Source of the DNA: Notolepis coatsorum
Lineage: Eukaryota > Chordata > Actinopteri > Aulopiformes > Paralepididae
DNA length: 64,000 nucleotides
Assembly (NCBI GenBank): GCA_963971535.1
Contig: OZ020589.1
Location: forward strand, 97,712,384-97,776,383
Direction of reading: 5' to 3'
Shown: piece after piece, positions 1-64,000 of the stretch
Layout: every line of letters starts with the position of its first letter
Position numbering within the stretch: position 1 is the stretch's first letter
Program-made: the position numbers and the translations under genes
Notes under the pieces: model-generated
Databases searched by the model: none
Seen by the model: the letters and a program-made list of their open reading frames with translations, nothing else
Told to the model about the DNA's origin: nothing

Positions 1-1171
1 TAGGAATCTGGCTACCGCACCACTAACGGTACTATTTGTTCATAGTGCGTATATATACTGCGCTACTAAAGTAGGACTTCCTTTTTAGTCCAGTTTCTTA
101 CCCTCCAATAGAGTGACAGACGTAAAGCCTCCCCGCGACGCCACGTGTGGGAGTAAGGCCAAGTTCGGCCTACCATCGGTATTGAGACATCGTGTATATT
201 AATATTTGAATAGTCATATTTGGCACTATATCGTCGAGTTGGACGTAGTCTATTAAGCTAATAATAGTCTATTCATGTGTAGTGCTTCGTGCGGTGAGAA
301 TACTATCGTAGTCAGTACCCCATCGTTTCGGGCAGAGAACTGGCTGCTTATCCAGGATGGTCGACCCCATGTGAGACTGCATCCGAGGAGCCCCAGAGCC
401 GACGAGCGAGTGGACCTGCATACCGGATTATTCTACCGACGACAGCCCGCCTTCCCAGGCACGGATTATGCTTTGTGTACAGTGATTATTCCATGGATAA
501 AGACCCCCGACACTGCCGTGTGTTGGAACCCCCCCCCCCTGGAGAGGACGCAAGGTGAGGAGACGCTCTGCAAGACGAGGTCGCTTCACGTCTCTCCCCC
601 GTGGACCGGAGAGAGCCGGCTCACAGAGAGTCCACCTGCTTTCATCTGTGGTCCAAGGATCGCTGGCGCACCGAGCTGCACAACTGTGGGTTCACCCAGG
701 ATACCCTTGGCCGGACGAGGCAGCCAGACTCTACCCCCCCCCCCCTCCTACTCCTGTTGCCTTACAAGCGACCGGATTAACCCCCCTAGTGTATCCAGTC
801 TTATAATCATTAAAGTATCATTGCTGTTATTCCTTAACTATTCCAGGTCGTATATTTACCACCTGCGCCATCAGAGATTGGACATTCTCTATTGATATAC
901 CGACGAATACTCTTTGCCATAAAAGTGCATACTATTTCAATTCATAAATGTAATTAAGTGATTAAGTGCTTGCTCTACACACCATTGCTGTGTAGGAATA
1001 AATACATACTTCGACTTCGTACATTTGTGTTGGATCCGTTTCATCTACGTGAGAGTGTTTATCATAATATATTTATGCCGAGTACTGGGTGGCCGAATAT
1101 TAAGTACAAAGGTAGTGGTAGTAAGTATCATATCTAGTAATACAGTCAGGGAATTGTACCCCTCAGTTACA
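1..1171 (+). repeat. BEL/Pao LTR, partial (left end outside window)
   Basis: This is the reverse complement of the two LTRs at 9185-10616 and 15812-17243, and it ends in the same TG/CA-type terminus (CA at 1170-1171). About 1.17 of 1.43 kb is visible. It differs from the other two at many positions, so it comes from a separate, older insertion. The tRNA-Tyr primer site that follows the 5' LTR of the other copy is absent after 1171. This is therefore a 3' LTR or a solo LTR. The reading frames inside it are not considered genes. Confidence 0.85.
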
Positions 1172-1208
1172 ACCGCCGTGGAAAGTTGAGATTATATGGA
1201 ATTTACCG

Positions 1209-2099
1209 ATGGGAAGGGGCCAAACAAACAAAAAGGCAACCGCAGCTGGCAAACGACAAACAATGGCCACTACGAGAAAAGCAGCAGCAGCCCAAACATC
1301 TGACGACACTGCCAGCGCTGCTATTCTGGCTGCAATTGAAAGCCAGGGTAAGAGTCTGAAGAAAGCGATGGACGAGACCCGAGTCTCTATCACATCCCGT
1401 TTGGACAAGTTTGAAGCCACTTTGGTATCCCTGCAGTCCGAGCAGAACAGCGTGAAGCAGCTAGTGACGGGGATAGAAGTGACGGTGAACGACCACGACG
1501 CGCGTCTGAAACTCCTGGAAGAATCCCAAAAATCCTTACGGAAGGAAAACACAGAACTCCGGGCTAAGCTCAACGACTTAGAGGGCCGGTCCCGCCGGCT
1601 GAACCTCAAATTCGTGGGAATCAAAGAGGGCGAGGAGAAGGGAAGGCCTACTGACTTTGTGACCGAGTTGGTCTCGCAACTACTTGGCAGTGAAAACTTC
1701 ACCAAGCCAATTAAAGTGGACAGAGCCCATCGTATCCTGTTAGCCAAGCCCGCTGAGGGGGAGAAACCACGCACCATTATCGCCAAGATGCACCACGACA
1801 AAGACAAGGACCGGGTCCTGCGTCTCAGCCGCGAGCACGGTCCTCTTTACTACAAAGGATCCAGAGTGTATATTTTTCCTGATTATACAGCGGACGTGAT
1901 GACCCAGCGCAGAGCCTTCAGTGATGTGATGAAGACCCTCCGAGAGGCAAATGTGAAATACAGCCTACGCTTCCCAGCCAAGTTGCGCGTCGAGCACAAC
2001 TCTACTGTCACAATGTTTGGCACCCCGGAGGAGGCTGTGCGCTTTTCCAAGACTCTCTCAACTGATGGACCTGGTCCCATGCTGGCGGTCTCAAGCTGA
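1209..2099 (+). CDS. LINE ORF1p-like RNA-binding protein
   Basis: A 296-residue protein. Residues about 1-35 are basic and rich in Lys, Ala and Thr. Residues about 40-135 have the heptad spacing of a coiled coil (trimerisation in L1 ORF1p). The RRM-like core begins at 'DLEGRSRRLNLKFVGIKEG' (about residue 125), a signature of L1/Tx1 ORF1p, and a basic C-terminal domain follows. It should bind LINE RNA and act as a nucleic-acid chaperone in the ribonucleoprotein particle. The start at 1209 is the first ATG after the LTR. The same signature recurs in the second LINE at 35268-38100, but the two proteins are clearly different lineages. Confidence 0.8.
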   Translation: MGRGQTNKKATAAGKRQTMATTRKAAAAQTSDDTASAAILAAIESQGKSLKKAMDETRVSITSRLDKFEATLVSLQSEQNSVKQLVTGIEVTVNDHDARLKLLEESQKSLRKENTELRAKLNDLEGRSRRLNLKFVGIKEGEEKGRPTDFVTELVSQLLGSENFTKPIKVDRAHRILLAKPAEGEKPRTIIAKMHHDKDKDRVLRLSREHGPLYYKGSRVYIFPDYTADVMTQRRAFSDVMKTLREANVKYSLRFPAKLRVEHNSTVTMFGTPEEAVRFSKTLSTDGPGPMLAVSS

Positions 2100-2446
2100 C
2101 TGTATATTTATAAACTGATTTGTTGACTATTCAACATAAAACACGTGTGAACACTTTATTATTTTTCATCCACTGAGTTGTGGAGGGACAGCTGTCTAGG
2201 TATTGGTAACTATAACGTTAACCGGTGCAATGCGATGCCTATTCTTTTGCCCAGCTGTCTTCGTGAGTATATGGGGATTTTGCCGTTCAGTTTTGGTAAG
2301 CGGCGGTGGGGGGGTGGGGGGGTTTATTGTGTTGCCAGTCCTTATTGTTATATTTTTGTATCTGAAGTCTCTTTCAAGAAGGTGGATGATCAATGGATTA
2401 AAATGTACTTCATATACCATGCTGTTTGTATTAAGATTGTTATCAC

Positions 2447-5400
2447 TTGGTCGTGATGACGCAAGGGGTTAATATATCGGGGGGTGAGAAGCCTATTACG
2501 ATGGTGTCATGGAACACTAAAGGATTGGGTAGTGCAGTTAAAAGGGGAAAAGTATTTGCTCATTTGAAAACATTGTCTGCAGATATTATATTTTTACAAG
2601 AGACCCATATAGCTCCAACGGAACAGAGGCGCCTGAGGAAGCACTGGGTGTCACAAGTGTACCCCGGAGGCAGATATGTCATGGTGTCTGGTAGCATTAA
2701 TTCACTACCAATAACATGCCTGAATATTTATGGTCCTAACATTGACGACCCAAGCTTTTTTCGTAAAATATTTGACATAATCCCTGATCTGAATACCACC
2801 AACTTGATTTTAGGTGGAGATTTTAATTGCTATCTAGATCCCTATCTTGATCGTACGTCCACTCGTCCGCCTCCGACCATTAATTCCGTTGGAGTACTAA
2901 ACAATTTAATGCGTTCTATGAACATAGTTGACATATGGAGATTGCAGCACCCTACAGACAGGGATTATTCTTTCTTTTCCCACGTCCACAAATCGTATAC
3001 AAGAATAGATTATTTTCTTGTCGATGCTAAATTTATATCTAGTGTGCTGCAAACTAAATATCATAGCATCCTTATTTCAGATCATGCGCCAATCACTATG
3101 TTGGTAAAGCTGGCACTGCCACAGACGCGATACAGTTGGCGCTTCAACCCCTCTTTGCTCTCGGAGAAAGCATTTCGCGATCAAATGAGATCTCGACTCA
3201 TTGAGTTTATGGAGACTAATGATACCGGTGATGTCTCCGACGCTACACTATGGGAGTCTCTTAAGGTGGTATTGAGAGGGCACATTATATCTTATGAAGC
3301 CTTTGGAAAGAGAGAAAGACGTAAGCGCCTGGCTGAGATTGAGGCACGGCTCCCCTCGCTGGAGCAGGTTTACAGACTATCACAATCCCAAATGGACTTA
3401 AATAACATTTTAAAATTGAAGTATGAATACAATTCTATTCTGGGCAAGCAGGTTAGTACCCTCCTCCTTAAACTCAGACAGAAGCACTTTGAACTAAGTG
3501 ATAAACCAGACAGACTGTTGGCTAGGCAGCTGAGGGGTGTACAGGCCAGCCAGGCAATTCATAGTATCAAATCTATATCGGGCAGCTTGCTGACTAACCC
3601 TAAAGACATAAATGACCGTTTTAAAGAATTTTATACTGGCCTTTATACCTCTAGATGCCATGCCCCAGACTCTGAGGTTGAGAGCTTCCTGGACAATATT
3701 GATATGCCAGTGCTTAGTGATAAGGCAAGGGATGAGCTAGATGCTGATTTCAGCCTGCAGGAAATAACAAGTGCAATAAAGTCTTTCCCTAGCGGGAAGG
3801 CCGCTGGCCCGGATGGGTATGGGGCGGAGTTTTATAAAACTTACAGTGACATTTTGGCCCCTCTACTTCTTAGAATGATTCAACATTCTATCACTAATAA
3901 TGTCTTCCCTGACTCCCTCTACGAAGCAAATGTGTGCCTTTTACTCAAGAAAGGTAGGGATGGGACTGATCCAGCAGGGTTCCGGCCTATAAGTTTGTTA
4001 AATTTTGACCAAAAGACAGTTGCCAAGGTGTTGGCCACTAGGTTGGCTCAGCATGTCGGATCTCTCGTCCACTCCGACCAAACGGGATTCATTCCTGGCA
4101 GGCTTGCTTTTTCTAATATTCGGAAATTACTAAACATATTGTACTCTAACCAAAGAAAGGACACTAAGCCGGCGATCATATCACTTGACGCTGAAAAGGC
4201 ATTCGACCAGATCGAATGGAAATATATGTTCAGTGTCCTCCAGCGCTTTGGTTTCGGTGACAGGTTTCGTTCTCTTATTGGAATGTTGTATGCTCATCCC
4301 AGAGCTTCCATTCTTACCAATTCTGATAGATCTGACTCCTTCCCACTCCATCGCGGCACCCGACAAGGATGTTGTATTAGTCCCTTACTGTTCAATTTAG
4401 CCCTCGAACCCCTGGCTATTAGTATCAGGAGTCATCCCAACATCACAGGAATAAAGTTGGGAAAGCATGAGAGCCGTATTTCGCTATATGCGGATGATGT
4501 GGTCCTGTATCTTGCTGATCCTGCCTCCTCCGTCCCATGTCTCCTAGATTTAATCAGGCAGTTTGGTACTTTCTCTGGTTACTCCATTAACTGGGAGAAA
4601 AGTGTGTTCATGCCCATCTCAGGGAGCCTAGACTCTTCCTTTACTGACAGCTTACCCTTTAAAATAGAATATGACCACTTCACCTATCTGGGAGTAGTTA
4701 TACCAAAGGATCCCAAACTCCTATTTAAACTGAACTTTGGTGAAATGGTCTCAAAATTGAAGAAAAATATGGAGAGGTGGAGAATTTTGCCAGTGTCTTT
4801 GGTGGGGCGTGTGAATGTCATAAAAATGGTGGTTCTCCCCAGGTTCCTTTATCTTTTTCAGAGCGTGCCTATTTTTTTGACTGCCTCTTTCTTTAAACAG
4901 ATAGACACTATACTTCTGCCATTTGTCTGGGGCTATAAAGCACATCGTATTTCAAAAGCACACTTGCAGAAGCCAAAGCATATGGGGGGGCTGGCCCTGC
5001 CGGTATTCCAGCACTACTACTGGGCTGCTAATGCAAGGGCCATGACCTTCTGGCAAGATTACTTCATAGGTGATGCTACAGTAGCCATGGACGCCCCCAG
5101 GTGGCTAGACATGGAGGCGCATGTGAACCTAAAAAGCTCTCTTCCTGCAATGTTATTTTCTAAGTGTGATACGATTAATAAAATGGCTCTCAACAATTTT
5201 ATCCTTCGGAACTCACTGAGAATATTGAGTCAAATCAAAAAGGTTTTCAAAGTACCTTCAACCTCGGCATATGCTCCAATATGTGATAACCATAATTTTC
5301 CCCCTGGTCAATCTGATATTGTTTTTTCATTATGGAAGGGAAAGGGACTGGCCACTATTAAAGATCTATATGTTGATCGTCACTTTGCCTCATTTAACGA

Positions 5401-6187
5401 ACTTAAGTCTAAGTTTAATCTCACAAGCTCACACTTCTTTCGTTACCTGCAGGTTAGAAATTATGTCTGCAGTAATATCCCAGACTTTGAGACATGTCCT
5501 GCTGACTACCAGTTTTATAATCTCATGAGCCGATCACCAGTTTCAAAACACCTGATATCTGATTTTGTTTCATATTTCTCTGTCCAATCTATGGCTTCCT
5601 CCGACCACATTAAAGATGTATGGTCCACAGAGCTTAGTATGGACATCTCTGATGAGATGTGGGAGGAGGGGCTTAGCAGGATACATAAATGTTCTATTAA
5701 TGCCAGAGTCCAACTTATACAGTTTAAGGTCATTCACAGACTACATTACTCTAAAACCAAACTGCATAGAATCTATCCCTCTGTATCGCCTATCTGTGAT
5801 CGTTGCATGTCCGCAGAGGGTAATCTTTCACATATGTTTTGGTTTTGTCCCAAGCTATTTAAGTACTGGGTAGATATTTTTGACTGGTATACCAAGGCGT
5901 ACAAAAGAGAGATTGCCCCAGACTGCCTTCTAGCTTTACTCGGCTGTTCAGCTAACACTGCAGAATTACCTTACAATGAGCAGGAGGCCCTGATGTTTGG
6001 TATGGCTGTGGCCAAAAGAATTATCCTGAAGGAATGGAAAGACACGTCGTCTCCAAATTTTAAAAGGTGGCTCACTGAGATGGTCTCCTCTCTGCAGCTG
6101 GAAAGCATTCGTCACAGTAGGTCTGAGACCTTGAACAAATTTGAAATGATATGGGGTCCCTTTTTGGAATGCTTAGCTAGAACATAA
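2447..6187 (+). CDS. LINE ORF2p: endonuclease and reverse transcriptase
   Basis: A 1246-residue ORF2. The N-terminal APE endonuclease shows SWNTKG (about residue 22), QETH (about 52), GGDFN and SDHAP. The segment that normally lies between the 'HWV' helix and 'GRYVMVSG' is shorter by roughly 30 residues compared with the family. It looks like an in-frame deletion and probably kills nicking. The reverse transcriptase follows: SGKAAGPDGY, PISLLNFDQK, TGFIPGR, DAEKAFDQIEW, GTRQGCCISP and the catalytic YADD (about residue 681). The C-terminal region has a C-x2-C...H...C finger (PICDRC...SHMFWFC, about 1120-1140). The protein would make cDNA at a nicked chromosomal site. The ATG at 2447 is a convenient start; MVSWNTKG lies about 20 residues downstream. 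Reading frames on the other strand are shadows. Confidence 0.85.
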   Translation: MVVMTQGVNISGGEKPITMVSWNTKGLGSAVKRGKVFAHLKTLSADIIFLQETHIAPTEQRRLRKHWVSQVYPGGRYVMVSGSINSLPITCLNIYGPNIDDPSFFRKIFDIIPDLNTTNLILGGDFNCYLDPYLDRTSTRPPPTINSVGVLNNLMRSMNIVDIWRLQHPTDRDYSFFSHVHKSYTRIDYFLVDAKFISSVLQTKYHSILISDHAPITMLVKLALPQTRYSWRFNPSLLSEKAFRDQMRSRLIEFMETNDTGDVSDATLWESLKVVLRGHIISYEAFGKRERRKRLAEIEARLPSLEQVYRLSQSQMDLNNILKLKYEYNSILGKQVSTLLLKLRQKHFELSDKPDRLLARQLRGVQASQAIHSIKSISGSLLTNPKDINDRFKEFYTGLYTSRCHAPDSEVESFLDNIDMPVLSDKARDELDADFSLQEITSAIKSFPSGKAAGPDGYGAEFYKTYSDILAPLLLRMIQHSITNNVFPDSLYEANVCLLLKKGRDGTDPAGFRPISLLNFDQKTVAKVLATRLAQHVGSLVHSDQTGFIPGRLAFSNIRKLLNILYSNQRKDTKPAIISLDAEKAFDQIEWKYMFSVLQRFGFGDRFRSLIGMLYAHPRASILTNSDRSDSFPLHRGTRQGCCISPLLFNLALEPLAISIRSHPNITGIKLGKHESRISLYADDVVLYLADPASSVPCLLDLIRQFGTFSGYSINWEKSVFMPISGSLDSSFTDSLPFKIEYDHFTYLGVVIPKDPKLLFKLNFGEMVSKLKKNMERWRILPVSLVGRVNVIKMVVLPRFLYLFQSVPIFLTASFFKQIDTILLPFVWGYKAHRISKAHLQKPKHMGGLALPVFQHYYWAANARAMTFWQDYFIGDATVAMDAPRWLDMEAHVNLKSSLPAMLFSKCDTINKMALNNFILRNSLRILSQIKKVFKVPSTSAYAPICDNHNFPPGQSDIVFSLWKGKGLATIKDLYVDRHFASFNELKSKFNLTSSHFFRYLQVRNYVCSNIPDFETCPADYQFYNLMSRSPVSKHLISDFVSYFSVQSMASSDHIKDVWSTELSMDISDEMWEEGLSRIHKCSINARVQLIQFKVIHRLHYSKTKLHRIYPSVSPICDRCMSAEGNLSHMFWFCPKLFKYWVDIFDWYTKAYKREIAPDCLLALLGCSANTAELPYNEQEALMFGMAVAKRIILKEWKDTSSPNFKRWLTEMVSSLQLESIRHSRSETLNKFEMIWGPFLECLART

Positions 6188-6245
6188 GTGCTTCTCAATG
6201 TCCTCCTGTGTATTTTCTGTACTATGTATTGACAACACTACTATG

Positions 6246-6292
6246 TATGTGTGTATATATATATGTATATATATATGTATGTGTATATATGT
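6246..6292. repeat. AT-rich microsatellite in LINE 3' region
   Basis: Imperfect alternation of TATA, TGTG and ATAT in the 3' untranslated part of the LINE, about 60 bp after its ORF2 stop. Confidence 0.7.
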
Positions 6293-6680
6293 CAGAGAAT
6301 CAGCCCCTTGCGTCCTTAGTGTATAGCATTTGACATGGTGTATGTTTGTTCATTGATGTGACAGTGTCTGGCAACATACTGTTTGTGTTCTTTTTATTTA
6401 TTTTTTATTTTCTTTGTGTTTGTGATTTGTCTTGATGTATGTTTGTGAAACTATAAAAGCTGAAAATAAAATATTATAAAGAAAGGATACAACAAGACAA
6501 GGACACTAGACTAATAGGCAGGTACATTACAGATTACATGAGACAAGGTTGTGAGCCAGGCAGAGGCTATGACATGTGATGGAATGAAAATGAACGATGA
6601 CAATAACATAGTCCAGAACGGCGTAGTACCGCCGATGAGCACACGATGGTGCCAGAGGATAAATGTTCAAAAAGTTCAGA

Positions 6681-8996
6681 TTATGACAGTACCCCCCCTC
6701 CCCCCCCCCGAAGGGGCGGCTCCCAGATGACCCACAAGATCGACCAGGAACAGGCAGGGCGAAGGGCAGAGACCCCGGAAAAAACTGGGGACGAGGACAC
6801 GGAAAACTGGAGCAGGGGGGCCGGGGAACAGGACCAGAGGGGAGCCCAGAGAAGGGCGCACAGGGCACGGGACCAGGGGCACTGGAGAGGGGGACAGAGG
6901 CCCGGAGAGGAGGGACAAAGACGGGGACAGAGGCCCGGAGAGGGGGGCTGGAGACAGGGACAGAGGCCCGGAGAGGGGGGCTGGAGACGGGGACAGAGGC
7001 CCGGTGAGGGGGGCTGGAGACGGGGACAGAGGCCCGGAGAGGGAGGCTGGAGACGGGGACAAAGGCCCGGTGAGGGGGGCTGGAGACGGGGACAGAGGCC
7101 TGGTGAGGGGGGCTGGAGACGGGGACAGAGGCCCGACGGAGGAGGCCGGACAGGGGGACAGAGGCCTGGTGAGGGGGCCCGGAACAAAGGAGCAAGGGCG
7201 ACAACTCCGGAGCAGGGCCCCGGACGGGGGCCACTCCAGGTGCAGACCTCGGGACCGAACCAGGGGGCCCGGAGAAGAGGGGCGAAGGCGACGACCCCGG
7301 AGCAGGACCCCGGATGGGGGCCACTCCAGGTGCAGACCTCGGGACCGAACCAGGGGGCCCGGAGAAGAGGGGCGAAGGCGACAACCCCGGAGTAGGACCC
7401 CGGACGGGGGACACTCCCTCCAGGTGCAGATCTCGGGACCGGGCGCAGGACCCCGGATGGGGGTCCCTCCCGGCGCAGACCTCGGTGCAGACCTCGGCGT
7501 TGACCACGGGGCAGACCATGGCGTAGACCACGGCGCAGGGCTGGGCCAGACGAGGAGCTGGGACCAAACGAGGAGCCGGGACCAGACGAAGAGCCGGGAC
7601 CAGACGAGGAGCCGGGACCAGACGAGGAGCCTGGACCAGACGAGGAGCCGGGACCAGACGAGGCGCCGGGACCAGACGAGAAGCCAGAGGCAGGCGACTC
7701 CCCGGGGACAGGAGCAGGAGCACGACCCGGACTAGACGTCGGGGTCTCCCCGGGAGCCGGAGGAGGAACAGGGGCAGCTAGAGCTACTCTAGCAGGGGCT
7801 AAACTGGCAGTAGAGACTGGGTTAGCTACCTGGGTAGTGCTAGCTGCAGGACCTGTGCTAGCTGCTAGGGCTACACTAGCGGGGGCTAGGCTGGCAGTAA
7901 CGGCTGGGTTAGCTGCCCTGGCGGTGCTAGCTGCAGGGCCTGTACAAGCTGCGGAGGGTGCACTAGCCGAGAGGGCTTGGGTGCTAGCTGTAGGTGCTAC
8001 ACTAGCCGGCGGGGCTAAGGCGCTAGCAGTAGGAACTCTAGCGTGTGGAACTGAGGGACTAGGCGTAGGAACCCTAGCAGACGGGACTGAAACGCTAGCA
8101 GCAGGAGCTCTAGCGGACAAGACTAAGAGGCTAGCAGCAGGGGCTCTAGCGGACGAGACTGATGTGCTAGCAGCAGGGGCTCTAGTGGATGAGACAGAGG
8201 TGCTAGCAGCAGGGGCTCTAGTGGACATGGCCAAAAGGCTAGCAGCAGGGGCTCTAGCGCACGAGACAGAGGTGCTAGCAGCAGGGGCTCTAGCAGACGT
8301 GACCAAAAGGCTAGCAGCAGGGGCTCTAGCAGACGAGACTGAGGTGCTAGCTGCAGGGGCTCTAGCAGACGAGACAGAGGTGGTAGCTACAGAGGCTACA
8401 TAGGCAATCTGGAGTAAGCTAGCAGGGGCTAAGCTAGCAGTGGGGGCTGTGCGAGTAGCCTGGGCTGAACTAGCTGATGGGGCTACTCTAGCAGCTGAGA
8501 CCATGCTAGTCTTCTTAGGTTTGCTAGCCTTCTGAGACTTGCTAGCAGTGCATGCTACGCTAGCAGGCGGGGCTCTAGCGGACTGGATTGAGGCGGTAGC
8601 TACAGAGGCTACACTAGCGGCAGGGGCTATGCTAACCACGGAGGCCATGCCGGCCGAAGGGGCGGTCCCAGCATCTGAGGCTACGTTAGCTATAGGGCCT
8701 GTGCACGCGAGGGCAGCTAGGTAGGTAGCTACTGCAGAGGCTGCTCTATCACCAAAGGTTCTCCCAGCTGCAGAAGCCTCACTAGCAGTAGCAGGAGGGG
8801 CTAAGCTAGTGGTAAAGAACGAGCCTACACTGAGTCTCCTAACAGAAGAAACCATAGACTTAGCTGTGGGGACAGAGGTTCTGCTAGCTGCACTAGCTAC
8901 GGGGGCTAGGCTAGCGGCTGTGCTAGTAGCCTGGGATGTGTTAGCAGAGAGAGCTAAGGGGGTAGCTGTCGAAGCTACATTGGCTAAGCTAACCAC
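6681..8996 (-). CDS. Doubtful repetitive reading frame, Ala/Ser/Pro-rich
   Basis: An uninterrupted frame of 771 codons covering all four minisatellite modules. Its first half is about 12-residue Ala/Ser/Val repeats (e.g. SVSSARAPAAST). Ser-Gly-Pro hexamers follow, then 30-residue blocks and 11-residue LCPRLQPPSPG repeats. No signal peptide, transmembrane helix or known domain was seen. The frame stays open largely because every unit length is divisible by three and the DNA is GC-rich, and other frames are also long. It could be a repetitive protein, but a chance frame in a satellite is at least as likely. Confidence 0.15.
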   Translation of the reverse strand: MVSLANVASTATPLALSANTSQATSTAASLAPVASAASRTSVPTAKSMVSSVRRLSVGSFFTTSLAPPATASEASAAGRTFGDRAASAVATYLAALACTGPIANVASDAGTAPSAGMASVVSIAPAASVASVATASIQSARAPPASVACTASKSQKASKPKKTSMVSAARVAPSASSAQATRTAPTASLAPASLLQIAYVASVATTSVSSARAPAASTSVSSARAPAASLLVTSARAPAASTSVSCARAPAASLLAMSTRAPAASTSVSSTRAPAASTSVSSARAPAASLLVLSARAPAASVSVPSARVPTPSPSVPHARVPTASALAPPASVAPTASTQALSASAPSAACTGPAASTARAANPAVTASLAPASVALAASTGPAASTTQVANPVSTASLAPARVALAAPVPPPAPGETPTSSPGRAPAPVPGESPASGFSSGPGASSGPGSSSGPGSSSGPGSSSGPGSSSGPGSSFGPSSSSGPALRRGLRHGLPRGQRRGLHRGLRREGPPSGVLRPVPRSAPGGSVPRPGSYSGVVAFAPLLRAPWFGPEVCTWSGPHPGSCSGVVAFAPLLRAPWFGPEVCTWSGPRPGPCSGVVALAPLFRAPSPGLCPPVRPPPSGLCPRLQPPSPGLCPRLQPPSPGLCPRLQPPSPGLCPRLQPPSPGLCPRLQPPSPGLCPCLQPPSPGLCPRLCPSSPGLCPPLQCPWSRALCALLWAPLWSCSPAPLLQFSVSSSPVFSGVSALRPACSWSILWVIWEPPLRGGGGGVLS

Positions 8997-9179
8997 AGGG
9001 GCCTTGCCGGCCGACGGGGCGGTCCCAGCATCAGAGGCCTTGTTAGCTATAGGGCCTGTGTTAGTTGAGAGAGCTAAGGGGTAGCTGCCGAAGCTACATT
9101 GGCTACAGAGGCTAAGCTAACCACAGGGGCCTTGCCGGCGACGGGCGGTCCCAGCATCAGACGCTTTGTTAGCTATAGG

Positions 9180-9184
9180 GCCTG
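9180..9184. repeat. Target-site duplication GCCTG (left)
   Basis: A 5-bp direct repeat flanking the BEL/Pao element; the partner is at 17244-17248. A 5-bp duplication fits the family. Confidence 0.9.
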
Positions 9185-10616
9185 TGTAACTGAGGGGTAC
9201 AATTCCCTGACTGTATTACTAGATATGATACTTACTACCACTACCTTTGTACTTAATATTCGGCCACCCAGTACTCGGCATAAATATATTATGATGAACA
9301 CTGTCACGTAGATGAAACGGATCCAACACAAATGTACGAATTAGAAATAGGTCTTTATTTCTACACAGCGATGGTGTGTAGAGCAAGCACTTAATCAAAT
9401 CAATCACATTTATGAATGGGAATTAGTATGCACTTTTATGGCAAGAGTATTCGTCGGTATATCAATAGAGAATGTCCAATCTCTGAAGGCGCAGGTGGTA
9501 CATATACGACCTGGAATAGTTTAAGGAATAACAGCAATGATACTTTAATGATTATAGACTGGATACACTAGGGGGGGTTAATCCGGTCGCTTGTAAGCCG
9601 ACAGGAGTAGGAAGGGGGGGGGGTAGAATCCGGCTGCCTCATCCGGCCAAGGGTATCCCAGGTGAACCCACTGTAGTGCCGTTCAATGCGCCGGCGATCC
9701 TTGGACCACAGATGAAAGCAGATGGACTCTTTGTGGGCCGGCGTCCTCCGGTCCACGGAGGAGAGACGTGAAGCGACCTCGTCTTGCAGAGCGTCTCCTC
9801 ACCTTGCGTCCTCTCCAGGGGGGGGGTTCCAACACACGGCAGTGTCGGGGGTCTTTATCCATGGAATAATCAACGTATACAAAGCATAATCCGTGCCGGG
9901 GAAGGCGGGCTGTCGTCGGTAGAATAATCCGGTATACAGGTCCACTCGCTCGTCGGCTCTGGGGCTCCTCGGGTGCAATCTCACATGGGGTCGATCATCC
10001 TGGTTAAGCAGCCAGTTCTCTGCCCGAAACGATGGGGTACTGACTACGGTAGTATTCTCACCGCACGAAGCACTATATATTAACAGACTATTATTAGCTT
10101 AATAGACTACATCCAACTCGACGATATAGTGCCAAATATGACTATTCAAATATTAATATACACGATGTCTCAATACCGATGGTAGGCGAACTTGGCCTTA
10201 CTCCCACACGTGGCGTCGCGGGGAGGCTTTACGTTTGTGACTCTATTGGAGGGTAAGAAACTGGACTGAAAAGGAAGTCCTACTTTAGTAGCGCAGTATA
10301 TATACGCACTATGAACAAATAGTCCCATTAGTGGTGCGGTAGCCAGATTCCTACGCGGAACTAGGACTTGTTCGTACATGTTGAGCGGTACGTTTGAACT
10401 GGGTCTGAGGGGTATGGCAGCCTGGCACCAAGGTCTCGACCAATAGTAGAATGGAGACTATTATGGGATGTTCAGTAGGCTAGAATGGATATTCAATGCA
10501 TATTGTACAAGGAATATACAAGGGATATCAGGGAATATTAGAGAATATACAAATACAATTAAATATATATATATAAATAAATATATATATTCGGTTTAAT
10601 CTGGCCCTTCACAACA
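9185..10616 (-). repeat. BEL/Pao 3' LTR
   Basis: Begins TGTAAC and ends ACAACA on the plus strand (TG...CA). Its length equals that of the partner at 15812-17243, and it is almost identical to it. Confidence 0.92.
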
Positions 10617-10629
10617 GCCACCCCCTGAT
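10617..10629 (-). promoter_or_regulatory. Polypurine tract next to 3' LTR
   Basis: On the minus strand the bases just before the 3' LTR are CAGGGGGTGGC-like, which is the expected plus-strand primer of an LTR element. Confidence 0.6.
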
Positions 10630-10724
10630 TGGTCCCAGACCTAATCAGTTAAACAGAGACAGATTAATCGCGTTGTCTATTTACACATAAGGGTTTGCTG
10701 TAGGGGTCAGTCAACTTCACAAAG

Positions 10725-13700
10725 TCATAGGGTTATAGGGTCATGGTCATCATCGATTGTGTCTGGGAGTCGGGGCAGTTCTATGAGCCTCGCCACGGGA
10801 CGGGTGTAAGTGCGACCCTGGACGAGCACTTCAGCTGCTCGGACCTTGCCGTCGGCACCGGTGATCACTTTGCTTACGCGGCCGGCCGGCCACATAGCTC
10901 TGGGCAGTGATTGATCAATAATCATGACGACTGTTCCTTCTGTCAAATTGTCTCTCTCCTTTACCCACTTCTGGCGGGTCTGTAGAGACGGTAGGTAGTG
11001 CAGTAGGAAACTGCTCCAAAACTTGTCGGCTAATACTTGGCTGTACCTCCACATTCGTCGGCCGTTCGCTTCTTCAGGCCGGTACATGGTCTGGGGTAAT
11101 GCAGGATCTAGCCGCCCCATCAGGAGTGTGTTGGGGTCTGCGGAGATAACAGTGCTCAATCCACAGAACACAGGCTTCTTATTCTCAGCCTCCTCCTGAC
11201 TGGCTTCCCTCGGGATAGGCCTGTGCCACTGTCCTTCCGGGAGTCTTAGGAATGCGGGGCCGTCACTGTAGACATTGCGACGGGTGAGGTCATCCAGGGG
11301 CATCCCCCGGGTGATGACGTCAGCTGGGTTCTGTTTTGTATCAACGTAGCGCCACTCTGTTTCTCCGGTTAACTCTTCGGTTAAGTCTTGAATCTCGGTG
11401 ACTCTGACTCCCACGAAGACTTTGTACTTGCATGAGTCCGATTTGATCCAGGCGAGTACTGTCGTGGAATCTGACCACAGGATTGTTCTAGACACCGGTA
11501 TGGTGAGCTCACGTTGGATGAGCGTGGCTAGGTGCGCTCCGGCTAGGGCTGCGCAGAGCTCTAGGCGTGGGATAGATTGTTGCTTGCGTGGGGCTATTCT
11601 CGAGCAGGCGAGGACAAATGCTGTGTAGATCTCTCCCCCCCTTTCTTGGGCCCGCAAGTAGGCTACTGATCCGTATGCGACCTCTGAGGCGTCACTGAAG
11701 ACGTGTAAGTCCATTTTACATGTCTCTGGCCTCACCGTGGGTGGGAAGTAGCTTCGGCGCATATTAACGCCTGGGAGTGAGTGGAGCTCCATCTCCCACT
11801 CTCTCCAGGTGGATGCAAGGTGTGCGGGAATGGGGTCGTCCCAGCCCTGGTCCTTGTCCCACAATGCTCGTACAATCATTTTTGCCCTGGTGGTGTACGG
11901 TAGAATACATCCTAGCGGGTCATATTGTCGGGCGAGTGTTGTGTACACACTCCGTCTGGTGGTCGGCGCCGCCGCCGGCCTTCCCTGCTCCGTAGTCAGG
12001 GGCTTGTGTCTGTAGTGAAGCGAATCTGTTTTGAATCGCCACACCAATCCCAGGGTCATCTCCTGGGCTTCTCCCGGGATTGTAGCCATCCAGGTCTCGC
12101 TGCTGGCTGCCTTGTCCTCGGAGGAGAGGCTGCGCAGTACTTGCGGATCGCTGCTGGCCCACTGCCTGAGATCAAAGCCGCCTTTGATCAATGAGGCGCG
12201 GAGTTTAATCAGGAGAGCCTCGGCTTCTTCCTGGGTTGAAAGGCTTTGTAGACAGTTGTCTACGTAGAAGCTGTTCTTTACGCTGTGTCGGACCTCTTCG
12301 TCCGCTGCTGGGTCCTCTGCTACATGTTTCTGTAGTGCAAATGTAGCACAGCAGGGGCTGCACGTCGTTCCGAAGGGGAGGACTTCCCATTGGTAGATGG
12401 CTGGGTGCTCATCTCCTGGCTTCTCTCTCCATAGGAACCGTAACAGGGGCTTGTCCTCCTCTACTAATCTCACCTGCAGGAACATTCCTTTAATGTCTCC
12501 GCTGATGGCCACCTTTTCCTGGCGGAAGCGGAGTAGAACGCCGAGTAGGGAGGGGCCGAGTGTGGGACCGGGCAGTAACTCTTTATTCAGAATTTGGGAT
12601 CCGATCTGGTAGCTGCAGTTAAATACTATGCGGTCTTTACCGTTGTGATGGACCTTGTGGTGAGGCACGTACCACGATTCAGTGGTCTGGTCAGCCTCTT
12701 TAATGTCCATCTTTGTGACGTGTCCCGCTGTGATGAGCTTCTCAATCTCAGCGCGGTATACACTCTCTTGGGCGGGGTTCTTGGCTAAGCGCCGCTCCGT
12801 GTTCAGCAGGTACCGTTCTGTGGCGTCTGTCTTGGCGTGGAAAGTAGGCATTCCTTCTCGCCGCAGGAGTGGCGTGGCGTATCTCAACACGCCGTTGACC
12901 GGGACTCTCTTGGTCCCTGTCTCGAGGAGGTGAATGGCGTAAATGTCATCTTTAGAGCGAATGTCTTTCTTTCCGTTCTTAAAGGGCATTTGTTCCAAGG
13001 TCCATAGCCGCTCTACGTGTTGCAGGAGTGCGGTTTCTCCCTCTGTGACTCGGGAGTGGAGACATCTAGTGGCTGTACTTCGGTTGAGAGATTTGGCGAG
13101 CGGGCCTTGGAGAGTCCATCCCAAACGGGTCTCGACTGCTGCAGGACAGCCTCGGGGTCCGGTATGAACCCGGTCTATCGGGACAATGAGGTCTGCATGG
13201 TCGGAGCCTATCAACAGGGTCGGCATAGCATTGTCTATGAGCGGGATCGGTAACTTGCGCAGATGTGCATATTTCTCCATCAGCTTGGCGACGGGGTATG
13301 TGTACCGCGACAGTCCTATTTCTTGGCTGGTGAAAGCGTCTGTAATCTGGTACCGTCGCTCAGGCTGGCCGCTTGCTGCGATAGAGAATGAGACATTCTC
13401 GCCCTTTATCGTCTTCAAATCTCGTCTTATTGTCCGAATTGTCATTTGGGTTTCGCTTCCCCGCAGCCCTAGCTGGGCCGCAGCGGAGGCGAGCAGAAGG
13501 GTCTTCTCGGACCCGTCATCGAGGACGGTGTAAGTGTCCAGGACTTTATTCTGGTAGCTTAGTGTCACACGCACTACTTTTAGGAGTACTCGGGCTCCAC
13601 TGCTGCTGGCGGGATCGATGTACATGACGCTCGCTTTGCTGCTGGATGGTGCGGGTGAAGGGCGCCGTCTGTTACTGTCGTGAAGTATGTCCAGATGGGC

Positions 13701-13955
13701 TCCATCGCACTTGGTGCACCTTTTCTTTAAGCGGCATTCGGCTACCATGTGTGAGCGCGCACAGCGAAAACAGCGCTTGTTGGACTTTATCCATTGACTT
13801 GCTTCCTCCGCGTTCAGCTTGGGGAAGGAGTCACATTGCGCTAGCCAGTGTTCTTTCTCACAGTAGGGGCACACTATCTTCCACTTCTCCGTTCTGGAGG
13901 GGGTACTGTGGCTCCTGCTGCTCGGTACTGACTCCGATTGGTGCATCACAGTCAC
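10725..13955 (-). CDS. BEL/Pao pol-like region
   Basis: A 1076-residue frame of the fossil BEL/Pao element. From the N-terminus it shows three Cys/His knuckles (CPYCEKEHWLAQC, CFRCARSHMVAEC, CTKCDGAHLDILH) and an aspartic protease (DDGSEKTLL, about residue 146). A reverse transcriptase follows (GDIKGMFLQV, VLPFGTTCSP), then an RNase H (VFSDASEVAYGSV) and a C-terminal DUF5641-like domain typical of Pao elements. These parts would mature Gag and copy the RNA in a virus-like particle. The neighbouring gag part lies just upstream on the same strand. Plus-strand frames here are shadows. Confidence 0.85.
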   Translation of the reverse strand: MTVMHQSESVPSSRSHSTPSRTEKWKIVCPYCEKEHWLAQCDSFPKLNAEEASQWIKSNKRCFRCARSHMVAECRLKKRCTKCDGAHLDILHDSNRRRPSPAPSSSKASVMYIDPASSSGARVLLKVVRVTLSYQNKVLDTYTVLDDGSEKTLLLASAAAQLGLRGSETQMTIRTIRRDLKTIKGENVSFSIAASGQPERRYQITDAFTSQEIGLSRYTYPVAKLMEKYAHLRKLPIPLIDNAMPTLLIGSDHADLIVPIDRVHTGPRGCPAAVETRLGWTLQGPLAKSLNRSTATRCLHSRVTEGETALLQHVERLWTLEQMPFKNGKKDIRSKDDIYAIHLLETGTKRVPVNGVLRYATPLLRREGMPTFHAKTDATERYLLNTERRLAKNPAQESVYRAEIEKLITAGHVTKMDIKEADQTTESWYVPHHKVHHNGKDRIVFNCSYQIGSQILNKELLPGPTLGPSLLGVLLRFRQEKVAISGDIKGMFLQVRLVEEDKPLLRFLWREKPGDEHPAIYQWEVLPFGTTCSPCCATFALQKHVAEDPAADEEVRHSVKNSFYVDNCLQSLSTQEEAEALLIKLRASLIKGGFDLRQWASSDPQVLRSLSSEDKAASSETWMATIPGEAQEMTLGLVWRFKTDSLHYRHKPLTTEQGRPAAAPTTRRSVYTTLARQYDPLGCILPYTTRAKMIVRALWDKDQGWDDPIPAHLASTWREWEMELHSLPGVNMRRSYFPPTVRPETCKMDLHVFSDASEVAYGSVAYLRAQERGGEIYTAFVLACSRIAPRKQQSIPRLELCAALAGAHLATLIQRELTIPVSRTILWSDSTTVLAWIKSDSCKYKVFVGVRVTEIQDLTEELTGETEWRYVDTKQNPADVITRGMPLDDLTRRNVYSDGPAFLRLPEGQWHRPIPREASQEEAENKKPVFCGLSTVISADPNTLLMGRLDPALPQTMYRPEEANGRRMWRYSQVLADKFWSSFLLHYLPSLQTRQKWVKERDNLTEGTVVMIIDQSLPRAMWPAGRVSKVITGADGKVRAAEVLVQGRTYTRPVARLIELPRLPDTIDDDHDPITL

Positions 13956-13976
13956 CGATCTTCTTCCATCATTTAG

Positions 13977-15767
13977 TCATCTGGTTCCTTCTCTGGAGCC
14001 AGGGGTGCTCCGTCCGAATGTATCTAGCCGTAGGCTGCTGACTTCTCTCGCCAGGAAGTCTGCTAGATCGAGGAGGTTCGGTTCGGGGCCATTCGGGTCT
14101 CGGTGATCTCTCTGCCGCCTAAAACGCTCCTGTCGAGCGGGCGGCAGCTTCTCCAAGATCCTTTCCACATTTGAGTTGGCGTAAAGTTCATGCCTCCCCT
14201 TCTCTCTCTGCGCTCCCAACATCCCTACCAGGGACTGCACTCTGATGGACAGGTCGTCCAGTGCTCGATTGTCTATTGCTGGGGGTAAGCGGTCGATGTG
14301 TCGGATCTCCTGGATCACGTAATCCCATATGCGCCCATACCTCTGGTCCAATGCTACCAGCGCTGCTGTGTATGGGGTGGTGGAAGTCGCGTAGGCGAGC
14401 GCTATATTATGTGCGCGGGGTACCTTTAAGTGCTTCAGTAGGATGGCGTATTTGTGGCGTTCATCCAATACATCCACCAACATGGTCTCCAGACACATGC
14501 GGAGTTCTGTATACTGGGCCCGGTTCTCTTGGGTGAAGTCGGGTACTATAGGCGTGCCAATGTATGACGCTGACTGTGGATACATCGGCGAGCGTTGGGG
14601 GAGAGGCCTCCTAGGCGAGTCTCCTCCCGCTCCTTGGTATGGGCTGGTACCGGCAGTGTACCATGGCCCGCTTGTCCAGGTGCTGTTCCTCGGTGCGGGT
14701 CGTGCGTCGTGCTCACCCGTGTATAGAGTTGGGGGTCTGTAGCGCAGCTCCGCGGGAGTATAGCCTGGGCTGTACCGGACCTCCTGGTCCGGTAGAGTAC
14801 TGTGCTGTCGTCGGGCGTGGTTCTCCTCCTCTTCCTCTTCGTCTTCAGTTAGGTCATCCAGTGCTTGTAGTCTCTGGTTTAGCCTCTCCACAGGATATGC
14901 TGCTCCTTCCCGGTTGCTAGGTCTCGCTTGGACCGGTGGGGGGAGGTGGTCTGTGGGGGGTATAGACCTCGTCTGTTGGTCAAGTTCAGGGTTGTTTACT
15001 CGGCTAGGGGATGCCGCCCTGGAGGTGTGTCTAGACGAGTTCCTGGAGCCTCTGGCGGAGGGAGAGGGTGTTGTCCGTCTGATCAGCTGTTCTATTAGTT
15101 GCGCTTGCTGTCTGTCGCGCTCTGCGTCCCGTAGAGCACCAGCAGCTGCTCGCTGGCTGTCTGCTCGGTCTCGGGCCACATTCTCTTCTCTCTGAATGCG
15201 TCTTATTTCTAGACGTATATGCTCTTCTTCGCTCCGCTGCTGGATCTGCAGTCGGTCGCGTTCAGCAGCGGCGTTCAGGCTGATGAGGAAGGCCTGCTGT
15301 AGGGTCCTCTCTGCCTCGCTGGGGGAAGGCGGTTGTATAGGGGAGCCTTCCCTCGGGGTACTCCTTGCGGAGCCTTGGAGCTCTATCTCCACGGTGCTCT
15401 CCCCGTCTTCTTCCGTGCCGAGTTCTGTCTCGGTAGCGTTGTATTCCTCCCGGGACTCATCGGGGACTACTTCTTCAGTACTGGCGGGGTGTGAAGTCAT
15501 GTCTGGTTCCCACTGGTCCCCACCGTGAACTTGGTCAGTTACATTAGAGCCCGTAGGGGCCTCTATGGTCGGGGTAGTCTGGGCGTTGGGGTTAGACATA
15601 CCTTTACTTTCTAGTTTTACCGCGTTTACTGTTAGTAGAAGACTAGGTTGTTGACTGACAGCGTAAGCCTCTAAGTACTGAGGGAGCCGTCGTTCGCGCT
15701 GCGGGCGTTGGTTAGGAGGATCGTTTCGTGGAGTGTTCATCATAGGCCATTTCAATATTAATAACAC
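13977..15767 (-). CDS. BEL/Pao gag-like region
   Basis: A 596-residue frame of the same fossil element. The N-terminal third is acidic and Ser/Thr/Glu-rich. A long charged helix follows (about residues 150-220, QRSEEEHIRLEIRRIQREE region), then a Pro/Ser/Arg-rich linker. The C-terminal third contains the conserved capsid-like helices found in Pao Gag proteins (LRMCLETMLVDVLDERHKYAILLKHL..., IRVQSLVGMLG...). It would form the particle shell. It starts 45 bp inside the 5' LTR boundary, after the primer site. Confidence 0.75.
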   Translation of the reverse strand: MLLILKWPMMNTPRNDPPNQRPQRERRLPQYLEAYAVSQQPSLLLTVNAVKLESKGMSNPNAQTTPTIEAPTGSNVTDQVHGGDQWEPDMTSHPASTEEVVPDESREEYNATETELGTEEDGESTVEIELQGSARSTPREGSPIQPPSPSEAERTLQQAFLISLNAAAERDRLQIQQRSEEEHIRLEIRRIQREENVARDRADSQRAAAGALRDAERDRQQAQLIEQLIRRTTPSPSARGSRNSSRHTSRAASPSRVNNPELDQQTRSIPPTDHLPPPVQARPSNREGAAYPVERLNQRLQALDDLTEDEEEEEENHARRQHSTLPDQEVRYSPGYTPAELRYRPPTLYTGEHDARPAPRNSTWTSGPWYTAGTSPYQGAGGDSPRRPLPQRSPMYPQSASYIGTPIVPDFTQENRAQYTELRMCLETMLVDVLDERHKYAILLKHLKVPRAHNIALAYATSTTPYTAALVALDQRYGRIWDYVIQEIRHIDRLPPAIDNRALDDLSIRVQSLVGMLGAQREKGRHELYANSNVERILEKLPPARQERFRRQRDHRDPNGPEPNLLDLADFLAREVSSLRLDTFGRSTPGSREGTR

Positions 15768-15792
15768 TATATTAATATTACACTGATTACCC

Positions 15793-15809
15793 TCCGGCTC
15801 GAAGGACCA
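15793..15809 (-). promoter_or_regulatory. Primer-binding site, tRNA-Tyr type
   Basis: The plus-strand bases TCCGGCTCGAAGGACCA equal the 3' end of eukaryotic tRNA-Tyr including CCA. The minus strand is therefore complementary to it over 17 bases. It lies 2 bp inside the 5' LTR edge at 15812. Confidence 0.85.
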
Positions 15810-15811
15810 AT

Positions 15812-17243
15812 TGTAACTGAGGGGTACAATTCCCTGACTGTATTACTAGATATGATACTTACTACCACTACCTTTGTACTTAATATTCGGCCACCCAGTA
15901 CTCGGCATAAATATATTATGATGAACACTGTCACGTAGATGAAACGGATCCAACACAAATGTACGAATTAGAAATAGGTCTTTATTTCTACACAGCGATG
16001 GTGTGTAGAGCAAGCACTTAATCAAATCAATCACATTTATGAATGGGAATTAGTATGCACTTTTATGGCAAGAGTATTCGTCGGTATATCAATAGAGAAT
16101 GTCCAATCTCTGAAGGCGCAGGTGGTACATATACGACCTGGAATAGTTTAAGGAATAACAGCAATGATACTTTAATGATTATAGACTGGATACACTAGGG
16201 GGGGTTAATCCGGTCGCTTGTAAGCCGACAGGAGTAGGAAGGGGGGGGGGTAGAATCCGGCTGCCTCATCCGGCCAAGGGTATCCCAGGTGAACCCACTG
16301 TAGTGCCGTTCAATGCGCCGGCGATCCTTGGACCACAGATGAAAGCAGATGGACTCTTTGTGGGCCGGCGTCCTCCGGTCCACGGAGGAGAGACGTGAAG
16401 CGACCTCGTCTTGCAGAGCGTCTCCTCACCTTGCGTCCTCTCCAGGGGGGGGGTTCCAACACACGGCAGTGTCGGGGGTCTTTATCCATGGAATAATCAA
16501 CGTATACAAAGCATAATCCGTGCCGGGGAAGGCGGGCTGTCGTCGGTAGAATAATCCGGTATACAGGTCCACTCGCTCGTCGGCTCTGGGGCTCCTCGGG
16601 TGCAATCTCACATGGGGTCGATCATCCTGGTTAAGCAGCCAGTTCTCTGCCCGAAACGATGGGGTACTGACTACGGTAGTATTCTCACCGCACGAAGCAC
16701 TATATATTAACAGACTATTATTAGCTTAATAGACTACGTCCAACTCGACGATATAGTGCCAAATATGACTATTCAAATATTAATATACACGATGTCTCAA
16801 TACCGATGGTAGGCGAACTTGGCCTTACTCCCACACGTGGCGTCGCGGGGAGGCTTTACGTCTGTGACTCTATTGGAGGGTAAGAAACTGGACTGAAAAG
16901 GAAGTCCTACTTTAGTAGCGCAGTATATATACGCACTATGAACAAATAGTCCCATTAGTGGTGCGGTAGCCAGATTCCTACGCGGAACTAGGACTTGTTC
17001 GTACATGTTGAGCGGTACGTTTGAACTGGGTCTGAGGGGTATGGCAGCCTGGCACCAAGGTCTCGACCAATAGTAGAATGGAGACTATTATGGGATGTTC
17101 AGTAGGCTAGAATGGATATTCAATGCATATTGTACAAGGAATATACAAGGGATATCAGGGAATATTAGAGAATATACTAATACAATTAAATATATATATA
17201 TAAATAAATATATATATTCGGTTTAATCTGGCCCTTCACAACA
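15812..17243 (-). repeat. BEL/Pao 5' LTR
   Basis: A 1432-bp partner of 9185-10616. It carries the promoter for the minus-strand element. AT-rich ends and a TATATATA stretch near 17190-17218 are visible. Confidence 0.92.
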
Positions 17244-17248
17244 GCCTG
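17244..17248. repeat. Target-site duplication GCCTG (right)
   Basis: Partner of 9180-9184, directly abutting the LTR. Confidence 0.9.
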
Positions 17249-17395
17249 TGTTAGTTGAGAGAGGGCTATCTGCTATCTACGGGGGCTAGGCTAGCGGCTG
17301 TACTAGTAGCCTGGACTGTGTTAGCAGGAAGAGTTAAGGGGGTAGCTGTCGAAGCTACAATGGCTACAGGGGCTAAACTAACCAAAACATTGTAC
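17249..17395. repeat. Resumed 36-bp minisatellite family
   Basis: The sequence after the target duplication (tgttagttgagagag, then gctaggctagcggctgt) matches the array just left of the BEL/Pao element (8880-9080). This shows that the array was continuous before the insertion. Confidence 0.85.
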
Positions 17396-18353
17396 TGAGA
17401 TCATATCAACATTGCCGCTGACATAGTGATTTGGGTCAAAAGACAGCGTGTCACATAGCAACGAGAAGAGAGGCCGGGCCTGTCGTTGCTATGTCGAGAA
17501 TATTATAATGTAGAGTTCCTTCCGGGTGTAAGTTAGATTCAGCTACGACACACAGACGAGAAGTGCTTGATCAGAGACTTTGAACCAATTTCCTCCCCCC
17601 CGGGGGAGGGGAAGACTGAAGTGCCACGATGACAGGCTTTTGGGATAACAGCTAGGCCGTGATGACCACCGAGCGGGGTGAAAGGAGAGATCATTAGAAT
17701 AATGAATTTAGGCGGTCGCGTGGCGGGGATTGCGCCAGAAAATCAGGCGCAGAAAAAGAGGATTAAAAAAAAAAGAATAATTAATTTAGTTTCTTCCCAA
17801 GACTTTTCAAGGACAATACAGAAACTGGTTTCCATCTGATTTACGAGGTTTTGTTTATGGAATAAACAACGTCTTCCAAGAAAGGTATGAAGTTGCCAGT
17901 GTCGAATTCTTATGATTACGGATTGCATTAAAGGGGAATGACAAAGATTGTACAGCCAGTATGAGAAGGTCGACGTCGGAGAGAGAAATAAACACAACGC
18001 AGGAACTACACGAACACAGATGAAGAGATGATATAAGGCTGATTATGATCAAATCCAACAATAGGAACCGGTGCTACTATCGTTTAGGCGGGTGCAGCTT
18101 AGTGGGGAGGAGTATCGGGGGGAGGCCATCATTTCGGTGGTTCTGCCCCGGAGGGAGGGTTTTATGTGTTGTGGGGTCGCTGTGCGTGGGGTGGTTTTTT
18201 TTGGGCCCTGGGTTGCTGTGGTTTTGATGGTCTTGTCTCTGGGCCGTGGGGGCCCTGGGTTCTGGGTCTTGGGGAGTCGGACTGCCATTGACGTGTGGTG
18301 CTCTGGTTCTCTGGGATGCTGGCCATAGTGGAATAGAATGGCCCCTCCCCAGA
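17396..18353. other. Unassigned stretch with two small palindromes
   Basis: No gene was recognised. 17452-17463 (acatagcaacga) and 17482-17493 form a perfect 12-bp stem with an 18-base loop. 17598-17618 is a C-run meeting a G-run. 18090-18260 is G/T-rich. The reading frames here show no known domain. Confidence 0.5.
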
Positions 18354-18534
18354 TGCGTTTCCAAATCTCAACAGAAAACTATACCACCCCATCAATGTTA
18401 AAATCATCTGTGACGCCCAGAACCACCCTCTCAACGTGGTCTCCCGCTGCCCAGGAGGTGCACATGACTCATACATCTTACAGAGCAGCTGTGTGGATGT
18501 GCACCTCGAGCAGGGAGACGCATGGCTAATTGGT
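18354..18534 (+). pseudogene. Harbinger (HARBI1-like) transposase fragment
   Basis: Translating from 18354 gives a piece of the DDE nuclease domain of PIF/Harbinger transposases. It reads 'NRKLYHPINVKIICDAQ', then 'LNVVSRCPGGAHDSYIL', then 'LLG'-like 'WLIG'. In HARBI1-type proteins these correspond to the NRK..HSINVQ.ICDA and WPGS.HDS.I blocks, and the second contains a catalytic Asp. The coding resemblance stops at ggtaaatat (18532-18540), which could be a splice donor. No other exon was found nearby, so this is probably a stranded exon of a dead DNA transposon. Confidence 0.7.
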
Positions 18535-18599
18535 AAATATCTTTGCGGAATTAATCAGGAAATCGCGGATATGCACTGGCCCCCTGGTTGATTACCCCA

Positions 18600-19305
18600 C
18601 TCACTGGACTGATTTTCAGGACTCGTGACTCGACTTGGACTTGAGCACTGATGACTTGGACTTGATTGATTGATTGATTGATTGACTGATTGAATACTTT
18701 ATTAACAGATTGCAGAATGGGTACAGTACAGCTCAATACATACAATTGTTAAGGGGATGCAGACCAGAGAAAGACTTTCGTCTTGTTTACATCAGGATCC
18801 CCCTTTTTCAATTCATCATAACATAATGACACACACGACATACAGATAGACAGTACTGCTACATCTATACATTTATGACATACCAGATTGGACTTGGACT
18901 CGAGCATTGACTGCATTTGGACTTGGAAGGTGCAGACGAGAACTCGGACTTGTTCATTGATAAATACAGTTATTTAAAAAAAATTATAATAGGCCCTAAT
19001 AATTTGGCATAAGATATTGATGGCTAATGCATTTTGTTTGGCTATTGTGTCACAAAGTAAATAAACTCCCTTTGAAATGGTGACCACTGTGTTTTTTATG
19101 TTTAATGTAGACCTTTTTTTATTTGTACGTCAGCTCTTTGACTGCCAGAGTGGAGTGACCTCAACCTTGATGACTTGGACTTGGACTCGGACTAGGGTAA
19201 TGGGGAATCGACTCTGACTCTTCTTTGGTGACTTGGATTTGGACTCGAACACTGGGGACTCGAGACTCGACTCGGACTCGAGATTTAGTGACTCGACTAC
19301 AACAC
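18600..19305. repeat. Degenerate GACTTGGACTCG repeats, interrupted
   Basis: Three blocks (18600-18664, 18892-18945, 19160-19305) are made of diverged copies of gacttggactcgag. The first two are separated by a retroelement tail (18665-18800) and the last two by AT-rich sequence without features. This is probably one old minisatellite or transposon interior. Confidence 0.55.
18665..18800 (-). mobile_element. Retroelement 3' tail with (GATT)n
   Basis: (GATT)n at 18665-18692 is followed by about 100 bp (18700-18798) that recur at 36572-36677 with few differences (aacagattgcagaatgg, ggggatgcagaccagagaaag). A simple-repeat tail next to a conserved end fits a non-LTR element inserted on the minus strand. 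Confidence 0.5.
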
Positions 19306-19626
19306 TGACTGTATATCCACATCTGTATGATTGTCACGTCCATCGCATGCCGACATATTGTACACCTATTGCTGTACAGCTTGCCATTGTCATTGCGGTT
19401 TGCCTTTAAGCTCTACAGGATGCTCTTGTTATTCTTAGGCTGGTCCTGATTGCAAGCAAATATAAATAACATTTCCCTGTGTGCAGGAGAAAAAGATTGT
19501 TGAAGTAATTCTCCTCACAGTTCCTGCCTGTTCCACCTACTCTCAAGTGTCTTGACACATTAGATTGGATTAGAGAGAGAGGGGGAGAGAGAGGAGAGAG
19601 AGAAAAAGAGGAGGGAGAGAGAGCTG

Positions 19627-19786
<160 letters not shown>

Positions 19787-20127
19787 CGGTGACAAACTAG
19801 CACGCTGCAATTTGTGACCAGATCAACGAACAAATTGCCGACGGTAGCACATTGTTTTGTTTTGTTTCCTTGTTCTTTTGAGAGCTGTACTGTATCACAT
19901 TTTTTATTCTAAAATCAAAAAGAGCGCATTTATTCTGTTCTGGGAACGAGGAAAGAAGACCAACGACACGTGGAAAAGGGTAAGGTTTTTGTTTTGTGGC
20001 GTGTGTTTTGTTAGATACATTTTTGTCTGAATGTTTTCATAGCACTGTGTTATCAGTGAGCGTACTAATTAACCCACCTTTTCACCAAATTTGTAAATGA
20101 CTGCCTGATTTCCCCTTTTTTCTTTCG

Positions 20128-20257
<130 letters not shown>

Positions 20258-20284
20258 TTTTGATTAATATTTTGTTGTTACGTT

Positions 20285-20377
20285 GTTCCCTGTTCCCCTC
20301 CCTTAGCTGTGCCTTGGGTCTCCTGAAAGGTGCTATATAAATGTAAGATATTATTATTATTATTATTATTATTATTA
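20285..20377 (+). mobile_element. Short fish retroelement tail ending in (ATT)n
   Basis: ccttgggtctcctgaaaggtgctatataaat followed by (ATT)n resembles the common fish SINE/LINE end 'aaaggcgctatataaat(a)' with a trinucleotide tail. Only this end is present. Confidence 0.5.
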
Positions 20378-22328
20378 CTCAACAATCAACATGCTTTATT
20401 GTGCCTAGAATTATCTCTGACAAATCTCAATGGCACAAGAATAACTTAAACATCAACCTGTAACAAAATAATAGCTCTCTTTTAAAATCTTATTGGACAA
20501 AAATAAATAACAAAATATATGAAATAGTAGAAAATAGAAAATCCAGCTTTAACAAATAATCTCTTATCTTGTCAATGTAAACAATAAAACAGTAACCACA
20601 AATATACTAATCTAATTATTTTAAAAGTGCACTATGCAGTTTTGGATTTTACATTTGCATAATTGCCATTAGTGAACATAACATAACATTTGATTACCTA
20701 AATCAAACCAAACACATTTTGAGGCACTGCATGAACCAAATATAAGCCTACTTTAAATGTTTGTAAACACAATTCCAGGCCCTGTCATTGTAAACAACCA
20801 CAGTGAAACGGCAACTTTTCACATATTTCTAGCTTTAAAGGCCCATGCATGTTGTATTTTTGTTCAATAAACAATGTGACTATAGGCCAACGGTGACTTT
20901 CATGAAGAGGGAAAAAAAAGATTGTCGAAATTGACCCAGTTTTAGCGTTTTTATCAAACATTTTGTCGACCCAACCACAACCACCACGCACGTGGATATT
21001 TTAATACATGGTTCATAACGTGCGTGTGTCATCTTAATGATGACGTCACACCAGGTACAGGGCAGCGAGGGGCGCTGAGAGTCACAGGCAGGTAGTGGCA
21101 GGAAGCAAAGAGCCTTGCTACTACTAGCCGAGGAGCTAGTATCTGTTTCACCTAACACTATTGCTCCGTGATCATAGCCATTTATCTCTAAAGCTAACCA
21201 CTATTTGTAAAAGCCACAACCACGTTACCATATTTGTAAATACTAATGTAAATCATTGTGTCATTGTACATATTGTGTATATAACGTTGGTAGCTAAGTT
21301 AGCTAGCTTGGTAGCCAGCATAGCATTCTCGAAACTCCTAACATGCCCCGATTTAAAATGGTTCTCTCCTCTTTGTATACCTTTGTCCTCACAAACAAAT
21401 TATTCTGCCAGGGAACTTATGGACACGACCGTAGTAACTTTAGTAGTTATAAGGTGTTTGAGCTTGTAACGTTAACGTTAGTTAGCTATCGTGGTAGCCC
21501 CTTTCGTTACTGATGCACCGAGTGCTATCCGAGGGGCTGCTATCGTATCAACATGCCGTGACGTGTAGCTTGCTAGCCGGCATGATGCGTGTGCAGTGCT
21601 TTGCCCCACAGGTCTGAGAAGAGGACCTGCACATTTTACTCGTTCCCCAAACTCCTCTACATGCCCCGATTTAAAATGGTTCACGACAGTAGACATAATG
21701 CTAATGTTAGCAGGGTAACGTTAACATTAGCCAGAGCCATATAGCCAGCATGGTACTATGACCCGGACGGGGATAAGGCATAAGGCGACAGCCTATAACA
21801 GACCAATAGCGGCTCCGTACTGAACAACAGGCTGCCTAGTGGTACATGTAGTTCTATTTTTACGACATAAAAAACCTTATAACTACCTTGTTTCAACCAA
21901 TTGTAGCTGGTCCATCGAAATCTCTCAGACGATTAAACCCATTTGCGTCTTGTAAGGCGTCCATTTGGATCAAGGAAATAGCTTTCTGCACTCGTCAAAC
22001 TCCATTGTAGTGGATCAGAAGTAGGGAAAAGTTACCTGAAGTGACGTCACGGCACTGATAGCGTCTGCTAAGCTTTTTCATTGGCTCCATACATGTTATT
22101 CGTACATGGACCTTTTTAACCCTTTCTGAGTGGAATTTCCGGCGTCAAATGGAAAAAAATAAATAATGAAAATAGATACCAATGATGTAAACTACCCATA
22201 ATTGGAGAGTAGGGTTTAACCTGCAAGTTGGCCTTTAAACAGTTTTCTAGGGTCCCAATTTAAAATGAAAAGTTTAAAGTTTCTCTCCCAAAGCTACATA
22301 GCTTTCTCTCTCTGCATAGCTGCATACT
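20378..22328. other. Non-coding stretch next to hAT transposase
   Basis: No gene seen. 21290-21730 is rich in gctagc/gttagc words. A 19-base phrase (ccccgatttaaaatggttc) occurs twice (21343 and 21663). A sequence of the type agtgcactatgcagttttgg at 20626 resembles ends of fish DNA transposons. The stretch may therefore be the 3' non-coding arm of the hAT element to its right, but no paired terminus was found. Confidence 0.35.
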
Positions 22329-24163
22329 TCAATCTTCTTCATCCTGCTTTTCTTCTTCATCCTCCTTGTCTGCCCATCGATATTTAGCTGTGGAGCTGAT
22401 CTTTCCCAGCAGTTTTCGGTTGCTCAACAAATAAGCATGAAAGTCTTTGCAAGACATGTCTTTCAAATTGTATTGCACAAATAGAATCCCCTTCAGTGAC
22501 TCAACAGACAGCTGGTTCCTCTCCTTGGTCCACTGGCTCTGTATCAGTGAGAAAACCCTCTCAACATTTGCATTGTGAGAGGAAAGTGCAAAGACAAACT
22601 GTGCAATCTTAAGTATTTCTGAGTAACTTTTGCTTTTGGCCTTCTCAAAATATTTGGTCCACTTCTGGTGCACCTGCAGGCCACTGAACTCCTCATCACG
22701 GTTGCACCTTTCTGTGAATCTCTTCAGATTGGTGACCTGGTCAAAACACTTGACATCATCAATTACCACCCCCTTCTCTCCTAGGAACTTGATGCAGGCC
22801 TCCACATCATTCCACTCTGGTGGCTCACTCAGATCCATCCACATTAATGTGGATCCATCCACATTAATGTGGATAACTCTTCCATGTTCCATGTTCCAGT
22901 CATCCACTTCTCCAGATACTCCAGACATGTACTGTACAGGCCTTGCACATCAGCACAGAACTGGTCATATTCCTTACCAAGTCCATCACTACGCTTTTGT
23001 GCCAGTAGTCCCTTAACTTTAAGGGACATGAAGTTGTTGCTCTTGCGTTCAAGAAGAATGGTGTGGATGCTGTTCATTATTTTCTTTACCTCCATAATGG
23101 AGTTCTTCTCCTTTTCCATGTCTTGAATGTGGGTATGGAACGCAGACATGAGTGAGTGCATGTGCCAGAGGTAGATCTCACTGAATTCGTTTTCAAAAAA
23201 CGTCTTGATCACTATGGGTGGTTTTTGCTGAGACAGAAAGAATGCCTTTAAAGCTGGAAACATCTGTATCATCCTCTCAATGCCTGGGAACAATGACAGC
23301 CACCTTGTCTTGCTGTGAGAAAGCATCCTTCTGTATTCAATGTCAACAAAAGCACAGTACTCCTTGCTCTCAGTGCGCACAGTGTAAATGTGGAAGTACT
23401 GGTCGATTTTGAACATGATATTCTCAAGGTCAATATCTATTGTGTCTGCCCCATGATGAACACAATTATTCAATATGTGTGCTGGGCAACACACACCGAT
23501 CAGAGTGTTCTTCTGCAGCAACCTCTTCAAATTTGCAAACACATTATTTCCCCCTTCATCACGTCGGATTCCTCCAACGTTTGTGTTGCAATTGTCGCCA
23601 GTAAATGCAATGCATTTTTCAGACAAATAGTTTTTTGCCAATGTTTCAATGAGATATTGTGCAATGGTTTCTGCTGTCTCATTTGGTGTGTCTTTAACCT
23701 TGATTAATTTTGTTTGCATGCCACCCCTCTTCCAGTCAAAGTACTGGATTATGATTGGGAATATTTTCACTGCTCCGTGGTTACTCCCGTCTGTAGAAAC
23801 ACCACAGTAGTGGATTTCTTTGAGTGCTTCATGTGCGACATCAATCGAGTGGGGCGCTATAACACCATTGACAATGGCTTCGGTTTTAGTGTGTGCACTA
23901 CTGAATTTTTTGGCAGTGTCAGAGTCTGGAAATGCTTTTTTTAGCAAGGCACTTGTGCAATCCATAGATCTGTAGCTGTTGTGATGTTTCACAGTGTGAA
24001 ATGCAAACGCACCCTCCTCTGCATTTACAGCATCCTCTGTTTTGCCTGGTCTAACAAAGAAGTCTGTCAACTTTGCAGACAAAATCTCACCTTGCACAGC
24101 TTTTCTATGTTTATCCGTGTCCATGTGCGCTTTAAGATCGCCTGCACCTATGCTATTTGTCAA
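22329..24163 (-). pseudogene. hAT-superfamily transposase, frameshifted
   Basis: Two overlapping minus-strand frames together give about 590 residues. The first (24163-22844) begins inside a zinc finger (DLKAHMDTDKHRKA). It carries the RNase-H-like core: CGVSTDGSNHG, 'AFTGDNCNTNVGG' and 'GVCCPAHILNNCVHHGAD'. The second (22928-22329) carries the C-terminal hAT dimerisation motif (SSHNANVERVFSLIQSQWTKER). They are put out of register by a perfect 20-bp tandem duplication at 22832-22871. The 5' end is cut off at 24163, where LINE sequence begins. It resembles the hAT transposases from which ZBED-like and SCAND3-like host proteins derive. It is dead as it stands. Confidence 0.8.
22832..22871. repeat. 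20-bp tandem duplication inside hAT gene
   Basis: Unit gatccatccacattaatgtg, present twice without mismatch. It contains the palindrome CCACATTAATGTGG. Twenty is not a multiple of three, so it shifts the transposase frame. Confidence 0.9.
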
Positions 24164-24179
24164 ACCAGGGGTACCCGGG

Positions 24180-24745
24180 ATCTTAAGAAGCTTGAAACTA
24201 AGTTTTGTCGTGGAAAACTCTGTCAGAATTTTAAATCAAATCAGGGGTGCTTTGAGCCTACCAGATGTTTCTATCCATGCACCAATCTGTTTTAATCAGA
24301 CTTACCTTGCCTGGAGTGGGAAGGGGCTAGCTTCCATTAAGGACTTATACATAGACTGTCACTTTGCATCCTTCGATCTACTAAAGAGGAAGTTTGAGTT
24401 GCCCAGCACCAACTGGCTCAGATTTCATAAAGTCATAAATTATGTTAGATCCAACGTTCAGGCTTTCGAAGGGTTCCCAATTGAACATTCTTTCTTTGAT
24501 ATTGCTGAGCCCTTGCGACAGGTGCCAGGTATCAGAGGGTACACTTTCTCATGCCTTCTGGTTTTGCCCTTCACTAACAGGATTCTGGGCCAAAATATTT
24601 GACTGGTACTCTAAGGCCTACAAGATAACTCTACAGCCGGGGGCAGAGCTCGCCATCTTCGGCTGCTCTGAGTCCTCTCTGAGCTTTCCTACAGCTGTGC
24701 AACAATCTTTGACATTGGGGACAACGGTTTTCTATTTCTAACTAA
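24180..24745 (+). pseudogene. Old Tx1/L1-like LINE ORF2 C-terminal fragment
   Basis: The translation matches the last quarter of the ORF2 at 2447-6187: 'GKGLASIKDLYIDCHFASF' against 'GKGLATIKDLYVDRHFASF', then the C-terminal finger CDRC...LSHAFWFCPSL. The first part reads in one frame to about 24520. The finger is in another frame from about 24505, with roughly 100 family residues missing between them. It is truncated at both ends, and its left edge meets the hAT gene. Confidence 0.8.
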
Positions 24746-24784
24746 TTTCTACCTCGATGTGTGCCGTTGGGTGCAGGAGGTGGG

Positions 24785-25697
24785 GGGGGGGAGGGGGGGC
24801 GCCGCGGTCCAGGACTCTTTTCATTCTTGCATGAGGAAGGATAATAAAGATGATATAGTGTTGATTTCAGGAAGATTCGATAATCAGGCGAAAAATTACA
24901 ACGTGTTTAGTGTATTCCACTAAAACGCTATTATCGCGTCTTTCCCTGGAATTACTCAGAAGCACCCAAACTATTCATATTCAAAACAGTATACAACGGA
25001 AATGTACAGATGAAAAAACAATCTGTTTTGTGGATGTTGACTGGAAGCAACTCACTGACAGTCGACGGGTGTATTAGACCCATAGATATAATATAAGACA
25101 TATTTTAAGTAAGGCTGTCAAATATATCGCGTTAATATCGCGTTAACTCCCGATTCTATTAATGCCACGAGCTGGGAGAGTGTGTGTGTGAGGGAGAGTA
25201 TGTGTGTGAGGGAGAGAGGGGGGTGTGTGATTAATCAGCCCTTGTGTGTGTGAATGTAACAAGTTCCTAACGTTTTCTTTCCCCTATTATTTCATGCACA
25301 CTTTATTCATTGTTTTAAATTATTATTTTCTTTTAAGTTATTTTGTGCATCACTCTGTTTTGAATTTGATGCAAATTTGCAATGCATGAGGGTCATCCTT
25401 TTGTGTTAAATGGCTGCACAAAGCAAGCATTTGTTGACTCGCATGTTGATAAGAGTATTAAAACTTGGAACTTGAAAAAGATCTGTTTAAGGTAAAAAAA
25501 AAGAAGAAAAAAAAATGCGATTAATTAGCGATTAATCGCGAGTTAACTATGGACAATCATGCGATTAATCGAGTTAAATATTTTAATCGTTTGACAGCAC
25601 TAATTTTAAGCACTCGCAAGTGAACAAAGCGCCCCATTGACTTACAGCGCTGGCGTAATAGCGCCCTCTGGCGCATTAAGCGATGGCACAGAATGAG
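24785..25697 (-). mobile_element. TTAA-type miniature element, copy A (interrupted)
   Basis: Sequence homologous to copy B at 26635-27050 in inverted orientation (shared words: gaaaaattacaacgtg, cctggaattactca, caactcactgacagtcgac). Its right end is GGCACAGAATGAG followed by TTAA (25698-25701), a piggyBac/Kolobok-type target. The left end is lost in a G-run near 24785-24815. A hAT MITE sits inside it. It landed at the TTAA of an L2-type LINE reading frame. Confidence 0.6.
25110..25602. mobile_element. hAT-type MITE with 8-bp duplication
   Basis: A 493-bp element with ends TAAGGCTGTCAAA and TTTGACAGCACTA (inverted). It is flanked by the 8-bp direct repeat ATTTTAAG at 25102-25109 and 25603-25610. 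The interior has short GCGATTAATCGC palindromes near both ends and no coding capacity. An 8-bp duplication is diagnostic of hAT. Confidence 0.9.
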
Positions 25698-25714
25698 TTA
25701 AGAACTTCTACTCG

Positions 25715-25905
25715 CGGGGCGCTCCAGTAGCACAAGATATAGCGCGCTGAGTCGCGAAGCGGTCGCCCCAGGTTCGTTTCCCAGTCCCGGTGGCCATTTG
25801 CCGCATGTCTTCCCTACCTCTCCTCCCGTTCTCCCTCTCTCCTCTATCGGTCCTGCGTTGCCAGAAAAAAGCTGTGAAATGCTAATAAAGATAATTAAAA
25901 AAAAT
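25715..25905 (+). mobile_element. tRNA-derived SINE with 12-bp duplication
   Basis: tRNA-like head with a B-box-like CAGGTTCGTTTCCC (about 25769), a pyrimidine-rich body and an A-rich end. It is flanked by the direct repeat AACTTCTACTCG at 25703-25714 and 25906-25917. The repeat is part of the LINE coding sequence, so the SINE inserted into the LINE. Confidence 0.85.
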
Positions 25906-26238
25906 AACTTCTACTCGTGCACAATAGAGAGCATCCTGACTGTTAACATCACCTCCTGGTTTGGGAATAGCACCGCACACGACCGCAGCAGACTACAGAG
26001 AGTGGCCCGTTCAGCCGAACGCACAATTGGAGGTGGGCGTCCCACTCTCCAGGACATTTATAACAAGCGTTGCAGGGCCAAGGCTAAGAGAATAACCAAA
26101 GACTCTAGTCACCCAAACAACTGCCTCTTTGAACTGCTGCGGTCAGGCAAGCGCTACCGGAGTCTCATGGAAAGTACAGAGAGACTCAGAAGGATCTTCT
26201 ATCCCCAGGCCATCAGGATGCTCAATGACTCCATGTAA
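25906..26238 (+). pseudogene. L2-type LINE ORF2, last 110 residues
   Basis: Open frame starting NFYSCTIESILT and ending in a stop at 26236-26238. It matches the conserved C-terminus of fish L2/Rex-like ORF2: CTIESIL, DRSRLQRV, LQDIYNKRC, KDSSHPNN, LFELL.SGKRYRSL and FYPQAIRMLN. The reverse transcriptase core is not present. This is a truncated relic. Confidence 0.8.
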
Positions 26239-26634
26239 CAACCCATCATCTACACTCATTGCACACACATCGACACACTCACCTTTAAACAAACACTCAC
26301 CTTAACACTCAATTTAGACACTTTAACATTACATTATGTATCTATTATTAAAGATATTTGCACATACATTCATACCTCATTTGCATTTGCACCTTACCTT
26401 GAGTTTTTTGTACCTCACTGTTTACTCATTTTTACTCACTGTACTTAGATTGTACCTAGGTTGTATATTGTATTGTATATTCCTCTTTACTTATTTTTTA
26501 CTTACTTTTTACCTACTTTCTTACTTACTTTTTTTTACTGTATGACAGAACCATGCATTTCACCGTAAAGTATGTGTATTTTATTGTGACAATTAATAAA
26601 CAAAGTTGAACCTTCATATGCGAGCGCCCATTAA

Positions 26635-27472
26635 CACATTGACCGCCAGCAGCAGGGGGCGCTTATCCCCCTTCAGCGCCAGGTCTTTATTCAATGGATA
26701 TAGTTTTAGACTGCGACATTTGCAAATGCTTAAAATATATCTTATATTATCTATGGGTCTAATAACGCCGTCGACTGTCAGTGAGTTGCTTCTCGTCAAC
26801 ATGCCCAAAACAGATTGTTTTTTCATCCGTACATTTCCGTTTACCGTTTTGAATAGAGTGTGGTTTGGGTGCTTTTGAGTAATTCCAGGAAAAAGACGAG
26901 AAAAAGGCATTTTAGTGTAATCCAGTCATCACGTTGTAATTTTTCGGCTGATTATCTAATCATCCTGAAATCAACGCTAGATTATCATTATTATATCTCG
27001 TCGTGCATACATGAAATGGCCCTCGTAGTGGGGCGCTCGCCCCTCCCCCCCCCCCCCCCCCCACCGCAGTCAACGGTAATAAGCACATACACCTACACAC
27101 AGATAGCTTTGATCGCGGTAGAAAGAAATATCAGATCAACGCAAGGTTTCATATAATAGAGTCCTTACCCAGCGATCATGTGCAGGCGGGGTTAGTATTC
27201 CATGCCGTCGTTGTAAAGGCCTGGCTCGCCTGAGTATTTAAACCCCGCCCGCACGGCTCAGATCGGCTCTTAAAACACACCAGCCCATTTCCAATGGGAT
27301 GCAATAGCTCCGCAAGGCAGTAGAGGGCGGTGTTGACCGTCTGCCTGCTCAGACAGGGTCTGAAGGGTATACAGAGGCTGCAGCTATGAATAGATATAGC
27401 GAATAAACGAAATAACGATCCCAAAAACGAGTTAACTCGTTTCTGGTGCTGAACGCATGGCGGGCAAAAAGA
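26635..27472 (+). mobile_element. TTAA-type miniature element, copy B
   Basis: Starts CACATTGACCGCC right after TTAA (26631-26634) and probably ends GGCGGGCAAAAAGAG before TTAA (27473-27476); an alternative TTAA is at 27432. About 840 bp. The left half is the inverse of copy A. There is a C-run at 27044-27062 and no coding. Ends and target fit piggyBac-like or Kolobok-like non-autonomous elements. Confidence 0.6.
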
Positions 27473-27778
27473 GTTAACTCATTTCTGGCGCAGATTGTGT
27501 TAAGCAGACTTTTTTTTTTTTTTTTAATCTTTTTCACCCTCCATTTTCCTCCGATTTTCCCCCATCCCAATGTTAGTCGTATGCCAATTCCCAGTCCCTT
27601 CCTGGTCGCTGCGCACTTACCCCCCACAGTCAGATCATCTGGGAGAGTGGAGGCTACCACGAGTACCACGTGCTTCCTCCGACACACGTCCAGCCAATCA
27701 CCGCTTCTTTTCACCTGGCAGCGCGGATTCTCATTGAGAGGGCGTAGCGTGTGGGAGGATCACACTATCCCCCTCAAG

Positions 27779-29278
27779 CAGGGTTCGAATTATCACCTGA
27801 GAGCTATGGGGGCCCCCTGCATTTTTTTTTTTTTTACAATTTTTTCCCTGAAATTGTGGCTGTTTTCGAAGTCATATTTAGAGGAATATCTCATTAGGAT
27901 TAGTCTAATACTAAGTAATAATGACATCACACAACAGTCTAATCATTAGACTATTGTCAGTCTCATTCTTAACCATCAATATTTGTTAATTTTCTTACTC
28001 ACCTCTGATATATAATGCCATATTTACATATTTGCATTTTGCATCTGATAAAATACAACAATTTAATTTGAAAAATTAGACCAAATTTATGAACTTGAAT
28101 TAACATTTATTTGTCTCTGCACTTATAAATCGAAAACTAACAAAATAATCTAATGGAAAATAAATAGTTGTATGGCACAACAGCAGCATTTATCAGGATA
28201 CAGTAAGTAACATTATCATCTGATAATAAAATGAACATAAAATAAATACTTGTATAAATCAAAATAAATAATGTTATAAACAAATGTGCACAGGTAATCA
28301 AGAACTGAATGAAAAATAAATTACAAGTCATAAGGGGGTTCAATTTGGTATACCGCAACCTTTCTTTAGCGACAGTATATGCTGCCCTGAATGAACTGGC
28401 TGTCTCCTTGAGCAAAGCAGATGTGATTTTGCTCACTTTTCTTGGAAGCACTTCCTTCTGGTTCTGACTTTCTATTTCTATAGCTTGCTTATGAGCAACG
28501 CTATCACTGTGCAAGTATATTTTCTTCCTCAACTGCTTGCTCTGAGAGCTAGTCACAGTCCCATTCATCCACTGCTCTGCCAAATGGGCTCCAAATGATT
28601 TATTTAACAATATCTTGGCGTTTTTACATGGAAGGCAGCCAATTAATGCATCCCTCCTTGGCAAATAACCAGCTATATTTATTTTTCCAAAAGTTCCACT
28701 GACTCGGACCCCAGCATTGTGGTGGTTGAGTAGCAGTCCAGGTCTAGTGGTGGAGACTCGGGTCTGGCAGTGGCAACCGGCGCGGTAACAATAACAGGTG
28801 CACTGCGCACAGGAGCAGCAGAGCTAACACTAGTACTAGCACTAGCAGTGTCAACTTCAGTGACAGTAGCGCTGCTAGCTGCTGCACTAACAGCGTCAGT
28901 CTTTGGCCTTTTTATAAAAACAAAGCTGTCCAGCTTTGTACAGCCTTGCGGCGGGTTGAGCCTTTTTTTTGGCGGCATGTGGCGTACTGTTTAGTGTTTA
29001 TGTTTTCAGTTGCAGGACACGGACCGGCAGCCTTCTGTTTACAGCAGCTGCTTGCTGCTTCTTCTTCACTAGGTTGGAGTAGCGTTAAACTTATGGGCGA
29101 CGCTCATGGGCGACGCATAGCGGCTTGGAGGTGAAATGCAGCCTATTCCACAACATTAATTACTCTGTTATTTTAAAAACTGAAAAGAAAAATATGATCT
29201 ATTAACAATTTATTTAGGTAACATAAATAATACTAATTCGTACATAAAAAAATTGGCCCCCTCATAATTCGAACACTG
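27779..29278 (-). mobile_element. 1.5-kb hAT element inside the SINE
   Basis: Ends CAGGGTTCGAATTAT and ATAATTCGAACACTG are inverted repeats (one mismatch in 15). The flanks are the perfect 8-bp duplication CCCTCAAG at 27771-27778 and 29279-29286. It carries only the 5' part of a transposase gene (28340-28978), so it is an internally deleted, non-autonomous copy. The rest is AT-rich. Confidence 0.92.
28340..28978 (-). pseudogene. hAT transposase N-terminal zinc-finger part
   Basis: The first frame (28978-28679) starts MPPKKRLNPPQGCTKLDSFV and is followed by an Ala/Ser/Thr/Val-rich linker. The second frame (28664 downward) holds 'CLPCKNAKIL', 'SDSVAHKQAIEI' and 'SSFRAAYTVAKERL'. This is the C2H2-like finger and following helix of the hAT group related to human KIAA1586 and ZNF862. 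A one-base shift in an A-rich run near 28685 separates the two frames. The catalytic core is absent. It lies inside the hAT element bounded by the CCCTCAAG duplication. Confidence 0.65.
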
Positions 29279-29505
29279 CCCTCAAGTCCTATCCGCGCTT
29301 AGCAGGCGCCCCGACCGAACTGTAGGAGTCGCTGTTTACAACGACCCGGACCCACCCCGCCAGCTTCTCCCACCCTCTAATACAGCCAATTGTATTAGTG
29401 CGGACGGCCAGCCAAGCTGGTGACAACCCCGGAGCTGTGAGCTGGATGTTGGTGACGAACGCAATCTCCGCTCGGCCACCTAACCGCCTTGTGTTAAGCA
29501 GACTT

Positions 29506-30676
<1,171 letters not shown>

Positions 30677-31034
30677 ATCATGTCATGTGTGTGCTTGTGC
30701 AGTATGTGACTATTAATTGGACTTTATCTGTCAGCTCAGCCTGGAGTGGGAGGGGCTGTGTTGACTGACTATAGAGGGGGCATGGTGGTTGCAGTCTATT
30801 ACCATGATATGTATTTATTTACATGATGTAAACATGACCTCTTGTCATCAGATCAGCAGCCTATGTGCATTCTGCAGCCTGTATCATTATGAGGGGATTA
30901 TATAGGGCTCAATGGGATTTCCTCACTAGAGAAGTAGCCCTGTTTTGGCTCTGTCGCTTCACCCACAAATAAATCGTGTAATAATGCAGAATCCCTTCAG
31001 ATGTATAGAGTAAACATAACAGTGTGTGTGCGTG

Positions 31035-31791
31035 CAGGGCCGCCTCAGGGGGTGTGCGAGCAGTGCGGTCGCACAGGCCCTCGCGGGAAGGGGGGCCTCG
31101 CAAAATAAAAAATAAAAATAAATTTAAAAAAAATATTTTTTTTTCTTTTTTTTATATTATTATTATTATTATTATTTTTTTTGCGAGGCCCCCCTTCCCG
31201 CGAGGCCCTTTTTCATCACAGACCTAAAATCTAGTTTTGCATATATGCTTATATATTTCACATTAGACACGTTTGTAGAATGTGTCTGACTTGTTCCTGG
31301 GTCTGCAGTGACATACTCACTATTGGAGCTCAGCCTCTGGGGCTCTGCAGCAGACATACTATTGGTTTCAACGAAGGGAGTGGTTAAACTTACATCATGT
31401 GTAGTACGCCGGCGTGAGTCAGCTGGGTTTGACTATTTCGCACGTGCAGCTTTTGACTATTATGCTTAGTTATGCCAGCCAAGGCGAAGAAAGAGGTCGG
31501 TCATTATCAGTCGGTCGGTCACCAAGGAACGTTGACGAAAGGCCTCTCGCTGGCGGGACAAATGGCCGGAGCCTTGTCATGGTATAGCCATGATGATGTC
31601 GGCTAGTAGCTAGCTTAGCTAAAGAATAACTAGCGTTAGCTAACCTAGAGACAGCGCATACAGCCAAGATGAAGAGGATGGTCGTTTGGCAGATGAACTT
31701 CGTCAGCTCCACGTGGTTGTCTCCATCCTCTTGGACGTTTGGTGAGTTTTTAACCTATTCTATTAACTCTATTCTATTCCCGCCGTGGACA

Positions 31792-31826
<35 letters not shown>

Positions 31827-32639
31827 AGCTAAACTGGCCGACTAGCTGTTGTAGTACTACTAGTAGCTAACGGTGTGTGGCATGGTGTCAGCACCTGTAT
31901 GAATGTAGCCGCATAGCTTGCTTCTGCGTTAGCTAATGGTTAGCGATAGCCTGGTTGAGCTAACTGTTAGCCAGTTAGCTGTTTAGCTGCCGGCTGCGCT
32001 CGGCTGGGAACGTTCGTTTGATGCTATCAGTTAGCCTTGAGTTAGCTGTTAGCTTGTGCTACGACCATTGACATTAGCCGTGAGAATAGCAGGGGGTTAT
32101 TTTTGTCCCGCCAGCGAGAGGCCTTTCGTCAATGTGGAGACCTGTGTTGCGGCCTTTCGCCCTGCGTTCCTTGGTGCAGGTAAGATGAATGAAAATCATG
32201 ACATTACCCCACTCTTCCTTCCTTCCCCTCCCGAATGTTTTGTTAATAACGATGTTTTTTTCCAGGCAAAACATATGTTACTTCACAACATTTGGAGATA
32301 CGACATGTGCTGTGTGTGAATTCATTGTCTTGGTCGTTTGTGTAGCTTGGGTAGCGTTGGGCCGTTGGCCAAAGCTGTGTGTGGCCTGGTGTCAGTAGCC
32401 TACCTGGCTAGCCTTTAGCTGTCGGCCATTGGCTCCTTGCTGCTTTGTTTTCTCTGGTATAGACCCTCTTCTCTTTGGATTTAAGTGTTGATCTTTGTCC
32501 TTTTGGATCTATGTATATTCATGTTGCCTTTGTGAAGTTATCTTTTCCTTCTGTTTTGTTCTTTCATTAAAAGTTGAATATCCTTTAGGGGGTCATCTTT
32601 GCTTATCTCTCTCATACATGCTCTCTCTCTAACACACAT

Positions 32640-32702
<63 letters not shown>

Positions 32703-33098
32703 AACACACACAGGCTGTGCTCGCTTAGTCTGTACCTAGTCAAGGATCTTCAGTCACAGTGCTCAGGTTCTGCCACTGTGTACTCTCTGTTTAGGGCCAA
32801 ATAGCATTTCAATTTCTTTCCAATGTGTCTCTCTCTCTGTACACTGTATATTGACTGTAGAACGGGAGCTCTCTCTCGCTCTCTCTCTTGCTATATGTTG
32901 ACTGTATCATGCCCAGCCTCGGGCAGCGCTATTATTTACGAATATGTTGACTGTATGAAAAAAATAAATAATAATAATAATAATAATATTATATAATTTT
33001 TTTTTTTTTTTTTTTTTTACCTTTTGGGGGGGGGGGGGGGGGGGGGGCCTCGCTTTTAAATCTCGCACAGGGCCTCGCATTCCTCCCAGGCGGCCCTG
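31035..33098. mobile_element. hAT-like element, TIR CAGGGCCGCCT
   Basis: Both ends read CAGGGCCGCCT inward and continue as related TGCGAGGCC-rich sequence. The flanks are TGTGCGTG and TGTGTGTG (7 of 8), within a GT tract, which weakens the duplication call. Inside are a foldback (31076-31207) and an inverted pair 31528-31558 / 32105-32136 (ccagcgagaggcctttcgtc). There are CT tracts at 31793-31823 and 32640-32698 and a G-run at 33026-33047. No transposase was recognised. Confidence 0.65.
31076..31207. repeat. Internal foldback of hAT-like element
   Basis: Arms gggcctcgcgggaaggggggcctcgca-type (31076-31103 and 31180-31207) flank an AT-rich spacer. They would form a strong hairpin of about 27 bp. 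Confidence 0.8.
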
Positions 33099-33261
33099 TG
33101 TGTGTGTGTATACATACTGTACATGTGTGTGTGTTGGTTATATTTGGAAGCCTGGGTAATGTTCACAGCCAAAGCCAAAGGTGAAGGCATTGGCAACATG
33201 TTTCTCTATCTGTGTATATCTATAATTGTCAGTCACCACATTTGGAGGGGACGCTGCTTCA

Positions 33262-33850
33262 TGTATCCATAATCATAATCAACTTTATTTACAACAGTGA
33301 GACTGTACCAAAGTACTTCACAGATAAAAGCATAGAGCAAAAAATACATATACAATACATATACTAAATATAATAGCGCAAAAAGTGCAAATACAAATAA
33401 GTGCAGGGGTTCAGATAGAATTATTTTGAATAGAAATAAGACTTAAACTAGATACACTGGATACTTTTGAGCTTCCAGAACTTGTTTGTGCACCTATTCT
33501 TTTTGTGTTCAGAATAAGATTCAGATTCAGATACCTTTATTGTCACTTATTTCAGTACTTTGCAGCAAGAAGTGTGAAAATGTATTTATTGTGGTCCCTC
33601 GACTATAGCAGCTTCCAATAATAAAATACAATAAATTTAGCATAGAATAAAATAAGATTACTAAAACAAGATTACTATATACAGTTAGAAAAAGTGTGCA
33701 GTGCAATACAATACATTTAGCATAGAATAAAATAAGATGACTAAAATAAAGATTACTATATACAATTCTAAAAAGTGTGTATTGCAGATCAGGATGTAGA
33801 TATTTTACTATGCAACTGTATATTCTTTGTGGGATTTGAGCTTCAAGGGC
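33262..33850 (-). mobile_element. Two LINE/SINE 3' tails with tandem 85-100-bp unit
   Basis: 33262-33350 reads on the minus strand as an end with 'gaagtactttggtacagtc' and a terminal AT-rich motif. 33520-33800 begins gattcagattcagatacctttattgtcac (a common fish LINE end, inverted) and contains a phrase around gcatagaataaaataagat twice (33638 and 33720). No coding. Confidence 0.45.
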
Positions 33851-33859
33851 TCAAATATT

Positions 33860-34465
33860 TCTGTAACCGTTGAACTATAGCCAGAACCCAGATGCAGACA
33901 CAAACAGGCAGAGACGATGTTGAACCAGAGAAAACCCAAATAGCGGGTATATTTATTGGGAAAAGGGAGAATACGGTAACCAGGTTCTCAGACAGTCCAG
34001 GGAGTAGGCGAGTAGCGAAAGGGGGTGGCGTAGCCAGGAGTGGGTTCTAAGACGGTCCAGGAGGTTCACACGGAGAAGAGTAGTCGGGCAGGCGAAGGTC
34101 ATACACGAGGATCCAGGACATGGGAGCAGGGTGTGGAGCCAGGTAGAGGACTGTGAGCAAAGGAGGACAAGAAAAGTTAGGCAAAGAAAATGAACAAGGA
34201 CTGACATGAGACTGAGCAAGACTATAAGGACTGACTGGTAAATAAGAAACTACGATCTGGCAGCCTCATGACATCTGAGCCAGGTCTAAATAGGTAGAGC
34301 AATCAGCCGGTAGATGAGCAGCAATCAGCTGCTCCTCCGGTCTTCACACACCTGCACCCCGTCCTGTACTTAGGAGAGAGAGAGAGAGTAGCTAGGCCGG
34401 AATAGAGTGAGAGAAACCAAGGGTTTCAGAAGACGGGAAGCCTGGAGGCTTGGAGGTGCATGACA
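33860..34465 (-). repeat. Possible solo LTR
   Basis: A 606-bp block that starts TGTAAC and ends ATGACA on the plus strand (TG...CA), with near-matching 4-5-bp flanks (atttc / ctttc). The content resembles long terminal repeats common in fish. No internal region is present. The family is not identified; it looks old. Confidence 0.35.
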
Positions 34466-35267
34466 CTTTCAACCTATTTGTCTCGTGTTCACCCTAGCTT
34501 TCTGTCCCCCTGGTAGCGGACACATCTCCCCCATGATGTTGCATGAAAGACCCATCTATAGAAGGCCCCCAATTTTGAAAAGTTAGCTGCTACCTCACCT
34601 TTAGTACTTGGTTGTGAATTCAGAACATTAATGTTAAGAGTTCTTAGTGATGCTATAATCTGCCTCCAGCAGCACCATTGAATATAATTTTTTATAAAAA
34701 GTAAAACCACCCAAGTAAGACAGGCTGGGATTGGTCCATAACGTCTTAGACCCCCCCCCCCCCCCCCCAGGCAGGGGCGGACCTAGCACATTTGGCGCTC
34801 TAGGCGAGGTTTACCACTACACCCCCCCCCCCTCCCCCCCCCAGGGGCAAACAAAAAAATATATACAATTTTTATATATATTATATATAGGGTACAGCCC
34901 TAGCATGTTTTGATATTGTCAATTATCTCACTTTTACTAGGTGACTTTTGCTGTGACTAACTGAAATATGCCAAAAAAAAAGGAAAATGGACATAGGGAT
35001 GTTTTTTAATCAAAGGGCAGCAGAGACAAGTGATACAGGGACACAGGTAAGGTCTTACAATGGCTTAGTGATTATAACAGTGCAGTTCAGCATTCAGTAA
35101 CCCATACTTTTTGTCACTTGACCGATACCCATCACTGCACAGCACTCACAGCATGTTCTCTTCTGACTGTGAACACCGCTAAAGCCGAGCGTCTTAGACT
35201 GACCAAACGTTTTAGATTTTTGGCTCATTTTCCCTTATGATAGAATTTTTTTTAGTTAAGAATAATT
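34466..35267. other. Non-coding stretch with C-runs
   Basis: No gene. C-runs at 34750-34768 and 34825-34842. The phrase ggggcggacctagcacatttggcgctctaggc (34775-34806) resembles the end of a common fish DNA transposon. Confidence 0.45.
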
Positions 35268-35381
35268 GTTGCATGGGGCTTCCGGTATGAGAGCGGAAGA
35301 GTAGCACACATGCAGTGAGGCTCCTGGTCAAAAGAGCGAAAAACGGAGAAATAAAGACCCGAAAAGTGATCGAAAATCAAG

Positions 35382-37625
35382 ATGCAAACGAGAAGGAAGG
35401 AGGAGAAAACAAATATGAAGGAAAGAGAAATGGAGAACTCACAGGAAGAGGAGAGTTCGACGGAGCAGAACCCCCGAGGCGAGACCGAGAAGGAGCAGGC
35501 GGAAGAAGGGGGAGTCTCGGCTGAGACAGACAAGGAAATGCCAGGATGGGCCGTGCGCATGCAGGCCGGGATATTGGCGACCATAAAATTGAACTCGGAC
35601 ACGATGCAGGCGAACATGAAACTGAACTCGGACACGATAAGAAATGATATTGGGAAGTTACGGGACGAATTGAGGAAGGAACAGGAGGACTTCAGAGGTG
35701 AAATGAATACAGAAATCAAAAGGGTGGAGGAGAAGATGGCGGAACAGGATAGTAACGTAACAGAGGTACAGACTAGAACGGCGTAGATGGAGGAATGGAG
35801 CACAGAGATACACGAGGTGTTAACGTGTGTGATTCAAAAGCAAGAACAGATGGAGACAAAGATATCGGACATGGAGGGGAGGTCACGGAGAAATAACATC
35901 AGAATATGGGGATTGAAAGAAGGAGTCGAAGGGGAATCGGTGATCCAATATGTGGAAGAGCTTATCAAGGAACAACTGAAGGAGACGGGACTGGAAAAAA
36001 TGGAGATACAGAGGGCCCACAGGGCGTTGGCTCCGAGACCGAAACCGGACAGACCTCCGAGGGCGGTGATTATTAACTTTTTGAGGTTTGAGATTAAGGA
36101 GTTGATACTCAGAACCGCGTGGACCAAAAAGATAGAAATCGAGGGGAAAAGACTGTCGCTTGATCAAGATTACTCGACAGCGTTGGCAATAACACGCAGG
36201 TCCTACGCGGGACTGAAGAGAATTTTGAAAGAAAACGGAATGAAATTCCAGTCACCCATGACCTCGCTAAGGATTCACTGGAAGGAAGGGACAGTGACAT
36301 ACGCGACGGCGCGGGATGCGGCGGAGGAAATGAGGCGACGGGGGATGCAGATGGCGGAGGACGGAGAGGGAAGGAGACAGGAGGGCCAGACGCGGAGCCT
36401 GCAGTGGCGTCGCGTGGGTAAAATAACAGGGGAAGCCAAAAAAAAATTATTAAAAAAAAAAAAATTAAATATTTTTATTAATATTTTTATTATTTTATTT
36501 TTTTTAAAGTCAAGCAGTCACCATGTACACTACAGTATGGCTCGGCGGCCAGTCAAACTTTCTTTTTATTTATTTAACAGATTGCAGAATGGGTACAATA
36601 CAGTACGACTCAATACACACAATTGTATAAGGGGATGCAGACCAGAGAAAGACGTTTGTCTTGTTTACATCAGGGTCATTAATACTGCTGGAGCATTGGT
36701 TCATTTTTGGTCCGATTTTTCCTTGCACGATTTTGAGCGCCGCGTGGGAGCAAATTCGAGACACATATTCGGTTGCAAAAACGTGTCCCACGGTCTCCTC
36801 TATGGCCGTGAATATTTTCACGCGGATCGGAATCACGGCGCGCCCGTGGGACACTTTTCCGTTTCGGCGACTTTATTCCACGCTTTCTGTTTTCCTTTTC
36901 TAAGCATTTTCGGGGCTACATGTGAATGAGTAAAAGTTGCGGGACACCCAGATGTTTCCACGATAGAAAGCTCGCGTGGATCCCATAATAGGCTCACTTA
37001 ATACAGCGTTTCTAAAATTATGCGACATTTAGGAAAAGCTTCGGCACGCCGAGAGGTCCCCGTGGATTTAATCTCGCGAGGATCGGGGCAATATTCGGCC
37101 CGTGGGAACAGTTACGGGTTAATACAATGTTCAGAGTGCAGAGGGGAAAATATGCTGAGTGTTTTCCTCACAGCCCTGTTTTAAACTTTTAGGGTGTGGC
37201 AGTCAGCTCGAATCTGATTGGCTAGGATCGGATTTGGACTCTATAATGCTGGAAGCCTGGAGAAAGAGACCTACCCCCTGCCTCTCTCCTATACTAGCAT
37301 CAGTGAGCACAGTGAGTCTGACAGTGTGTTAGAGGGAGTGAGAAGAAGAAGAGGGAGACATTTAAAAAAAAAATTATAACACAGATGCACAGATGAAAAA
37401 GAATGTAAACTATATTAAAAAAAAATTATATATATATATATTTTTTTTTCATATTTCATATTTGATATTAATTCATATTTTAATATTAGGGCGGCATGGC
37501 TTCCGTTGGCTTCCATAAGGATTCGCCACTGCCTGCAGCAGAGACTGGAGGGGGCACGCAGATGGACCAGAGTGGGAGATCGAAACCCGGGAGAGGAGGG
37601 AGGAGAGAGGAGAAGGCCGAAGTGA
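35382..37625 (+). pseudogene. LINE ORF1, interrupted by stop and insertion
   Basis: The frame 35382-35786 ends in TAG and continues in the same register at 35787. The first part is acidic and Lys/Glu-rich with a coiled coil. The second has 'DMEGRSRRNNIRIWGLKEG', 'IQRAHRALAPRP' and 'ILKENGMKF', which are typical of L1/Tx1 ORF1p. The frame is cut at 36404 by an element flanked by GCCTGCAG. It resumes in the same register at 37539 and runs 29 codons to a stop at 37623-37625. About 370 ORF1 codons are present in total. Confidence 0.75.
36405..37530. mobile_element. Insertion with 8-bp duplication GCCTGCAG
   Basis: Flanked by GCCTGCAG at 36397-36404 and 37531-37538. The outer bases are TGGCG and CGCCA(CT). 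It contains A- and T-rich ends and the retroelement tail shared with 18700-18798 (36572-36677). No coding was recognised in the rest. The 8-bp duplication suggests a hAT-type composite, but the terminal repeat is very short. Confidence 0.55.
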
Positions 37626-38322
37626 GACGTGACAGACCGAAGGCGGAGACGAACGAGGAGGCCAGAGACGGAGAAGGAGGGGAGAGGAGGCGGGAGGATA
37701 CGAACGGATGAGTACACGCACAAGAGATTGAAAAACTATCCAAATAGAGACAAAATATAGAAACTGAAATAACATATACATAAACACACATTCCCAGGTA
37801 GAGGCAGGATATAGGAACGAACATAATGTATACATGAACACATAATACACAGGCCGACAGAGGAAATAAATGGAAATATAATTAGGTATGATAGACGGAA
37901 AACAGAACATATTGAAACAAGTACATAGACACACGCTGAGAGTAACACAGTTGGAAGGGATTAAGGGGATAAATGGACATCACATAGAAAATAGAGAGGA
38001 GGAAAAGAAAATAAAAAGGGGTACACAGAAGACACCACACACGGGTTTGGGAGGAAAGAGGGACATTGGAACATGCAAGGCGCATTGAGGGGGACCTAGG
38101 AAATGGGGGTCTTTCAGAATGAAGGAGAGCGCTTTTGACCAGTGTTAATTATAGTGTTGCTCTGGACATTTAATTTTCTTTTTATAAATAGAGCTAAGGA
38201 CAAGACAACACCAAAAAATTCAAAAATAACTCGAGTTTGAAATGAAGTAAAACCACTATGCAATTGCCCCTCCGTCTGTACCCATCAATATCTCCACTCA
38301 GCAGATGGACAGAGGGCAGGGG

Positions 38323-38481
<159 letters not shown>

Positions 38482-38589
38482 ATTTCATTCAACATTTATC
38501 CAAACCACCCACCCTTCTGGCTCCTGCATCCAAGGCACATCAAAGCCCTGTCCTGACTCCCCCCCAGATAGCAAAAAATTAGTGAATCA

Positions 38590-38920
38590 ACGTTGAAATA
38601 GGGTTCAGCAGAAATATTGAATCTATGTTGAAGCCTGACATCTAAATTATATAGATCGTTGTCTATGACTTACACGTTGAATCAACGTTAGGTGTCAACC
38701 ATAGCTGATACTATATCAATGTTGATTCAACCATCATCTAAATGGTAATCTACATGCACATTTTAGTTGATTTTATATTGAATCAATGTTAGACATCAAT
38801 GTTTATTCAACCATAATCTAAATGGTAATCTACATGCACATTTTAGTTGATTTTATATTGAATCAATGTTAGACATCAATGTTTATTCAACCATAATCTA
38901 AATGGTACTCTACTTGTACA
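38590..38920. repeat. Subterminal repeats, 80-bp tandem unit
   Basis: The unit from ctaaatggta (38738, 38818, 38898) repeats with period 80. It contains gttgattcaac/gaatcaatgtt palindromic words that also occur near the other end (50085-50290). These are probably transposase-binding sites. Confidence 0.8.
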
Positions 38921-39469
38921 TTTGTAACTTGTACATCTACTTGTAACTTGTAAAGTTAAGGAATCAATACTGATTAATGTACATTTTACATTAAAATATT
39001 GCTGCTGATATGTATACATCATAACATTACATGTTTTTTTCCTGCTGTTAAACACACTATTGTTAAATAAATAATAATATAATTCTTATATGACCATATT
39101 TCCAAAAATGTGTGAACAAAAATGACAACATGGCTTTAATATGAAATTTTCAGAATCAGAACTTCCAGTGACTAAAACTTTTTACAAAAAACAAATAACA
39201 GACCTTATAACAGGCTTTCATTAACAATATAGCCACTGCCAGAATAGTGACACACATATTGTGTGTGGTGAGCACACGCATTCATGCACAACGAAGACAA
39301 GATTGCGTTGTCTCAATCATTTTAACTATAAATTTATGAGCTCAAAGTATGAGCTCACTACTGACTGAAATGTCCAACAAATGTCCCCCCCCCCCCCCCC
39401 CCCCCCACTGTACCGAAAATAATACCGAACCGTGTCTTCAAAACCGAGGTACGTACCGAACCCTCTCCC

Positions 39470-40050
39470 ATACCCTTAACACCAACCGCTGAAGTGCCCT
39501 TGAGCAAGGCACTAAACCCCCAACTGCTCCAGTGGAGTTGCTCAGTGGCCAACAGTGTCAGACTGTGGTTGTACTGGGGCCTAACAAAATTAATAGTTGG
39601 TTTCAGGTTGGTTGTCAGTTTGGCCATGGGTAGGTAGGGAATTTTTTTTTTTTTTTTTTTTATTTTATTCTTTCCCACGGCGACTATGAATTTCTTTATT
39701 TAATTAAAATGTTCACAACAACATGGATGCATGTACTCTGCCAGCATGTTTAATATCCATAATACTAAATGTTTGACTAAGATTTCTATGAAACTTTATT
39801 AAAAAAAAAAAAAAAAAAAGTTTTTTTTTTTTTTTTATATAATTTTTTCTAAAAACTCATAAAATATATTGGGTCGCACCTAAATCGGCAGGGTCGGTCG
39901 GCAACCTGAAACCAACTATTAATTTTGTTAGGCCTGGGCAGCTCCCAGGTGTGAATGGAACTCTGTGAATGTGAAGCAGGGCGTAGCTGAAAAAGAGCAT
40001 CTGTGCTCAGCGAACCTACCCTGGGTAAATAAAGGTTAAAATAAAAAATT
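39470..40050 (+). mobile_element. SINE-like repeat split by a MITE
   Basis: Left part 39470-39578 (cttgagcaaggcactaaacccc) and right part 39934-40050 (ctgggtaaataaaggtt, A-rich end) form one fish SINE body interrupted by the MITE at 39579-39933. A C-run at 39384-39405 lies just before it. Confidence 0.6.
39579..39933. mobile_element. 355-bp MITE, 5-bp duplication CTGGG
   Basis: Terminal inverted repeats of about 33 bp start GCCTAACAAAATTAATAG and match the right end almost perfectly. Direct repeats CTGGG lie at 39574-39578 and 39934-39938. Long T- and A-runs fill the middle. No coding. Family not assigned. Confidence 0.85.
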
Positions 40051-40071
40051 TAAAAAATAAACACTGCAAGA

Positions 40072-40406
40072 ACAGGCTGAAGCAGCATGTCATTCAAGTA
40101 GATGCCGTCCATGGAAGAACAGTGTCCAGGGTAATTCCTTGTACTGTATGAACCAGGGAAACAGTGTGCTGGGGTACCCCAAGTTTGACTCTGGTTCGCT
40201 TGACAATTAAGTTTGGGTCACTTCGGTTCCAAGAACAGGCTGAAGCAGCATGTCATTCAAGTAGATGCCGTCCATGGAAGAACAGTGTCCATCAGGGTAA
40301 TTCCTTGTACTGTATGAACCAGGGAAACAGTGTGTGCTGTGCTGTGCTGGGGTACCCTAAGTTTGACTCTGGTTCGCTTGACTTAAGTTTGGGTCACTTC
40401 GGTTCC
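40072..40406. repeat. Tandem duplication of the last-exon region
   Basis: A 160-175-bp unit beginning aacaggctgaagcagcatg occurs at about 40072 and 40233. The second copy contains the stop codon of the accessory gene (40357-40359). The first copy therefore lies in its 3' UTR. Confidence 0.85.
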
Positions 40407-43400
40407 TTGAGATGCCTCCCTCCCGGTCTGGCGCATAACGAAGCCACTTCTTGACAGTTTCGCTGTAGTCCTGGTCGGTCAGCTTGGGGTCAAACTGTCG
40501 AGCAGCAGCTGATAGACACAAAAATAAAAAAGGGAGGAAGAGAGGTGGGTGAGATGATGTACGATGATAAGAGCACCCCTCACTTCACACGAGTGCGATT
40601 TTTTTTAATCACTCAATTACTCACTCTGTAGGTCTACAGTAACAAGCTACAGTCAGCATCCAGTTAGACTGGACAGGAAAGAGAATTAAGCAATCGCCTA
40701 GCCTGACACCATCTAGGCAATACAATGTGTATCCATGCACCTCTAAAGCTCAATTACGTTGTCCATTTCTTATAGGTTGCACTTTCATCACTTTATTCCA
40801 ACATAACACTTTTTTTTAAAGTTTTTGCAACAGCATAATTATATTCTGAATCACCAGCATCACCAGCATCACCACCTCACTACCTAAACTTAACCTATGA
40901 AGTAGTTTGCAGGGGAGGAAGCTCACCAAACATGCAGGCTTGTAGTGTGGTGTGCTTGAATGGCTTCTTGCTTTCTGAACAACGCTTGTCTTTCTTTCCA
41001 GGCCAGTTGAACCCACTGGCCAGGGCGTTGGTCATAGCAGTTTTCAACATCAGTCTGATCAGGTTCTCTGAATTGGTGCCTCCTACCAAAGCCAGGCGAG
41101 AAATCTAAATCAGAGAGAAGAAAATGAAGGCCCTGCGTTAGAAACAGCATAACGTTTATTTTATGAACACAGAGCAACCAACTTGTTTATACACACACTT
41201 TATGCATGCACTGATATTCCAGCCCATGCCAGTCATTAGGTTTAACCACATTAACCCTCCTGTCCATATGTAAACGGTATATTTGAACAATTTCAAAACG
41301 TTTCATAAATAGCAGATATACAAGCTCTAACACGTTTTGAACTAGAAAGTGCTAAACACATTTTTCCCCTGAACAAGACCACACTGAAACGATCTACATT
41401 TGATAAATGAATGCAGTTCAATAAATTACCATCTTTTGACGGACTGATTGCTCCATCAGTAATGATTCTGCCTCATTGAAGTCTTGTTCACTGGCGATTG
41501 GCAGCTGGAAGGGGAGCATAGTGGTTGTGGTGGCCACCCCGTGTCCCCTGGTCCCACCAGATATGTTGCCCTCAGCCAACTCGGTCTTGATGAACTGCAC
41601 ATCTCTCGATAGATCCTTCACCACGACAAGTAATTCAGCCAGCATTGAATTATTCTTCTGGATGGTAAGGTCTTCAGAAGAAGAGTTAAAATCATTAAGT
41701 GAGAAATAAAAATAAGCAGCAAATCACACGAGGAATTACACCATGTCCAATAGACTTGCCTTTCAGAAGCTGCCCGTCATCGCCGGCCATCTGTCTACGC
41801 TGTGAAACACCAGATTGCCCTGAGCTGTGTCCTGACATCGCTGTAGAAACAAAATCATAGTTATATATTTCACTAGTTTGACTGCATTGGATCAAACTGG
41901 TGGTAGTTCCCTCTAAAATGGCATACCATTTTGTGCATGTTGTGAGAGACCAGGGGGACTGTAGTATTGCCCCGAGCTGCATCCCGACATCCCTGTAGAA
42001 ACAAATCATTATATTTAAAAATACAAAATCTGACTTGTCAGTCAAATTAACATACATGTCATAATCACTAACACCGGTTCCTGACAGGCAGCAAGCGAGC
42101 GAACTGGAGACGAAATCGCACACGACACTGTCCTGATATGACGCGGCGCGTGTCCGAGTGTGTGTTACCTGGATTCTCGACCAATAAAAAGTGTTTAGGG
42201 GCGGGACTCGGCCGCGTAATCGCTCAACTAGAGACACAGCGAGCGAATATTTGAGGGGTGAACGACATCGCTGCTCAGTTCACTGTCGCTCGCGGCAGGT
42301 CAGGATAGTCTGATTGAAACGAATACATTTTAATCACTTTTTCTCGCTCGCTCGCGTCGCTCTATGTCAGGAAGGGGTGTAAGGAGTTGTATCCCCGTCT
42401 CTCAAAACACTGTTACTGAAAGAGTACAGTATCATACCACTACTTGCACTTTGTCGATCTTGCAGCTGCTGGACATGTGAGGCCTGCTGCTGCTGGTGAT
42501 ACTGAACAATATCAAATCCTGGCATCTCGGCTGAAACACAGTAGGAAATACACAAAGTTATTAGCAAATGACGCTATTGTAATCCCCCATGTGAGAAAAT
42601 GTTTGATTTCCATTCAGCTGATTTCACGTGCACTGCCAAATACTACTTTAATAAAAATATCAAAGACAATGCGAGACAATACAGATATTTTAAACATGCC
42701 AGAATATTATGTTATGAGATTGCTTGATAACTCACCATTATGTTGAGTTAGCGATTGCCGGTAGTTGCTAGTAACCAGATATACAAAGGGGAAATGTAAA
42801 ATAAGTTGCGACTCAAACATGGTGGAAATTGTGCTCAATATAAAAGCATTATGTACAACTACACATTTGTATTGTGACATTGCTTGCAAGTTGTGAAGGC
42901 TTTGAATTTTTGTAGTGGGCTGGCATGCACATTGTAAACATGTATTCTGTTGCATGCATGATGCCAGCGACCTGCCAGCAAGCTCCTCACAAGAACACAG
43001 ATATGGGTTCACTTACTGTTATTTGGATCAGGAGTCTGCAACGAATCTAAATAGCTGTAGATCATGCCACCATCCAAAGAATCTAAAAAAGGTAAGCCAG
43101 GGTGAGAATTGAAGATGCTACAAATCATGTTTAAACAGTCATCTAGTTGGCATTTTAACATGCATAGCAACATACCATTCATTGTAGGCTCTTGGCCAAC
43201 AACTGGAGGGTTGACGGATCTTAGCGCCTTACGAGACCGGCTCGATTTTGGAGTCTGTCCTACAACATATTTTAGTTGGCATGTTATTCACAATGTATAT
43301 ATTTTGGGCCAACTATAGAATAACTGCAAGAAATGCAGAAGTCCAATCAAATTAAAATGCTCAATTTGTCGGTACATGGTCAGACTAATTTGTTTAACTG

Positions 43401-44261
43401 TTTATTATTATTATTATTATTAACTGTAGCCATTTCCAAAGTGCCTATATAAAATAAATGCATTGCATCAATACCTGGGAAACCCACATCAGGTGCTTTG
43501 GCAAAACGTTTTCTTTTGGCGTCGCCACTCGAGTCAGAGTCCGAGTGCACATACTGCTGATTTGGCCTAAAAAAAAGTATATATATACACACATATAAAT
43601 AAATGTAGTTATGATACTACGTTTATTAGTCAAGGCTAAAGTCTGAATACATAGGCCCTCAGGCCACTGTGTGTTATCCTTTTAGCACTACTTGCAACTA
43701 CAACAGCAGTGCCATTATTTACAACACCCTAGGGAGAGTTGTCCCTTTAACAAAGTGAACACTGTACCTGGATCTTCTTTTCTGGCGGAGATCTCCTTCG
43801 TCCTCAGATTCAATTTCAGAGGTTGGACACATAGTTGAGGTGTACTTGGTCTCTCGTTTTTTGGCCTCATCATGGGTCTCTGGAAAGAGCAGAGAGAAAA
43901 TGACAATTAACATATCTGCAGTCCAGTGTTTAACGAAAAAATATATGTACCTCTTATCATATGTGCATCGTCACAATTTGCGTCCTCACTTTTTGTGTAT
44001 GTGTTGCACGAAATACTCACCACACGTAGTAAGCTCACGTACATCCTTATAGGTGATCCATTTATCATCTGGTTGCAGTCCATCTCGAAGGGCTTTTGTG
44101 AGCTTTATGTGTTTAGGGGGCCATAACACAGTCTGGTCTTTAGCATTAAACCAGCTCTCTAGAACTACTGCTGTCCCACCATTTGGGAACTGTACAACTG
44201 ACCACAGCACCACCTCACCATTCATCTTCAAAGGGCTGAAATGAGAATTTACGGTACTCAT
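40357..44261 (-). CDS. 11-exon accessory protein, DUF4806-like
   Basis: Exons in transcription order: 44261-44021, 43879-43768, 43566-43475, 43259-43176, 43082-43017, 42530-42438, 41992-41927, 41840-41760, 41671-41430, 41104-40927 and 40508-40357. All introns are GT-AG except the one after exon 8, which uses GC-AG (GCAAGT). Exon phases agree throughout and sum to 1407 bp, giving 468 residues plus stop. A donor 6 bp further upstream is possible for exon 6. The N-terminus (VQFPNGGTAVVLESWF...WPP, residues about 20-50) and the C-terminus (MTNALASGFNW...VKKWLRYAPDREGG) match proteins with a DUF4806 domain, often annotated beside fish DNA transposons. The middle is Gln/Ser-rich. The role is unknown, perhaps DNA binding at the element ends. 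It is unbroken, unlike the transposase. Confidence 0.7.
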
Positions 44262-44311
44262 AATGATCTCTCCTTACAAGCCATTCCCATACCGTCCTAA
44301 ACTAATATAAT

Positions 44312-45286
44312 CCAGCCTTATTTCTGTCTGTAGGCGTCGGTGTAGGTTATCCAGTGTACATATCCACACGGTCCTCGTCTAGGGCTCCTCGGGTGAAAGC
44401 GCCAGGGTAAGCAGCCCAGCCTGGATAAGCACACTAGCTGGTACGAGGAAACGTTGGTAATGCTGGTCACTGTAGAACGGTAGCCGCACGATACACTATA
44501 CATAATAGACTAATAATAATAGAATAGGTCGAACTCGACGATACAGCTTTAAACTCTGACACTTCAGCTATCAATTTGCACGCGGTCTCAAGGCTCTATT
44601 TTGGGGCAAAACGGGCACACTTCACAGCACGTTGTATCGTGGTGAAGGCTTCAACTTATTGGGGTAACTAACTGCTGTATCCACCTGAAACGTATTTATA
44701 CGTAAGGTGAATAATCTATAGTACCAGCCTTATTTCTGTCTGTAGTCGTCGGTGTAGGTTATCCAGTGTACATATCCACACGGTCCTCGTCTAGGGCTCC
44801 TCGGGTGAAAGCGCCAGGGTAAGCAGCCCAGCCTGGATAAGCACACTAGCTGGTACGAGGAAACGTTGGTAATGCTGGTCACTGTAGAACGGTAGCCGCA
44901 CGATACACTATACATAATAGACTAATAATAATAGAATAGGTCGAACTCGACGATACAGCTTTAAACTCTGACACTTCAGCTATCAATTTGCACGCGGTCT
45001 CAAGGCTCTATTTTGGGGCAAAACGGGCACACTTCACAGCACGTTGTATCGTGGTGAAGGCTTCAACTTATTGGGGTAACTAACTGCTGTATCCACCTGA
45101 AACGTATTTATACGTAAGGTGAATAATCTATAGTACCAGCCTTATTTCTGTCTGTAGTCGTCGGTGTAGGTTATCCAGTGTACATATCCACACGGTTCTC
45201 GTCTAGGGCTCCTCGGGTGAAAGCGCCTGGGTAAGCAGCCCAGCCTGGATAAGCACACTAGCTGGTACGAGGAAACGTTGGTAATT
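44312..45286. repeat. 412-bp tandem array, BEL-LTR-like
   Basis: Units start at 44312, 44724 and 45136 (period exactly 412), the last one partial. They share collinear words with the BEL/Pao LTRs of this window (ggctcctcgggtg, taagcagcc, cgcacga..cactata, aactcgacgata). They look like a diverged BEL/Pao LTR fragment amplified in tandem. No coding. Fossil. Confidence 0.65.
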
Positions 45287-45319
45287 AGTCCGCACACATT
45301 GCATTTTTGAAGCATTTAA

Positions 45320-46493
45320 AGGAAAACTCCAACATTTTGTGAAATTAGCTTATTTGACATCTTCCCTGGAGTTATAAGAAGATACATACCTTTTTCATCT
45401 CTCTGCATGCATTGGGCTTAGGGAACGCCTGGACAGTTAGCCTAGCTTAACTTCATCACTGGAAGTGGGGCAGACATCTAACCTAGTTCACTACAGTCAG
45501 GAAATATACTCCAAATACAATCAAAATACAACTCCCAAACGTTCCCGTAAACATGTTGTGACCTGTGTATTTACCACGTCTCCCAGTCACACAAGTCACA
45601 CAAGTCTCCAAGTCACACAAGTCTCCCAGTCACACAAGTCTCCAAGTCACATGAGTCACACAAGTCTCCAAGTCACACAAGTCACACAAGTCCAAGTCTC
45701 CAAGTCACACAAGTCACACAAGTCTCCAAGTCACACAAGTCACACAAGTCACACAAGTCACACAAGTCCAAGTCACACAAGTCACACAAGTCTCCAAGTC
45801 ACACAAGTCACACAAGTCTCCAAGTCACACAAGTCTCCAAGTCACACAAGTCTCCAAGTCACACAAGTCACACAAGTCACACAAGTCACACAAGTCACAC
45901 AAGTCACACAAGTCCAAGTCACACAAGTCACACAAGTCTCCAAGTCACACAAGTCACACAAGTCTCCAAGTCACACAAGTCACACAAGTCACACAAGTCA
46001 CACAAGTCCAAGTCACACAAGTCACACAAGTCCAAGTCTCCAAGTCACACGAGTCACACAAGTCTCCAAGTCACACAAGTCACACAAGTCACACAAGTCA
46101 CACAAGTCACACAAGTCCAAGTCACACAAGTCACACAAGTCTCCAAGTCACACAAGTCACACAAGTCTCCAAGTCACAAAAGTCTCCCAGTCACACGAGA
46201 CTCATGTGACTGGGAGACTCGTGTGACTTGTGTGACTGGGAGACGGGGTAAACACACAGGTCACAACATGTTTACAGGAACGTTTGGGAGTTGTATTTGG
46301 AGTATATTTCCTGACTGTAGTGAACTAGGCTAGATGTCTGCCCCACTTCCAGTGATGAAGTTAAGCTAGGCTAACGGTCCAGGCGTTCCCTAAGCCCAAA
46401 GCATGCAGAGAGACGAAAAAGGTATGCATCTTCTTGTCCAACTCCAGGGAAGATGTTAAATAAGCTAATTTCACAAAATGTTGGAGTTTTCCT
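45320..46493. mobile_element. Foldback MITE at TTAA with minisatellite core
   Basis: Inverted arms of about 250 bp (AGGAAAACTCCAACATTTTG... at both ends) are flanked by TTAA at 45316-45319 and 46494-46497. The target fits piggyBac-like or Kolobok-like elements. The centre is an array of gtcacacaa/gtctccaa words (about 45590-46190). The start of the array (cccagtcacacaagtcac) is also present, inverted, in the right arm, so the array grew from the left arm. Confidence 0.88.
45590..46190. repeat. CACAAGTC-type minisatellite
   Basis: About 600 bp built from 8-9-bp words (cacaagtca, cacaagtctccaagt). It reads as SHTSHKS repeats in one frame, which is not a protein gene. Spacing is too short and regular for CRISPR. 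Confidence 0.9.
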
Positions 46494-46651
46494 TTAAGCG
46501 TTTCAATTGGCCAGCCAAACATGTTATCTGTGTACATGTAATATTGTACTAATTGTGTATTTATTAATGAGGTAAGTTATGCCCCGAAATCCGACGTTAG
46601 AGTCAGTGTGTCAATATAGTTACTGCACTTTAGCTTTGTAGGACAGTATGG

Positions 46652-48750
46652 TTATGCTGTTAAATGAAGTAGTGGTATTGCAATGGCACCATCTCCGTCT
46701 GGAGAGAGAAGACATTTGCGCTTGATATAGCGAAGTTTACCTATCCCTATATCTTCTTGCAAGCCACTGACCTTGTATGTACCAATGTATGATGATTCAC
46801 AGGGATACATGTAGTATGGCTGTTTGTGTCTGTACTTTCTGTAAATTATATATACCTCTTCCTCTGATTTAAGAATATTCTCTACTAATGCAAATCCATC
46901 TCCAACCTCAATACAATTGTCTCCTTTCTTTGTGGACAAAGTAAACCGATGAGTGGAGACCTTCCTGTACTGTTGTGAAGAAGTAAACTGTGGGGGGACA
47001 GGCCCATCAGTGTGAATATTACGCAAAATTGGATCATCTGTGGGACATGGGGATCCAACATGTGGAATTTCAGACAACATTTTCACTACCTGTTGTAGTG
47101 GCTGATGTGGCTTGCGTAGAAGATGCTTAATTTGTCCAAGATAGTTCTCAAAAGGGAATCCTGAGATATTATCTAGAGTGCCAAACTTCCTGTATTCCTC
47201 AGCCAAATGAATAAGCTGGTGTACATTGTACACAATTTCACCTCTTCCATACACTGTCCCAAAGTGTTCAACAAAAGAAACCATCAACTTGTGCGCAAAG
47301 GCCAACATTTCCTCAGAAATACTAGGGGACAGCAACAAGTACATTCCAACAGAAAACAACATGAAGTTGTCATACAGCTCATACAATCCTTCAAAACAAC
47401 AGGACCCCAATACAACATGAAGGATCGCAACTCAGTAGCTTTCCAGCGATCTAACTCTGACAGTTCCCTTGGTTTACGGTTAAATTCACAAGGCATGTAG
47501 GGACATAGCTTTAGAAGTTTACCTGAAATGGCTTGTACAGTTTTGGAAGGGACCCTTGTTGCCAAATTCTTCCCCTTTAACCATATATTAAGCAGTTTCC
47601 TTGTAACTCCGAGACAACAGAGATGCATGTAATCAGTTGGAAACATAGAAACCATCTTAACTAAACCTGTTAAAGGGCTCGTCCCATTGTGATGTGCCTC
47701 ATCAACCATGTCTGAGAAACTGGAGTCTGTCCTAAGTCTGACTTTTGTTTCAGGATATGTCATTTTATTTATCCATACACCCTCCTGAAAACACTTGTCA
47801 CAACCAGAATAGCCATTAAATGCCTTGGTCTGCTTAATATAAGCTCTAGCCGGGGCATCACAAATGAAAGAAGAAATCTGTACATCAAATTGCTTGTCAT
47901 TATAAATAATGCCATTAGACAGTACATTCTGAAGATCTTTGACAAACTGCTCTAGGTACTCAAAAACACTCTTTGGCTTGCTGAGACCACAAAAAATGCC
48001 AACAACAAATGGGGACTTTGTGTAGTCACATTTGAGACTTCCAAGTATGGGCCAAAACTGAAGTTTAGAACTTTTGAATAAAGGTAAACCATCTATATTA
48101 AACTGTAAATTAAGAGTTGTCAGAGTTGCCGGTAAAATCAAACATGCCAACCGTGAAAGCACCCCTTTGACTAAACCAAAATGATAGTATTCTCCCCCTT
48201 CAATCTTAGTGGTAGGCACATGTTTTTGTGTTCCTAGCAATGTTCTTCCATCTTTAGGAAGGGTGGGGTGAAACATCTTCAAAAAGGACAGCAAAGATGA
48301 TAGTGCAACCAGAGAGACTGAATAGGATGTTGCCCAATATTTTAAACTTGTCATGAGGAAATCTTCATTATGCTCATCACTGTCAAAGACATGTTCAGGT
48401 TCAATTTCGTCATCCCCAGCTATACTTTCAAAATGTGCATTTGACTCACCTGGTGAGTCAATATTTTCACTTTGATCACTGATAGTTAGTGGTCTGTTTA
48501 GTGGCAAGTCTGAAGTTGATAAATCTAGTGGCAAGTCTGATCTAGTTGTTAAATCTAGTGGCAAGTCTGTCTTTGGTAAATCGAGCAGGCACTCAGTATA
48601 GGCTGTGACAGGATCTGTGTTCTCTAAAGAGTGATGGTTTGTCCTTGAATTAGCAGCAACAATTAACTTATAATCAGTGAGGATAGCCTGCTCTGTCTCT
48701 CTCACTAATTTGTTGACTCTACGTCTTTTAGCCCGAGAATAAGATGACAT
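46652..48750 (-). pseudogene. TNP2/EnSpm-like transposase, one frame break
   Basis: Frame 1 (48750-47284) has a basic start, an Asp/Leu/Pro repeat (DLPLDL, residues about 56-85), then the TNP2-type core. The core shows LNLQFNIDGLPLFKSSKLQFWPIL (Asp220), SSFICDAPAR (Asp298), a CDKC finger (317-320) and DYMHLCCLGVTRKLLNIWL. Frame 2 (47410-46652) continues with LYELYDNFMLFSVGMYLLL, VYNVHQLIHL and GFPFENYLGQIKHLLR, the C-terminal part conserved in these transposases. The two are out of register by one base near 47390, within the codons after WGPVVLKD. Only this one break is visible in about 700 codons. It would cut and paste the element by a DDE mechanism. A sequencing error is a possible alternative. 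Confidence 0.75.
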
Positions 48751-50306
48751 AGTGATGAGGTGCTGTAGTCAATGTAATGGTACATACATTGTGCTATTTA
48801 CTTGGCTAGAACAGGTATTTGCTTCAATTGCTGCAACGTGCGGCTTCTTGAAACTGGTACGTGATTCTGGAAAAAGAAAGAAAAAAGGGGGGAGGGTCGA
48901 CATTAATGTGCTGCATTGCAATGTGCAGGGTGAAACGCTTGCATAATTCTACATTTTGATCAATATCAAGAGAGTCCATTATTATATTATTGTTATATTG
49001 TTCATTAGAAAATACCATGTATATAACCAAACGTCTAACTATATAGTCAATGTAATGGTACATAAATTGTGGTATTTACTTGGCTAGAACAATTAAGTCT
49101 CAAACAGCCTGCAAACTACCTGGCGTTCTATCGCCATGCTCTAAGACAAACTCTAACCTTAACCAACTTAGAAAGAGTGCAAGGGGAGATGAAGCATATA
49201 GCGATATAAACATAGTCATAGCATCAAATTAGTATTTAGATAAGCCACAGAAAAAAATCACGTTATAAAAATAAGCAGTTTCTAAGAAAAAACGATTTGT
49301 TATGTGAAGCGCTTTATCAACATGGGCGCCGCCATTTTGTTTGGTGACATCACCGTCGCGGTGCATTTAGCTAGCTGGCTACCTAGCCGCAGCCGGGATT
49401 CAAAGCCAACTAACCGGCTAACCCAGCTCGCTAAATACTGCATGTAGCTAGCAGAACTGTAAAATTAGTTTGAACAGCCATACAAAAAGAAACACGCGGT
49501 CCCGTTGTTGTCTGGTAGGCAACGTTGCATTTACGGATCCACGTGTTTACTAGGCCAGCTAGCGCGTGCTTCCTTGACTACTTCCTGTTCACCCAATAAG
49601 CATGCTTTTGATTGGCTGAGTCGCACAACGTCATTCAGTACCAACGCACGCAATTGGACCACGCAATTTCTAATCGTTGGCGCTATAATATTTACATCGA
49701 AATAACTTAAACAACCGTACGATTCCACTTGCACACTCTCCAGAGTTATATTAAGCACACGCTACGAATATTCATGAATATTTATCTTAGTTGACGTATA
49801 TATATATTTACCTACCAAACTGCAGCATATCACATGCACAACGCCGTCAAGATCCACTGGTGCACACTCACAATAACGTTATTTTTCACAGAACACAGTT
49901 AAGATAAAAGTAATATAGCCAAAACTTACTGTAAAGCACTCAGTAGAATCAAATCCGGGGGAACCAGATGTGCTGTTCTGAACAGCAGTTCACATTGAGA
50001 GAGTGCTCAGCTGCATGCTGGGACGTACGTCTGTTTAAATGGGGGGGGGGAATTCGGATCGGTCCAACGTAATGACGACAAACAGCATACGTTGAACAGC
50101 ATCCGTTGATTCAACATTTATTAGATATTGGCATTTCAATCATTAAAATGCAACCACAAAACAATATTGATTCAATGATATGTTTTCAACAATAGTCAAT
50201 TGCTTTAGCGGTTAATGGGTGATTCAACATCAATCGTCGACCTTAACCAAAAATCAAGCATTTTGACCATAAATCAACATTGAATTAACACCTTTTGCTA
50301 TCTGGG
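48751..50306 (-). promoter_or_regulatory. 5' non-coding region of the transposase gene
   Basis: Upstream of the transposase start. A direct repeat of about 50 bp (agtcaatgtaatggtacata..., 48765-48815 and 49044-49093) is present. GCCGCCATTTT (49328-49338) matches the YY1 consensus. Subterminal repeats lie from about 50085. The rest shows no gene. A first non-coding exon here is possible but not proven. Confidence 0.45.
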
Positions 50307-50503
50307 CCATCATCACCATAGTAACACCACACAGGGGGAAAAAAATTGCGTTTCCCAAAGCAGGGCAACAGAGGAGAGGACAAAAGAGGAGATTTTGCCC
50401 TGTGAGGTGAGATTTGCTGTCGGATCTTATTGTGGGTGTTGGAGATTAGGATGGGAGGCCATTGTGTTGCGTGCCTTACAAAAACAAAACAAGTGTGGAG
50501 AGG

Positions 50504-51102
50504 TAGTGATGTGACGTTCGCAAACCATTCTTTTGAGCGGTTCTTTGGTACGAACGAAGGGAACTGAGTCATACTTATTTTTTGTTATTTATTATTATAC
50601 TTTTTTTAATTGCTACTGTACATTGTATCTGGACACTTAATATCCCACTCATGTTGGATACATACATTTTAATGATTTGTTGCTTTGTAAATGGTAAATG
50701 GCTGCATTTATATAGCGCTTTTTATCCAGCATTTATTTGTTCCTCAAATTGTTTTACCCATTCACTCACTGTCACTGTGGAGGCAACCATGCAAGTAGTT
50801 AGGGGTTAAGTTTGACATGCTGCCCGGGAGGAGCAGGAATCGAACCGGGAACCTCCGGAATACCAGACGACTGCTCTACCTACCGAGCCGCTGTCGCCCC
50901 TGCCTTGTTTCCCGGGACTTTAAGTATCTAAGTTTGAATCTGATCCAAATCTGATTATTCTGCAGATAAACTGAAGATTCAAGACTGATAAACCAAGTAA
51001 GCCCCGCCCCCTAAAAAAAATTATGATCTTTTGAACGGCTCTTGCAAAGGAACGGAGCCAAAAGATCCGGCTCCCTTCAAAGAGCTGTAATTCCCATCAC
51101 TA
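50504..51102. mobile_element. hAT-like MITE containing a SINE
   Basis: Ends TAGTGATG and CATCACTA are inverted. The inner sequences are ggttctttggtacgaacgaaggg on one side and gaacggctcttgcaaagg...ggctcccttcaaagagct on the other, a style common in fish hAT MITEs. No matching 8-bp duplication was found, so the edges are tentative. Confidence 0.5.
50685..50900 (-). mobile_element. tRNA-derived SINE
   Basis: On the minus strand the head ggggcgacagcggctcggtaggtagagcag has an A-box-like stretch, and GGTTCGATTCC is a B box. The body ends with ...gcgctatataaatgcagcc. Related bodies occur at 51792-51980 and 61245-61407. It is not a functional tRNA because no cloverleaf can be closed. Confidence 0.8.
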
Positions 51103-51980
<878 letters not shown>

Positions 51981-52187
51981 ACAAGGCAAATCCTTCCACT
52001 TCTCCATATTCAGTTCAACTAAACGATTCCTTAACCTTCCCAAAGCTCCCAACACACCACACTTAGTCAGTCCTTCCTGTGCCAGTAGACATCAAGCTCC
52101 ACAAGGACAAGGACTCCTGAGGACAAGGACTGACTTGGTTAACTGCTGGAGAACTGATAGACTCTTAACTACTGAACCGTGTGTGGA

Positions 52188-52322
52188 TCGCCCCGCGAGC
52201 CCCAGGCCACCGGCCCGCGAGCCCCACGGGACGAGACCAGGTAGAATTTTAGGCGCATGGGAAACAAGGCTCGCGGGACGGTGGCCTGGGGCTCGCGGGG
52301 CGGTGGCCTGGGGCTCGCAGGA
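52188..52322. repeat. GC-rich imperfect palindrome
   Basis: Left arm (52190-52228, gcgagccccaggccaccgg) and right arm (52268-52318, containing ggtggcctggggctcgcgg twice) are inverted copies. The core phrase occurs four times in all. It would form a strong hairpin. Confidence 0.8.
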
Positions 52323-52726
52323 CAGTCCACACACCGCTATCAGTGTTCTTCTTCCCCGCCAATGAAGTATTCACCCAAAGACCCAATACCGTGGCAACAA
52401 CTACCGCACTACCGGTAGAATAAGTGTTGAGAATCGTGGGAAGTGATGCAAACTGTCTTGTCGTGTTTTGAACATGTATGTTGTGTTGATGGAATCACGT
52501 TAATATAGAGAGATGAGGCTGCAGGCTGTTAGCAGAACTAGCGTAACGCGCTGGTTGGGGCGTAAAGTCAGTGGCCAATCAGATCGCGCAAACCGAACGC
52601 GGAAGTGCAACTCCGTTAGGGAAAATATACATGCTGGGGGGACCCTCTTTATACACAGGAGAGGGGGGGGGCAATAAAACTGGGTGTTGAGGAGAGGGAG
52701 GAGACAAGTTATGTTATCCTCCACAC

Positions 52727-53228
52727 CAGCCTTGCTGGGGATAGCCATGGTCTATGTATGGTATGGTATGGTTGGCTTTGTTTCTCCATTAGCTATGTTC
52801 AGCCTGGCTGGGGCTAGCCATGGTCTAGCATGATATGGTATGGTTGGGTTTGTGTCTCCATGAGCTATGTCCAGCATGGCTGGGGCTAGCCATGGTCTAG
52901 CATGGTATGGTATGGTATGGTATGGTATGGTTGGGTTTGTGTCTCCATTAGCTATGTCCAGCCTGGCTATATACAATGTCCAGGTGATTAAACTGGGTAT
53001 AAAATATATAAATGACTAAAATGAGTACTACTGAGTATAGTGCTAATCAGATGTATGTACAGAGATGTAGTATGTACAGTGATACAGGGATAAAGACACT
53101 ACAGTAGGTACATGTAGGTACCATGGCTAGCCCCAGCCAGGATGGCATAGCTAATGGCGACACAAACCCAACCATACCATACCATGCTAGACCATGGCTA
53201 GCCCCAGCCAGGCTGGGCATAGCTAATG
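52727..53228. repeat. Satellite units in direct and inverted order
   Basis: A unit of about 70-95 bp containing ggctggggctagccatgg, tggtatggtatgg and gggtttgtgtctccat occurs about three times (52727-52975). It occurs again inverted at 53118-53225. The 140 bp between them are unrelated. Confidence 0.85.
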
Positions 53229-53559
53229 TAGACAAGGCATATTAGTGTGTGTGTGACCCTAACTGAACACAGAATAAAAGTGCAATCATCTGTCTGGTCT
53301 TATCCCAGAGAGTGTTCCAGAGAGATCCATTAGATATATAACCGTCACGGTGACCAAATTCGTCCACATTTTTATAGGATTCTATCAAATTTTCATAGCG
53401 AATGTAATTTACCCTGCGCCGTTTTCATTGAGGTTTCTTACAAATTAACAATGTTTTATTTGTCCTTTATATGCGGATAACATTAAAATCTTAAATTGTA
53501 CCATTATGTTCCCCCTTTAGACAACAAACAAACAAACGGGGGGGGGGGGCAAATGAATG

Positions 53560-54200
53560 AATGTGGATGAGAGCCTTGACATTAAGTGATTGCAGATACG
53601 GCTGTGGGGGTGCTAGAGACATGATAGAATAGACTTGTATGCGCCTGAATCTCCTGAACACAGCGCGAGACATTCCTAATCGATCAGAACTAAATTGGCA
53701 GCGAAAAAGACCGTTTTTAAGCATCGATTCCCCATGCACATGCGCAGATTGGCCACGGAGTGTGACGCAACGCACATCCACCCTGGAATGTTTCATTAGA
53801 GGGGGTGTTGTGTTGTGAGAATGTGAGCGGCAATCGGAGCATCAACTACTAACAACAGAACTACAAGCAGCCATGCCTAAAAGTTGCTGTGTTGTTAATT
53901 GTTCGGCCAACATTCATTCATTGTTGTTCTGTTGTTAGTAGTTGATGCTCCGATTGCCGCTAATGAAACATTCCAGGGTGGATGTGCGTTGCGTCACACT
54001 CCGTGGCCAATCTGCGCATGTGCATGGGGAATTGATGCTTAAAAACGGTCTTTTTCGCTGCCAATTTAGTTCTGATCGATTAGGAATGTCTCGCGCCGTG
54101 TTCAGGAGATTCAGGCGCATACAAGTCTATTCGATCATGTCTCTAGCACCCCCACAGCCGTATCTGCAATCACTTAATGTCAAGGCTCTCACCCCGATTT
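53560..54200. repeat. Long inverted repeat around a THAP start
   Basis: Arms about 53565-53860 and 53925-54195 are inverted copies of about 230 bp at over 95% identity by eye. One has an extra stretch near 53797-53823. The spacer (53861-53924) begins an open frame with a good start context. Confidence 0.88.
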
Positions 54201-54550
54201 CAATGTAACGCGGAAGTGTAGTGGTCTATAACGTTAAGTTGAGAGGCTACCCGCTCTTGTAAACAGCGTCGCCCAAAACACATTCTAGAGATTCCCACTT
54301 TTTATTGGTACATACGTTCATATCTATTAGTCTTTAGATGACTAAATATAGATGAATACTCATGAAATTTGATATATATATTCTAAAATAAGTATAAGTA
54401 TAAGTATAATTTCACCTGTCGACATGAAATTCCCAAACGCTGACAGTAAAATAAACCTGGAGGTCGCGCAAAATGGGGCGTGACCGAATTTGGTTTTGGG
54501 TGTTCCCAGACAAAGAGAGTGACCGAGATTGGTCTACGTTCCGTTATGTA
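53873..54550 (+). pseudogene. THAP-domain exon, split by the inverted arm
   Basis: At 53873 the frame reads MPKSCCVVNCSAN, matching the THAP start M-P-x-x-C-x4-C in a gccATG context. The inverted arm then takes over. Beyond it, about 54470-54550 reads KMGRDRIWFWVFPDKESDRDW, which has the next conserved THAP piece (F-x-FP...R-x-W). THAP domains are zinc-dependent DNA-binding modules found in host THAP proteins and in P- and Kolobok-type transposases. Which of these it was cannot be told from this fragment. No downstream domain was found. Confidence 0.5.
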
Positions 54551-54551
54551 T

Positions 54552-54754
54552 TAGGGCTGACCTCGACTAGTCGAATAATCGATCGAAAGGAGCCATAGTC
54601 GACTGCCAACCTCTTAGTCGAATGCTAAACTTTAATTTTTTTTATATTATATATATTTTTTGCATTCGGGGGAGTAGTCGACTACCAGTCGAGTAACGGA
54701 AGATTTTGGCCAATCAAAGTCAACTATACAAATGCTTAGTCGGGGACAGGCCTA
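54552..54754. mobile_element. Small MITE with TAGGGCTG-like ends
   Basis: Begins TAGGGCTGACCTCGACTAGTC and ends gcttagtcggggacaggccta (inverted and diverged). The middle has tagtcgactac palindromes and AT-rich sequence. A target duplication is not clear. Confidence 0.5.
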
Positions 54755-55173
54755 GTGTATGTTATTTGTTGACCTCGTTACCTCCAGCGCCCTCTCTCTC
54801 ACTCCTCCCTTCTATCTCTCTCCATGAGTCTGTGTTCAGGTTAATGCCGGACTAGGCTGATGGAGACATGCCTCCGCTTTCAGCCCATAAGTCAGTGCAA
54901 TTAGCTAATAAAGATGCCAATTATTACCCATTACTGCTCTGTGTGAGAGCGTGTGCCTGTGTACAGTACTGTGGTCATTAAGAGTTCCATAAACAAGCCT
55001 GGCCCTTTTTCTCACACGCTGTTGTTTTTTGTTGTCGCACAAGCAGAGATTTTAAACTGATTAGTACTTTAGTATTCTACAGACATGCCTGTTTTCGGGC
55101 CTAAAAGATTTGACCAGCCTTATTTGTTATCGACAACCATGTCAACTGCTTCTAACTTATATTGTTGGTTTTA
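54755..55173. other. Apparently unique non-coding DNA
   Basis: No repeat signature was noticed. The AT-rich segment gcaattagctaataaagatgcc (54897-54918) has homeodomain-like ATTA words. This could be ancestral DNA upstream of the receptor gene. Confidence 0.35.
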
Positions 55174-55177
55174 TTAA

Positions 55178-56121
55178 CACTTTGATTGCCTAAGGCTAAA
55201 TTCATGATATACCATAGGTTGCCAGCTCTATTTGTCTATGGAGAAGTTCCCCTTCTTTGCAGGGCTATAACTTTTTAAATTCTATTGCTAAATTGACATT
55301 ATTAGGGCCCATTCAATGTCCTATATGTATTGTTCAGGGTGTATGAACGTTAAACTTTTTCATTCACATATTCATACTAAAATATGATCTAAAGTATAAG
55401 TATGTTTTCATCTCTTTCTGCAGCTTTCTCCAGAACGTGATTTATAGCCCCAAATGCATTATATTGATGATCAAATACAGCAATCGGCGCGATATAAAAA
55501 AATCTAACTGGACGGACTTCTGGAAGTTACTACACGTCATCTGATGTTGACCGGATGGGCGAGGGGGCGTTTATAATTCCGTGGGCAGCGTTATACCATT
55601 CATCTAATGTGGGTCAAATGTTCATCATAGCAGTTAGTGTCGAACACGGAAATATTACACGCTAAAACTCACCCCAGTCTCCGCGGGCCGTTGGGCGATC
55701 AGCGTGGGGTAGACAGTTTTCCATTATGGGATGTAAAAATATCCGGTCCATTTCCAGCTTGTATAATAGTATATACGTCCAAATCATGTTGTTTATCGAG
55801 TTATTGGCAACGGATCGCTATGTATTGTGACGAGCTAGAGTGCCGGAACCTATACAGAGTGCCCGGAAGTAATATGGGTGAACAGCACATCGTCCAAGTA
55901 ACTTCCTGTTAGGCGATTGCACCGATCGGCCACCAGATGGCGCTCTTGAACCGCTAGAGGGTTCAGTGGGGCTTTTTGGTGGGTCTCAGGCCAGCGGATG
56001 GGAAATATGAATCCGATCACAGATTTTTGAAAAATTGATATCAAAGACGAGTTACGGCGTCTTCAGCAACTTGAGCATGGCGGGGAAGGACGCCTAAACT
56101 CGTCTTCTGGCAGTTAAAGTG
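55178..56121. mobile_element. TTAA-type miniature element, copy 1
   Basis: Starts CACTTTGATTGCC after TTAA (55174-55177) and ends GGCAGTTAAAGTG before TTAA (56122-56125). The terminal repeats are inverted (two mismatches in 13). 944 bp, no coding. piggyBac-like by target and ends; the same terminal style occurs at 26635. Confidence 0.82.
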
Positions 56122-56398
56122 TTAACACATTGTCTGCCACGCAGTATGCCCATCCTTATGCCCAGTCTGCCAGTGCTGTAACCCTATGGAGATGTTTACC
56201 TTCTTTGCAGGGCTATAACTTTTTAAATATTATAGCTATATCGACATTACTATGGCCCATTCAACATCGGGTATCTATCGTTCCGGATGTGGGAACGTTA
56301 TTTTTTTCATTCATACATTGTTGTGTTAATACCGTCGAGAATATAAGTATGTTTTTAAGGTTTTCTGCAGTAATTCCTAAAACACGAGTTATAGGCCC

Positions 56399-57052
56399 CA
56401 GTGTTTCCCACAGGATTTTCAGAGACTATGGGGGGTGAACCTCCGACCCTCTAGGGGGGTCCGGGGTCATGCCCCCCGGATTTTTATTTTTTTTGTACAT
56501 TTTAAAGTTAAATGCATCAATCTGGTGCACTTTCAGAGCAAAATAAAGAGGCTAGATCTATGATGAACTTTGCATAAAACACAAAATTGACTAGACTAGT
56601 GCTTCCCAATCCTCTCCTCGAAGCACCCCAGCCATTCAATGTATTTGTTAAATTCCACCACCAGCACACCTGATTCAACTTAACTAGCCCTTTATTAGTT
56701 GGTGTGCTGGTGGTGGAATTTAACAAATACATGGAACGGCTGCGGTGTCTCGAGGAAAGGTTTGGGAACCACTGGACTAGAGCATACATTTGAGCCATCA
56801 AAGAAATGAAGCAAAAGTGGTTACCTGTGGAACTGGTTTATTTTTTAGAAAAGAATATAGTGGATTACTATTACGACGACTACCACTGCCAATACTACTG
56901 ATACATCCCTATTGGCAAACTTTATATTTAAAAAAATTGTAAAAAAAAAAAAAAAATTATAAAAAAAATATGTTGGTTCATTATACAACTGTGGCGGGAC
57001 TAATTAGACTATGGCGGGGCGCCACAGTCTAGGTAATTAATGGGAAACCCTG
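56399..57052. mobile_element. hAT-type MITE CAGTGTTTCCC, with nested MITE
   Basis: Ends CAGTGTTTCCCA and TGGGAAACCCTG are inverted. AGGCCC lies directly on both sides (56393-56398 and 57053-57058). No coding. Contains the smaller element 56596-56774. Confidence 0.8.
56596..56774. mobile_element. 179-bp hairpin MITE nested in the former
   Basis: A near-complete palindrome: CTAGTGCTTCCCAATC... and ...GGTTTGGGAACCACTG, with inner arms ttgttaaattccaccaccag/ctggtggtggaatttaacaa. It is flanked by GACTAGA at 56589-56595 and 56775-56781. Confidence 0.85.
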
Positions 57053-57219
57053 AGGCCCTGACGCATATGATAGATTATCGATTGGCGTTTCTTTCCTATA
57101 CACGCTATATTAAAAAATTCAAATGTATATGATCGGTATACATTATGCTTCATCATGCGTGAAGGAAAGGGGGGGGGGTCGTTTATAATTCCTTGATCGT
57201 CAGTAACGGCTTTATTTAG

Positions 57220-60200
57220 TATGGGTTGATATGTTGATCATCGCCACGGCTTGGGGCGTCTCCTTCGTGGTGGTGTCGCCCGTGGTGGCGTTCGCCGACG
57301 TGCAGGACGGGAACTGCAGCATCGTGTGGCTGGAGCCGGCGGACGTGTGGAAGATGTCCTTCATAGTCTACACGTCCACCGTGGGATTCCTCTTCCCCCT
57401 GCTGGTCATCTGCCTATGCTACCTACTTATTGTGATCAAGGTACTGATTAGAATGTCAACGTACAATATTTGAACAACAATGCATATTGTAACTGTTCTA
57501 ATTCATGCTCAAGCTTTTATGTGGTAAAATGATTTACTGTAACATTCACATCCTTCTTATATACCTACTGTGACAGACTTGGGGGTGTTATGAGCTCGCC
57601 TCAGAGATCAGATTGGATTTAACTAAATGCACACAGTAGAACCAATTTTAACAGCAGTTTTAATGCTGTTTAGGGGAAATGAGGGGTTAGTGTGATCGTC
57701 AGCCAGTCGAGAAGCGTCTTGGTCCATTAGCGGGGTTCGGTACACCGAGAGCGGTTCTCGTATGGGCGGGGGATGATCCGGGAGAAGAGACGTCAGACAA
57801 GCAGGTGGGTTCTCATGCGATCAGGGGTTATAGCACACATAACGTAAATATCATAACGTATAACGTATCTCTGATCTATCGTTCTGAACTCGTATAGTGG
57901 AATTTCCCTTCTCTCTGCGTTGTTGCATTCAATTGGTTTCGTTTGTAGGAAGTAGGCACGGACGAGAGCACTCGGTTCCAACCAGACGATCTGTTTTTAT
58001 TCAATAAAGGCTTCAGATCTTATTATAAGAGTGGTTTCCAGCTGCTCCCCTATTGACAAGATGCGAGCTGGATCCCATAAATGTCCACAAAGATATTTTT
58101 CAAGTCTCTGATATGCTGTTGCCGAGATCAGAAAAGTCTTCTCCGGTTTGTTGATTCAGGTCGGCCTGGCAACACGGGGCTGGTTCTTTTGTTGTGCTGG
58201 TTGCCCCCGGCAACTCTGGTCTCAGCGATCCTCTGGCGCAGCGCGGGGTGCGCTCGTTTTCCTGCTCCCTCTTCTCCTCTCTCTGCGCCAGCTCCTGTAG
58301 TTAAAGACACCTCCCGCCCCTTTTCCGCGTCGTCCTAGTGACGATCGCTAGGGGCGTCACTTCTTTCTATTGGCTAAGCTTGATATCGGCCATTTTGGAT
58401 CTTAAAGGGGCATGGTAATATTTATATACGGACTATTTTTATCATTTCTTCACCTTATATGGAAAGCTTACAGTTTTAGCGGGCCTCTCTTCTTGAACAG
58501 AAATAATCCATAAATTGCTTCCTAATTTAACAGATAAAAGTACTTTATCATGCTTTTATTGTCCTTAAAATAAGAGATTTATTCTTTATTTTGACTAGAC
58601 AGTTCCTAACAGTCTTTTCTTGAGTTTTGTCCATTTGACTATCTAATTAAACCTATTTTTGATCTCTAACCATGCTTGTTGTATTTCTATATTTTAAAGT
58701 ACTCCTTAACTTTGTTTTAGCCTTTTAACACACTAAGCATCTTGATCTGACTTCTAATCTTTGGTTCCTAATGTTTTATAGCGTAACTCAACTTTTAAAG
58801 GATCAATCCGTATCTTTATAGTCTTATACTGAGGTGATTATTGATTTTCTATGGGCAGAATATTTCTGATAATATTCTGTATCTATTATAACTATATATA
58901 TTTATATAATTCCTGTCTTCAGCTCTGTCTCCTGCAGACAGAGCTCCTAGTATTCTGTACCCATAAGAGTAACCTGACACTGTCTTTGAAGCTTGCCATA
59001 CCAAACGGTCTCCCCCAGGGCCTACTTCCAACCGTATCTTTATTGCATGCAGCTGGCTTTATCACTCCTAGTTGGCTTCCTGTGATAACACAGCCTAAGG
59101 TCGGTTTCTGCTAACACAGACCTCAAGACCCCCGGTCTTTCTGTTTTAAAGATAGTAAGTGACTCTGGTGACCTTTTTCCTTTTGAAGTTGGCCCTCAAG
59201 ATAGGCTTGTGGCAATCTCCTATTTCTAACAGTTGGTTTCCTGAATGACCTATGATTGAGTTCTGGCTATAGTAAACAAATGACCTGTTGAAATGTTGTC
59301 TTTAGTTTGTCTCCCGGCCTAAAGAGTATTTACAGTGGAAGAGAGACAAAGTAATATAATTGCCTTCTTTAGAATTGTATAAGTTAAGGGTGATCTCACC
59401 CTGGCCTCCCTCCCCCTCTCCAGGGGGTTTGAGACACAGTTTGAAACCAGAGCCTCTATCTGTAATCATTAGTAAAACTATATTAAAATAGTACTGAAAT
59501 ACCTATCTTTTCTGCTTTTACCAACCTTACACAGTAGGGATCCCTGAGTGTAGATTCCTGGGAATTTAAAACATGTTTTCTATGCAGAAATATACCACAC
59601 ACCGCAGTGTCCTCCTTCCAAAAGCAGATAAACACAGCATGGGGTCACACAGACAACAATCTTCCTCCTCTTCTCTCTTACTCACTTCGTACAGGATTCA
59701 CCTCAGCTACTCCAAATAATTCTGTCACTCTGTCTCCATTTTCTATATTGCTTGATGGTGTGGTGATTGCGCTCACTTGTCTCGGGCACGTCTGGCACAG
59801 GTGCGCTTCATCTGCGCTGATGCGCTCTGCCTGGAGTCTCTCCGGAACTCCTAATATGGGCATATGCCCCAGTACCTTGGCCATCTATTAGAGAGAGAGA
59901 GAGAGAGTGAGAGAGAGAGAGATCTGATTAGCACCATACTCATTAGTACTACTCATTTATATATTTTATACCCATTAACCACCTGTACATTGTATATTAC
60001 TATCACACTTTACTGTTACATTTGCACTCTGGTTGGACGCCAAACTTTTTTTCGTTGTACTGTACTTGTGGTGACAATACATTTGAATATAATCTTAACC
60101 TATTCGGTACGACGGCCTGTTGAAAGAAATTAAAGCTTGTTCTTTGGCCTTTTATTCTATAGGTGTGCAGTGCGGCAAAGCGGGCACGAGCCACGTCCTC

Positions 60201-60678
60201 CCGTCGCAAGAAGTCAGAGCGCAAGATCATGCGCATGGTGGTCATGGTCGTGGCGGTGTTTGTCCTGTGCTGGCTGCCTTTCTACACCCTGAACATCGTC
60301 AATTTGCTGGGGGTCCTTCCTGGGGACTTCAAGGGGCTCTACTTCTTCGTTGTCGTGCTCTCGTACGCCAACAGCTGTGCCAACCCTATACTTTATGGGT
60401 TCCTCTCTGACAATTTCAAGAGAGGCTTCCAGAAGGCACTGTGTCGCACTACACGCAGGGTCGAGAACCATGAGAGGCTGGGCATCGAGTTACAGCGCCC
60501 CACCCAGGAGTGGGGTGGTATTGCACACAAGCCCCAAAACGGCCTTACGGACGGGCGTAAGGGAGACGACGATGATGAAGAAGAGGAGGAGGAAGAGGAG
60601 GAGGAGCAGGAGGGTGTAGAGAACACCACACAGATGACGGAGACCCGCAGGATTGTGCAGAATGGGAACACTGAGTGA
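57220..60678 (+). CDS. sstr3: Somatostatin receptor (SSTR2/3/5 clade), 3' exons
   Basis: Exons 57220-57440 and 60163-60678 join in phase 0 (ATCAAG|gtactg ... ttctatag|GTGTGC) and give 244 residues of a class A receptor coupled to Gi. Visible in order: half of helix 4, loop 2 ([13 protein letters not shown], with the Cys of the conserved disulfide), helix 5 ([15 protein letters not shown]), loop 3 (RRKKSERK), helix 6 ([10 protein letters not shown]) and helix 7 ([11 protein letters not shown], NPxxY). The tail has a Cys for palmitoylation (ALCR) and an acidic run of about 20 Asp/Glu. Loop 3 and the acidic tail resemble SSTR3; FADVQ-G and SDNF resemble SSTR5, so the paralogue is uncertain. The first ~130 residues (N-terminus to helix 4, with the DRY motif) were not found. 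The acceptor before 57220 is weak, and the exon start overlaps repeat-like sequence, so the copy may be incomplete or rearranged. Confidence 0.75.
57441..60162 (+). other. Receptor intron, transposon-filled
   Basis: A 2722-bp GT-AG intron placed between helix 5 and loop 3; human SSTR coding regions lack it. It contains LTR-like sequence (57570-58080, with AATAAA near 58001; unproven), AT-rich sequence, a (GA)n tract (59889-59922) and an L2-type LINE tail. A minus-strand frame at 59678-59884 has no recognisable domain. Confidence 0.6.
59925..60095 (+). mobile_element. L2-type LINE 3' tail
   Basis: ttgcactctggttggacgcc, ttcgttgtactgtacttgtggtgacaata and a terminal atttgaatataatctt are the typical end of fish L2-like LINEs. 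It lies 67 bp before the last receptor exon. Confidence 0.65.
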
Positions 60679-61180
60679 GAGGTGGGGAGCTCCAACACAT
60701 CTCTGGGGGGGGAATCTGCATCAACACACCAAGGGCAGAGTGTCAAACCTGGAGAAATTATTTGGAAAGGCCCAGGCTTTGGACCTGCTGAAACACTGTA
60801 CGCTTTGGCAAAAATAGCAGGGGAGCAGCAGATCATTAGCTGAGGAATCAAAGAGCACAGTACTCGAAATCAGCTGCTTATAACTTGACGTTTCAGTGTA
60901 GAATTATATGACATTCTGAACAAAGCGATTTTAAGTTTGGTATGTACTGATCGTCACTAATGGCACTGTATGTACTCTACTGGTCAAATTTAATCAAACC
61001 TCTCCCACTCATGAGTGCCAATTAGATGGCTCAGAATAGTATGAGTTCCCTGAAATGAGCCAGGCTGGCCATTCGCCATGTTCCTTCCCACTCAGACAAG
61101 TAATAAGAACTGGAACAGAGTGAAGCAGCGATGCTACTCCAGAGAGACACATTAAATAAAGCCCAGGCTTCACTACATTA
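60679..61180 (+). other. Receptor 3' UTR
   Basis: Non-coding sequence after the TGA at 60676-60678, up to just past the first AATAAA. The end is inferred. Confidence 0.5.
61155..61160 (+). terminator. Candidate poly(A) signal AATAAA
   Basis: The first AATAAA downstream of the receptor stop, about 480 bp after it. Confidence 0.45.
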
Positions 61181-61244
61181 TCAGAGTAGCCTATAGACTG
61201 AAGATGCACTCGGAACAGCCTGTATTACCCATCCAAGAGCCGAC

Positions 61245-61407
61245 GTGTCCTGGAGTGAGAGACTTAACCCCTAACTGATGAGCAGGTCGGCACCTCGCAT
61301 GGTTGCCTCCACCGCCAGTGTGTGAAAGTGGGAGCGAATTGGGTGCCTCACACGAGTTGTGAAGCGCTTTCGATAAAACCACTCCAAATGCTGTCCATAA
61401 TGTGCAT
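61245..61407 (+). mobile_element. SINE body, plus strand
   Basis: Matches 51792-51980 in part: gacttaacccctaac, tggttgcctcc, gtgaagcgctttcgataaaa. The tRNA-like head is missing or very diverged. Confidence 0.6.
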
Positions 61408-61425
61408 TGATTTATGACTCAATAG

Positions 61426-62020
61426 CAGTGGTGGAAAGTAACTTAAGTATTTTTACTCAAGTAGTGTACTTAAGTACAATTTCAAGCTACTTGTACTTTA
61501 CGTGACTATTTTCATTTTACGATACTTTATACTTTTACTCTTCTACATTTAAAAGGAAATATTGTACTTTTTACTCCACTACATTTATCTGAACCCATCA
61601 GTTACTAGTTACTTTGAAGAAAAGGATTTAGCATAAAAAACATGTATGAAGATTATATACTTACTTTCATATTTGAAGCCTGTCAACTTCAAGAGGACGT
61701 AATCGGAGCAGCATAACTGGACCACATACCACTTTGACACAACCTTTAATCAGAGCAGCATAAGTGGACCACATACCACTTTAACACAACCTATATAGAG
61801 GTCAATGGATCGAGGATTGAACGCTCCCAAGCACTGGAATACGCAAACGTCATGTACAATGCATACTTTTACTATAGGTACTTAAGTACATTCAAGAGCA
61901 CATACTTCTCTACTTTTACTTAAGTAGAATTTGATTGGATGACTCTTACTTTTACCAGAGTACTCATTTAACTGGTTATCTACTTTTACTTAAGTAAAGG
62001 AACTGTGTACTCCACCACTG
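61426..62020. mobile_element. 595-bp hAT MITE, perfect 8-bp duplication
   Basis: Ends CAGTGGTGGAAAGTA and GTGTACTCCACCACTG are inverted. CTCAATAG lies at 61418-61425 and 62021-62028. The arms are full of acttaagta/tacttttactc words. Inside, gcagcataa(c/g)tggaccacataccac occurs twice (61709, 61757). No coding. Confidence 0.92.
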
Positions 62021-62028
62021 CTCAATAG

Positions 62029-62854
62029 TAGCAAAATATTTGTTAATTGAGGAGTATAACGTAAGATTCATGCTAAGTTGTTTGTAACAGTAAATTGAAG
62101 TCTATCTGTGTTATGCACAAACGTACCTCTGCCTGTAATACCTCCATGATGTTCTCCTTCTCACAGGGTGTTACAGCTAAACACATCCTATCATTAGTTC
62201 CGGTATGGTAACAAGTAGGAAATGGGTAGAGGAGAGTTCGGTTGTACTGTTTAATGGTATTTATTTATGTAAGATACTTATTGGTATTTGTTAGGTTTGT
62301 ATTTGGGTGTGTACATATTTATCAAGAATGTATATATATTTTGGTAATGGTTTTATGTAAATACTTACTGTATGTGTGTGGATATCTGTGATGAAGTAAA
62401 TGCTATGTATCTGAGCAGACACCCTTATATAATCCTGCATTCGGTCCTCGTCGACTCGTAAGGTCGGGAATTCCCGTCTGGCAAGTTTCACGATACCCAA
62501 GTTTATGCGTTGTGAACTTGTGACGTTCCGCTGACTTTGTGGTGCAAACTGTGGTGTTCTTTAATTTACCTTAAAAGATGAGGAAGATAATTCGTCTTTC
62601 AGGGTTTTTATTCCAGAGTGAATAAACAATATTAAGGATACACAGCTGTGGATATTCAATCTACTCAGCCTGAGGAGCATGAGGGGTTGTGTGTCACAAA
62701 CAAGAAAATACATGGGTCTTTATACTTTTACAGAAGGCATGCTGTCAGCACTAGTGAATTCTATGCCAATGATATGGCTCTTCAGGAAAACCAAACAAGG
62801 ACATAGTTATAGGTTCTTTAGAATATGACTTAAAGATTTCAGCTGAGCTTTGAG
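62029..62854. other. Non-coding stretch
   Basis: No gene or clear repeat edge was recognised. There are AT-rich microsatellite-like words near 62320-62400. Confidence 0.5.
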
Positions 62855-63030
62855 AAATCTTTGTTTAAGGATATCTTTTATTAATCCCTCACAGGGAAAT
62901 TCCAGTGACACACACATACAGCTCATCGTCTCATTAACAACATCATATCACAATCATTACATTTGTACAGTAACAATGGCACAACATAAATTCAAACAGG
63001 CATGTACATTTGTTGACACATGTCGACTAC
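62855..63030 (-). mobile_element. LINE 3' tail (Rex/RTE-like), minus strand
   Basis: ttaaggatatcttttattaatccctcacagggaaattc resembles the inverted 3' end of fish Rex/RTE-like LINEs (aatttccctgtgagggattaataaa). The reverse transcriptase is not present. Confidence 0.5.
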
Positions 63031-64000
63031 AGAATGCCTGAGACACCATATGCGATAGTCGGCTGCAGCAACACCGGAGTGTCGTTGCGCCAGGCGGGCG
63101 GGAGGGAGGAAAGATTGTCCAGCAACGGGAGGGGCAGGGACAGGGGGATAGGACTTTGGTGATGAGACAGTCTTAGGCTCCCCCCTCTAGCATGCGTACT
63201 AGTTGGCTGCCGTCATAGGTGCCAGGCGTACACGCGGGAGGGGGGATTGGGTATAGGGATTGGGGGTGGGGGGGGCCACTTGCCACTCTTATCTCCCAGA
63301 GGGCCTTCGACTCCAGCAGCTCCCTGGTTCGACCTTGGTCCAGGAATTTGTTTTGTCTGAACTGGCAACAATTTCTCCCAGCCACGTCACTTTAAATTTG
63401 ATTTGAGTAGAGTGAAATATAACTCTATTGATTTGAGTGGAGTGAGTTTTAACAACTCCGTCCAAATGACTGAATGCATTAGTCCAAGTGTCTTAATCAG
63501 TTCATTTTGGTAGGTCCTGTGCGCGGTAAACAGATCCAAAATCTTCTTATTGCAGTCCAAAAGCTTCGATAATCCAAAAATGACCACGTCTTCAAGTTGA
63601 TTGTGATTATGATGTCCCAAGAGGCAGAGAGGGTTAGCCTTATTCTGCTTCTTGACGAAAGTATGCAATCCACTGATTAGATCCATTTCGAGTTGATTTG
63701 AGTATAGTCCGGCAACCGGCACAAAACACAGAGCATAGCAGCCTCGGGCTTCATGGAGCAGTAGAGGCGGCGGTAGGAACGGCCTTGAGGAGCCTGGGGA
63801 GAGGAGAGAAATGTGACTGTCTCTGGGAAGGGCTGGGTAGGGAAGGACTGTCACTGTCTCTGCTCAACAGGTGGCAGGTACTTGTGTGAGCTAGAATAGA
63901 ATAGTTGAGAGTAATCCTAAATATAATACTTCAAGGACAAGGAGTCACAAAACATACTTTATTATGCACATGGAGTATCATGAGACATCATCAGAAACAT
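63031..64000. other. Unassigned end of window
   Basis: A minus-strand frame of 155 codons (63854-63387) was examined and has no recognised domain or repeat pattern. 63230-63275 is G-rich. It is probably non-coding. Confidence 0.4.

Follow-up and report, generated by a model that had tools for sequence, protein, structure and literature searches.

The segment 38563-50306 of the window (the whole 64,000-nucleotide stretch of Notolepis coatsorum DNA analysed here) is most probably, with a probability of about 0.8, a cut-and-paste transposon of the CACTA-like (CMCT) kind, TRC-like, which carries two genes and whose gene 2 product likely binds palindromes in the ends and aids transposition. The copy is 11.7 kb long and has terminal inverted repeats (TIRs) of about 14 bp (Table 1). 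It belongs to a recently amplified and apparently new family, family A, of an element kind that is already known, since CCC termini with 2-bp duplications (animal TRC) and a two-protein CMC-EnSpm element (zebrafish) have been published.

Table 1. Features of the family A copy, in window positions
Feature	Positions	Strand	Remark
Target-site duplication CC, left copy	38561..38562	.	within C-run
14-bp terminal inverted repeat, gene-2-side end (G-end)	38563..38576	+	
G-end subterminal region	38563..38962	+	8 TTGAWTCAA-like palindromic repeats
Gene 2, exon 11	40357..40508	-	end of coding sequence
Gene 2, exon 10	40927..41104	-	aligns with family B stretch matching DUF4806
Gene 2, exon 9	41430..41671	-	aligns with start of family B DUF4806 stretch
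Gene 2, exon 8	41760..41840	-	followed by GC-AG intron common to family B
Gene 2, exon 7	41927..41992	-	
Gene 2, exon 6	42438..42530	-	
Gene 2, exon 5	43017..43082	-	
Gene 2, exon 4	43176..43259	-	
Gene 2, exon 3	43475..43566	-	
Gene 2, exon 2	43768..43879	-	
Gene 2, exon 1	44021..44261	-	start codon; possible 3' splice site upstream (AG, about 44298-44297, by eye)
Tandem duplication of 412 bp between the genes	44312..45285	.	
Nested fold-back repeat	45307..46506	.	9-bp-unit tandem array inside
Gene 1, putative DDE transposase	46655..48750	-	open frame interrupted near 47386 here
Probable 3' splice site (AG)	48867..48868	-	upstream of transposase start codon; by eye
T-end (transposase-side) subterminal region	50067..50306	-	4 palindromic repeats
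14-bp terminal inverted repeat, transposase-side end (T-end)	50293..50306	-	
Target-site duplication CC, right copy	50307..50308	.	

The identical 14-bp inverted ends described in the sequence-only reading are present: the window holds a single CCCAGATAGCAAAA, at 38563, and a single reverse complement of it, which ends at 50306. In the 3.42-Gb genome of N. coatsorum this 14-mer has 2,233 exact places (1112 + 1121), compared to 4 (2 + 2) for the reversed pattern used as a control; the two ends are therefore not a product of chance, and they delimit a copy of a DNA transposon. Among the first 100 end places, 39 neighbours within 50 kb face inward ('+-'), two have the order '-+' and none the order '++' or '--'. 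All 40 pairs examined consist of one T-end and one G-end, so the two ends do not come from different repeat families. The termini are CCC..GGG; CA..TG (CACTA) termini are absent, in agreement with the earlier view that the element does not start with CACTA. A search for the end sequence (two 10-mers) together with "transposable element" gave no match in the literature searched.

A 2-bp target duplication flanks 39 of the 40 end pairs (the window copy included), with flanks that differ between pairs, compared to a mean of 5.6 and a maximum of 15 when the pairing is shuffled. The sequence-only reading had anticipated copies with both genes and duplications of 2-3 bp: the four such copies that were read in the host genome have 2 bp, and a 3-bp duplication was seen in 0/40 pairs. 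The empty sites that it had also anticipated were found in the same genome, where two of the five sites inspected are clean paralogous empty sites (L029/30, duplication TA, and L045/46, duplication TT). For the insertion site of the window copy itself, a genome search with the joined flanks returned only that site.

The subterminal palindromic repeats reported on both sides hold up against shuffled sequences. The motif TTGAWTCAA, with at most one mismatch, occurs four times in the 240 bp of the window copy's T-end (shuffle mean 0.36, maximum 2), eight times in the 400 bp of its G-end (mean 0.35, maximum 3) and four times in the 9,244 bp of its interior (mean 3.55). The palindromes are present at both ends (2-4 at the T-end and 5-8 at the G-end) of all 13 copies counted, two of which were compared with shuffles. 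At the T-end of family B, a count of 2 against a shuffle maximum of 3 is not clear by itself.

Both genes lie on one strand, as had been seen, here the minus strand, the transposase running from 48750 to about 46655 and gene 2 from 44261 down to 40357. Judged by its residues, gene 1 encodes a DDE transposase, predicted to be catalytic, in which the signatures of the CACTA/Transib clade (D/D/E, C(2)C and H(3-4)H) are all present. D220, D298, C317-x2-C320, H376, H513-x3-H517 and E537 (numbering of copy L084) are invariant between families A and B; the pattern was matched by eye against the description of the clade in PMC12730594. The window copy is frameshifted, with 494 open codons, and cannot make a full transposase, and intact copies exist elsewhere in the genome: among the 118 places scored of 865 candidates (window 100% identical, others 99%), at least 67 have exactly 707 open codons and at least 84 have 697 or more.

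The intact family A transposase has no Pfam match, and a Pfam search found no Transposase_21 domain (PF02992) in the transposases of either family. DUF4218 is approached by the family B transposase (E 0.014) and by the C-terminal piece of the window transposase (E 0.068), both under the Pfam cut-off. A Pfam match to Transposase_21 or DUF4218 above the cut-off is only a proxy for the CMCT clade, not its definition. The genome search with PF02992 gave one place among the 150 scored of 253 candidates, which is not this family. A profile comparison with L083, a Transposase_21 protein recognised by Pfam in the same genome, was not significant. PDB sequence searches gave no credible relatives, NCBIfam no match and IMG/VR no relatives, and the structure predicted for the window transposase from its sequence alone was of too low quality to use (mean pLDDT 39.6). 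By eye, L083 and the transposase analysed here both show a D-x18-CxxC spacing.

Gene 2 has 11 exons, encodes 468 amino acids and is open in the window copy; its introns (in-frame GT-AG or GC-AG) were placed by hand, and the splice scheme did not fit a second copy of family B. The family B protein matches DUF4806 (PF16064; E 1.8e-8, 35 bits, cut-off 25). The family A protein of the window gives no DUF4806 match alone, but it aligns with that of family B across the DUF4806 region and is 57% identical to it over the C-terminal part. Searching the genome with the DUF4806 profile returned nothing at E 0.001, an uninformative result because introns split the domain. DUF4806 is termed a BEN-type DNA-binding domain in a citation in PMC11075544 (Pan et al. 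2023), and the sequence search of the PDB with gene 2 matched no BEN chain. In the account of Elba in PMC3510454, the BEN domain is needed for DNA binding, its sufficiency is not shown, and it is linked to protein contacts too. The identity of the accessory protein was not found in the literature searched.

The two genes and the ends travel together. Exon 1 of gene 2 lies downstream of at least 40 transposases, on the same strand and within 30 kb, with one other neighbour and a control mean of 0.5. Among the matches listed on contig C1, an exact 33-bp end lies upstream, on the same strand, of 11/12 family A transposases and 17/18 first exons of gene 2; the genes thus do not occur without these ends, whereas their occurrence without them in all other copies had been named as an outcome that would speak against the element. 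Similarly, 45 of the 54 family B transposases in the range covered have an exact 33-bp end upstream on the same strand. Family B is a sister family that shares the genome with family A; a possible third family at C8:88833667 was rejected, as it is a family A copy. Both genes are conserved between the two families, with dN/dS of 0.18 for the transposase and 0.29 for gene 2 (0.17 for its C-terminus, 0.48 for its N-terminus), rough values since dS exceeds 1 in most comparisons. The conservation of both genes and their linkage to the ends support the EnSpm/CACTA-like two-protein design proposed earlier, in which gene 2 would be the binding protein. One or both genes are missing in 9 of the 13 copies read whole, and the end regions, now defined, are retained by such deletion derivatives.

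In the proposed mechanism, the gene 1 transposase would cut the element out at the CCC...GGG termini, and the stagger at insertion would be 2 bp. Gene 2, related to DUF4806 (BEN-type), most likely binds the palindromic repeats near both ends and would help transposition, in the role that TnpA has in maize En/Spm. A single promoter near the T-end probably serves both genes, through alternative splicing of a shared transcript. In family B, the transposase stop and the gene 2 start are separated by 75 bp, with a splice-acceptor-like sequence (by eye) between them.

The element most resembles the animal TRC relatives of maize En/Spm, and is called TRC-like rather than a proven TRC member because the PF02992 match is absent. 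Maize En/Spm (TnpD and TnpA), like family A, pairs a transposase with a second protein and combines short TIRs with repeated subterminal sites, but it differs by its CACTA termini and 3-bp duplications. The animal TRC relatives of CACTA elements described by DeMarco (2006, PMC1636069) have TIRs that start with CCC (e.g., CCCAGTCAAC in Aedes and CCCTAGTAGC... in Tribolium), and tblastn matches were reported in Danio. According to the same account, SmTRC1 has 2-bp target duplications in 7 of 14 copies, and a single transcript, subject to alternative splicing, carries its transposase and a second ORF behind it. Family A shares with animal TRC the CCC start and the 2-bp duplications; a second gene comes after its transposase too, possibly with a similar splicing pattern. 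It departs from SmTRC1, for which TIRs of 54 bp, a cloned copy of about 4.7 kb and a Transposase_21 domain are described. Outside this domain, SmTRC1 is described as lacking detectable conservation (PMC1636069), in contrast to gene 2 here, a conserved multi-exon gene. The large CMC-EnSpm element found in Danio rerio by pantera (three full copies) resembles family A in being a CMC-group DNA transposon from a fish and in encoding two full proteins, but its 13-bp TIR, CACTCAAAAAAAT, starts with CACT (PMC11202377). For the CMCT clade, Kojima (2025, PMC12730594) describes a D/D/E triad in which C(2)C and H(3-4)H lie between the second D and the E, target duplications 2-5 bp long and, in most cases, CA..TG termini; family A agrees with the DDE signatures and the duplication length, but has CC..GG termini.

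It is improbable that the transposase comes from another CMCT lineage (e.g., Plavaka-, ESTA- or Lanisha-like) and not from animal TRC. Plavaka, as presented in PMC12730594, also has 2-bp duplications within a deeply diverged clade, and the lack of a Pfam Transposase_21 match here would fit such an origin, as SmTRC1 is described with this domain; however, the same source gives TGT..ACA for PlavakaA and CATCA..TGATG for PlavakaB, compared to CCC..GGG here, as in animal TRC. A segmental duplication or a satellite-like repeat with two host genes, which would not be mobile, could account for the tandem arrays and nested repeats of the region. This reading is already refuted by the 2-bp duplications with differing flanks and the two clean empty sites, no second copy of the window insertion site was found in the genome either, and it is very improbable.

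A likelier alternative than these, although still an unlikely one, concerns gene 2 alone: it could have been picked up as a passenger, or act as a transcriptional or anti-silencing regulator, and be dispensable for cut-and-paste. BEN domains have published roles at chromatin boundaries and in the regulation of transcription, among others (PMC9233729, PMC3510454). However, gene 2 adjoins the transposase in both families with a similar exon layout and a common GC-AG intron, its dN/dS is below 0.5, and the palindromes are present at both ends of every copy counted (13/13, shuffles for two), which argues against this alternative.

The two diverged, recently amplified families give the anatomy of an animal CACTA-like element (ends, duplications and a conserved accessory gene), and therefore make the two-protein model testable outside plants. 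A broader and more tentative proposal, to which we give somewhat less than an even chance, is that an animal branch of CACTA-like elements carries, as its standard second gene, one for a DUF4806 (BEN-type) protein, that this protein binds palindromic subterminal repeats, and that it was recruited independently to the role that TnpA has in plants. No link between DUF4806 and transposons appears in the parts of the DUF4806 literature covered by the search. The proposal offers a possible explanation for the DUF4806 enrichments in animal genomes: if it is true, many members of DUF4806 "gene families" (Hydra, the ambrosia beetle, zebrafish chromosome 4) would be transposon genes. In a table published for Hydra, DUF4806 is among the expanded domains, which include transposase domains.

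The element at 38563..50306 is a two-gene DNA transposon of the CMCT clade (CACTA-like elements in the wide sense), a kind already known, and its genes and ends travel together. The sequence-only reading had described 14-bp inverted ends, subterminal palindromes at both sides and two minus-strand genes, all of which are present where it placed them. The end 14-mer CCCAGATAGCAAAA occurs at 1112 forward and 1121 reverse places in the host genome (3.42 Gb), and the same letters written backwards at 2 + 2 places. The first 100 places all lie on contig C1; among them, neighbouring ends form 39 '+-' pairs within 50 kb, no '++' or '--' neighbours and two '-+' neighbours (22 places lie outside '+-' pairs). 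Pair lengths range from 4,410 to 35,819 bp, with a median of 12,999. No MITE-like small derivative, i.e., no pair of exact ends shorter than 4.4 kb, was found among these 39 pairs (C1, 35.1–174.6 Mb). The possibility that the two ends belong to different repeat families was checked: each of the 40 pairs (39 plus the window copy) has exactly one transposase-side end (T-end) and one end on the side of the accessory gene, gene 2 (G-end). Exact 33-bp T-ends number 836 for the window element's family (A) and 198 for a sister family of the same genome (B); reversed controls gave 0.

The genes were likewise checked for occurrence without these ends. The family-A transposase was scored at 118 places among 865 candidates (100% identity for the window's, 99% for the others), and gene-2 exon 1 at 150 places among 669. 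The open frame has exactly 707 codons in 67 of the 118 transposases, at least 697 in 84 and fewer in 34. Gene 2 follows at least 40 A transposases at a distance of up to 30 kb and in the same orientation (within 6 kb for 36 of 40); among the matches listed, there is one other gene-2 neighbour, on the opposite strand, and shifted controls average 0.5. Among the matches listed on C1, 11/12 A transposases and 17/18 gene-2 exons are preceded, within 25 kb and in the same orientation, by an exact 33-bp A-type T-end (shift control, done for the transposases: 0). For family B, 116 matches less two second pieces of one place and two 75% matches, one of which turned out to be an A copy, leave 112 transposases. 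Within the range covered by the B ends listed (54 transposases), 45 have the exact B T-end upstream on the same strand, at 2.36–2.63 kb for 29 of them and more than 10 kb for three; for one neighbour the side or the strand is wrong, and the shift control gave 1. The exact 33-bp T-end is missing nearby in 9/54 (e.g., C8:179640225). That the transposase copies are almost identical indicates a recent burst of family A; older copies would escape, as only the best candidates were scored.

Target duplications of 2–3 bp at empty sites had been named as a sign that would support the reading. In the host genome, a 2-bp duplication flanks 39/40 pairs (the exception is L067/68) and a 3-bp duplication 0/40, compared to a mean of 5.6 (maximum 15) when the pairing was shuffled 10,000 times. 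A longer direct match is possible in 2/39 (L055/56, 6 bp; L073/74, 11 bp). The target leans towards A/T (TA, AT, AA or TT in 27/39). Six joined flanks have a junction-spanning match in the sequence at hand; one, C1:45361663, was discarded because it matched its own tandem array. Two of five inspected are clean empty sites, L029/30 (TA, 89.5%) and L045/46 (TT, 87%), and L055/56, C1:46589810 and L077/78 were too gapped or diverged for counting. A second copy of the window element's own insertion site was looked for and not found.

The transposases of family A (copy L084) and family B are 65% identical, with invariant D220, D298, C317, C320, H513, H517, E537 and H376 (in DYMH). These residues agree with the pattern of the CMCT clade, described in PMC12730594 as D/D/E, C(2)C, H(3-4)H and '2C and 3H'; H376 would be the third H. 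Pfam scores of the transposase stay below the cut-off. Animal TRC elements (CACTA relatives) have CCC termini and 2-bp duplications, as here, and one of them, SmTRC1, has a second ORF in tandem (PMC1636069). A zebrafish CMC-EnSpm element also encodes two proteins, but has CACT ends instead of CCC (PMC11202377). The element is called CACTA-like and TRC-like, short of a proven TRC member, since a test for Transposase_21 in its transposase gave no match. The sole Transposase_21 match (76 bits) among the best 150 of 253 genome candidates, L083 (G000:C6:153134300-153137000), is a different CACTA-like family with its frame split in two.

Spliced by hand, gene 2 has 11 exons (468 aa) in the window copy and 13 exons (435 aa) in family B; the B scheme breaks down at the fifth exon in the second B copy, C1:43065257. 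The two proteins align well in their N- and C-terminal parts, with a variable middle, and that of B matches DUF4806 (PF16064) with 35 bits (cut-off 25). Published work cites DUF4806 as a BEN-type DNA-binding domain (PMC11075544). The identity of the accessory protein was not found in the literature searched and may be recorded in Repbase. A-versus-B dN/dS (NG86) is 0.18 for the transposase (675 codons) and 0.29 for gene 2 (412 codons; N-terminus 0.48, 104 codons; C-terminus 0.17, 169 codons), values that are rough because dS is above 1 everywhere except in the gene-2 N-terminal part.

Palindromes exceed shuffles at both ends of the window copy: 4 at the T-end (shuffle mean 0.36, maximum 2) and 8 at the G-end (0.35, 3). 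Family B has 2 (0.21, 3) and 6 (0.77, 4), respectively, and the interiors (more than 9 kb each) hold 4 in the window copy and 0 in B. The transposase would cut at CCC..GGG and insert with a 2-bp stagger, and the gene 2 protein may bind the palindromes close to the two ends. A single promoter near the T-end could serve both genes through alternative splicing, which would fit because in B the gap from the transposase stop to the gene-2 start is 75 bp and splice-acceptor-like sequences are seen by eye upstream of both genes in both families. Alternative splicing is described for En/Spm and SmTRC1 (PMC1636069).

Thirteen copies were read whole (the window copy and 12 others). Both genes are present in four (window copy, C1:46589810 and the B copies C1:43065257 and C1:63378084), gene parts only in eight and neither gene in one. 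The transposase frame of the window copy is broken near 47386, and C1:63378084 has an in-frame stop near the transposase start. All nine derivatives retain 232 bp or more at the T-end and the terminal 819 bp at the G-end (in one piece in 6/9, in pieces in 3/9), which suggests that these are the end stretches an element requires. In most derivatives the interior on the T-end side differs from the window copy and is common to them. Certain copies exceed the window copy in length, apparently through insertion of other repeats. Four deletion derivatives (L014, L017, L022/L023 and L026/L027) have an identical junction, where transposase codons 1–44 adjoin gene-2 exons 9–11, and are therefore one derivative lineage, which may encode a predicted chimeric protein.

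Other repeats and candidate repeats, in the element and elsewhere in the window (window positions)
Feature	Position	Strand	Remarks
Nested fold-back repeat	45307-46506		longest arms 97% complementary; encloses 9-bp-unit tandem array AGTCACACA
1250-codon open frame, LINE-like look	2435-6184	+	by eye
Long open frames, retrotransposon-like repeat	10728-15842	-	by eye
Open frames, hAT/ZBED-like look	22332-24235	-	by eye

The AGTCACACA array seems to be a separate repeat, because a similar array also sits outside the element end in L084. Frames similar to those of the retrotransposon-like repeat are seen by eye within the element copies L022/L023 and L026/L027, into which related repeats have thus been inserted.
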